A stretch of DNA of 37,212 nucleotides, taken from Limnochordia bacterium. GTDB taxonomy: Bacteria; Bacillota; Limnochordia; Darwinibacteriales; DTU012. The notes under the pieces are model-generated. The model did no database searches and was not told the DNA's origin. It worked only from the letters and a program-made list of their open reading frames with translations. The first letter of the stretch is position 1. The number at the start of each line of letters is the position of its first letter. This document shows positions 1 to 37,212 of this stretch, piece after piece. Both the position numbers and the translations under genes were made by a program. The stretch spans positions 1-37,212 of the forward strand of contig SKJB01000036.1 of NCBI GenBank assembly GCA_007116145.1. The letters run 5' to 3'.

Positions 1-2
1 CA

Positions 3-701
3 AGAGCAATGATTACCGTAGCGAGGAACCAGACCGTTCCAGGGATTGAGTATCCCGCAAATAGTAGGATCTATTGGACTCCATTCGACTATGCCAGTGG
101 TGCCACTGGGCCTGCCTGGAATAGGTATGAAAATTGGCATACATATGGGAAATATAGTCGATTAACATCATTTGTTACACATGATTATTATACTGATATC
201 AGCGCCACAAAAGCAGATGCCTGGTATGAAGGTAATAGTGGTGGGCAGACTCATGAAGTTGCGACAAAAGCACCTAACGGACTTGGTCTGTATGATATGA
301 GTGGTAACATTTGGGAATGGTGTTATACAAAAAGTGACAATAAAAGAATTGTCCGCGGTGGTGATTATCAGTCGACACCAGAATTTTTGCAGGTAGGTAA
401 AGAGACGCTTGTCAATCCTTCAGCGCACCATCATAATGATCCTTATAGCGCAATTGGGTTTAGGCTTGCTATCAATATGAATCCCAAATATTTGGAACCA
501 CTACCAATCTCACCTCCGCTATCAAGTAAACGCCCTTCTGTCGCTCTCTTGTCGCAGCAACCGGTTTTTAGCTCGACCGTTACAGCGGACATTCCTCTGA
601 ATGGGACGTTGCTGCACGCTATCTGGGAGCATCTAAACCAATCGAAGAACTACTGCATTCGAGTGCAATTTATGCTAATGGATTGTTTTGGCTCCCTCTA
701 G
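3..701 (+). CDS. FGE-sulfatase (SUMF1) domain protein, C-terminal part, 5' end outside window
   Basis: The frame is open to the left edge, so the gene begins outside the window. The first ~155 visible residues carry the hallmarks of the C-terminal half of the formylglycine-generating-enzyme fold: a YDMSGNIWEWC block, then VRGGDYQS, then AIGFRLAIN. In this family the fold includes true sulfatase-activating enzymes but also many proteins of unrelated function (ergothioneine synthase, secreted lectin-like proteins), so the domain alone does not give the reaction. The domain proper ends near base 480. The remaining ~73 codons read out of frame through the remains of a second FGE copy and probably do not represent an evolved C-terminus. 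The end of this reading frame is therefore likely a product of decay or rearrangement. There is no sign of which operon it belongs to. Confidence 0.75.
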   Translation, partial: RAMITVARNQTVPGIEYPANSRIYWTPFDYASGATGPAWNRYENWHTYGKYSRLTSFVTHDYYTDISATKADAWYEGNSGGQTHEVATKAPNGLGLYDMSGNIWEWCYTKSDNKRIVRGGDYQSTPEFLQVGKETLVNPSAHHHNDPYSAIGFRLAINMNPKYLEPLPISPPLSSKRPSVALLSQQPVFSSTVTADIPLNGTLLHAIWEHLNQSKNYCIRVQFMLMDCFGSL

Positions 702-1018
702 ACTATGCTAGTGGTGCCTCGCAGCCCACTAGTGATCAAATCAGTACAATGGCAGCAGCTTGGTATCGAGAAAATGGTTTACAACGAACGCACAATGTGG
801 GTCAAAAACCAGTGAATGGGAATGGTCTTGGACTCTATGATATGAGCGGTAATGTATGGGAGTGAACCTATAGTCAACCGACTAACGAATCTCATCGTTT
901 CTTTGCTGGTGGTTGTTATTGCTCGACTCCAAAATCTATTGAGGTTGGATTATATGCAGGAGCCTCCTATGACGTTACGACAAGGGGTAGAGGTTTTCGG
1001 ATTGGCAGAATACCGTAA
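551..1018 (+). pseudogene. decayed second FGE (SUMF1) domain copy
   Basis: Read in the frame of base 551, this stretch gives VAATGF, a stop (TAG at 569-571), then SSEWDVAARYLG, IYANGLFWLPLDYASGA, GLGLYDMSGNVWE, a second stop, and finally FFAGGCYCSTP and RGFRIGRIP before TAA at 1016. These are, in order, the conserved blocks of an FGE domain. ATGF plus EWDVAAR corresponds to the usual ATGYRLPTEAEWEYAAR region. The stop at 863-865 replaces the second Trp codon of the WEW motif (TGG to TGA). The blocks LDYASGA and GLGLYDMSGN are shared with the preceding gene, so this is a tandem duplicate that has lost function. A TTG-started fragment (683-865) could be called but is not a plausible gene. Confidence 0.8.
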
Positions 1019-1157
1019 AAATAGGAATGGCGCATGGGTACTCCATTTGTGGGGAGGAAGGGTGTATTCGGTTAGTTCTATAACAACATTCAAGATTGTC
1101 TTGCAAATAGTGGTGGTATGATTGTTGGATAGTGCAACGCAAATGAGAAGAGTAGGC

Positions 1158-1187
1158 ATGGCAACGCTACTATCGGAGCGTTGCCAT
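1158..1187. terminator. 11-bp inverted repeat between convergent genes
   Basis: ATGGCAACGCT (1158-1168) pairs perfectly with AGCGTTGCCAT (1177-1187) around an 8-nt loop. It lies downstream of the FGE remnants and between converging genes. No strong T-run follows on either side, so it is a terminator candidate only on the basis of stem strength and position. Confidence 0.45.
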
Positions 1188-1283
1188 TTAGATTGTACAG
1201 GAACAATTCGCAGGGATGCTCAGTCAGACCCCATGGTGGAGATTCTCTCCTGCGGAATGAAGCTCCACCGAACACATAGAAAT

Positions 1284-1303
1284 GAGGAGGCATGAGCCTC
1301 CTC
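1284..1303 (-). terminator. hairpin downstream of solute-binding protein gene
   Basis: GAGGAGGC (1284-1291) and GCCTCCTC (1296-1303) form an 8-bp GC-rich stem with a 4-nt loop. It sits 13 bases past the stop of the minus-strand solute-binding protein gene. On the minus strand it is followed by ATTTCTATG, a weak T-rich tail. Confidence 0.5.
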
Positions 1304-1316
1304 TTAACGTCTCACA

Positions 1317-2732
1317 TTACTGGCCTAAGTACTCATCGAGTGCTTTCTGAATAGCTGGTTGAAGTGCAGCCATGGCCGGTAGTGGATAGAGCTCTCCTTC
1401 ACGTATGCCCTCAGCTGCGTTTGCGACTCCATCCTGGAGTATAAAGAATTCTCGGAAGAACGGCAGTGCTCCCATGTTAGTGTACATACTTCTGAAGGTT
1501 TCCAGGGAATCTCGATCATTTACATAACCTTCCCGAGCAAGCTGATCTAGACCACGTTGCAAGTATCCCTCTTTAGGATGTAGCATGTACGGATCCGCTG
1601 AGCGGAATAGAGCACTCGCCAGCTCCACTAAGGCCTCAGGGTTCTCCACATGATGCCCCAAGGATGCTACGTGAAACAAGTGCGCATAGGCTACATAGTC
1701 TTCTGCATTAGGTCCTTTCGGGTAGTATACCCAACCCCAATCCTGAATCGTATCATTATTCTTAGCATCCGCCAAAGCGTTCATATCTCCGAATAACATG
1801 GCCAGCTTACCGATATTCCAAATGTCACGCCCGTGATTTGGCTTGCCGCCATCTACTCCCTCCCCATGTCTAGGAACAACGCCATGCACATTTATCAGAT
1901 CCTGCCAGAACTGGAGGGCATCGATAAACTCTGGCTCGGTAATGTTTACCGTTCCTTTGCCATCTTCATCAATACGAACCCACGTGGCATCATTGGATAC
2001 CATGCTCATCAATAGTTGGTGCCAGTGTAAGCCATTCCTATACCCAGCAGCACCCCACTGATCGATCTCCCCGTCACCTGTTGTGTCTCGAGTAGCTTGC
2101 TTGGCAATATCAATAAAAGCCTCGTAAGTCCAGTCGCCAGACTCCTGAAGCTCGTAGAGATCGGGCAGACCCATTTCGGCGAAGATATCTTTGTTCCAAG
2201 CGATTCCAGATGGAGTCGTGAACGGAAGACCTTCCCGGGTCCAGATATCGTTGGAGGAAAAAGCAATAGGTGTTCCTAAGAACTCATAGAAATCCTTGTT
2301 CCGGTAGACTTCGGGTATACGCTGGTAGTACTCTTCATTGATGATCCCGTCGAGGGGGTAGAGCACATCTTGGTTAGCTAACCATAGCATAAAGTCCTGC
2401 CGGGTCCAGAAGATATCTCCTGGAGGATCGCCAGCAATCATACCCGTCATAACCTCTTGTCTAAAATTCCTCCGGTTTGCACTATTAAACTCAATCTTCA
2501 CATTGAACATTTCCTCAACCTCTAGTAACCAGGATAGATTAGGACCTTCTGCATAATAGCTGTCCCCTGCTCCTAAACGATTAAATTCGTCCTCCATAAT
2601 GAAAAAAGTAACCGTTTCACCATTAAAATCATGGCGGGCTGCAAAGCCGATTTGTACCATACCAAACACCAAGCAGACTGCAAGCAACGCACCGACAACT
2701 ATTCTACGATTTCCTGTCATTTGATCTTTCAT
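1317..2732 (-). CDS. extracellular solute-binding protein, family 1 (carbohydrate ABC importer type)
   Basis: 471 residues, the usual size for a sugar-binding component of an ABC importer. The N-terminus (residues ~9-32) is a signal peptide ending GFAA with no lipobox cysteine, so the protein should be cleaved by signal peptidase I rather than lipid-anchored. The mature region has typical family-1 features: FFIMEDEF, GDPPGDIFWTRQDF, the PSGIAWNKDIFAEMGLP hinge region, and a calcium-loop-like DTTGDGEIDQWG. The ATG start is preceded by TAGGGGG 11 bases upstream, a site resembling the one before the exported protein at 37076. No permease or ATPase gene lies on either side, so it is an orphan binding protein that must use components encoded elsewhere. 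The sugar cannot be named from sequence. Confidence 0.85.
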   Translation of the reverse strand: MKDQMTGNRRIVVGALLAVCLVFGMVQIGFAARHDFNGETVTFFIMEDEFNRLGAGDSYYAEGPNLSWLLEVEEMFNVKIEFNSANRRNFRQEVMTGMIAGDPPGDIFWTRQDFMLWLANQDVLYPLDGIINEEYYQRIPEVYRNKDFYEFLGTPIAFSSNDIWTREGLPFTTPSGIAWNKDIFAEMGLPDLYELQESGDWTYEAFIDIAKQATRDTTGDGEIDQWGAAGYRNGLHWHQLLMSMVSNDATWVRIDEDGKGTVNITEPEFIDALQFWQDLINVHGVVPRHGEGVDGGKPNHGRDIWNIGKLAMLFGDMNALADAKNNDTIQDWGWVYYPKGPNAEDYVAYAHLFHVASLGHHVENPEALVELASALFRSADPYMLHPKEGYLQRGLDQLAREGYVNDRDSLETFRSMYTNMGALPFFREFFILQDGVANAAEGIREGELYPLPAMAALQPAIQKALDEYLGQ

Positions 2733-3134
2733 GCTTTCGAATTCCCCCTAAGGATTGTTATTTTCCTTCCAAATTTACAGCGTAGAAGAACGTTTAATCG
2801 CTACTCTATCCAGAGAAAAAATTTACACCTCCTTAATTTATGTTGAACATACATTAAGAATACCAGTAAAAGATATATAAGTCAATATGTTATGGCATAG
2901 CACAGTGCTGACGCACACATAAGTTTAGTATCACTTTATTAGTAACAACTTGTAATAATGTCCAGATTTCAGTCTGTACAATAAGTTTTTCGACTGTATA
3001 CCGGTTTTTGGACTCCCGAAATTGATGCCTATTATAAACATATCAGCATTTAAGGCACACCCAATAAGCCTTTATGTCAAAGGGTAAACTTAGTAATGGT
3101 TATTATTTGTATTTGTTTTTGTAAATTGATCGGT
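2733..3134. other. intergenic region upstream of the solute-binding protein
   Basis: About 400 bases of AT-rich DNA without a credible gene. It holds the minus-strand promoter at 2857-2885 and the ribosome-binding site at 2744-2750. The part beyond ~2900 is probably flank of the dead insertion sequence; I saw no convincing terminal inverted repeat. Confidence 0.6.
2857..2885 (-). promoter_or_regulatory. sigma-A-type promoter for solute-binding protein gene
   Basis: On the minus strand, TTGACT (2880-2885), a 17-base spacer and TATTCT (2857-2862) form a credible -35/-10 pair. This gives a 5' leader of about 118 bases before the ATG at 2732. Confidence 0.6.
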
Positions 3135-4377
3135 TTATCCTGCCAGGCGCAATTGGTATCGAGATTGTAGACACTCGCTAAGCACTTTGACACTTAGCCA
3201 AGGACTCATTAGTGTGTTCATGACTAGTGCAATCAGACCACTTTCTGTATAGGTATAAATAGCCTTCTCTAGATCAGAAAGAGCGAGAACGATTTCATTT
3301 AGCAGATGCCCAATTCGCATTAAATAGTGGTACCCCTTCATTGCTGTCCAATCGCTTGAAAACAGGTGTTCATACTGGAAACCATGGCGTTTCTCCTTGA
3401 GAATGGATTCCTCAATCATCCAACGTTGGCGTCCTATCTGATTGCATCGGTAAACGACATTTTTTTCATTAATGGGCTTTCTAGATAACCAAGCAAAGCG
3501 AACCGTTTTCTCTTTTAAGCTATTTGTTTTCAGATCAATAACCATATACCGTTCTGTGCAGATAACTACATGTAGCATCACTTATTCTCGTCCACGATTA
3601 AACCAATACTCAATGTCATTTACCCATTGGAATGTCTGTTGACGATCATACCAGGTGTGCGCAAGCGTATTTTCTGGTTGCAATTGCAGTAAAGCCGTTG
3701 TTTCCTGCCAAACCGTCGGAAGGGAATCATCCTTAAGTACAATCTTGTTAAGAACAATATTGGCCTCTAAAACATAGACATAATACTCCTTATCCTCTTG
3801 CTCGTTTTCTTTTCTTCGCAATGCTTGCTCAGCCCATGGATAGTCGCGGCTACATTTGCGGGTTCCATCTACAGCAATCTGGTAGCATTTGTTGTGGAGA
3901 AATCGGGTAAATGCTTTCCTGCGAATTAAGTCCCTAACAAGCGAAGCTAAGGCATGTTGAATCATTTCCACATCTATTCTAGTCAAGAAACGGTTTAATG
4001 TATCCACATGCGGCATGGTTTCTAATTCTGGTACTATCGCTCGGATGTTCTCTAAAAATTGAGGTTGCGTCAAGGTTCGATTCGCTTTCCGTCGAGAGTC
4101 TAGGCGGAAAAAGAATAGCGATAGGGATTTGCTAGCCAGATTTTTAACGTTTACCCATGGAAAAATAAGAAAACGAGAATTGTTAACAACAAGATGAATT
4201 CGCTTTTTACGATCCTCTATATCCCAGCCAAGCCACAGGTCTCTGCTCTCCAAGGCCCAAGCCGATGCTGAAAATAGTAAACAACCTAAGTTTATACCCT
4301 AAGGGATGGTAGCGGTGAACATATTCCGCCCAAAGACTGTGGTCAGTCGCATTTTCTGCAATCTGGACTCCTTTCAT
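3135..4377 (-). pseudogene. inactivated insertion sequence: DUF4338 region joined to DDE transposase
   Basis: Reading the minus strand from 4377, the frame gives a short DUF4338-like N-terminus (DHSLWAEYVHRYHPLGYK). It then loses frame near 4290-4300 and continues as GCLLFSASAWALESRDLW and LHLVVNNSRFLIFPWV-like blocks typical of DUF4338 (the DruA family). At about VKNLASKSLSLFFFRLDSRR it passes into a DDE transposase (PHVDTLNRFLTRID, IAVDGTRKCSRDYPW, EYYVYVLEAN, VLKDDSLPTVW, RWMIEESILKEK, WTAMKGYHYLMRIGHLLN). Lesions: the N-terminal frameshift or deletion; a gap between VLEANIV and VLKDDSLP where a region containing a second catalytic Asp is expected; and a single in-frame TAA at 3582-3584 before the C-terminal third (3135-3581). 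It cannot make a working transposase. No flanking inverted repeats or target duplication were recognised. Confidence 0.75.
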
Positions 4378-5126
4378 ACATAAGTTTCCAGACTAATTAT
4401 CTCACACACCAAAAAAACTGTTCAGCCCTTTTTGCGAAAAAATAATTCTTGGTTCCTTGGAATGACTCGCTTCTACTTGATTCCAATGCAAAAAGTCCTG
4501 TAGAGATACTGCATGACCTTATAATACAAATACAATATATAGTGCTATTTAGTATCTGCGTTAGGCTTCAGCAGTAAATCCTATTTTACTTTAGAATAAT
4601 ATGATTGAACATTAAGAAAAATGAATCTAAATAAATCGCCATGCTATGCCACGGCCGACAGGGTGGTGCCCATACCAAAAATGCATGGGGTAATGTCTGC
4701 CTGATGATCCCGTAGGCGCACAGCACCTAGTGACAAGCATTTCTTGGCGTGAAGCCATTATTTGGTGCAACGCCAAGAAATGACTGAACTAGCACCTGTC
4801 TATCAAAACCAGGATGGTGAAACCCTACGGTCCTCTAAACTAATTAATGACGACCTTCGCGACCTCTTATGACACCAGACAGATTGTTTTAGGATCCCTC
4901 CTTCGGTAGCCTAAAGCCGCTGCGCGCTACCAAGACAAGAATGATCAGTGAACGGACTCCATAGAATTTCAAGGGCGGAAATGGACACCTGAGAATTATG
5001 CTTTCAGAGCATTGGCATCAGTAGAAAATGAAGTGGCCACTGCTGAAGTGGCTTCGTTTGATCTTGCTATACAATCGTATTGTGCAAGATTGTATAGCAA
5101 GATGAAGCATATTTCCGAGCAGGTTT
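4378..5126. other. gene-free region with strong dyads; possible group II intron remnant
   Basis: No reading frame here looks like a gene. From roughly 4640 to 4930 the sequence has the look of a structured RNA. A perfect 13-bp inverted repeat (4738-4750 with 4770-4782, 19-nt loop) is flanked by AGCACCT repeats on both sides. It is followed by GGTGAAACCC and CGACCTTCGCGACC blocks, which recall domain I of bacterial group II introns. No reverse transcriptase frame and no recognisable domain V are present, so if the guess is right only a 5' relic survives. A MITE-like relic is the main alternative. Confidence 0.35.
5061..5103. repeat. perfect 16-bp inverted repeat
   Basis: ATCTTGCTATACAATC (5061-5076) and GATTGTATAGCAAGAT (5088-5103) pair perfectly around an 11-nt loop, and GCTTC (5051-5055) can pair with GAAGC just outside. 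It lies 23 bases downstream of the MFS gene stop (minus strand) but has no T-run on that strand. It could be a factor-dependent terminator, an mRNA-stabilising hairpin or a mobile-element terminus. A smaller hairpin (GCCACT/AGTGGC) lies at about 5035-5051. Confidence 0.6.
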
Positions 5127-6266
5127 CTAGCGGGTAGGCATCTGACGACGAACCTTAAAGACTATGAGGCTAAATCCAAGAGCGATCAACAACCCGAGGA
5201 AAGGAAATGCCATGACCGAAGTAAAATCCATAATTAGTCCACTACCCCAAGGCCCTAACATCATTCCTATACCAGCAGCAGCCGATAGATAACCAGATAC
5301 AGGTACGGCTTGTCCTGGAAAATTGTCCAAGGCCAGAGACGTTACACTTGGTATGACGGTTGCTGCTAACAAGCCGATTATCGTGATAATCACGCCGCTA
5401 ATCACGGGGACAGAACTGATGTGCAATAAGCCAAAGAAGACAGCTAGTAAACCTGACATGATCTGTAGCAGATTCTGTCGCGAAATGTACTGCAATAGCC
5501 AACTACTCACTAGCCGACCAAACGTTAGCGCTACCCAGAACCCAGTCAAGACTATAGTGGCTATCATTTCGTTTCCAGCAAAGCGAACATTCCAATAGGT
5601 GTTAAGCCAACCTCCAACGATAGTCTCCATGCCTAGATACAGTAAAATTAGGGTAGCTAAGAGAATAAACACGTGGTTGGCTAACAGGTTATTTCTTGCC
5701 ACTGGCTTACTCTGCTTAGTGCCCTCGAATGCAGGCAGGGTTAAGGTCTTAAACCACAGTCTGAAAACCATAAACAAGAGAAAGATGGCTAGATAGACAA
5801 ATCGCCAGTGAAAAACGGATGAAAGGCTACTAGTAAGTAAAGGACCAGACAGTGCGCCAATACCAAAGAACATTTGCATCTTATTCAAGGCACTACCGCT
5901 GTTACCTTGATTTAGGCGAGCCACGAGAGAGTTAAGCCCGCTCTCCACAAAACTAAAACCTGCACCCCAAAAAAAGGCGGTAATGAGAGCTAGGGAGAAA
6001 CTAGGTACTAAGAAGGTAATTAAACACGGGATTCCCATAACCCAAGTACCTAAATTAACAATTTTCTGGTCAACAAATCGCCCCCCCGCAATGCCCAAGT
6101 ACACAGACGTAAGAATGCGGCCTATCCCCACAAATAAAAAGACTCGTCCTGCTACACTAAGAGCAAGACTAAAATCAGCTACAAACCATGGTATTAGGGG
6201 GCCAAAAATAGCAACGATCAGACCTAGCATGAAGTACCCTAAAGTGAGCACATTTAACTTAAGCAA
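5127..6266 (-). CDS. major facilitator superfamily transporter
   Basis: 379 residues, strongly hydrophobic, about 11-12 membrane spans in two halves. The N-half has the GRVFLFVGIGRILTSVYLGI and GGRFVDQ region equivalent to the MFS loop 2-3 motif. The second half carries YLGMETIVGGWLNTYW, reminiscent of the fucose/glucose-type (FHS) proton-sugar symporters. A central hydrophilic linker (PAFEGTKQSKPVARNN) separates the halves. The start is a TTG supported by GAGGTGG seven bases upstream. It stands alone on its transcript, with its own promoter just upstream. The substrate is unknown; a sugar is a reasonable guess from the FHS resemblance, but drug/metabolite exporters cannot be excluded. Confidence 0.8.
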   Translation of the reverse strand: MLKLNVLTLGYFMLGLIVAIFGPLIPWFVADFSLALSVAGRVFLFVGIGRILTSVYLGIAGGRFVDQKIVNLGTWVMGIPCLITFLVPSFSLALITAFFWGAGFSFVESGLNSLVARLNQGNSGSALNKMQMFFGIGALSGPLLTSSLSSVFHWRFVYLAIFLLFMVFRLWFKTLTLPAFEGTKQSKPVARNNLLANHVFILLATLILLYLGMETIVGGWLNTYWNVRFAGNEMIATIVLTGFWVALTFGRLVSSWLLQYISRQNLLQIMSGLLAVFFGLLHISSVPVISGVIITIIGLLAATVIPSVTSLALDNFPGQAVPVSGYLSAAAGIGMMLGPWGSGLIMDFTSVMAFPFLGLLIALGFSLIVFKVRRQMPTR

Positions 6267-6291
6267 CTAAATCCACCTCTCTAGTAAAGTT

Positions 6292-6312
6292 TAGAGTTCC
6301 TGTCTAACTCTA
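6292..6312. promoter_or_regulatory. dyad overlapping the -10 of the MFS promoter (candidate operator)
   Basis: TAGAGTT (6292-6298) and AACTCTA (6306-6312) are perfect inverted 7-mers with 7 bases between. One arm coincides with the -10 element and the other with the expected transcription start. This is the expected geometry for a repressor site; the regulator is unknown and is not encoded next door. Confidence 0.4.
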
Positions 6313-6335
6313 CAAGAATAAGGAGGAGATGTCAA
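6307..6335 (-). promoter_or_regulatory. promoter of MFS gene
   Basis: Minus strand TTGACA (6330-6335), 17-base spacer, TAGAGT (6307-6312). The -35 is a perfect consensus. The RBS and TTG start of the MFS gene follow about 40 bases downstream. Confidence 0.6.
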
Positions 6336-6372
6336 CAAATAGTTGGCACAGTTATGCTATATGACCCTTTTT

Positions 6373-7203
6373 CTACCAATTCCAGCTCTCCGTTAGATAA
6401 ATAGAGCCGTTGGAGGTTCTAATAAGAACTGTTGTCTTGGGATCACCAACTACGATCCGCACTGGTGAGCTGTCACGCACTTTGTTACCTGTAAGAGATA
6501 CATCAATTTGACCATTACTCGTTTTTAGATCAAACCGTCCCTCTGTATAACGAGAGATGGCCATATCAATCCTGCCATTGGAAGTCTCAAATGTATAATC
6601 GTTTCCTGGGATGAGATCCACATCCCCTGCTATTCGACCATTAGAGGTTCTTAGCGAGCTATTTCCCGTTAGGGTTACTCGGTTCAACTCTATTCTACCG
6701 TTGGATGTGTGCACCTTTGCTTTACCCCAACCATTGTCGAATGTTACGCTTCCATTCGAGGTTTGTAGATCAACCTCTCCCTTAAAGTCCTCGATCCAGA
6801 TAGAGCCATTGCTGGTACTCGCCATAAATGACTGAATATTGCTAGGGGAAGCATAGACATGATAGCTTATGGAAACTCCTTTAACCCCATGTGGCCTATC
6901 TCTTTGGGTAGTGCGTACCTCTAACGAATCCAGCGATTCTATTATATTTGTATCAATAGTTCTTGCATACGCCTTGATTGCAGACTCCGAGGTGCCTGCT
7001 ACCCTTTTCTCGACGATGATATACGGGGTCTCCCAAGCAGGTATGGCATTCCAGTTGACGCTGCCATTAAATCCTGTTAGTTCTAGCGAACTTACATCTT
7101 TACTAAAGTCTAGTTGGTCGACAACAGTGGTATGATAGGGTGCTGCACAACCAGTCACAAATACCACGATAAGTATGAGTAATAAGCATTTACTATCCTT
7201 CAT
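6373..7203 (-). CDS. DUF4097-type beta-helix lipoprotein with seven TSNG repeats
   Basis: I place the start at the ATG at 7203 (MKDSKCLLL) because GGAGGA lies 9 bases upstream; the upstream ATG at 7212 abuts that site. The N-terminus is a lipoprotein signal (LLLILIVVFVTGC, lipobox VTGC), so the protein is probably anchored by a lipidated Cys. The rest is built of seven repeats containing TSNG followed by S, R or Q and a hydrophobic residue, spaced roughly 18-25 residues. This is typical of DUF4097/DUF4098 putative adhesin-like proteins, which are predicted to form a right-handed beta-helix. Some members are found near stress or envelope regulators; their molecular role is not known. It is separated from the Mrp operon upstream by ~110 bases. 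Confidence 0.75.
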   Translation of the reverse strand: MKDSKCLLLILIVVFVTGCAAPYHTTVVDQLDFSKDVSSLELTGFNGSVNWNAIPAWETPYIIVEKRVAGTSESAIKAYARTIDTNIIESLDSLEVRTTQRDRPHGVKGVSISYHVYASPSNIQSFMASTSNGSIWIEDFKGEVDLQTSNGSVTFDNGWGKAKVHTSNGRIELNRVTLTGNSSLRTSNGRIAGDVDLIPGNDYTFETSNGRIDMAISRYTEGRFDLKTSNGQIDVSLTGNKVRDSSPVRIVVGDPKTTVLIRTSNGSIYLTESWNW

Positions 7204-7311
7204 CTTTTTCATTCCTCCTCGTTTTCTAATACAATCAAAGTATACCTTAAATCTTGCCTCTTTAGTAACCATCCGTAGTTGGGTTCCTACTCCGTCTCAA
7301 GGCGGAAGAGT

Positions 7312-8883
7312 TTAGATCCAAAGAACTATGCAAATCCATATAAGAGCAAAACTTGCAAAAAACCACAAAAGATAGTCCTGAATGTTTCCCGTGTGAAACC
7401 CCCGCAACCGTATCACCACTTCTTCATAGATTAAAGCGATTTTCTTAGAAACAAAAGCTGTCTCTGGAGTTGTAAGTACTGCAATATGGTGAATGGCTGC
7501 AAATTTCCACTTAAACAGAGTAATACCAGTAAGCACAGCAATTCCTGATGCCAGCAGAGGTTTCAACTCCCAAACTGTAGGTTGCCAAAATAGAGCGGGC
7601 CCAATACCTAGTATTAGACATGCAAATGATAGCGCAATAAGTGTGATTTGCCAAGTTATGGGCAGATTTACATTCGTCTGCAGCGGCTCTTCTTGGCTAA
7701 GAAACGTATAATGAATAAATTTGCTAAACGAAATTGCCGTCCCGACAGTTGCCATAGTGAGAAGAGAGTAAGTTATTAAAGATAAATCTTGAGTAAGTAA
7801 AGTCTTACTAAAATAGCCGTTAAACGGTGGCATGCCTGCAATGGAAGCAGCTGCCACAATGGTAGAAACAAACAAAAGCGGTGAGCGACGACCAGCACCT
7901 CTTATTTCAAGCATGTTATCAGTTCCAAACTTTGTCAGCAATATCCCTGCAATCATAAAAAGCAGCCCTTTATAAATGATGTGATTAGCAATATGTAACA
8001 CAGCGCCTGTAACAGATGTTGTACTCAAACTACCAATTCCAGCGATCATATATCCTATTTGACTAATTATGTGGAAGGAAAGAAATCGTCGAATTGAATG
8101 TTGTTTAAATGCGTACAAAATCGCAACTACCGCAACGATCCCACCAAAAATTTCTAACTGTAGATTCGGCAGAAGTAACCACAGACTAAAAGCACCTACT
8201 TTAGTACCGTAAGCGCTCAATAATACAGCTAGCGTAGGATGTACTTTAGGATACGTCTCTAACATCCAGACGTGAAAAGGCAAGATGGCCATTTTAATAC
8301 ATACAGCTACAATAACAAATGGATAAGCAGCTGGCACAGCAGCTAACTGCAATGAATTGCTCACACTATAGGTGATTCCAACACTAATGAACAAGAGGAC
8401 AGCGCTGATCATTTGATAATAGAAGTACGTAGGGATCAAAGAATAATATCCTTGCTCTAATAATAACAGAACAACTGATACTGCAATTAGTTCCCAAAAT
8501 ATGAAGAAACTTAAGCTGTCATTGACAAACAACAACGACAAAGAAGCTGCTATATGCATCATAGAGAGGCAATAAAACCAGCGACTTTGCTGTTCGCCAA
8601 AAACATAAGTAAAGAACATGAGAGCGTAAAAGGAAAAAGCTAAGGATACAAGTTGTCGCAAGGGATGATAAACATATAACTCTAGATCGAAACCAACAAA
8701 TTCGAAAGAGAATTGTCCTTGTTGTGGTAAAAACCAATGAATAACAAAGATAAAAGCAGTACTAAGTAAGCAATATTGACGTAGATATCTCCTTGGGATT
8801 ACAAGCGTCCCGAGTGCGCAAATATACAAAATGATACCACCAGATAAAACCAAGTACCAACCCCCCTTAGACAAATTTATCAA
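7312..8883 (-). CDS. second antiporter-like proton-translocating subunit (MrpD/NuoN superfamily)
   Basis: 523 residues, about 14 membrane spans. It belongs to the proton-conducting antiporter-like superfamily shared by MrpA, MrpD and NADH dehydrogenase NuoL/M/N. Conserved charged residues of the half-channel are present: E131 in FFIFWELIAVSV, K197 in VCIKMAILPFHVW and K228 in YGTKVGAF. The PPFNGYFSK block near residue 360 is also typical. Its start overlaps the stop of the preceding mrpD by four bases (ATGA), so the two are translationally coupled. It is the last gene of the Mrp operon. In classical seven-gene Mrp operons the second antiporter-like subunit is the large MrpA; here this shorter protein may take its place. 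The call as an antiporter-like subunit is firm; its exact orthology is not. Confidence 0.8.
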   Translation of the reverse strand: MINLSKGGWYLVLSGGIILYICALGTLVIPRRYLRQYCLLSTAFIFVIHWFLPQQGQFSFEFVGFDLELYVYHPLRQLVSLAFSFYALMFFTYVFGEQQSRWFYCLSMMHIAASLSLLFVNDSLSFFIFWELIAVSVVLLLLEQGYYSLIPTYFYYQMISAVLLFISVGITYSVSNSLQLAAVPAAYPFVIVAVCIKMAILPFHVWMLETYPKVHPTLAVLLSAYGTKVGAFSLWLLLPNLQLEIFGGIVAVVAILYAFKQHSIRRFLSFHIISQIGYMIAGIGSLSTTSVTGAVLHIANHIIYKGLLFMIAGILLTKFGTDNMLEIRGAGRRSPLLFVSTIVAAASIAGMPPFNGYFSKTLLTQDLSLITYSLLTMATVGTAISFSKFIHYTFLSQEEPLQTNVNLPITWQITLIALSFACLILGIGPALFWQPTVWELKPLLASGIAVLTGITLFKWKFAAIHHIAVLTTPETAFVSKKIALIYEEVVIRLRGFHTGNIQDYLLWFFASFALIWICIVLWI

Positions 8884-10343
8884 TTCAAGTTAAAGATTGT
8901 ATCTATATAACTATCCGGATACATAAGATTACTAGCTGCTTCTTGAAGCACAGGGAAAACCCAGTTAGCTACGAAAAACAATACCACGCTAATAGCAACT
9001 ACTGTCTGAATAACACCCATCTGGCTTCGCTCAAGGACAAGCGCTTGTGTTTCGTCACTTGGAGTAAACATCAATTGCACTAAAGGAACATAATACAATA
9101 AGGCCATCAGACCAGCTATCACTATTACTGCAGCATGCAGGTAAAAGCCTGCCTCCATAGCACCCATCACTATAAGCCACTTGCTCAAGAACCCGTTTAA
9201 TGGAGGAACCCCCGCCATTCCTAAGGCCATGACTACAAAGCAAATGGCCAAGCTAGGCGATCTCCGAAAGAGTCCTTTTAACGATAGAATTTCATCATCT
9301 TCCGTAGCAACTGCAGCAAAATAGAATAAACCGGCTTTTAATAGACCATGATTCACCATATGAAACAATGCCCCTACAGTACCTAACAGATTAAAAACGC
9401 TCAACCCAATTAGTATATAACCGATATGAGCAATGCTAGAATAAGTCAACAGTCGCTTTAACTTCGATTGACCAAAAGCAAGCATATGACCAATAAGAAT
9501 GGAGACCAACCCTAGAGTAGCTAATACAACACCCAAATTCATACCAGAGAGTATAGACCACCCAAAAAGCAGGCTTAACACACGAAACAAAGCATAAATA
9601 GCAACTTTACTGCTAGCTCCAGATAACAAAGCCCCGACCGGCGCACGCGCAGCAGTGTAGGCATCCGCCTTCCAAGCATGAACTGGAAACAAGCCAACTT
9701 TAACGGAGAACCCACTCACATACATAGCAACAATAGTGATTTGCAGAAAATGGGGAGCTTGGCGCAGTGCTTCCGCTGCTCCCACTATATTTAAGCTTCC
9801 GCTTATAGCGTAAACAAGAGCGGTTGCCCACAAAATCAGCATGCTACCACCAAAACTCATTAATACATACTTAAAGGCTCCCTCTAGACCTTCTGCTTCT
9901 TTAGTATAGGCAACCAATGCATAAGACACTAAACTTGCCAATTCTAGGAAGACAAAGAGATTAAACAAATCTGCAGTCAGTACGATTCCATTCAAGCCCA
10001 TTATACATAAGAGAACTAACGATACGTATATATGTGGTTTTTCAATAGACTGTTTGCTAGAGAATAAGAGAGTCAAAAGTCCAATACATTGAATCAACCC
10101 AGCCATTAGTAAACTCAAGTGGTCGACAGCTATTACAATCCCCTTAAGATATCCCCATCCTCCCATCGGATAAGCGATAACATCACCTTGACCATGGGTG
10201 ATGCTAAGAAGAATGAGCGCTAGTATTCCCGTTATAATGCCAGAAATACCAAATTCATATGGACGGATTTTTCCAACACGAGTTTGTACCGCTACAGCAA
10301 ATAACAGAGGATAAATCAAAATAAAAACAAGCAGTTCACTCAC
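8880..10343 (-). CDS. mrpD: Na+/H+ antiporter subunit D
   Basis: 487 residues, about 14 membrane spans, the usual MrpD size. The essential acidic residue of the family is seen at E134 (FVFLELASLVSYAL). Lysines follow at K215 (GFSVKVGLFPVHAWKADAY) and K246 (GASSKVAIY). It should form the proton/cation translocating channel of the membrane-bound Mrp complex together with the following antiporter-like subunit. It overlaps mrpC (upstream) and the next subunit by four bases each, indicating tight coupling in a single transcript. Confidence 0.9.
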   Translation of the reverse strand: MSELLVFILIYPLLFAVAVQTRVGKIRPYEFGISGIITGILALILLSITHGQGDVIAYPMGGWGYLKGIVIAVDHLSLLMAGLIQCIGLLTLLFSSKQSIEKPHIYVSLVLLCIMGLNGIVLTADLFNLFVFLELASLVSYALVAYTKEAEGLEGAFKYVLMSFGGSMLILWATALVYAISGSLNIVGAAEALRQAPHFLQITIVAMYVSGFSVKVGLFPVHAWKADAYTAARAPVGALLSGASSKVAIYALFRVLSLLFGWSILSGMNLGVVLATLGLVSILIGHMLAFGQSKLKRLLTYSSIAHIGYILIGLSVFNLLGTVGALFHMVNHGLLKAGLFYFAAVATEDDEILSLKGLFRRSPSLAICFVVMALGMAGVPPLNGFLSKWLIVMGAMEAGFYLHAAVIVIAGLMALLYYVPLVQLMFTPSDETQALVLERSQMGVIQTVVAISVVLFFVANWVFPVLQEAASNLMYPDSYIDTIFNLN

Positions 10344-10678
10344 CCCCGCAGCCTCCTCAGTTCTCTTACATCAAGCGTACCATATGCACGATATACCAAA
10401 ACACTTAGTGCAAGCAGTAAGGCTGTCGTGCTAGCACCTATCACGATGGCCGTAAGCGATAGCGCTTGAGAAACCGGGTCGGTATATAGCCAAACACCCG
10501 ACTGAATAATCGGAAATGTTCCTCCGGTGCGATGCGATAAGCGCACCAAGAATAATAGTAACGCTGCCTCCATAACGTTCAGGCAAATGATTAGCTTAAT
10601 AAGATTCCGCTGGGTCATCAAACCATATGCTCCTAAAAAGAATAGTCCTGCTACAGTTAGGTAAATCACAAGATCCAT
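10340..10678 (-). CDS. mrpC: Na+/H+ antiporter subunit C (NuoK-like)
   Basis: 112 residues with three membrane spans, matching MrpC/MnhC and homologous to NuoK. Diagnostic stretches are GLMTQRNLIKLIICLNVMEA and DPVSQALSLTAIVIGASTTA. The start codon overlaps the preceding stop by one base (TAATG). Confidence 0.9.
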   Translation of the reverse strand: MDLVIYLTVAGLFFLGAYGLMTQRNLIKLIICLNVMEAALLLFLVRLSHRTGGTFPIIQSGVWLYTDPVSQALSLTAIVIGASTTALLLALSVLVYRAYGTLDVRELRRLRG

Positions 10679-11379
10679 TAACTATCCTCCTCTAGCAACC
10701 CTGAAAAGATCAGTGATAATCCCGCTCCCACCTTCATTCCACTCGCTACACTAAGCAGTGGAATCCAACCTCCACTCAACAAGGTTCCTGGTGTGCCTAG
10801 TGAGACACCGCTAGCCGCATTTGCTAAGAAAAAGCTGTTTACAGCCACTCCAACAAGCCCGATGCCTAAAAACGTGCCTAAACCTAAGACTTCTATCTTG
10901 TTGTTAGCCTGATGGCTAAGTATGGTGTAATGTTTATTAGTGGTGCTATAGGTGATAGTAGCCACAATCGCACCGGATGCGAGCATTGCTCCACCCGTGA
11001 AACCCCCACCAGGAGATATATGACCAAACAATATGATGTAAAAACCGAAAAGCAAGATGAAAGGCAACGTAAGATCAACCCCATATTGCACGAGTGGACT
11101 AAGCTGAGTATGTAACATTTTACTAGGCATGTTAGTTGCCAAAAGTGAAACCACAAGAGAAGCTGCAAAGATCACTACTGTTTCACCAAGTGTATCTAAA
11201 CCGCGATAATCATAAAGCACAGCCGCTACTAAATTGATCACTCCAGTCTCCTGCGGAACCAAAAGTGCCTCACCACCAAGAAAACTACCAGAGCTTTCAG
11301 GAAGCTGGCACATAGCAAAAACTGTTATAAGAAATGAAATGGATAAAACTCCAACTAAAACATAGTGATGCTTAGACAT
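10678..11379 (-). CDS. MbhE-like domain fused to antiporter subunit B (MnhB)
   Basis: 233 residues, longer than a plain MnhB (~140). Residues ~1-95 hold an N-terminal membrane span and VINLVAAVLYDYRGLDTLGE, the signature of the small MbhE-type protein that corresponds to the C-terminal part of MrpA. From about residue 98 the sequence is MnhB: LVQYGVDLTLPFILLFGFYI, GHISPGGGFTGGAMLASGAI. Archaeal and Thermotoga-type operons usually encode these two as separate genes, so this is a fusion of neighbours. It sits between the DUF4040 gene and mrpC, exactly where the two separate genes would be. Confidence 0.8.
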   Translation of the reverse strand: MSKHHYVLVGVLSISFLITVFAMCQLPESSGSFLGGEALLVPQETGVINLVAAVLYDYRGLDTLGETVVIFAASLVVSLLATNMPSKMLHTQLSPLVQYGVDLTLPFILLFGFYIILFGHISPGGGFTGGAMLASGAIVATITYSTTNKHYTILSHQANNKIEVLGLGTFLGIGLVGVAVNSFFLANAASGVSLGTPGTLLSGGWIPLLSVASGMKVGAGLSLIFSGLLEEDS

Positions 11380-11384
11380 AGTCT

Positions 11385-11615
11385 TTACCCCTCTGTCTTG
11401 TTCAAGGCTACTACATATAAAGCAGTAACCAGCCCGGCTCCAATAACCGCTTCAACCATCGCAACATCCGGTGCTTGCATAATTACAAAAACCACTGCTA
11501 GCAGCGCACTAAAGACCGACATATATATAACGGCATTCAGTACTGTTTTAGCTATGATGGCAAAAAAAGCACAAACTACCAAAAATAGAAGAACAACAGC
11601 CAGAATTATATCCAC
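11385..11615 (-). CDS. DUF4040 (MbhD-like) antiporter subunit
   Basis: 76 residues, three membrane spans. AKTVLNAVIYMSVFSALLAV and APDVAMVEAVIGAGLVTALY match the DUF4040 domain, which in Bacillus-type systems is part of MrpA and in archaeal/Thermotoga Mrp and membrane hydrogenase operons is a free subunit (MbhD). Spacing is five bases to the next gene and one base from mrpG. Confidence 0.85.
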   Translation of the reverse strand: MDIILAVVLLFLVVCAFFAIIAKTVLNAVIYMSVFSALLAVVFVIMQAPDVAMVEAVIGAGLVTALYVVALNKTEG

Positions 11616-11616
11616 A

Positions 11617-11955
11617 CTAGTGTTCTCCCTTCTGGTGCTGCCTATCTACAGCGTAATCATCATTAACAAGATTCTGTCGAGATAATCCTTGCCCATATAC
11701 CGATTCCGCTAAAGCGTGGCTAGCGATTGGGTTTGTAAGGAGCAAAAAAAACGATGCCAATAGCAATTTAGAAATAGTCAGGTTATCGTCTGCCTGGAAC
11801 ATCAATCCGATCAGAATGGACAATGTCCCTCCTATTAAACATTTTGAAGAGGCATGTAGTAAAACATACACATCCTTAAAGCGAATCATAGTGACTGCTG
11901 TTGAGAAAAAAAACAGTGCACCATGTATGAAAAAAATGATACTTACGAATCTCAC
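11617..11955 (-). CDS. mrpG: Na+/H+ antiporter subunit G
   Basis: 112 residues with three membrane spans; FKDVYVLLHASSKCLIGGT is the family signature (usually LPDVYTRLHAATK...). The polar C-terminal tail is family-typical. It follows mrpF after 14 bases in the same operon. Confidence 0.88.
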   Translation of the reverse strand: MRFVSIIFFIHGALFFFSTAVTMIRFKDVYVLLHASSKCLIGGTLSILIGLMFQADDNLTISKLLLASFFLLLTNPIASHALAESVYGQGLSRQNLVNDDYAVDRQHQKGEH

Positions 11956-11969
11956 TCGCCTTCTCCTCC

Positions 11970-12281
11970 TTAATGAGGCATATCTGCTCCTCTAGCACGC
12001 CCAGTATTTTCCTGACAATCATAATCATCTTCACGATCTATATGCCGAGTTATCACTAATACATCGATAAACTGTAAAATAGCGTATACTAAAGCTATAT
12101 CTAAGAAGGCTTTTGCTTGGAGTTTAAATGATAACAATAATAATAAACTAAATAACATTAGACCTATCGAGTTTGCAGCTACAACCCGCTGGGCTACAGT
12201 TGGTCCACGCAGAGCTCTTACGAAGGTTAGAAAAGCTGTTAGTACGATAAACATAATAATATAGATCATAGGGATATCCAC
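11970..12281 (-). CDS. mrpF: Na+/H+ antiporter subunit F
   Basis: 103 residues, three membrane spans. RGPTVAQRVVAANSIG and FLDIALVYAILQFIDVLVI are diagnostic of MrpF/MnhF. The start lies 16 bases inside the end of mrpE. Subunits E, F and G form the peripheral part of the Mrp complex. Confidence 0.88.
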   Translation of the reverse strand: MDIPMIYIIMFIVLTAFLTFVRALRGPTVAQRVVAANSIGLMLFSLLLLLSFKLQAKAFLDIALVYAILQFIDVLVITRHIDREDDYDCQENTGRARGADMPH

Positions 12282-12763
12282 TCCAAAAACATCTCTAGAC
12301 GCCTAATAGTTCTAATCACATTGTCTTTACCACCTGTAACATGAATAAGACAATGAACATATAGTCGCTGCTTCTCTTCGTCTACACATAAGCTGACTGT
12401 ACCAGGTGTCAAAGTTACCATACTTGCCAGACTTAAAACTCCTACATGACCAAGTATATGATAATCATAGCCAATAATAGAAGATTCTATTGAAGGAGAA
12501 GGGTCAAACGAGAAAAAAGCTAAGCGGTAACTAGCTAAGAAAGCCTCGTAGAACATGTATCCTACAAGAATAGGCACCATAAAAACAAGACGAAATACTC
12601 GATAGGAATCTCGTCCTAAATACTCAACGGGCAATACGAGTGCGCAGAAGCAGGAAACAACAATCCCAACCCCTAAAACCCACGGGGTTACACGTCCACT
12701 TAGAACTATCCACACACTAATTAACAATCCTAGTACAATATAGCGGTTCTTTAGCCTTTCCAA
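12266..12763 (-). CDS. mrpE: Na+/H+ antiporter subunit E
   Basis: 165 residues, first gene of the eight-gene Mrp operon. N-terminal membrane spans, then SMVTLTPGTVSLCVDEE and RLYVHCL, the conserved MrpE block. The annotated start is TTG without a clear Shine-Dalgarno site, so the exact start is uncertain. A possible promoter lies in the 200-base gap shared with the divergent LUD gene, but no -35/-10 pair stands out. Confidence 0.85.
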   Translation of the reverse strand: MERLKNRYIVLGLLISVWIVLSGRVTPWVLGVGIVVSCFCALVLPVEYLGRDSYRVFRLVFMVPILVGYMFYEAFLASYRLAFFSFDPSPSIESSIIGYDYHILGHVGVLSLASMVTLTPGTVSLCVDEEKQRLYVHCLIHVTGGKDNVIRTIRRLEMFLEWISL

Positions 12764-12919
12764 GGAGATTCACCCACTTGCCTAATTATGCTACGTACAC
12801 TATAACATAAAAACAATGCCTCTTCCAGTCAGGATGTTAACAAGTGGAAACTCTCACCAAAATTGGTAAGCCTAGATCGGGATTTCGCCACGATGGAATG
12901 GTAGATGGAGGCTCGTTGT

Positions 12920-12947
12920 TTGAAATTATCTCGCTATATGGTAGAAT
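12920..12947 (+). promoter_or_regulatory. promoter of LUD-domain gene
   Basis: TTGAAA (12920-12925), 16-base spacer, TAGAAT (12942-12947). Transcription would start about 15 bases before the ATG, leaving just enough room for the GGAGG site. Confidence 0.5.
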
Positions 12948-12968
12948 GATACCAAGTGGAGGAAGAAC

Positions 12969-13682
12969 ATGATGGTGAAGCAGTGCTGGATATTACCGAG
13001 CGTAAGTCATCCTGAGGATCTAGCAATAGTGTCAGGGAAAGCCAAAGAACTTCAACTAATTGGGAGAGAAGCCAAAATGAATAGTAAGAAACTAATTAGA
13101 TCGCTAGAAAGCAATGGTTATAGCGTAACATATTTTGAAAGGAAGGCAAGTGCAGTTGACTATCTTAATAATGAGATTGATCAGAAGACTGTTGGGTTTG
13201 GTGATTCGGGAACATTAGTGGAAATGAAGCTTTTCGAAATTTTGGGTGAGCATAACAGTGTGGTAGATCCACAACACTGTGGGGAGAACGAATCGTTCCT
13301 TGAAGTTGCTAAGAAATGTCTTGCTACTGAAGTCTTTCTTACATCAGTCAATGCAGTATCAGAAACGGGAGAACTTGTTAATATAGACGGTACTGGAAAT
13401 AGGATAGCGGGTTCTCTGTTTGGACATAAGAAAGTTTACTTTGTTATAGGAGTGAACAAGCTTACCGCTACATTAGAAGATGCTATATGGCGAGCTAAAA
13501 ATATTGCAGCGCCATTGAATGCAAGGCGGCTAGGTATAAGGACACCCTGCGCTCATAAAGGTAACCGCTGTTACGATTGCTCAAGTCCAGAGCGAATATG
13601 TAATGGACTTATGATATATTATAAAAAAATGTCCAACATTGAAGTGGAAGTAATCTTGGTAGATGAAGCACTAGGTTTATAA
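12969..13682 (+). CDS. LUD-domain protein (lactate utilization protein LutC/YkgG-like)
   Basis: 237 residues spanning the LUD (DUF162) domain. Seen: an N-terminal helical region (AKELQLIGREAKMNSKKL), VGFGDSGTLVEMKLFEIL, LTSVNAVSETGELVNIDGTG and VYFVIGVNKLT. These are the conserved nucleotide-sugar-like and DG(T)GNR blocks of the family. A C-terminal cysteine group (CAHKGNRCYDCSSPERIC) could bind a metal or cluster. LutC-type proteins act with LutA/LutB in L-lactate oxidation, but neither partner is adjacent, and stand-alone LUD proteins of this kind are of unknown function. GGAGG sits seven bases before the ATG. It is divergent from the Mrp operon. Confidence 0.8.
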   Translation: MMVKQCWILPSVSHPEDLAIVSGKAKELQLIGREAKMNSKKLIRSLESNGYSVTYFERKASAVDYLNNEIDQKTVGFGDSGTLVEMKLFEILGEHNSVVDPQHCGENESFLEVAKKCLATEVFLTSVNAVSETGELVNIDGTGNRIAGSLFGHKKVYFVIGVNKLTATLEDAIWRAKNIAAPLNARRLGIRTPCAHKGNRCYDCSSPERICNGLMIYYKKMSNIEVEVILVDEALGL

Positions 13683-13714
13683 TGCTAGTAATACCCATTT
13701 GCAGAGTGACTAGT

Positions 13715-13812
13715 CTGCGAGTAACAGCTTCGCAGGAGATAAATGACCCCTATCGGTCCTAGAGAATGACAGACGATTCTCTAGCATATGTACCTCCTTG
13801 CTCTTAGACGCA
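13715..13812. repeat. three consecutive hairpins downstream of the LUD gene
   Basis: CTGCGA/TCGCAG (13715-13735), CTAGAGAAT/ATTCTCTAG (13759-13767 with 13776-13784) and CCTTGC/GCAAGG (about 13796-13815) are adjacent perfect stems. None is followed by a T-run, so they are not classical intrinsic terminators; they could stabilise the upstream mRNA or be remains of a mobile element. Confidence 0.4.
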
Positions 13813-13902
13813 AGGCCAGTCTAGTGTCCGTACTGATATGCCCGATGAGCAGACTCTACCGCTTTTGACAATAGTATGGACTTCTGAGTATAATAGTAGG
13901 TG

Positions 13903-14151
13903 TCAAGGAGAATTCTTTCTGACAAGATCTTCTAAGCTAGCTTCTCTATAAGCTCTACTGTAATTATGAATAGTTGCTTCTGAACGCCCAGTAATGCTAG
14001 AGATCTCATGCTTGGTTTTTCCTTGGAAAATCAAGAGGATAACCTGATAGCGTTCATGCATTCGTAGATCCTTATTCTCTTTCATAGCTTTTTGAAGCTC
14101 AATAATGGCTACTTGCTTCTCTTTGCTACTAAAATTCTTTGATTTCTTCAT
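13903..14151 (-). pseudogene. N-terminal HTH fragment of an IS630-like transposase
   Basis: 82 residues with a helix-turn-helix: ERYQVILLIFQGKTKHEISS and ITGRSEATIHNYSRAYRE, then SLEDLVRKNSP and stop. The pattern (R..VILL.QGK...EI....G.S..TI.....Y) is that of the N-terminal domain of IS630/Tc1-type transposases, which normally continue with a linker and a DDE domain. Neither follows here, so it is a truncated relic. A free-standing small DNA-binding protein is possible but less likely. Confidence 0.55.
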
Positions 14152-14517
14152 GGGAGTACCTCTAGCGAAATAGTAGTTGATTGTACTCTAACACACAGAA
14201 CTGAATTTGTTCAGCAAAATTATAAGATGAATGAGATATTAAATCTTCGGCAACTCTAATTTATTGACCAATAATATAATTTGCTGAAAATACCATTTAA
14301 AATTCTGCTTTTTAAAACATATAACTGTTTATCGCCGACTATATAGAACCAATTGGCACTCGGTACAATTTATGGCTTCGATGACTTTTCGAGTTTACTC
14401 CTAGCTATGGATTTAAATTTAGCAATATTGTAGAGGAGGGGCGAGAATTTTTTGAATGGCGTGTGAATTGTTAGATGACAAATAACACTGGTAAAAAAGA
14501 TAAATGGAGGAAAAATT
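14152..14517. other. intergenic region upstream of betaine transporter operon
   Basis: AT-rich, no gene. It contains a 14-base palindrome (TTATTGACCAATAA, 14261-14274) next to TATAAT, a possible operator or promoter region. It also has a 30-base segment (14376-14405) repeated almost exactly at 27495-27524, and the GGAGG ribosome-binding site of the binding protein gene. Confidence 0.5.
14376..14405. repeat. 30-bp dispersed repeat, copy 1
   Basis: This segment, starting CTTCGATGACTTTTCGAG, matches 27495-27524 at 29 of 30 positions in the same orientation. Both copies lie in intergenic DNA. Confidence 0.7.
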
Positions 14518-15519
14518 ATGAAAAAAACAGGAAAATGGACAGCAATTCTTATATTTGTTATAACGTTGGCTTTGGGCATCACAGCTACGGCTGCTGCAGA
14601 GACCATCGTTTTTGGTGACTTTAGCTGGGACAGCGTGCAGGTACACAATCGCATTGCTGGGTTTATTGTAGAGCACGGCTATGGTTATACAGTAGACTAC
14701 CAGTTTGGTGAAAGTATTCCGATTCTGTTGGGTCTACGGCGTGGAGATGTCGATGTAACAATGGAAGGGTGGGTGGATAACTGGATCGAGCCGATGTATC
14801 AAGCGCATCTAGCTGGAGACATCATTTCCTTAGGCTCTAATTTCCCAGATGCACCACAAGGTTGGTATATTCCCACCTATATGGTTGAAGGAGATGCAGA
14901 ACGAGGAATCGAGGCTTCCGCACCAACATTGAAATCGGTGCATGATCTACCTCGATATGCAGAGCTGTTCCCTGATCCGGAAGATCGTAACAAAGGACGA
15001 TTCTATAATGCCCCGACTGGTTGGGGAGCGCACGACATAAACAATGACAAAATAGAGGCTTACGGGCTTGACAAGTATTTTAACTCTTTTAACACGGGTT
15101 CTGATGCTGCGCTAGGCGCCGCTATGATGCGCTACTACCAGCGTGGTGAACCATTTGTTGCGTATAACTGGGAGCCTAATTGGGTAATCGGATTACTCGA
15201 TATGACGTTGCTAGAAGAACCCGAATACAACGAACAGCAATGGCGCGAGGACTATTCTACGGCGTATCCAGCAACACGTGTCGAAATTATCATCAATGCA
15301 GAGCTAGCAGCTAAGTCTCCACTGCTTACGAGCTTTTTGGCAAGCTATAACACGACAATCGAACAAACGAATGAGGTTCTAGCTTACATGCAAGTAGAGG
15401 GCGCATCAGCTGATGAAGCAGCTATGTGGTTTTTGGAAAACTATCGTGATGTATGGACGGAATGGGTTTTTGCACCAGAAGTAGCGGAAAGAGTTACAGA
15501 AGCTTTAACACAACAATAA
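14518..15519 (+). CDS. glycine betaine/proline-type ABC transporter substrate-binding protein
   Basis: 333 residues. A signal peptide (residues ~1-27, ending ATAAAE) lacks a lipobox Cys, so the protein is secreted or periplasmic rather than lipid-anchored, unlike OpuAC of Bacillus. The mature protein shows the OpuAC/ProX fold: TIVFGDFSWDSVQVHNRIAG, DVTMEGWVDNW, FYNAPTGWGAHDINNDK, PFVAYNWEPNW and a C-terminal helical region. Tryptophans at these places form the aromatic box that binds quaternary amines in this family, although the exact box cannot be fixed by eye. It is the first gene of a transporter operon; a stable hairpin separates it from the ATPase, a common arrangement for overproducing the binding protein. 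RBS GGAGG is upstream. The ligand is likely glycine betaine, proline betaine, choline or carnitine. Confidence 0.85.
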   Translation: MKKTGKWTAILIFVITLALGITATAAAETIVFGDFSWDSVQVHNRIAGFIVEHGYGYTVDYQFGESIPILLGLRRGDVDVTMEGWVDNWIEPMYQAHLAGDIISLGSNFPDAPQGWYIPTYMVEGDAERGIEASAPTLKSVHDLPRYAELFPDPEDRNKGRFYNAPTGWGAHDINNDKIEAYGLDKYFNSFNTGSDAALGAAMMRYYQRGEPFVAYNWEPNWVIGLLDMTLLEEPEYNEQQWREDYSTAYPATRVEIIINAELAAKSPLLTSFLASYNTTIEQTNEVLAYMQVEGASADEAAMWFLENYRDVWTEWVFAPEVAERVTEALTQQ

Positions 15520-15531
15520 CTTGAGTTAACT

Positions 15532-15561
15532 ACCCTGGGCGATAGTATATATCGCCCGGGT
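15532..15561 (+). promoter_or_regulatory. intercistronic hairpin after the binding-protein gene
   Basis: ACCC + GGGCGATA (15532-15544, one bulged T) pairs with TATCGCCC + GGGT (15550-15561) around a 5-nt loop. It lacks a T-run and lies inside an operon, so it probably protects or attenuates the transcript to set binding protein above ATPase and permease. It covers the GTG at 15560, arguing against that codon as the ATPase start. Confidence 0.55.
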
Positions 15562-15586
15562 GACTTGTCAGGAGATGATCCACAAC

Positions 15587-16453
15587 GTGAGTAAAGCAAT
15601 TGAGCTGAGAAACGCTATTGAGGTAACGAATCTTTGGAAAATATTTACCAGTAATGCAGATCAAGTTGATCTGACAAAAGAGAAGGAACTGCAGGCGTTA
15701 GAAGACTCAGACGAAGATACCCTGGCTGTACGAGATACAACCTTTTCCGTCCGAAAAGGGGAAGTTTTTGTTGTCATGGGACTTTCTGGCAGTGGGAAAT
15801 CAACGCTTATTCGCTGTCTACTACGACTAACTGAACCCACGTCGGGCACCATTAATATTAATGGCAAGGACGTCTGCAACCTTAATACGAAGCAGCTGAC
15901 GGAGTTTCGACGCAAAGAGGCGGCCATGGTATTTCAACACTATGGTCTGTTACCGCATCGTAGTGTATTGGACAATGTGGCCTTTGGCTTAAAATTGCAG
16001 AGCATAGCGAAAGAAGAACGCTATGAACGAGCGATGCACTGGATCGAGCGCGTCGGGTTGACAGGATTTGAGAACTATTATCCCGCGCATCTAAGTGGTG
16101 GTATGCAACAGCGTGTTGGGATAGCCCGAGCCCTAGTTTGTAATCCTCCGGTGCTCCTTATGGATGAGCCCTTTAGCGGACTAGACCCACTAATCAGGCG
16201 GGATATGCAAGATGAGTTGAGTGAAATTCAAGCTAGCCTGAAGACCACCATCTTTTTTGTCACCCATGATTTAGATGAAGGTATGCGATTAGGCGATCGT
16301 ATGGCCGTGATGCGCAAAGGGCAATTTGTTCAGGTGGGTACCCCAGATGAGATACTAGCTGATCCGGCTGATGAGTATGTTGCTAGATTTGTTCAAGACA
16401 AGCGCATCCGACTTGAAAAAGCAAATATGAAAAAGACTGAGGCGAGTGCGTAG
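15587..16453 (+). CDS. glycine betaine/proline-type ABC transporter ATP-binding protein
   Basis: About 288 residues from the GTG at 15587 (AGGAG 12 bases upstream); an in-frame GTG at 15560 lies inside a hairpin and is less likely. All ABC motifs are present in order: Walker A GLSGSGKST, Q-loop VFQHYGLLPHRS, signature LSGGMQQR, Walker B VLLMDEPFSGLDP and switch histidine FVTHDLDE. The N-terminal extension and the RRKEAAMVFQHYGL segment are as in OpuAA/ProV. The tail (~20 residues) is shorter than the tandem CBS region of full-length OpuAA/ProV, so ionic-strength sensing through CBS domains is probably absent here. It energises import with the permease that follows. Confidence 0.88.
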   Translation: MSKAIELRNAIEVTNLWKIFTSNADQVDLTKEKELQALEDSDEDTLAVRDTTFSVRKGEVFVVMGLSGSGKSTLIRCLLRLTEPTSGTININGKDVCNLNTKQLTEFRRKEAAMVFQHYGLLPHRSVLDNVAFGLKLQSIAKEERYERAMHWIERVGLTGFENYYPAHLSGGMQQRVGIARALVCNPPVLLMDEPFSGLDPLIRRDMQDELSEIQASLKTTIFFVTHDLDEGMRLGDRMAVMRKGQFVQVGTPDEILADPADEYVARFVQDKRIRLEKANMKKTEASA

Positions 16454-16505
16454 ACGCTGTAGGCTGTTCTATGCAGTCTCGTCCAAGGTAGGAGAGTGAT
16501 GTTTT

Positions 16506-17357
16506 TTGTTTCCAGAGAGATGGGAGTACCACGTTGCTGAACCCATAAACGATGTCATAAATTGGATGCTAAACTCATTTCAGGGGTTTTTCGACGGTAT
16601 TTCCTCCACAATTTTAACACTATTGCTTTTTTTAAACGATGTGCTAACAGCACTACCATGGTGGATGTATATCTTGATCGTCTGTGTGCTTGCCTGGTTT
16701 ACGACGAAAAGCATTCTCACGACGATAGTTCTCATGTTGTTGCCTTTTATTATAGGTATATTTGGACTCTGGCAGCTTGCGGTGGTCACTTTGTCGGTCA
16801 TTTTGACAGCGGTGGTTGTATCAATCGTTATAGGGGTTCCAGTGGGAGTGTTGATGGCCGAATCAGATTTTGTGGCCGATATCGTTAGACCGTTGCTTGA
16901 TTTAATGCAGACTATGCCAAGTTTCGTATATCTGATTCCCGCGCTTATGTTCTTTGGGCTTGGCCGCGTGCCAGCTGTACTAGCTACTATTGTGTATAGC
17001 TTGCCGCCTGTAATTCGTTTGACCAATTTAGGTTTGCGACAAGTGTCGGACGACGTGCAGGAGGCAGCGCTTTCCTATGGAGCCACGCGCTGGCAGCTAT
17101 TGAAAGAGGTTCGTGTACCGTTGGCCATTCCTTCGATTTTGGCCGGCGTAAATCAGACAACCATGATGGCCTTAGCTATGGTTGTAATCGCTTCGATGAT
17201 CGGTGGTGGCGGCTTGGGATATGAAGTGCTGCGCTCGATTAACCGGATTGATGTAGGCGCTGGTTTCGAAGCAGGAATAAGTGTCGTAATCTTAGCCGTG
17301 ATCATTGACCGACTTACACAAGGCTTAGCCAAACGTTGGGAGCCACCAACTGTCTAA
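16506..17357 (+). CDS. glycine betaine/proline-type ABC transporter permease
   Basis: 283 residues with about six to seven membrane spans. The coupling-helix motif EAALSYGATRWQLLKEVRVP is clear, as are TMPSFVYLIPALMFFGLGRVPA and VIASMIGGGGLGYEVLRSI, all typical of ProW/OpuAB. The start is a TTG at 16506 supported by TAGGAGAG nine bases upstream; the nearby ATG at 16499 is out of frame. With the preceding ATPase and binding protein it completes a three-component importer. Confidence 0.88.
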   Translation: MFPERWEYHVAEPINDVINWMLNSFQGFFDGISSTILTLLLFLNDVLTALPWWMYILIVCVLAWFTTKSILTTIVLMLLPFIIGIFGLWQLAVVTLSVILTAVVVSIVIGVPVGVLMAESDFVADIVRPLLDLMQTMPSFVYLIPALMFFGLGRVPAVLATIVYSLPPVIRLTNLGLRQVSDDVQEAALSYGATRWQLLKEVRVPLAIPSILAGVNQTTMMALAMVVIASMIGGGGLGYEVLRSINRIDVGAGFEAGISVVILAVIIDRLTQGLAKRWEPPTV

Positions 17358-17432
17358 ACGCTGACAACCAAAGCTTGAGTTAATCGGTTACCTCCTACTC
17401 GATCTACGAAAGATAGTGAAAGGAGTGCAACA

Positions 17433-18305
17433 ATGCAGAGAAGGAATGAACTAGTGAAAAGCAAGGCCAATACTGTATTGACCCTTGAAGAAGCCATGAG
17501 GAAGCCGTGCAAACATCGGGATATGGAGATGGCGCTGCAACCCATGGACAATTATAGCAGTACTCCTGGCGGACCAAACGACACACCTTTGGCATTTTGG
17601 GCATCTTGGAACTTGGCCGATCGCCCGAGACGGATTGCTTTGCTGCTGGATGACTGTCAGGAGGAGTATCGACCGTATGCAGGAGAAATCCTGCCGAATC
17701 TTGTCAGGCTAGTTGATACCTTTCGGTCAGTCCGCTCGAAGCATGCAGGAGTCTGTATTGCATGGAGCGTCTGGAGTCGGCTGTTTGACGACGGTATTTC
17801 AAATGCCATGGATCGCTGGTATGGACCACGAGGACTTCGTCCGGATTACCCGGAGAATGCGGCCTACGTTTTCACCGGTAAAGCCGGGCTCCAACCACTC
17901 TCGGAGATAGCACCAGACGATGAAGAGGTATTGGATGGCTGGTTCTACCACGGGAAACACCTCGATATGTTTTGGACCTTCAACGATGACGGAAGTTCCT
18001 ATCTTGATGAAAAACTAAAAGCCCTCGATATTGATACGATTGTTATTTCTGGCCTGTGGACGGATGAGTGTGTTCTTGCTACTGCCTATGCTGGTAACGC
18101 TCGCGGGTACGATGTCGTGGTAGTCGGTGACGCTGTCGCAACAGCAACGGCCAATCAAGCTACAGCACTAGCTGTGGCTAACAGCACTGTCGCGAAGGTT
18201 CTTTCAACAGACGATGTCATCGGTTACATGCAAAACGATTTGGTCATAGGAGAACCAGGTGCAGTAAAGGGCACGCATCATCCAGATGGGCGCAAGCGTG
18301 GGTGA
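17433..18305 (+). CDS. isochorismatase-fold cysteine hydrolase
   Basis: 290 residues, last gene of the betaine transporter operon, 75 bases after the permease and with AAGGAG seven bases before the ATG. The Asp-Lys-Cys triad of the isochorismatase-like superfamily is visible: D73/D74 in IALLLDDCQEEY, K175 in FYHGKHLDMFW, and C213 in ISGLWTDECVLATAYAGNARGY. The family contains nicotinamidases, N-carbamoylsarcosine amidase, isochorismatases and many amide or imine hydrolases, so the reaction is not fixed. There is a ~60-residue N-terminal extension before the core. Its position suggests that it acts on the compound the transporter imports, for example an amide or N-substituted amine; this is inference. 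A strong terminator follows. Confidence 0.75.
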   Translation: MQRRNELVKSKANTVLTLEEAMRKPCKHRDMEMALQPMDNYSSTPGGPNDTPLAFWASWNLADRPRRIALLLDDCQEEYRPYAGEILPNLVRLVDTFRSVRSKHAGVCIAWSVWSRLFDDGISNAMDRWYGPRGLRPDYPENAAYVFTGKAGLQPLSEIAPDDEEVLDGWFYHGKHLDMFWTFNDDGSSYLDEKLKALDIDTIVISGLWTDECVLATAYAGNARGYDVVVVGDAVATATANQATALAVANSTVAKVLSTDDVIGYMQNDLVIGEPGAVKGTHHPDGRKRG

Positions 18306-18345
18306 TATTGCTTGTACATGGAGTCGACAGGTGGAAAACGATTAC

Positions 18346-18384
18346 AGCGTTAGCGCTCGGGCATGAGCACTAACGCTTTTTTTT
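18346..18384 (+). terminator. intrinsic terminator of the betaine operon
   Basis: AGCGTTAGCGCTC (18346-18358) pairs with GAGCACTAACGCT (18365-18377) with one mismatch and a 6-nt loop, followed by a run of T (18377-18384). Confidence 0.9.
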
Positions 18385-18928
18385 GTGCACTTTATGATTG
18401 AGATCTTCCTCCGTGAAACTAAGCAATTACCCCCATTTCCAATTTATATCGATGGGATGGTCAGAGCTATCAATCAGGTCTACCAGCTCACCCCTAACTA
18501 TCTGCGCCCCCAGCTCGCGCGGAAGATATTCCGACGGGATGATGTTTTCTATGACGAGAACATAGTGGCTGTGCGTAAAGACGAAGAGCGCACAGTGATT
18601 ATCGAATCCAAGGAGAGATTGTGCGTAATTGCCAGCTCGGGCATGCTTAAGGGTGGTCCTAGTGCTCTCTATGCCGAGAAGGTTTGCTATGGATGAGAAG
18701 AACTATATAGCGATGACTGGTTATCATCTATCTGCGGAGGCACTAGCTGATCTGTGGCTGCTGATCTACCAAGCGACTGGAGTAGAAAAGGGATATACAG
18801 CTAAACAACTGTACTATTACTGGTGTGGAGAGGAAAACGAGGACGATGAGAGCAACGAACAGCCGACTTTCTTGCAGATCGACCTAGCACGGAGTGGGGT
18901 AGTGTGCAGCCGGCGTATAAACGGCTGA
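18385..18928 (+). pseudogene. remnant of an MBL-fold beta-CASP RNase-like gene, frameshifted
   Basis: The first frame reads IEIFLRETKQLPPFPIYIDG, NYLRPQLARKIF and CVIASSGMLKGGPSALYAEK, which are blocks of the beta-CASP part of RNA-processing metallo-beta-lactamases. (The A/S-SGM-L-GG block is the family hallmark.) At about 18681 the frame breaks; shifting by one base continues as AMDEKNYIAMTGYH and then a ~60-residue tail ending at 18928. The N-terminal metallo-beta-lactamase half with its zinc ligands is missing: the fragment starts immediately after the terminator of the preceding operon. It is therefore a truncated and frameshifted relic, not a working nuclease. Confidence 0.7.
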
Positions 18929-19484
18929 GTAAGCTATGACAAAGTATGCTTGCGTATCACAATCATAAGTTTGAATTTGGGAAGTTCGTGCCAACTTATA
19001 AAGATGCCTTCATCAGACCAGGAAAGGTTCCTTCTGTGTTTTGTGGGTGTGGCTCTTCTGAGCAACTTAATCGGTGTGTGGAGGGATTTTCTACTCTAGC
19101 TCGAACTAGATAGTATGGTAATAATCCTATGTCGCTGATATACCATATGGTGATATCCAAGATGGTATCAGGGCGTTGTACAAAGAGCTGGGAGAGAGAA
19201 ACCGAGGGAGTGAAGTATGTTGGAGAAGAGTCAATTACTAAAGGAACAGCTAGAACATATCGACGCCCTGATCTGCTGCTGTGTTGTGGACGGCTTCACC
19301 CGAATAGCCACCATCTACATACCTACATACAATTCCTCCATACCATAGACTGATACAAGACGGGGTATAGGGGACTGTGTTTTTGACTGCGACCATTCTT
19401 TTGGGTATAATAGAACGAGATTCTGAATTGTTGCACTACATTGAGGTCATGGAGAGATAGAATATAGAGAAGGGAGAGATAGAA
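18929..19484. other. gene-poor region with possible decayed fragments
   Basis: No convincing gene. Short open stretches such as ADIPYGDIQDGIRALYKELG (around 19136-19195) and a 43-codon frame beginning MLEKSQLLKEQLEHIDA (around 19218) read like protein but are not bounded by recognisable starts or domains. They are probably relics connected with the upstream beta-CASP remnant. The right end carries the promoter at 19383-19411. Confidence 0.45.
19383..19411 (+). promoter_or_regulatory. strong sigma-A promoter for the FN3 protein
   Basis: TTGACT (19383-19388), 17-base spacer, TATAAT (19406-19411): near-consensus. It directs a ~65-base leader before the gene at 19485. Confidence 0.8.
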
Positions 19485-21512
19485 ATGTCTACTGGAAGAA
19501 AGGCAATTTTGCTTGGTGTAGCAGTAGTGTTAGTGGCGGGACTATTAATAGCAGGGATTAGACTAAGGAGCGATGTCCAGGAGCCTTTAGCTGACATATA
19601 CTTGCAATTAGTTTTTCCAGCGGACAATCGGATTAACTTAGCAACGATAACCATGTTAGGGGATACAAGTGAAGATGGTGAAGTTGAACGCGTTATTATA
19701 ATAACTCCAGGTAAAACTGAAATTCTTCCTTTCAAGCAAATAAATGCTGGAGTTTGGCCTGTACAAGTTCAATTGTACGATGAAGTTGGTGGTCTCATCC
19801 GTTCTGGTGAAGCAGAGATTTCTGTAGCAGCTGGGTCAATAAGCACCGCTCATGTGGTTTTTCTAGATCAAGACCCAGAGCTGAAGGTGAATGTATATAC
19901 GGTTCGGCTGCCGCAAGAGCCACAAAATGTCACAGCAATGTATGAGGATGGTGTGGTTGTCATTGGATGGGATGAAGTAGAAGGGGCTGTAGGATATCGG
20001 GTGTGGTGTAGTTACAGTGAGAATTGGACTGGTGTTTTTCTTAATGACAAATTAATCCTTGCTACTCGTGCTATGGATGAAACAGGCTTGAGATGTGGGT
20101 GGGGCACAACTTATTACTACCGGGTGGTGGCGTATGATGAGAATGATTTAGCTAGTCATCCTAGTGAGGCAGCTTCCATTACACTTGATGTTGAATCCGC
20201 TGAAGGTTGGGGTGACCCAACGGTTTATCGGCAAACACTTTATTCCATGGATTTTGAATTACTATATTTTATCGATACGGACATTAATTTTCTTATGATG
20301 AAAGGCATTGGACAACGATCAAAGGGACGAGAGTATTATGTTGATCCGCATACGAAAGGTTATGAGACTCGATTTTATTTGGCTGACGATAAGTATACGA
20401 TTGATCGCATAACACTTATCAGTAAAGAGGAAGGCTTTGTGGGAAGTGGGAGTTTTATGGGTTTGTATCTTGGCATGGCTATGGAGGATGCTAAAGATTA
20501 TCTGCAGACAGAATCGCTAAGTTACAATGGAGAACTAAAGGTGAATTACCTGGACAGGTATGCAAATGGTAGAATTGATCAAATTGATGTTATCTCCCTG
20601 CAGGTGCAGGAAAAAAGAGTCAATCGGGAAGATTTCTATTTCAAGTTTTTTGACATGGATATACATGAACAAGTTCATCATATCGGGGATGGCACCGGAG
20701 CCCCAACAACACTAGACATTGACCCGGAAAATCGAACATATACCTATACCATAACCTATGGGGACGATGTCTACCAGAAGGTTTATGCGTATAATGAAGA
20801 CGATGCCATCATAAGTATGGAAATTCGCTCAATGCAACCTGATTTTATTGCCGTTGTTCCTAGTTTGTTTGGGATTCCGTTAGGAAGCCAAAAAGTGGAT
20901 ATACCGCAGATGGTAAGCGCTGCAGATAAGACGATTCATGCAAGCTATTCCAAAGAAACTCTCGATAGCGATTACGCGGTAAAAGTGTATACAGTCATAG
21001 ATAATCCCTCAAAGATTGTCTATACCGCTGTGGTTTATACCGACAGGGATCATCATTCTGTGCAGAAGATCAAGGGATACATGAAGGAGAGAACAGTTGT
21101 AAGTCATGATCATCTATCGCTTTTAGTAGGTGAGGAACTAGGTGGAAGTGCTCAAAGAGTCGAGGGAACAGGAAGCGAGAAATGGGAGGTAAGGTTTGAA
21201 GCTTATCATGATTTAATCATTCGCTCTGTTTCGTTATATAAGCGCGCGGACAGCATTTTTATTGATACAGTACCATCTTTATACGGGCTTCAACTTAATA
21301 TGTTTGCAATGAGTGCTCCAAGTATACTACAGAGGAATGGGTTTACTATCATCAATGAAAAACGCTATTGGCCATTTGTAGATCAAAACCTAGGAACGGT
21401 TGCGTATACAGTGGTTCACCCTGAGACAAATAGAGAGTCTCGTGTATATATCAATACACAACAAATTCCTGAGATTTCTGCAGCTATTGTTTTTGCAATC
21501 TCGATAAATTAA
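19485..21512 (+). CDS. membrane-anchored or secreted protein with fibronectin type III domain
   Basis: 675 residues, not a recognised family as a whole. Residues ~6-25 form a hydrophobic signal/anchor (AILLGVAVVLVAGLLIAGI) with no lipobox. Residues ~30-130 look like a beta-sandwich (PGKTEILPF, GVWPVQVQLYDE). Residues ~140-235 match FN3: PQNVTAMYEDGVVVIGWDEV, GYRVWCSY, YYYRVVAYDEND, LASHPSEAASITLDV. The rest (~235-675) is beta-rich and contains two related-looking segments with VVPSLFGIPLGSQ and TVPSLYGLQLNM, suggesting an internal duplication, and several positions reminiscent of the FxGIxLG(M/D) motif of repeated domains tracking small changes. It has its own strong promoter and GGGAGA ribosome-binding site. 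A role at the cell surface is inferred only from the anchor and FN3 domain. Confidence 0.65.
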   Translation: MSTGRKAILLGVAVVLVAGLLIAGIRLRSDVQEPLADIYLQLVFPADNRINLATITMLGDTSEDGEVERVIIITPGKTEILPFKQINAGVWPVQVQLYDEVGGLIRSGEAEISVAAGSISTAHVVFLDQDPELKVNVYTVRLPQEPQNVTAMYEDGVVVIGWDEVEGAVGYRVWCSYSENWTGVFLNDKLILATRAMDETGLRCGWGTTYYYRVVAYDENDLASHPSEAASITLDVESAEGWGDPTVYRQTLYSMDFELLYFIDTDINFLMMKGIGQRSKGREYYVDPHTKGYETRFYLADDKYTIDRITLISKEEGFVGSGSFMGLYLGMAMEDAKDYLQTESLSYNGELKVNYLDRYANGRIDQIDVISLQVQEKRVNREDFYFKFFDMDIHEQVHHIGDGTGAPTTLDIDPENRTYTYTITYGDDVYQKVYAYNEDDAIISMEIRSMQPDFIAVVPSLFGIPLGSQKVDIPQMVSAADKTIHASYSKETLDSDYAVKVYTVIDNPSKIVYTAVVYTDRDHHSVQKIKGYMKERTVVSHDHLSLLVGEELGGSAQRVEGTGSEKWEVRFEAYHDLIIRSVSLYKRADSIFIDTVPSLYGLQLNMFAMSAPSILQRNGFTIINEKRYWPFVDQNLGTVAYTVVHPETNRESRVYINTQQIPEISAAIVFAISIN

Positions 21513-21864
21513 ATCCCAATTTCTAAGACGGCAAAGGGAGCCAGAGCAGCCTCTATTAGGACTATGAAGCGTACAGGAAGGTGCGATGCTAGGGGTGTAA
21601 GCACTCTCTTTACATATGGTATGAATTATGGTAAGTTTTAACTGAATACTTTTAGAATACGATCCGCTAAAGTAAGTGGACAAGGGATGGAGGAGTGAGA
21701 CGATAGTGATGTACCAAGCCTTATGATGCTTGTTTAAAGAGATATTTCTAAATACGAAATGTAAGCATATTGTGAAGAACCCAGTAGCAGAAATGTTTGA
21801 AACTATCGACATAAGTATGGTACGTTTTTCTGGTAGGATAAAAAGTGCGAAAAGGTGTGAACAC
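21513..21864. other. intergenic region before the racemase operon
   Basis: About 350 bases without a supported gene. An open frame from 21730 runs into the racemase gene, but its first 45 codons do not look like that family and the good ribosome-binding site (AAAGGTGT) is at the ATG at 21865. No clear promoter or terminator was recognised. Confidence 0.5.
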
Positions 21865-22563
21865 ATGAAAATAGCAGCTATATATACAGGAGTAAGCCCT
21901 TCTTTAATGTCTATAGTAAATAAGGAGTTGTCACTGCAAGTTCCTGGACATAGTGTTATGACTTTTGGTGATCCTTCACTACTTAGCGAAATAATAGATA
22001 CTGGTTATATCACTGTAGGAGTAAGGCGTAAGCTTTTGGGAATGTATTTTCATGCTGTCAATTGCGGAGCAGAAATAATTTATAATATTTGTTCATCCGT
22101 TGGGGAAATTGCCGACGAAGCTCAACATATCTTCAGTTTGATGGATGTCTCTATTGTAAGAATAGATGAGTTGATGGCAGTAAACGCAGTGCAGGCAGGG
22201 AAGACTTTGGGAGTGATTGCAACTCTACCTAGTACACTTAGGCCTACAAAATGTCTTCTGAAGAAAACAGCGCAAAATCATAATTTAAATATCAATATTG
22301 TTGATGCATTGATCGATGGTGGATACCAGCTGCCGCAACAAGAAATGAATAAAGCGATTATAGATAAAGCAATTCAAATAGCACCTTCCGTTGATGCTGT
22401 TGTGTTAGCCCAGGCTTCAATGGCTCTGTGCGAAGAAGAGTTACGTGATAAGTGTTATAAACCAGTCTTTTCCAGTCCACGTTTTGGGGCATTTGATATA
22501 AAAAATATTATAGATAATGCTAACAATATAAACAAGGAGAAAGCTAATGACTATAAAGGGTGA
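21865..22563 (+). CDS. aspartate/glutamate racemase-family protein
   Basis: 232 residues from the ATG at 21865. The fold is that of the Asp/Glu/hydantoin racemase family (PF01177 type): N-terminal MKIAAIYTGVSPSL, a first active-site Cys at C76 in IIYNICSSVGE, TLGVIATLPSTL near 114-125, and VVLAQASMALCEE near 180-190. The second catalytic cysteine expected in two-base racemases is replaced by Ala-Ser in LAQASM. Members with this LAQ(G/A)SM motif exist, and single-Cys members can act as decarboxylases or isomerases, so racemisation is not assured. It is the first gene of a five-gene run; the transketolase start lies 17 bases inside its end, so the two are coupled. Confidence 0.75.
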   Translation: MKIAAIYTGVSPSLMSIVNKELSLQVPGHSVMTFGDPSLLSEIIDTGYITVGVRRKLLGMYFHAVNCGAEIIYNICSSVGEIADEAQHIFSLMDVSIVRIDELMAVNAVQAGKTLGVIATLPSTLRPTKCLLKKTAQNHNLNINIVDALIDGGYQLPQQEMNKAIIDKAIQIAPSVDAVVLAQASMALCEEELRDKCYKPVFSSPRFGAFDIKNIIDNANNINKEKANDYKG

Positions 22564-23374
22564 TAATCTCAGTAAAATAGCTGATGAATTGAGAAAAGAT
22601 GTTATGAAAATGGTACATAATGCTGGTGACGGTCATCCTGGTCCGTCACTTTCAATCGTTGAAATCATTGTTGCATTATATTTTAATATAATGAATATAA
22701 ATCCTCAGTTTGCTCTTTGGGAGGAAAGAGATAGATTGATCCTTTCAAAAGGTCATGCTTGTCCTGTGCTTTACTCTGCTCTCGCAAGAAAAGGTTACTT
22801 TGACCTAGAGAAGCTCCATTCACTAAGAAAGTATGGAAGCATATTACAAGGCCACCCAGACATGAAAGTGACACCGGGTATTGATTTTACCTCTGGCTCA
22901 TTGGGTAACGGTATATCCATAGGTCTTGGCATGGCAGTTGCAGCTAAGTTAAAAGGACACAATAATTATGTGTACGTGATTACCGGCGATGGAGAACTGC
23001 AAGAGGGGATAATCTGGGAAGCAGCGATGGCAGCAACAAAGTTCCAGGCAGATAACCTTATTGTTTTTGTTGATTTCAACAAGCTACAAAGTGGGGGTAC
23101 GGTTGAGGAAATTAGTGCGTTGAATCCCTTGCTGCCAAAGTGGAAATCGTTTGGATGGCATTGTCAAGAGGTAGACGGGCATGATACTGCACTGCTTATC
23201 GATGCAGTGTCAAGGGCCAAAACAGTCAAGGATCAACCTTCTGTTATAATTTGCCATACCATTAAAGGAAAAGGTATTTCGTTTATGGAAGGAGACAACT
23301 CATGGCACAAAAGAGTTCCTTCTGATTTGGAACTGAAAAAGGCGATTGAATTGCTAGGAGGTGAAGATAAATGA
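22547..23374 (+). CDS. transketolase, N-terminal (TPP-binding) subunit
   Basis: 275 residues: the pyrophosphate-binding half of a split transketolase. Seen: AGDGHPGPSLSIVEI, the SKGHACPVLYSALA region (H70), GSLGNGISIGLGMA, and the TPP/Mg motif GDGELQEG (147-154) with FVDFNKLQ (N178) about 30 residues on. The C-terminus has VIICHTIKGKGISFMEGDNSWH. The enzyme transfers two-carbon ketol units between phosphosugars. RBS AAGGAG precedes the ATG, which lies inside the racemase gene. The stop overlaps the start of the C-terminal subunit by four bases. Split transketolases are often found in dedicated sugar catabolic operons, fitting the sulfatase and DUF1593 neighbours. Confidence 0.9.
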   Translation: MTIKGDNLSKIADELRKDVMKMVHNAGDGHPGPSLSIVEIIVALYFNIMNINPQFALWEERDRLILSKGHACPVLYSALARKGYFDLEKLHSLRKYGSILQGHPDMKVTPGIDFTSGSLGNGISIGLGMAVAAKLKGHNNYVYVITGDGELQEGIIWEAAMAATKFQADNLIVFVDFNKLQSGGTVEEISALNPLLPKWKSFGWHCQEVDGHDTALLIDAVSRAKTVKDQPSVIICHTIKGKGISFMEGDNSWHKRVPSDLELKKAIELLGGEDK

Positions 23375-24348
23375 ATGAAGAAATTAGAAGCACAAGAGAA
23401 GCATTTATCACAGCTATGCTTGAACTCGCGGAAGAAAGTAGTAAGTACTTATTAGTATGTGCTGACTCTTTACTTGCTATGAGGGCATCAGCGTATAAAT
23501 TACAATACCCTGACAGAGTGTTCGATGTAGGAATAGCAGAGCAAAATGCCGTTGGATTTTCAGCAGGGCTTGCGAGCTCAGGTTTTATTCCTTTTGTTGG
23601 CACTTATGCAGGTTTCATCACAATGAGAGCATGCGAACAGGTGAGGACATTTGTTGCCTACCCAGGCTTAAATGTAAAATTGATAGGTATAAATGGTGGT
23701 GTTTTTGGTGGTGAAAGAGAAGGGGTTACCCATCAGTTTTTTGAAGATATTGGCATTTTAAGAAGTATGCCTGGTATTACAATTGTTACGCCAGCAGATG
23801 CCGCACAGACCTATAAGGCAACCAAAGAGATTTCTGTATATGATGGTCCTATTTACATGAGGTTAGGAAGCGGACGTGAATACAGTGTTTTTAGTGAGGA
23901 TGACAGCTTTCATATCGGGAAAATTAGAGTTATTAAACAGTATGGCAATGATGTTTCAATATTTGCTAGTGGGTTTGTACTAAAGAGAGTCCTTGATACG
24001 GTAGAGGTTTTAAAATCACAAAATATAAATGCTACAGTTGTTGAAGTGCATACATTAAAACCTGTTGATGCAGAATCGATCGCTAGTATTCTTGCGTTAA
24101 CAGGCTGTGCAGTTACAGTTGAAGATCATAATATCATAGGCGGACTAGGAAGCGTCATATCAGAGGTTTCCGTAGAACATGTACCAGTTCCTCTCGTAAG
24201 ATTGGGGATACAGGATGTGTTTCCTCAATCGGGTGAGGCAAAGCAATTACTTGACAATTATGGTATGAGCTCAGAAGATATAATTAATGCAGTAAAGAAG
24301 GCTATGATTAAAAAAGAAAGATTACAGAAAGAATCTATAAGGAGATGA
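23371..24348 (+). CDS. transketolase, C-terminal subunit
   Basis: 325 residues: pyrimidine-binding and C-terminal domains. The catalytic Glu is in FDVGIAEQNAVGFSAGLASS; FVGTYAGFITMRACEQVR, GGVFGGEREGVTHQFFEDIG and MPGITIVTPADAAQ are family blocks. The last domain carries VEVHTLKPVDAESI and VTVEDHNIIGGLGS. It pairs with the preceding subunit to form an active heterotetramer. ATGA overlap with its partner; the next gene begins seven bases after its stop. Confidence 0.9.
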   Translation: MNEEIRSTREAFITAMLELAEESSKYLLVCADSLLAMRASAYKLQYPDRVFDVGIAEQNAVGFSAGLASSGFIPFVGTYAGFITMRACEQVRTFVAYPGLNVKLIGINGGVFGGEREGVTHQFFEDIGILRSMPGITIVTPADAAQTYKATKEISVYDGPIYMRLGSGREYSVFSEDDSFHIGKIRVIKQYGNDVSIFASGFVLKRVLDTVEVLKSQNINATVVEVHTLKPVDAESIASILALTGCAVTVEDHNIIGGLGSVISEVSVEHVPVPLVRLGIQDVFPQSGEAKQLLDNYGMSSEDIINAVKKAMIKKERLQKESIRR

Positions 24349-24354
24349 GATAAC

Positions 24355-25809
24355 ATGGAATTTTTGTCAAAGGGTAAGCCTGAAGATAGACACAGACTAA
24401 TAATATTAACTGATATGGAGAATGAACCTGACGACTCACAAACGATGGTAAAATTACTAATGTATTCAAACGAAATTGATATTGAAGGTTTGATTGCTGT
24501 AACCTCAAGGCACCTGCCTCAATTAGTATTTCCAGAGAGTATTGTAGACCGTGTAAAAGCGTTTGGTGTTGTAAGAAAAAATCTCCTAAAGCATGCTACG
24601 GGGTGGCCAACTGAGGAGTATCTACTTGAAAGAACCGCAGAAGGCCAGCGTGGATACGGCATGGAAGCTGTAGGAAAAGGAATGTCAACGGCTGGTTCGG
24701 AGCTTATTATTCAAGTGGTGGATAAAGATGATGATCGTCCTGTCTGGTTTGCAATCAATGCAGGTGGGAATACATTAGCTCAGGCTATTTGGGATGTTAG
24801 AGAAAGCAGAACACCAGAAGAATTCGAACGATTTCTATCCAAAATCAGGGTGTATGACGACTCAGGTCAAGATAATGCTGGAGCTTGGATGTGCCATGAA
24901 TTTCCATCTCTCTTTTATATCCGAAGCCAAAATCAGGTTTTTGGACTTTTCGGCCCAAAAGAGAAATTAGGTCCACAACCCTGGCTACCACTGGATCAAT
25001 ATGATTGGGCAGAACTTAATGTAAGAACCAGGCATGGTGTGTTAGGAGCTTTATATCCTCAAAGAATGATTAAAGATGGTAGCTTTCACTTTATCGAAGG
25101 TGGAGGCACAACTTCATGGCTTGGTCTTGTAAATAAAGGGCTTTTTGAGCCTGAACAGATAACCTGGGGCGGCTGGGGCGGTCGTTTTTCGTGGGAGAAG
25201 GAAGAGGTAGCAGCAGGGCAATCCACAGTTGATAAGCTTGAACCACCCTACAGCCCGTTTTTGATGTATCCACAGGCATCTGATTTTTCCTTTGTTTGGG
25301 AAGAAACCGATGAATGGAAAGCGTATTCGAGTAAAAAGAAAAACAAGGAAGATTGGCACATGTATGCTCCTCTCTGGAGATGGCGGGAAGCTTATACAAA
25401 TGACTTTAAAGCACGCATGGACTGGTGTGTATGTGACTATCTTCATGCAAACCATAATCCAGTTATTAATCTATTCGGAGATGAAAACCGCACAATCGCT
25501 TTTTTCTCGGTTGAAAAAGGGGAAGAAGTACAACTAGATGCATCAAAATCATGGGATCCGGATAACAGAATACGGTATTATTCAACGACTCCTCCTGAGA
25601 GTTTGTTGTTTCACTGGTTCTTGTATCCCGAGGCAGGAACCTACGATGGAACTATTGCAATTAGCGGAGAAAGAGAATCCATATCATCGATAAAAATTCC
25701 CGATGATGCTAGTGGCAAACAGATACATGTCATTTTAGAAGTTAAGGATCAGGATTCAGATGCTCCTCTTACTTCATATCGACGAATTGTCATGGATGTC
25801 AAGAAGTAA
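24355..25809 (+). CDS. DUF1593 protein: nucleoside-hydrolase-like domain with Sde0182-type C-terminus
   Basis: 484 residues. The N-terminal domain (about 14-290) starts RLIILTDMENEPDDSQTMVK, the DUF1593 form of the nucleoside-hydrolase metal-binding motif. It continues with FAINAGGNTLAQAIWDVR, which corresponds to the next conserved strand, and ends with WGGWGGRF. The C-terminal ~150 residues (DASKSWDPDNRIRYYST, LLFHWFLYPEAGTY) form a beta-sandwich like that in the Saccharophagus Sde_0182 protein. Many relatives are secreted cellulose-associated proteins; this one has no signal peptide and should be cytoplasmic. The enzyme activity of the family is not established; hydrolysis of an N- or O-glycosidic bond is plausible. 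RBS AAGGAG is 11 bases before the ATG. Confidence 0.8.
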   Translation: MEFLSKGKPEDRHRLIILTDMENEPDDSQTMVKLLMYSNEIDIEGLIAVTSRHLPQLVFPESIVDRVKAFGVVRKNLLKHATGWPTEEYLLERTAEGQRGYGMEAVGKGMSTAGSELIIQVVDKDDDRPVWFAINAGGNTLAQAIWDVRESRTPEEFERFLSKIRVYDDSGQDNAGAWMCHEFPSLFYIRSQNQVFGLFGPKEKLGPQPWLPLDQYDWAELNVRTRHGVLGALYPQRMIKDGSFHFIEGGGTTSWLGLVNKGLFEPEQITWGGWGGRFSWEKEEVAAGQSTVDKLEPPYSPFLMYPQASDFSFVWEETDEWKAYSSKKKNKEDWHMYAPLWRWREAYTNDFKARMDWCVCDYLHANHNPVINLFGDENRTIAFFSVEKGEEVQLDASKSWDPDNRIRYYSTTPPESLLFHWFLYPEAGTYDGTIAISGERESISSIKIPDDASGKQIHVILEVKDQDSDAPLTSYRRIVMDVKK

Positions 25810-25913
25810 TCTACCCTTACTCCGGTTTGATTTTTAATCATTTTAACCCTGCAAGGCTTGATAAATCCTTTGTGCATTAGACATTATCCAAAATAAAACG
25901 GGGGTAACTAGAA

Positions 25914-27437
25914 ATGGAAAGACCGAATATTTTGTTGGTATTTACGGACCAACAGCGTTTTGACACCATTGAAGCATTAGGTAATCCAGTTATAAAGACG
26001 CCAGTCTTAAATAAACTTGTAGAAAATGGAATAACATTTACAAGGGCATATACGCCCTGTCCAGTATGTGCACCTGCAAGATATTCAATGCATACAGGAC
26101 AGATGCCGCATAGAACAGATTTATTTGAGAATGGTCGTATGCCAGAAGGTAGAAAGAGTTTTATGGAAGTTCTTAAGGAAAATGGCTATCAGACTTTTGG
26201 TGCAGGAAAAATGCATTTTAGCTTTGAAACGGGAAAAAGTACAATGTGGGGTTTTGATCAAAGAGCAGTGTGCGACGAGAACGAAAGGTTAGAAAAGAAC
26301 GAGTTTTATCAAAATTGCAAAGATAACGGATATGATCATGTGTATGATTATAAAGGCGTAAGAGGTGAAATGTACTATATTCCGCAGGTATCTCAATTGC
26401 CAGAGAGACTGCATCATTCAGCGTGGACTGCAGATTCAACCATTAAGTTTCTTAAAGGAAGAGAGGAAGACAAACCATTTTTTGCAATGACCTCATTTGA
26501 AAAGCCACATCCTCCGTTTGAACCGCCTGTACCTTGGAACAAGTTATATCGTGGACCTAATATGCCGCTCCCTAAAAGACCCGAAAAACCGGAAGCGATG
26601 CAGACCTTGTGGAATCAGTTCCAAAACAGATATAAGTATCGAGATCAAGGAATGGATGATAACTTGATCCGCCAAATGAAAGCTTATTATTATGCTGAAA
26701 TATCATTTGTAGATTACAATCTAGGAAGATTGTTAAAGTATATGGAAGAAGACAATATTTTAGATAATACGCTTATTATTTACACCTCAGACCACGGAGA
26801 GATGCTTGGGGATTATAACTGTTTTGGGAAACGATGCTTTCTAGACTCAGCAGCGAGGATTCCTATGATTCTACAATATCCTGGCTGCGAGGAGAACAAG
26901 AAATGTAATACACCAGTGTCGTTGATAGATATTATGCCAACGTTCTTAGAGTTTGCTGGTATTCCTGCTGAGGAAGATTATTCAGGAGTAAGCTTATTGA
27001 AAATTCTTGATGGTACCAGTAATAGAGATATGATTATTGGGCAGTATGAGCAAGAAGGATATGCTTCGTATATGGCACTAAATGAAGAATACAAGTATAT
27101 TTATTCTGCGCCAGACAATAAAGAATTCCTTTTTGATCTTACTATCGATCCAGAAGAAACAAGGAATAAGGCATATAGTCCGTTGTACTTTGAAAAGACA
27201 AAGGAAATGAGAGATCAACTTATTAACTATTTCAAGCAAGAAGGGTATATGACACCAATTGAAGAGAATGATTGGAAGAAGTTTCCAATTAAAGAAATGC
27301 CAGATGACCCCGATGCATATCTGCTGTTTCAAGATCACGAAAGCAGCATTCCACATATCCCTGGGTATGAAACAGATGCTAATTCTAAAAAGTTTTTTAA
27401 ATTTGCATGGTATGATAAGCTGTATCATAAAGTATAG
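25914..27437 (+). CDS. type I sulfatase (Cys-type), cytoplasmic
   Basis: 507 residues of the alkaline-phosphatase-fold sulfatase family. The modification motif CAPAR (C52-R56, within PVCAPARYSMHTGQ) fits C-x-P-x-R, so C52 must be converted to formylglycine. Metal and sulfate ligands are seen in NILLVFTDQQRFD, FEKPHPPFEPP and YTSDHGEMLGDYN; the C-terminus has FLFDLTIDPEETRN. There is no signal peptide, so it acts on imported sulfated molecules rather than on polymer outside. It is the last gene of the racemase-transketolase-DUF1593 run, 104 bases after DUF1593, with a GGGGG-containing RBS. Overall form resembles choline-sulfatase or glycan sulfatases; the substrate is unknown. A terminator lies 125 bases downstream. 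Confidence 0.88.
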   Translation: MERPNILLVFTDQQRFDTIEALGNPVIKTPVLNKLVENGITFTRAYTPCPVCAPARYSMHTGQMPHRTDLFENGRMPEGRKSFMEVLKENGYQTFGAGKMHFSFETGKSTMWGFDQRAVCDENERLEKNEFYQNCKDNGYDHVYDYKGVRGEMYYIPQVSQLPERLHHSAWTADSTIKFLKGREEDKPFFAMTSFEKPHPPFEPPVPWNKLYRGPNMPLPKRPEKPEAMQTLWNQFQNRYKYRDQGMDDNLIRQMKAYYYAEISFVDYNLGRLLKYMEEDNILDNTLIIYTSDHGEMLGDYNCFGKRCFLDSAARIPMILQYPGCEENKKCNTPVSLIDIMPTFLEFAGIPAEEDYSGVSLLKILDGTSNRDMIIGQYEQEGYASYMALNEEYKYIYSAPDNKEFLFDLTIDPEETRNKAYSPLYFEKTKEMRDQLINYFKQEGYMTPIEENDWKKFPIKEMPDDPDAYLLFQDHESSIPHIPGYETDANSKKFFKFAWYDKLYHKV

Positions 27438-27494
27438 CCTACGAGCCTGTTCAGAAGAGTGCTTCAGACGCATTTTCGACCCGAGTGTGTGTTA

Positions 27495-27524
27495 CTTCGA
27501 TGACTTTTCGAGTTTACTTCTAGC
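27495..27524. repeat. 30-bp dispersed repeat, copy 2
   Basis: Matches 14376-14405 at 29 of 30 positions in the same orientation; flanking sequence differs. Confidence 0.7.
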
Positions 27525-27561
27525 AAGGATGTATACGTTTCTACCAAATTCGTTACAAAGA

Positions 27562-27611
27562 TAGGACTAAGCAAACACATGCGCTGTTTTTGCTTAGTCC
27601 TACTTTTATTG
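27562..27611 (+). terminator. intrinsic terminator of the sulfatase operon
   Basis: TAGGACTAAGCAAA (27562-27575) and TTTGCTTAGTCCTA (27589-27602) form a perfect 14-bp stem with a 13-nt loop, followed by CTTTTATTG. Confidence 0.75.
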
Positions 27612-27700
27612 TAGTGGGCCAAGGAAAAGGAAAGATCACGGAATCTCTAGCGTTCCTAAGCAGGTGGTTGATTCTCAAAGAATCTACGTACAATCTCTTA

Positions 27701-27729
27701 TTGACATCGGGATGGTTAGCTGATATAGT
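27701..27729 (+). promoter_or_regulatory. promoter of the NAS/FeoA-feoB operon
   Basis: TTGACA (27701-27706), 17-base spacer, TATAGT (27724-27729). This is the best promoter between the terminator and the gene start and gives a leader of about 155 bases. Confidence 0.7.
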
Positions 27730-27744
27730 TGGCATGGGACAATT

Positions 27745-27763
27745 GACAATGATTTTCATTCCC
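27745..27763. promoter_or_regulatory. candidate Fur box
   Basis: GACAATGATTTTCATTCCC matches the classical 19-base Fur consensus (GATAATGATAATCATTATC) at 14 of 19 positions, with the core dyad AATGA-TTT-TCATT intact. It begins about 15 bases after the -10 element, so a bound repressor would block early transcription. The match was found by eye, and the local regulator's true consensus is unknown. Confidence 0.5.
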
Positions 27764-27890
27764 TGCGGCGACTCCTCAGGTCGATGAAGCGCCTATACGG
27801 GGAAGCTGTTTCATCTCGTAGTTTGATAACATGTCCTACGGTTTGATGGTGGTCAACGGTCCTCACACACTTTTGAAGGAAGGTGTTTAT

Positions 27891-28769
27891 GTGATATCGA
27901 CACAAATCTCAATGAAAAAACCGAGAACGTTTAAGTGCCGGATAACTGCCCTTTTGCTAAATGCAGTTAAAGGAATAGAAGAGTTAGGCGCACAGTGTAT
28001 TCCTTTAGGCCGAATCCACACCTCTATGTTTTATCGGAAAATGATTGCTAAAGAAATCCTACTTGCGGGGTTAGAGCCTGGTATGCGCATACTCCATATT
28101 GGCAGTGGTCGGTTACCAATGACGGCAATATCCCTGGCGGAAAGGGGTTTTACTGTCGACGCCATGGATAATGATTCCAGATCCGTTGAACTGTCTAAAA
28201 GGGTAATTAGCAAATTGGGCTACGAAGGTCAAGTTACGGTTCTGCTTGGCGACGGGTGTCATGTCGACTGTTCGGAATACGATGCGGTCCTGTTGTCACT
28301 CCACATTATGCCCAAGGAAGAGGTCATAGGTCAAGTGTTACAGAGTCTAAAAAAGGAAGGACGGCTGGTGTATCGCAATCCCCGAGGATTGTTTAACTAT
28401 TTCTATGCTAGAGTGTACCCTAGAGACTTAGCCAACCAATACTCGTATCGCACTACGGACCAATCTCTAGGCAAAGAAACTGTTGTAATACATAACATGC
28501 ACAGTACATCGAGCACTGTTTCTCTGAGTTCGATGGTTGTGGGAAACTCCGGTACAATACTATCTGCTGCGCCAATATCCCAGGCTACATCTATGGGGAT
28601 TCGTCCTGGAAAACAGGTGACTGTTCAAGCGATTCAACACTTTGGGGGTCCATATATTGTAGCTATTGATAATCGCTCTGTGGCTGTACCCCGTTCGTTA
28701 GCCGCCAAAATTCAAATAGGTAAGTTAGGTGATTCCCATGAGACAGAGTGCATTACAGCATCCAGCTAA
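27891..28769 (+). CDS. nicotianamine-synthase/CntL-like domain fused to FeoA
   Basis: 292 residues from the GTG at 27891, which has AAGGTG five bases upstream; an in-frame start at 27831 has no such site. Residues ~40-170 form a SAM-binding domain. Its first motif, RILHIGSGRLPMTAISLAER, is the GSG-x-(L/F)-P-(M/L)-T form seen in nicotianamine synthases and staphylopine-pathway CntL, not the usual methyltransferase G-x-G-x-G. DAMDNDSRSVELSKRVI, YDAVLLSLHIMPKEEVI and GRLVYRNPRG complete it. These enzymes transfer an aminobutyrate group from S-adenosylmethionine. Residues ~210-277 (SLSSMVVGNSGTILSA, ATSMGIRPGKQVTVQAI, VAVPRSLAAKIQIG) are an SH3-like FeoA domain. The stop lies 32 bases inside feoB, so the two products are coupled. 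The enzymatic product is unknown. Confidence 0.7.
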   Translation: MISTQISMKKPRTFKCRITALLLNAVKGIEELGAQCIPLGRIHTSMFYRKMIAKEILLAGLEPGMRILHIGSGRLPMTAISLAERGFTVDAMDNDSRSVELSKRVISKLGYEGQVTVLLGDGCHVDCSEYDAVLLSLHIMPKEEVIGQVLQSLKKEGRLVYRNPRGLFNYFYARVYPRDLANQYSYRTTDQSLGKETVVIHNMHSTSSTVSLSSMVVGNSGTILSAAPISQATSMGIRPGKQVTVQAIQHFGGPYIVAIDNRSVAVPRSLAAKIQIGKLGDSHETECITASS

Positions 28770-30474
28770 ACCCACAATTTTGCTAATTGGACCTCCGAAC
28801 GTTGGCAAAAGCGCCCTATTTAATCAATTGACTTCCATGAATGTTAGTGTTGGTAACTATGCTGGCACTACTGTGGAATTCTCGGCTTGTGACATTAACT
28901 TGCACGGCAATACTGTCAAGCTGATTGACGTCCCAGGGACATACACTCTCCACTCTGCTAATGAAGCAGAAAAAGTCGCTGTCGATATGCTCAATCAGAA
29001 GCCAGACGCAGTAGTAGTTACTCTAGATGCCAACAGCTTGGAGCCGAGCTTATATTTGCTATTACAGATTCTTGCCTATCAGATCCCTACTATGGCAGTG
29101 ATCAATCGATGGGATCTAGCTGAGAAAAGAGGTGTATCCTTTGATCTAGACGGTTTTTCTCAGGAACTTGGCATATCGGTAGTTCCTACTGTGGCCATAG
29201 AGGGGGAAGGTCTCGGTGAGTTAAGAGAAAAATTATCTGGGATGTTAACAGCCCCTAACCCACACAAATTGGCACACGAGTTGACATCAGAAGCAAGATG
29301 GATAATGGTAGATGATTTATTAGCGCGGTATGTATCATCCCAACCGAGTATCGCTACAGGAGAGTCCTGGGGTGCTAAGCTTGTGAATCCCTGGCCCGGT
29401 ATTCCTCTCGCTATGCTTATTGTCAGTGCAGTGTTTGCTGTGGTTATCGGACTAGGAATGGGTCTACGGAACTTTCTTCTCTTACCCTTGTTTAGGGGTG
29501 TCTTAATTCCTATTGTGGTCGGAATGATCGAAGCATTGACACCAACAGGCCTATTGCAGAGAGTTCTTATTGGCGAGTATGGTTTCTTAATTAAGGGAAT
29601 TGAATGGCCATTTACTCTCGTGCTGCCTTACGTATTCTCGTTTTATCTAGCTTTGAGTTTTTTGGAAGATACGGGGTATTTGCCAAGACTCGGTGTCCTA
29701 CTTGATGGTCTATTACAAAAAATTGGTCTGCAGGGATCGAGTGTGATTCCTTTGTTGCTCGGATATGGATGTGGTATTCCAGGGATTCTAGCAACTCGTT
29801 CTTTTGGTTCACATAAAGAGCGCTTATCTGTTTCTTTATTAATCTGCCTTGCTGTCCCATGTATCTCACAGACTGGAGCCTTTATCTCCTTGCTAGCTGC
29901 ACATTCTTTTTTACTAATTATTGCAACGTTTGGGGTATCTGTGATGGCACTAATTGTTGCTGGCTTGATTCTAGATAAAGTATTAGTAGAGAAGAAGGTG
30001 TTTTCCTTGATGGAGATTCCCGATCTTCTTTGGCCGAAACCACGCATAATTGCAAAAAAAGTGTGGAACAGGCTACGTAACTACGTATTTGATGGAGCTC
30101 TACCCATGTTTTGGGCGATAGCTGCAGCAGCTGTGCTTTATGAAAGTGGTATCATGGCGGTATGGGGGAATCTGATTAGTCCGATTGTCATTGGTTGGTT
30201 ACGCTTGCCAGAAGCGGCATCTGTTCCACTAGTATTAGGCATTCTTCGACGAGAACTCACTGTTTTGCCGTTGATTGATATGGATCTCACGTCACTCCAG
30301 CTCTTCACGGGTGCTGTAGTTGGTCTATTCTATGTGCCGTGCATTGCGATGGTGGGGACACTAAGCCGCGAGTTCAAGCTGCCAACTGCTCTTGCGATTC
30401 TTGGAACAACCACGTTTGTGGCAATTTTTGTCGGAGGTATTGTGGCTAGAGTAGGCGTTCTGCTACATTTTTAG
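28738..30474 (+). CDS. feoB: variant ferrous iron/divalent metal transporter FeoB
   Basis: 578 residues from the ATG at 28738 (AGGTGAT four bases upstream; GTG at 28729 is an alternative). The N-terminal G domain has G1 GPPNVGKS (18-25), NYAGTTVEF, G3 DVPGTY and G4 as INRWD. After the G domain come about eight to ten membrane spans. Differences from classical FeoB: it is shorter (E. coli protein ~770); G4 has INRWD where N-x-x-D usually reads NMxD; and the first gate motif reads GYGCGIPG instead of GFGCNVPA. The second gate block GLFYVPCIAMVGTL keeps the Cys-Pro pair. It overlaps the NAS/FeoA fusion gene, so both belong to one metal-uptake unit. Metal specificity may not be plain Fe(II). Confidence 0.85.
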   Translation: MRQSALQHPAKPTILLIGPPNVGKSALFNQLTSMNVSVGNYAGTTVEFSACDINLHGNTVKLIDVPGTYTLHSANEAEKVAVDMLNQKPDAVVVTLDANSLEPSLYLLLQILAYQIPTMAVINRWDLAEKRGVSFDLDGFSQELGISVVPTVAIEGEGLGELREKLSGMLTAPNPHKLAHELTSEARWIMVDDLLARYVSSQPSIATGESWGAKLVNPWPGIPLAMLIVSAVFAVVIGLGMGLRNFLLLPLFRGVLIPIVVGMIEALTPTGLLQRVLIGEYGFLIKGIEWPFTLVLPYVFSFYLALSFLEDTGYLPRLGVLLDGLLQKIGLQGSSVIPLLLGYGCGIPGILATRSFGSHKERLSVSLLICLAVPCISQTGAFISLLAAHSFLLIIATFGVSVMALIVAGLILDKVLVEKKVFSLMEIPDLLWPKPRIIAKKVWNRLRNYVFDGALPMFWAIAAAAVLYESGIMAVWGNLISPIVIGWLRLPEAASVPLVLGILRRELTVLPLIDMDLTSLQLFTGAVVGLFYVPCIAMVGTLSREFKLPTALAILGTTTFVAIFVGGIVARVGVLLHF

Positions 30475-30517
30475 CATATTGAGTTTCCTTTGGATACATC
30501 AGATATTTATGCTTGGT

Positions 30518-30542
30518 AACACCGATCTTCTGGATCGGTGTT
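30518..30542 (+). terminator. hairpin downstream of feoB
   Basis: AACACCGATC (30518-30527) and GATCGGTGTT (30533-30542) form a perfect 10-bp stem with a 5-nt loop, 44 bases after the feoB stop. The T-run is absent beyond GTT, so termination strength is uncertain. Confidence 0.6.
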
Positions 30543-30646
30543 CTGTGATCGCCAGCTTTTAGCGAGCGACAGCAATTTGGCGTCTGATCGACAAACGGAA
30601 ATCGAGATGATCTCACTATCTATCTATTTCGAATTAGACCCTGATG

Positions 30647-30655
30647 TGTTATAAT
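30647..30655 (+). promoter_or_regulatory. extended -10 promoter for the first GH gene
   Basis: TGTTATAAT (30647-30655) is a perfect extended -10 element; no good -35 lies at the right distance. It would give a ~60-base leader. Confidence 0.5.
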
Positions 30656-30723
30656 AGTAGATGGTGGTCGCGGAGCCTGCGAGTTGAACAAATAATTGCT
30701 GTATGAAAGAAAGGAATGAAAAA

Positions 30724-32013
30724 ATGTCAAAGACGAAATTGGAAATAAAAGGAAAGCAGTTCTATATTAATGGTAAACTTACATATTCCACTATAGAGAA
30801 TAGTAATCCTGAAGTTCACGGTCTTTTAATGAATGCTCGTTTTATCCAGGGTATATTTGATGATAAGGAAGATAGGACTAGATTTAACCGGTTTGGAAGA
30901 ACGTTTGATCCAGATAAGAATACAGATGACCTGATTAAAGCTTTACCAGAGTGGTATAATTATGGTCTTCGGGCGTTTACTGTTGGTTTCCAAGGGGGAG
31001 GCCCATGTTTTACCATGGGTGGTAAAGAGAGATCGACGATTGATAATAATCCTTTTAGCAGTGATGGTACGGAAATTGATCCAGATTATCTAAAGAGAAT
31101 GGATAGGCTGATAAGAGCAGCTGACGATCTAGGAATGGTAGTAATAGTCTCTTATTTCTATTGGTCCCAAACCACCCCGCGCTTGAAAACGGGAAACGCG
31201 ATTGTTAATGCTGTGAAAGCAGCGTCAAATTTCCTGCGAGATAATGCTTATACAAATGTGATTATAGAGATTGCTAACGAGCATAACGTTAGCCCCTTTG
31301 GCGAACACGATCTTATTAGAACAGCACAGGGCATAAGTCTCTTAATGGATATTGCGAGAAAAGAATCGGGTGGTTTACCTGTAGGCTCAAGTGGTAGCGG
31401 CGGTTATATTAATCAAGAAGAGGCTGCAGCTAGTGATGTTGTCATTATTCATTCTAACAAACAGACCCGTCAAGGATATTATAATATGATCAAGCAGGTT
31501 CGGGAGTGGGAACCCAACAAACCAATAGTTTCTAATGAAGATTCCCAGGCAATTGGTCAATTGAAAGTGGCATACCAGTCCAGAACTTCATGGGGTTATT
31601 ACAATAATATGACTAAACAGGAACCGCCGGTTGATTGGAGTATAACCGAAGGTGAAGACAGATTTTTTGCTTATAGGATGGCGCAGGGTATCGGATTAGA
31701 GGTGCCTGTTTTACCAGAAGAAGAACAATTTCATTTACATGGTTTTGAAAAAGATATAGAGATCGAAGGGAAGCGTTGGATAAGGTTAGCCAGTCTTTAT
31801 CCAGAGACAATAGACTTTGTTGAGTTTTACAGGGATAATGAACTTGAATATGTTAGTTATGATGAATCATTTTCTGTTAATTTCAAAGGTAACTGGTCTC
31901 AGGGTCCCAGTAGAGTTAATGAGGGTGAGAAGTGGAAAGCTGTTATTCATCGCACAAATGGAGAGATTATCGTTAAAGAAAAGACAGTGCCCAAGGTTTC
32001 CACAGACGCCTAG
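30724..32013 (+). CDS. clan-A-like glycoside hydrolase (GH5-like), copy 1
   Basis: 429 residues from the ATG at 30724 (AAAGGA eight bases upstream), matching the start of its paralog; the ATG at 30703 adds seven codons without homology. The sequence has a TIM-barrel layout with ITKE-type landmarks: a conserved front block (HGLLMNARFIQGIFDD, NRFGRTFDP, GLRAFTVGFQGGGPCFT), then DLGMVVIVSYFYW. The candidate acid/base E186 is in IEIANEHN (strand 4 Asn-Glu) and the candidate nucleophile E272 in PIVSNEDSQA (strand 7). A beta-sandwich-like tail follows (~330-425). There is no signal peptide, so it is intracellular. The assignment to GH5 or another clan-A family is not certain, and the substrate is unknown. 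Confidence 0.7.
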   Translation: MSKTKLEIKGKQFYINGKLTYSTIENSNPEVHGLLMNARFIQGIFDDKEDRTRFNRFGRTFDPDKNTDDLIKALPEWYNYGLRAFTVGFQGGGPCFTMGGKERSTIDNNPFSSDGTEIDPDYLKRMDRLIRAADDLGMVVIVSYFYWSQTTPRLKTGNAIVNAVKAASNFLRDNAYTNVIIEIANEHNVSPFGEHDLIRTAQGISLLMDIARKESGGLPVGSSGSGGYINQEEAAASDVVIIHSNKQTRQGYYNMIKQVREWEPNKPIVSNEDSQAIGQLKVAYQSRTSWGYYNNMTKQEPPVDWSITEGEDRFFAYRMAQGIGLEVPVLPEEEQFHLHGFEKDIEIEGKRWIRLASLYPETIDFVEFYRDNELEYVSYDESFSVNFKGNWSQGPSRVNEGEKWKAVIHRTNGEIIVKEKTVPKVSTDA

Positions 32014-32053
32014 CTATAAACGAGTAATGGATAAAAATGATAAATCTATGTTA

Positions 32054-32123
32054 GGAGGGTTTGGTCCTCTAGCGGCTTCTAGATTGCTTTAGTCGTTAGT
32101 GGACTCCCTCCCTTTTTTTTTTT
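32054..32123 (+). terminator. intrinsic terminator between the two GH genes
   Basis: GGAGGG (32054-32059) pairs with CCCTCC (32106-32111), with additional GGTCC/GGAC and CTAGCG/CGTTAG pairing inside, followed by 11 T residues (32113-32123). The two GH genes are therefore probably separate transcripts. Confidence 0.7.
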
Positions 32124-32326
32124 GCCATACTAACACCTGTTTGGGATTGACGGCTGAGGATCCCGATTATTTTTGTTTTAAATAAAATATTGAATACAAA
32201 AAAAGATAATAGTAGCAGGATTTTCCGTGCTCCTACGAGAATATATAGGTATGGTGAGTGTCAGTTACATTCAATAGACAGCTATCCATTTTTCGATGGG
32301 GTTATGAAAAAAAGGAGGACTTTTAA

Positions 32327-33568
32327 GTGGGAAAAACAGTACTTACGGTTCAGGGTGAGGATTTTTACATTAACGGACAGAAAATCTATGCAGACATACC
32401 AGGTAGCAAACCAGAAGCACATGGTTTACTGATGAATGCTCGTTTTATTCAAGGTATTTATGATGACAAATTGAATCCAGAGCGATTCAATCGCTTCGGA
32501 CGAAGCTTTGATCCTGATACGAACACAGATGATCTTATTTCAGCTTTACCTCAATGGTATAGCTATGGATTACGAGCATTTACCGTGGGGATTCAGGGCG
32601 GCGGAGCTTGTTTTACTATCATGAATACTACAGTTGAGAATAATCCATTTGGGGCAGATGGAAAACAAATTGATCCCGATTATCTTGATAGGCTAGATCG
32701 ACTAATTACTGCCGCCGATGAGCTAGGTATGGTTGTAATCGTTAGCTACTTCTATCCTTTTCAAGTACAACGAATTAAAGATGGGCGTTCAGTAGCGAAT
32801 GCAGTTCGTACCGCGTCTCGGTTCTTAAAACAAAAAGGGTATACCAACGTCATTATTGAGATTTGTAACGAAATGAATGGAGCGAAGTCCCACTCAATCA
32901 TTCAGCAGCCTGAAGGCATGGCCGTTTTGATTGAGCTAGCCAGAGAAGAATCAGGGGGCATGCTGGTAGGATGCAGTCCTACAGGTGGTATTTCCTATCC
33001 TGAAGTTAGTGAGGCAAGCGATGTTATTCTCATTCATGGAAATAAATGTAGTCGGCAAAACTACTATAACTTAATTGCTACTGTTAGAAGTGAGAGTCCA
33101 GGAAAACCTGTTGTGTCTAATGAAGACTCACAGGCAATTGGGCAACTTAAGGTAGCGTATGAAACCCACACTTCATGGGGTTACTATAATAATAGTACGA
33201 AGCAAGAGCCCCCTACAGATTGGTCCATTACTAGAGGCGAGGATCAATTTTTTGCCTGGCGTATGGCTGAAGGTATAGGGATAGATGTACCAGCAATTCC
33301 AGAAGAAGAACAGTATTATCTCCAAGGATTAGAGCCGAATAATACCTATGAAGGCAACCGGTGGCTCCGATTAGCGAGCCTATATCCAGAGAGTATTGAT
33401 CATGTCAAGTTCTACTGTAATGATAGCCACGTCTATACTTGTTATGATGAACCGTTCTCTATGGATTTCATATCCAATTGGCGTCAGGGTCCACAACGCG
33501 TTGAGCCAGACGATATATGGAAGGCTGTTATCTATCTCCGTGATGGTCGAGTGATTGAACGTTCTTAA
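32327..33568 (+). CDS. clan-A-like glycoside hydrolase (GH5-like), copy 2
   Basis: 413 residues; GTG start with AAAGGAGG seven bases upstream. It is a tandem paralog of the preceding gene: the blocks HGLLMNARFIQGI, NRFGR-FDPD-NTDDLI-ALP, YGLRAFTVG-QGGG-CFT, IDPDYL, LGMVVIVSYFY and SNEDSQAIGQLKVAY are shared and well over half of all positions look identical. The catalytic pair is retained (E182 in IEICNEMN, E266 in VVSNEDSQ). Differences concentrate after strand 3 (YPFQVQRIKDGR versus YWSQTTPRLKTG) and after the acid/base, where substrate loops usually lie, so the copies may recognise different glycosides. No signal peptide. Confidence 0.7.
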   Translation: MGKTVLTVQGEDFYINGQKIYADIPGSKPEAHGLLMNARFIQGIYDDKLNPERFNRFGRSFDPDTNTDDLISALPQWYSYGLRAFTVGIQGGGACFTIMNTTVENNPFGADGKQIDPDYLDRLDRLITAADELGMVVIVSYFYPFQVQRIKDGRSVANAVRTASRFLKQKGYTNVIIEICNEMNGAKSHSIIQQPEGMAVLIELAREESGGMLVGCSPTGGISYPEVSEASDVILIHGNKCSRQNYYNLIATVRSESPGKPVVSNEDSQAIGQLKVAYETHTSWGYYNNSTKQEPPTDWSITRGEDQFFAWRMAEGIGIDVPAIPEEEQYYLQGLEPNNTYEGNRWLRLASLYPESIDHVKFYCNDSHVYTCYDEPFSMDFISNWRQGPQRVEPDDIWKAVIYLRDGRVIERS

Positions 33569-33588
33569 GAAGCAGGATAATAGAGCAA

Positions 33589-33638
33589 CAACAGAAAAAA
33601 CGGTGCTAGCAATAAAATGAGCACCGTTTTTTCTGTTG
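33589..33638. terminator. bidirectional intrinsic terminator
   Basis: CAACAGAAAAAACGGTGCT (33589-33607) and its exact complement (33620-33638) form a 19-bp stem with a 12-nt loop. A6 and T6 within the arms give a U-run on either strand. It separates the convergent GH copy 2 and the small secreted protein gene. Confidence 0.9.
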
Positions 33639-33748
33639 CCTAAGACATTCCGAACGATCGGATGATGTTTTTTTATTAGGAACCAAGCTGACATTTTGTA
33701 GCACTCTCGAGTGAAGAGTGTTGTCATCTAGAAGAGGGGCAAAGAAAC

Positions 33749-34300
33749 TTACTTAATTTCTGTTATTTTCATGTTTGTAACTATAACGTTACCTTCACCA
33801 TACTGGCATCTCATAAAGAATTTCCCGAGATCACTAGGAAGTGGTCCATCAGCTCTAAATGCATAATCTTTAGCAATTTGAACTTCCTGTTTTTCTGGAG
33901 TGGTAACAAATAAATCGTATGTCTTAGCCTTCATGTCAACGATATATTTGAAGTGATATGTTTCACCTGGTACAAAAGCAAGGTTATTTTCTGCACTGTA
34001 CGTGCCACCATTTCTTGCATCAACGATACCATTAACCATTCTTGAAATGATAGATAAATCTCGCCAGTGGGCTGGGACAACGTCGCTTCCAACAAATGCC
34101 ATTACACCATCAATGAACTCTGCTTTAGCAACAGCATCATACTCAATCAAAATATTATCGCTAGAGATAGGCTCGAAATCAAAAACACCACTATAATCGA
34201 CTTGGGAAACAAATGTAGTTTCGGCTGCAAAAATACCAGCAGAAAAAATAAGTACAAGACTCATGGCCAACAATAAAACCTTTTGATTTTTCATGTTCAT
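33749..34300 (-). CDS. small exported protein, beta-rich
   Basis: 183 residues from the ATG at 34300, which has GGAGG six bases upstream. Residues ~3-26 are a signal peptide ending AGIFAAE, without a lipobox Cys. The mature part (~157 residues) is beta-rich: NNLAFVPGETYHFKYIVDMK, KTYDLFVTTPEKQEVQIA, YAFRADGP, NVIVTNMKITEIK. The pattern of a calculated-volume beta-sandwich with a YxxKYxVDxxxxTYD(L/V) block recalls concanavalin-like/LamG-type domains in secreted carbohydrate-related proteins, but I do not recognise a named family. It lies beside the glycoside hydrolases, which suggests but does not show sugar binding. Confidence 0.65.
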   Translation of the reverse strand: MNMKNQKVLLLAMSLVLIFSAGIFAAETTFVSQVDYSGVFDFEPISSDNILIEYDAVAKAEFIDGVMAFVGSDVVPAHWRDLSIISRMVNGIVDARNGGTYSAENNLAFVPGETYHFKYIVDMKAKTYDLFVTTPEKQEVQIAKDYAFRADGPLPSDLGKFFMRCQYGEGNVIVTNMKITEIK

Positions 34301-34476
34301 AACCATCCTCCTAATAATTTTATAACACAATGTACTGCTTCATTGCCCCTCACAACTATTGTATCACAAAATAGTAACAAGCGCTATGATTTCACTGCAA
34401 AAAATGCTACGTTTTTCCAATAAAATCATAAACAACTTATGACTGTTCGGGCTATCACAATTGGAAATCCTGCTTT

Positions 34477-36651
34477 TTACTCCTTAACAGCAATTTTAAT
34501 ATCTAGATCAACATTTTCCTGCAATTTAATCATATCTACAGTTTCCGAACCTAGTCTTGATAATACCTGAGGATGATACTGCTGGCTAAATAGAAACGCA
34601 TACATACTCCAGTGACTGGAGGCTAGATTCAGATGATTAATAGCCTGGTTTTTATACTCTCTATGTTTGGTTTCACGATACAACTTTAAGTAGACAGCAC
34701 CTAGAAGTTTATCACCATAATATAAGCCCAGATTAGCAAGGGATCTGATATCGGAAAGCAAAAAATCTAAATCATTATTAGCGTCCTCTAACCGTATTTC
34801 TTCTAGTAATCTTATCCCCATGTTAGCATACTGTTTTAAACATTCAGCTACCCGTATAGGATCTTTACCAGATAGAGTTTTATTATTTAGCTTTGCTTCC
34901 ACATAGTCTTCGATTGAAATTAACTCTTCTCCTGGCATCGTTCCATTTTTTATAAAATTGTTAACATCATGAAAACCATCAGATCTGCTATAACAAGCTT
35001 CTGGATACCATTGATAATCAGGACCTCTCCAATGAAATTTTGTTATTTCGGGAAAAATCTTCGAAACAGACGACAAAGCATGATATAATACGTTTTTCGA
35101 TACTTTTGCATATCTGCTGCCCAACATATCTCGAAATTTACTGTTGGGAATGGTAGGATCATAAGCTAGCAAACCCCAGATTCTAAAGCTATACCAGTGT
35201 CTTTTAATATACAGAGGGTTATCTTTTCGATTTTTACAGGCAGATTCCTTTCCCCAAACATAACCGTCAGGACCCATTAAAAAACCAGCTAGCTTATCTG
35301 CTGTAGGCAGATTTGTAAGATATTGCCGCGCAAAGTCTGGATCGCCCCATCGTAGAAGATAGTAATCGTCATTTCTTAGCGTTAACCAAGTTTTTTTGTT
35401 TTCTGGTAGATCATCAAGAAAATCATTAATACTCGTATCACGTATTAATAACCTTGGCTTTTCTGATGAATACATGTGAGCCCACGAATATTTGAAGCAC
35501 ATGGAAAAAGTGTCATCTGTTTCAAAATCAGGTAATTCTTTAAAGAACTTCGTAATCGTTAAATTGTTCGAATGGTGTTGCCTGTGGATAAAATTTATCT
35601 GCCGATCTGGTTCTTTTTCTTTTGCATCTTTTATCCCTTTGCCATAGGTTTCCCAGAGCCATTTTTCGGCTTCTTCGGGTGATGAATGTATCATTTGCTG
35701 ACTTTCACCAGCTGTAACTCCTATGCCTGCCAGTTCAGGGTAGGTTTCGAATAGTGTGCGTACCGACTTTCTAAAATAATCTTGCGTAATATCATTATCT
35801 ATTGAATCTGTTATTGGATATTTGCTGTTTTCCGTTCCATAGATAAAGATATTCCAGGTAAAAATGTAGATGTCTATCCCCCTATTTTTTGCATGCCGCA
35901 TAACCTGACGCCAAAAATCTATTTTGTCCTGTATGGACATCTTCTTAATTGTTTCTAAATTATTCAAATCCAATGATTCTTTCATTTGTCCGCTAATTTG
36001 TTGAGGAAACTTACCAGTCTCCTTCTTCACGTCATCTAAAGCTATTTCAGGATATTCTGGAACTCTGATTAAAGATGGGAAAGGATGTAAATTCCATAAA
36101 GATAACACATTATAATGATCTCGTGCCATTTCGTCTAAGAAATCGATCCAGAAATTCAGTTCCCATACTTCCTTGATATTGCTTTGAGCTGCATCTCCGT
36201 TGTCGGCATAACTAGGAGTACGTGCATCGAGAGGAATGTTAAACTTAATTCCTCTATTTTTTATAAATGGGTTTTTACTTATAGAATATACTCCGTTCAA
36301 ATTTGTCTCGGTTCGTAGAGTTTCCGCAAGTTCAAGGGCACCATACATAGCTCCTACTTCATCTCCACCGATCACCCATATTCTAGTTAGCTGCGCAGAT
36401 GTTTCTCTGCGAATATAATACCCTTCTTTTAACAGAAAATTATGGGTTTTATCAGCCTTCTTTACGATCCTCTGTGCTTGAGAGTGATTTCGAGTAGTAA
36501 TGATCACCTGGTTTTTACCCTCAGCATCTTCTAATTCCGATAAGGAAAACTCGCTAACCAGATAATTGTATTGTTTCATTACTTGTTTCAGTTCAAGAGC
36601 AGCAAAAGCAATCGGTTTTGATGACTTTTCATGTATAATCTGAAATTCCAT
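34477..36651 (-). CDS. GH67-like (alpha-glucuronidase superfamily) glycoside hydrolase
   Basis: 724 residues from the ATG at 36651 (AGGAG seven bases upstream; the ATG at 36672 is less well placed). Residues ~1-115 form the small N-terminal domain found in GH67 and GH20 type enzymes (FAALELKQVMKQY, YYIRRETSAQLTRIWVIGGD, GAMYGALELAETL). The barrel then starts NPFIKNRGIKFNIPLDARTP, with FWIDFLDEMARDHYNVLSLW, RGIDIYIFTWNIFIYGTE, LAGIGVTAGESQ (a candidate acid in VTAGE) and MGPDGYVWGKES. The C-terminal ~200 residues are helical. There is no signal peptide, so it acts on imported oligosaccharides. Relatives are often annotated as alpha-glucuronidase family proteins without proven activity; a uronic-acid or similar alpha-linked substrate is a guess. 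Confidence 0.7.
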   Translation of the reverse strand: MEFQIIHEKSSKPIAFAALELKQVMKQYNYLVSEFSLSELEDAEGKNQVIITTRNHSQAQRIVKKADKTHNFLLKEGYYIRRETSAQLTRIWVIGGDEVGAMYGALELAETLRTETNLNGVYSISKNPFIKNRGIKFNIPLDARTPSYADNGDAAQSNIKEVWELNFWIDFLDEMARDHYNVLSLWNLHPFPSLIRVPEYPEIALDDVKKETGKFPQQISGQMKESLDLNNLETIKKMSIQDKIDFWRQVMRHAKNRGIDIYIFTWNIFIYGTENSKYPITDSIDNDITQDYFRKSVRTLFETYPELAGIGVTAGESQQMIHSSPEEAEKWLWETYGKGIKDAKEKEPDRQINFIHRQHHSNNLTITKFFKELPDFETDDTFSMCFKYSWAHMYSSEKPRLLIRDTSINDFLDDLPENKKTWLTLRNDDYYLLRWGDPDFARQYLTNLPTADKLAGFLMGPDGYVWGKESACKNRKDNPLYIKRHWYSFRIWGLLAYDPTIPNSKFRDMLGSRYAKVSKNVLYHALSSVSKIFPEITKFHWRGPDYQWYPEACYSRSDGFHDVNNFIKNGTMPGEELISIEDYVEAKLNNKTLSGKDPIRVAECLKQYANMGIRLLEEIRLEDANNDLDFLLSDIRSLANLGLYYGDKLLGAVYLKLYRETKHREYKNQAINHLNLASSHWSMYAFLFSQQYHPQVLSRLGSETVDMIKLQENVDLDIKIAVKE

Positions 36652-36693
36652 ATTCAATCTCCTCTCTTTCATCTATGAAAATTACTATAGTAA

Positions 36694-36722
36694 ACGATAC
36701 CATAAAAACCACATTGGATCAA
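36694..36722 (-). promoter_or_regulatory. candidate promoter of the GH67-like gene
   Basis: Minus strand TTGATC (36717-36722), 17-base spacer, TATCGT (36694-36699), about 40 bases from the start codon. Each element matches consensus at four of six positions, so support is moderate. Confidence 0.4.
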
Positions 36723-36809
36723 TTGTTTCCGCTAGGTTTAGTAATCGCTTAGAAATGTTGAGGGAGACAAATTGATGTAAAACTGAAGCTAAAATTGTTG
36801 CAAAAAAAA

Positions 36810-36838
36810 TTGATTAGAGTTAACAAACATGATATAAT
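36810..36838 (+). promoter_or_regulatory. promoter of the exported protein at 37076
   Basis: TTGATT (36810-36815), 17-base spacer, TATAAT (36833-36838). It predicts a leader of about 230 bases. Confidence 0.65.
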
Positions 36839-36844
36839 GCAGTA

Positions 36845-37075
36845 GAAATCGGGAAGAGACGATTCAAAATCTTATTGTAGCAAGCAAAACTTGATGAAGT
36901 ATGCAGTACCATGTCTCTTGCCTAAAATAATTGACTTATTAGGAGTAGTTGGACAAGAAAGCGATTACTTAGTTAGGGGCAAAGGGAGTACCAAATAGAA
37001 AACGACGAAAGGAGTTATGAGTGATAGTCTTGTAATTACTTTTTAAGAAATCGAACTTAATTAGGGGGAATTTTG
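36845..37075 (+). promoter_or_regulatory. long 5' leader with possible structure and short frame
   Basis: The leader contains GGGAAGAGAC near its start and GTCTCTTGCC about 65 bases later, able to close a long stem. A 34-codon frame from the ATG near 36894 (MKYAVPCLLPKIIDLL) ends before the main gene but lacks a ribosome-binding site. It may be a cis-regulatory RNA or leader peptide; no known riboswitch class is recognised. Confidence 0.35.
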
Positions 37076-37212
37076 ATGAAAAAATTATTTGTGAGTACAT
37101 TAGTGTTTCTGTTGTTATCGCTAGGTGTTGTTTATGCAAATGAGATTACTCTGGAATATGAGATAAAAATTTCTGATTACGGGCTATACTTTGATGGTAA
37201 TCATGTAACTGG
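37076..37212 (+). CDS. exported protein, N-terminal fragment (runs off the window)
   Basis: The ATG at 37076 follows AGGGGGAA, the same style of ribosome-binding site as the solute-binding protein at 2732. The 45 visible residues begin with a signal peptide (KKLFVSTLVFLLLSLGVVYA) likely cut after YA, then EITLEYEIKISDYGLYFDGN. There is no lipobox. Too little is visible to assign a family; the context suggests a sugar-related secreted protein. Confidence 0.65.
   Translation, partial: MKKLFVSTLVFLLLSLGVVYANEITLEYEIKISDYGLYFDGNHVT

Follow-up and report, generated by a model that had tools for sequence, protein, structure and literature searches.

A racemase-fold protein and a split transketolase form the stable core of a putative sugar-acid operon in a Limnochordia bacterium

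The 37,212 nt stretch of DNA analyzed here (the window), from the genome of a Limnochordia bacterium (G000; 2.76 Mb in 164 contigs), carries a five-gene cluster whose stable core is smaller than the five genes, and consists only of a racemase-fold protein (RAC) and the two halves (TKN and TKC) of a split transketolase of the RAC-linked type (TK1). The likely role of the cluster is to channel an unusual branched sugar acid, possibly a sulfated one, into central metabolism, and the chances are about even that RAC and TK1 together break down an acid sugar, perhaps a branched one, as judged from fold, clades and gene neighborhoods. That the operon degrades an unusual sugar derivative had been suggested in the original prediction, and this part, taken as a statement about a catabolic operon, is well supported.

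All five genes lie on the + strand. RAC (21865..22563) overlaps TKN (22547..23374) by 17 bases and TKN overlaps TKC (23371..24348) by 4 bases; a DUF1593/Sde182 nucleoside-hydrolase-like protein (24355..25809) follows after a 6-base gap, and an S1-type sulfatase (25914..27437) after a gap of 104 bases (25810..25913) that contains no +-strand terminator-like site. Open reading frames and Pfam matches confirmed this layout, which had been predicted with overlapping or nearly abutting first four genes and the 104-base gap before the sulfatase. The transketolase is split over two adjacent open frames, with the TPP-binding N-terminal half in TKN (Transketolase_N, 194.8 bits) and the pyrimidine-binding and C-terminal half in TKC (Transket_pyr, 100.3 bits; Transketolase_C, 92.3 bits). 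The DUF1593 protein belongs to its family by matches to Sde182_NH-like (PF07632, 261.6 bits) and Sde0182_C (PF21027, 70.6 bits), and carries TDMENEPDD as an NH-like acidic motif; it is a putative cytoplasmic furanosidase. The sulfatase (Sulfatase, 188 bits) has the C-x-[PA]-x-R formylglycine motif of the S1 type as CAPAR at residue 52, and 13 FGE-domain matches in G000 are all candidates for the formylglycine-generating enzyme. No evident signal peptide was seen by eye in either the sulfatase or the DUF1593 protein.

Co-transcription of the five genes is plausible; the one +-strand terminator-like site in 21400–28000 lies inside TKC, and such sites were at chance level. An Rfam scan of the window gave no match. 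Elsewhere in the window, a glycine-betaine/choline-type ABC importer (OpuAC, ProV, ProW) followed by an isochorismatase-family protein occupies 14518–18305; a nicotianamine-synthase/methyltransferase-like part fused to a FeoA domain overlaps a FeoB gene at 27831–30474, possibly a metallophore-linked iron importer; and two GH5-like proteins lie at 30703–33568, the second having a 94% identical relative on another contig (C9, L201) near another sulfatase relative.

The structure model of RAC (pLDDT 96.6) aligned with 3s81 at a Z score of 20.8 and an rmsd of 2.7 over 211 aligned positions, which bears out the prediction of a racemase-like protein, and its score for Asp_Glu_race (PF01177), 27.9 bits, lies under the gathering cut-off of 31. 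Cys76 is kept in 97 of 99 RAC relatives, and the position of the second catalytic Cys, assigned via profile alignment with 3qvj, is Gln in 99 of 99 (Gln183). Thus, RAC shares the fold and the first catalytic Cys of the Asp/Glu/hydantoin racemase superfamily, but differs from it in the Gln at the second position and in the sub-threshold Pfam score. By its predicted structure and aligned residues, RAC is a racemase-fold protein lacking one defining residue of the two-cysteine racemases, and it seems to be an enzyme of the aspartate-racemase fold with a newly acquired job. A decarboxylase role like that of arylmalonate decarboxylase is thought unlikely, because the DUF1537 kinase, RuBisCO-like protein (RLP) and BKACE that accompany RAC relatives would need the carboxylate. 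Other RAC subfamilies are found with an FGGY kinase and a class II aldolase, or near mtnK/mtnA, so that substrates vary across the family. The first arrangement (L038–L041, L-numbers denoting loci) represents another acid-sugar pathway, some of its operons also encoding a DUF1537-type kinase and a class II aldolase/adducin-like protein. Plasmid-borne RACs belong to a distant subfamily with different neighbors and are uninformative for the window operon.

Six of the nine family genomes contain RAC relatives, as do 20 of 72 genomes of the class (E 1e-15) and 13 of 398 in a phylum sample (E 1e-50); the viral contigs searched contained none, and an initial scan of the genome collection with the single RAC protein as query returned no relative. 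All six RACs of the family lie with transketolase halves. Across the 72 class genomes, a profile of RAC-linked TKN matched seven at 464–520 bits, the next match scoring 403, and RAC accompanies the TK1-type transketolase in all seven; TKN is on the RAC contig in six of them, and in the seventh, G001 from a second genus, the pair is divided over two contig ends. The G001 assembly is 87% complete, and its unit TKN–TKC–RAC–sulfatase is compact across the contig break, with TKC adjoining RAC and TKN ending the other contig, and is flanked by genes for an enoyl-CoA hydratase (upstream) and a glycerol-3-phosphate-dehydrogenase-like protein (downstream). Outside the class, RAC and TK1 occur together at four loci, a spirochaete included (L052, L053, L085 and L185). 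The TK1 halves form one clade with support of 100/100 in both half-trees. The trees were built from related sequences, so that counts are not independent events; two duplicates were removed from the RAC tree (L080 of L034 and L112 of L036), and L185 and the loci from the same later phylum search stand outside the trees.

Several of these neighborhoods hold further genes. A pyruvate-formate-lyase-like glycyl radical enzyme lies upstream of the RAC–TK1 genes at L034 (1005–3116). At L010 (5812–19293), a FucI-like gene, RAC and TK1, a transaldolase-like gene, a GH43-like gene and a second, AptAB-side split transketolase form one run, perhaps bringing two branched-sugar pathways together; the corresponding run at L009 includes a small cupin. 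A second split transketolase is also present in G000 (contig 135; L194, 337–10135), with a xylose-isomerase-like protein, carbamoyl-phosphate synthase genes and a pyruvate-formate-lyase-like protein as neighbors.

The five genes had been expected to be conserved together, and this does not hold. The RAC clade, supported by an SH-aLRT of 98 in a quick tree, comprises 48 loci; in two of them, the window counted, a sulfatase lies within 5 kb of RAC, and in one, the window itself, a DUF1593 gene does. DUF1593 as a conserved part of the operon is therefore unsupported; it was not found in the 87% complete G001, neither it nor a sulfatase lies beside RAC in eight new loci from the phylum search, and our literature search found no DUF1593 papers. 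The predicted sulfated substrate remains plausible, since the sulfatase adjoins RAC in a second genus too; for a C–C or C–N linked sugar, also predicted, nothing was found in support, and the relatives point to branched acid sugars. Three further close sulfatase relatives were detected, two in G000 (53% and 54% identity, one partial) and one in G001.

The partners of the RAC relatives narrow down the likely chemistry. Of the 48 loci, 10 have TK1 within 6 kb of RAC and 29 have at least one of RLP, DUF1537 kinase and BKACE; nine, several of them near contig ends, have neither, and no locus combines the two. Pfam matches of selected examples served to name RLP, DUF1537 kinase, BKACE, FGGY kinase and GH127, and BLAST extended these assignments. 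In place of TK1 stand either RLP with a DUF1537 kinase, or BKACE with or without that kinase, and these partners and TK1 may each process the same product in a different way. The choice between them is not absolute, as a DUF1537-type kinase with the same orientation lies ~9 kb downstream at L009. A D-apionate route with the DUF1537 kinase OiaK and a RuBisCO-like protein was reportedly described by Carter in 2018. RAC relatives resemble it in directly adjoining RLP and a DUF1537 kinase, whereas the window has TK1 in that place, with RLP and DUF1537 kinase absent from the five operon genes and the scanned neighboring proteins. According to PMC6302742, the substrate of the RLPs in the apiose work is 3-oxo-isoapionate-4-phosphate. 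Within 5 kb of RAC, the clade also has GH127 genes (8/48, at least 35% identity), a possible GH127 relative termed c12GH (12/48) and TRAP genes (8/48). The original prediction suggested looking for a dedicated importer in conserved neighbors; relatives show TRAP importers, and the window operon itself encodes no importer and no TRAP gene. c12GH may be related to GH127, at an hhalign probability of 53, a weak match, with a c12GH model pLDDT of 59, and its sequence search of the PDB gave no match.

The GH127 neighbors may link the RAC clade to aceric acid. The eight RAC-linked GH127s group into one clade that excludes 12 other GH127s of the class; these were found by profile and are not RAC-linked, although some of their genomes (G006 among them) have RAC elsewhere. 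All three RAC-linked GH127s tested had 5mqo, titled Glycoside hydrolase BT_1003, as best PDB match (531, 561 and 728 bits vs. 325, 311 and 378 for the next), whereas one control GH127 from a genome without RAC matched arabinofuranosidase best (909) and 5mqo last (396). BT1003 is the aceric acid (3-C-carboxy-5-deoxy-L-xylose) hydrolase of RG-II depolymerization, according to PMC5698469 and PMC10850190. A BT_1003-type GH127 (~770 bits or more) was found in 14 of 41 RAC-clade genomes searched and, among genomes with other RACs, in one of 37 (752 bits) plus one partial match, both belonging to planctomycete loci with RLP and DUF1537. Such GH127s neighbor RAC relatives in several phyla; none was found in G000 or G001, nor was c12GH in G000 (a search without a positive control), so the argument for aceric acid comes from the relatives. 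Aceric acid as a general substrate of the RAC clade is possible but doubtful, and for the window operon it is less likely still. The literature searched, which mostly did not extend to subscription papers, yielded no description of bacterial use of released aceric acid.

From the observed gene content, fold, clades, RAC–TK1 linkage and partners, we infer a route whose reactions, their sequence and the substrate are all conditional. The cytoplasmic sulfatase would remove a sulfate ester and, in G000, a furanosidic bond might be hydrolyzed by the DUF1593 protein; the sulfatase, with DUF1593 as a possible furanosidase, is the likely supply step of the window because no such GH127 or c12GH was found in G000 and the operon has no TRAP gene. 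The acid sugar released in this way, a 2-C-branched tetruronic acid that is akin to aceric acid and carries an aldehyde, would then be isomerized by RAC, giving a 2-hydroxy-3-oxo-4-hydroxy acid. TK1 would transfer the CH2OH-CO unit of this product to an aldose phosphate, leaving a 2-oxo acid, which in the case of aceric acid would be 3-hydroxy-2-oxobutanoate. The DUF1537 kinases are presumably of the oxo-tetronate and oxo-isoapionate kind, demanding a 3-oxo acid with a terminal hydroxyl. The common demand of the partners would then be a ketol at one end for the transketolase, a terminal-hydroxyl 3-oxo acid for DUF1537 and a beta-keto acid for RLP and BKACE. Shifting the aldehyde of aceric acid to C2 would yield 2-(1-hydroxyethyl)-3-oxo-tetronate, which would satisfy this demand, and RAC is the best candidate for the isomerization because it is the only enzyme common to all variants. 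We propose, slightly more tentatively than the link to aceric acid itself, that RAC, as an aldose-ketose isomerase, takes the missing first step in breaking down L-aceric acid and likewise branched tetruronic acids that are sulfated or related to it; its 2-C-branched 3-oxo-tetronate product would meet non-homologous fates, namely DUF1537 kinase and RLP, BKACE with or without kinase, or a dedicated split transketolase cleaving the 3-C-carboxy ketose to a 2-oxo acid, and the window would be the variant fed by the sulfatase and the DUF1593 hydrolase.

RAC might instead be an acid-sugar epimerase or racemase, another enzyme isomerizing and TK1 using the corrected stereoisomer. This would fit the racemase fold, and a xylose-isomerase-like protein is extra in the operons of L053 and L185 and also lies beside other RACs at L188 and L189. 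The extra protein in the former two speaks for a second isomerization or a different role for RAC, so RAC may not be the aldose-ketose isomerase. However, all the relatives have Gln where two-base racemases have their second catalytic Cys, and the smallest sets (L009, L034 and G001) have no other isomerase between RAC and TK1 among the genes compared. We regard an epimerase or racemase as unlikely, though a serious competitor to RAC as isomerase. Less probable still is that the operon handles a plain sulfated sugar of algal or plant polysaccharides, which sulfatase and DUF1593 prepare, RAC and transketolase being general helpers. One sulfatase paralogue in G000 does adjoin a GH106-like protein, a GH43 protein and an AraC regulator, and the tree-nearest RAC (L051) adjoins GH88; yet RAC and TK1 stay together without a sulfatase in 8 of 10 TK1 tree loci and in L185, which argues that they are a unit with its own job.

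Likewise improbable, and slightly the weakest reading, is a D-apiose/D-apionate pathway, with an AptAB-like transketolase acting on apulose-4-phosphate or RAC making 3-oxo-isoapionate. Identity to E. coli AptA and AptB is 41% and 34%, respectively, for the two TK halves; at L008, L010 and L011, RAC is preceded by a FucI-like gene and followed in the same run by another split transketolase, and relatives carry RLP and DUF1537. The D-apiose pathway (AptAB, AplK) is also alike in its split transketolase beside sugar-catabolic genes and in branched-chain sugar chemistry. Nevertheless, TK1 is a clade separate from the AptA/AptB side in both half-trees (the AptA and AptB branches being long), so that TK1 was rejected as the AptAB apulose-4-phosphate transketolase; AptAB-like and TK1 transketolases coexist in L008–L011, and there is no FGGY kinase among the scanned neighbors of the window and no kinase in its operon. 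The E. coli SE15 cluster, whose apt genes were identified via locus tags in PMC13001218 and the sequence record, differs further in having no annotated racemase-family gene.

Collectively, RAC and TK1 as a branched acid-sugar pathway would make the operon a new variant of branched and acid-sugar catabolism, in which the function of RAC would itself be novel once demonstrated. The gene links name candidate enzymes for the use of aceric acid, an odd sugar of pectin RG-II; they also suggest that the Asp/Glu-racemase fold may catalyze a reaction new to it and that a transketolase may act on a branched acid ketose.

Follow-up and report, generated by a model that had tools for sequence, protein, structure and literature searches.

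Anaerobes import ferrous iron mainly through Feo, and a contig from a Limnochordia bacterium raises the question of why an enzyme resembling nicotianamine synthase (NAS) should share one polypeptide with FeoA directly ahead of feoB. The window, meaning the whole stretch of 37,212 nucleotides that was analysed, had been the subject of an earlier note made from the sequence alone, which read this frame as a NAS/CntL-like enzyme fused to FeoA and proposed that metallophore or opine synthesis, or SAM/iron sensing, would thereby be coupled to FeoB. Here the domains, relatives and gene neighbours of the protein are used to ask what the enzyme may do for iron uptake.

A NAS-like domain joined to FeoA

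The coding features of the locus are the following.

27891..28769, + strand: NAS1-FeoA fusion ORF, 292 aa, GTG start at 27891, stop at 28769
27930..28505, + strand: NAS-like domain, residues ~14-205 (AlphaFold2 model, VIA-align, Pfam NAS)
27978..27980, + strand: codon of Glu30, the conserved Glu that structural registration sets on MtNAS Glu81
28032..28034, + strand: codon of Tyr48, an invariant Tyr equivalent to MtNAS Tyr107
28101..28118, + strand: GSGRLP, NAS-type SAM-binding motif I, residues 71-76 (sequence, alignment)
28374..28376, + strand: codon of Arg162, an invariant Arg, with one also in MtNAS and CntL
28497..28520, + strand: fusion junction, where the separate genes of G167 and G168 overlap by 13 nt
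28521..28718, + strand: FeoA (SH3-like) domain, residues 211-276 (PF04023, 43.4 bits)
28738..30474, + strand: feoB, 578 aa, short type (TIGR00437 320.9 bits against a cut-off of 315.65; PF02421/PF07670)

The GTG start is preceded by the Shine-Dalgarno-like sequence GAAGGAAGG at 27875-27883, and an in-frame ATG lies further upstream at 27831 without a visible Shine-Dalgarno sequence. Both halves of the protein exceed their Pfam cut-offs: the C-terminal FeoA domain matches PF04023 with 43.4 bits against 23 (E 3.7e-11), as had been claimed, and residues 65-183 match the NAS family PF03059 with 30.9 bits against 27.1 (E 2.2e-7). With both domains over cut-off and the two parts adjoining in relatives, a chance overlap of two domains was dropped. 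Weaker Pfam matches fall to PCMT (25.8 bits) and Methyltransf_31. When the ORF is compared with the PDB by sequence, the MtNAS entries come first (E about 1e-12), followed by isoaspartate methyltransferases (1e-4) and CntL (3e-4). The match to the CntL equivalog model NF033601 reaches 31.5 bits against a cut-off of 350, and because it is this weak the domain is, judged by its sequence, NAS/CntL-like and not CntL; neither the opine dehydrogenase CntM nor CntK lies beside the ORF, which is flanked by feoB downstream and a sulfatase gene upstream. The identification as a true CntL was dropped, both the equivalog cut-off and the gene context having failed.

The AlphaFold2 model predicts a Rossmann SAM domain preceded by two N-terminal helices. 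Its NAS part lies mostly above 90 pLDDT and its FeoA part is low, because FeoA-only rows, which misaligned when added, were left out of the alignment used for the prediction; a canonical member of the same family (L040) was modelled at pLDDT 92.4. MtNAS is the best structural match of both, with Z 21.9 for the window model and 21.4 for the canonical one, CntL is second with Z 18.6 for both, and ordinary methyltransferases stay at or below 17.8. The earlier note had named, as findings that would count against it, a clear placement of residues 40-170 among ordinary class I methyltransferases or a failed FeoA match; NAS is the best match by profile and by structure, and the FeoA match holds. A plain PCMT-type methyltransferase, below NAS in the Pfam, PDB and structure comparisons, was likewise dropped.

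In a 79-member alignment of the family, E30, Y48, E55, G71, G73, P76, D93 and R162 are kept in all rows with a residue there; counted over such rows, the Glu is conserved in 77/77, the Tyr in 78/78 and the Arg in 79/79. Glu81 and Tyr107 of MtNAS deprotonate the acceptor amine (PMC10491745). Tyr48 pairs with Tyr107 by sequence alignment. The structural alignments start with window residue 8 on MtNAS 59 and with canonical residue 1 on MtNAS 69 and CntL 72, and for either model these offsets bring the conserved helix-1 Glu onto MtNAS Glu81, a register that assumes a gap-free helix 1 and derives from alignment end points of predicted models rather than from inspected coordinates; an ungapped sequence alignment instead sets the Glu against MtNAS Glu90. 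On CntL the same Glu falls on Glu84 in the canonical model, the window model giving 83, one off. The catalytic Glu and Tyr of NAS therefore appear, on these models, to be conserved as E30 and Y48.

Compared with MtNAS (PDB 3FPE/3FPF/3FPJ, PF03059), the window protein shares the SAM-domain fold with its two preceding helices, GxGxxP, the predicted Glu81/Tyr107 equivalents and the Arg, but has about 25% identity and lacks some 50-70 residues of the N-terminal capping domain; its NAS part of ~190-205 aa falls short of a full-length NAS with that domain (~270-320 aa). Since most of the capping domain is absent, the acceptor site may be more open than in NAS. CntL of staphylopine biosynthesis (PDB 7C9M) resembles the protein in fold, SAM motif and the Glu84 register of the L040 model, and differs in that the window ORF is shorter as well as far under the equivalog cut-off. 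By sequence and modelled structure together, NAS-type chemistry is a well supported prediction, and the GSGRLP motif is of NAS/CntL type as first described.

Other features of the window may be recorded here. Two similar GH5-like ORFs in tandem come immediately after the feo operon (30703-32013 and 32327-33568), the sulfatase at 25914-27437 is accompanied in the same window by a sulfatase-modifying-enzyme-like fragment at 1-701, and two adjacent minus-strand ORFs at 3135-4253 resemble, by eye, a broken transposase. No Rfam family was found within the window.

A NAS-like family in feo operons

Searches of 149, 73 and 398 genomes from the same phylum or class recovered a family of NAS-like proteins of ~180-230 aa, typically ~190 aa, in Bacillota. 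Its profile matched in 47 of the 398 genomes, a few of the matches being full-length NAS or CntL-like. Used by itself as query against named genomes, the window protein found no relative; with an eight-row alignment, a 21-row one being too diverse, the named members proved to be Bacillota MAGs, including Clostridia, Tissierellia, a Hydrogenispora and a Ca. Epulonipiscium. Against the family profile the PDB ranks NAS at 5e-25, CntL at 4e-18 and the next methyltransferase at 7e-7, and several relatives match PF03059 at 28.5-51.6 bits, the NAS2 of L033 lying below the cut-off at 25.6.

The tie of this family to FeoB is well supported. In the window the fusion ORF overlaps the downstream feoB by 32 nt, which links FeoA genetically to feoB, and across 45 surveyed family loci feoB lies within three genes on the same strand in 36, bearing out the proposed link. 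A PF03706 flippase-like gene is equally frequent by this measure (36/45), and a phosphatidylserine (PS) synthase-like gene (PSS, PF01066) is present in 16/45. The commonest order is feoA-feoB-NAS-flippase(PF03706)-PSS(PF01066), with feoA-NAS-flippase-feoB and NAS2-flippase-NAS1-feoA-feoB as other arrangements. The best model for the operon PSS proteins is pssA, most of them scoring at or just under the equivalog cut-off. The MprF-like PF03706 partner of the window genome lies outside the window on contig C39, and in L157 it is fused. This setting among feo genes, with flippase and PS synthase, is a further difference from MtNAS. The literature consulted, which was limited, gave no published account of a NAS-feoB operon, of a flippase and a PS synthase in a feo setting, or of SAM-modified lipids with a flippase, in line with the earlier note, whose author knew of no described system of this kind.

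The fusion itself was found in one genome only, that of the window. The closest relatives with intact loci, G167 and G168, are also the nearest with a complete cluster, ordered NAS2-flippase-NAS1-feoA-feoB, and in them NAS1 and feoA are separate neighbours that share 13 nt, read in different frames. A 90-row tree groups the window domain into a ten-member NAS1 clade (100/94), where G199 is its sister (96/84), and the window genome keeps a NAS2-flippase pair on the other contig (L033 6256-7759). Given the overlap in relatives and the NAS2-flippase pair elsewhere, the likeliest reading is that two overlapping genes merged into the window ORF once the cluster had split. An assembly frameshift, with NAS1 and FeoA two overlapping genes in the cell, would be compatible with any reading of function; it draws on the same overlap, on a TGA still present in the other frame at the junction and on an in-frame ATG at 28497 from which FeoA could start. 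That ATG is not preceded by a Shine-Dalgarno sequence, however, the junction holds no long homopolymer, and three further Pfam-confirmed fusions exist among the same set of genes (flippase-NAS1 at L157:5850-7562; flippase-PSS at L086:4100-5578 and L107:6551-8134), which leaves such a frameshift improbable. FeoA is known to occur fused to FeoB and to itself, and the portion of the Feo survey that reports this mentions no FeoA fusion with a NAS-like enzyme, other non-Feo fusions having been removed by hand (PMC8980893).

Regulation and a possible lipid link

Upstream of the fusion gene lie three features that bear on its expression.

27557..27607, no strand: inverted repeat of 23 nt separating the sulfatase gene from the feo operon, likely a terminator
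27701..27729, + strand: promoter-like site TTGACA-17-TATAGT, 11/12 with TG (motif scan)
27744..27758, + strand: Fur-box-like TGACAATGATTTTCA, 12/14, 15 nt downstream of the promoter-like site

Promoter-like sites are about as frequent in the region as in shuffles, and Fur-box-like matches are not rare in the window taken alone (2 found against 0.5 expected, a number also reached in 8 of 100 shuffles). Over the family as a whole, a Fur-box-like site of at least 12/14 stands upstream of 18 of 39 operons, against 38 of 1560 random stretches (2.4%) from the same loci (p 1e-17). The NAS2-flippase locus of the window genome has a site of 11/14, and that genome carries three Fur-family genes. The second match in the window (12/14) lies at 12013-12027, in the region of an Mrp antiporter gene.

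Among genomes with only the single-copy NAS type a strong pssA match is present in 34/34, against a baseline of 65/149 in the phylum sample; by the same pssA search, 2/10 NAS1 genomes have one. Where PSS is absent from the operon, pssA is found elsewhere in 8/8 single-copy genomes of the 149-genome sample, with p 4e-4 for those eight against genomes without the NAS-like family; these pssA statistics were made after the lipid idea arose, on genomes that are related. PS decarboxylase (Psd, PF02666) is absent from all ten canonical-operon genomes tested, so that PS is not converted there to PE by that route; in the window genome pssA and psd lie together on another contig. As 8/10 NAS1 genomes have no pssA, PS cannot be a universal acceptor. 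This pattern fits PS as the acceptor in single-copy systems, with a substitute made by NAS1 elsewhere, and does not prove it. At G005:C2:149343-150883, away from the feo operon, pssA adjoins PF03706 flippase fragments.

A candidate iron-binding lipid

From the computed domains, homology, catalytic-residue conservation, operon, Fur-box enrichment, gene fusions and pssA co-occurrence we infer a reaction, a lipid acceptor that is then flipped, and delivery to FeoB. The N-terminal domain would be a short NAS-type SAM aminobutyryl (3-amino-3-carboxypropyl) transferase, tethered through the FeoA domain to FeoB at the inner membrane face, and the fusion protein would probably be made under iron starvation through Fur. 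The NAS domain and its paralogue may modify the head group of a membrane lipid, by analogy with MprF, which combines a synthase with a PF03706 flippase. In genomes with PssA the acceptor would probably be the phosphatidylserine amine; where pssA is missing, the NAS1 type would probably add the first aminobutyrate to a different lipid. The flippase-like partner would then move the chelating lipid outward, where it may collect Fe2+ for FeoB. We hold this model as a whole tentatively, at somewhat below an even chance. Its wider form, a membrane-anchored metallophore in Bacillota built from a NAS-type aminobutyrylated phospholipid, an MprF-like flippase and Fe2+ supply to FeoB, with NAS1 making an amino-acid head group in the absence of pssA, is more doubtful again.

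Transfer of the 3-amino-3-carboxypropyl group of SAM to a lipid is what the betaine-lipid synthase BtaA does, which gives the proposed chemistry a precedent, although BtaA is not homologous to NAS (PMC10491745). In the lysyl-PG synthase/flippase MprF (NF033480, PF03706) a flippase domain is followed by a head-group-modifying domain, and the flippase-NAS fusion of L157 has the same layout; the modifying domain of MprF is aminoacyl-tRNA-dependent, whereas the one here is of the SAM aminobutyryl-transferase type, and the operon here carries feoAB. Against the lipid model stand the presence of PSS in only about a third of the operons and the breadth of PF03706, a family whose substrates vary.

The principal alternative, which we regard as unlikely, is a small soluble nicotianamine- or opine-like metallophore exported by the PF03706 protein, with the metal entering through FeoB or another importer. 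The products of NAS and CntL are soluble chelators (PMC10491745), and the upstream Fur-box-like sites would suit such a system, as would the L051 member, which adjoins an EamA exporter and an oligopeptide-type ABC importer. FeoB, however, is a channel for free Fe2+, a soluble product leaves the PS-synthase link unexplained, and the conserved partners, which are flippase-like and PS-synthase-like and include neither opine dehydrogenase nor ABC importer, suggest a modified lipid. NAS-type homology thus upholds one part of the metallophore or opine coupling first proposed, and the partners speak against its soluble form; a flipped iron-binding lipid accounts for most of what was observed, more than a soluble metallophore does. 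The short NAS-like gene of L051 (6969-7460, G086), whose ABC transporter has a binding protein and among whose scanned neighbours no opine dehydrogenase was seen, possibly marks a soluble-metallophore locus.

An ordinary class I methyltransferase, whether a PmtA-like lipid N-methyltransferase or some other, that is present in feo operons incidentally would share the fold and accord with the PCMT and Methyltransf_31 matches and the PS-synthase neighbour. It is quite improbable, in that the NAS-specific Glu, Tyr and Arg and GxGxxP are kept throughout the family, NAS and CntL outrank all methyltransferases by profile and structure, and methylation of PE requires Psd, which the ten canonical-operon genomes tested lack. 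Least probable is a non-catalytic SAM sensor acting on FeoB through FeoA: FeoA stabilises GTP-bound FeoB (PMC8980893), and a ligand-binding domain fused to it could adjust that effect. Every catalytic residue is retained, however, paralogues occur in pairs, and a sensor gives no explanation for the partners of flippase and PS-synthase type.

The findings suggest an undescribed route of iron uptake, perhaps with a metal-binding membrane lipid. To the questions of how Fe2+ is gathered, how it is handed over to FeoB and what role FeoA plays, an operon of feoAB with a NAS-type enzyme, a flippase and a PS synthase offers a concrete and testable answer, and, if true, it would add an undescribed class of lipid and a membrane-bound form of metallophore chemistry.
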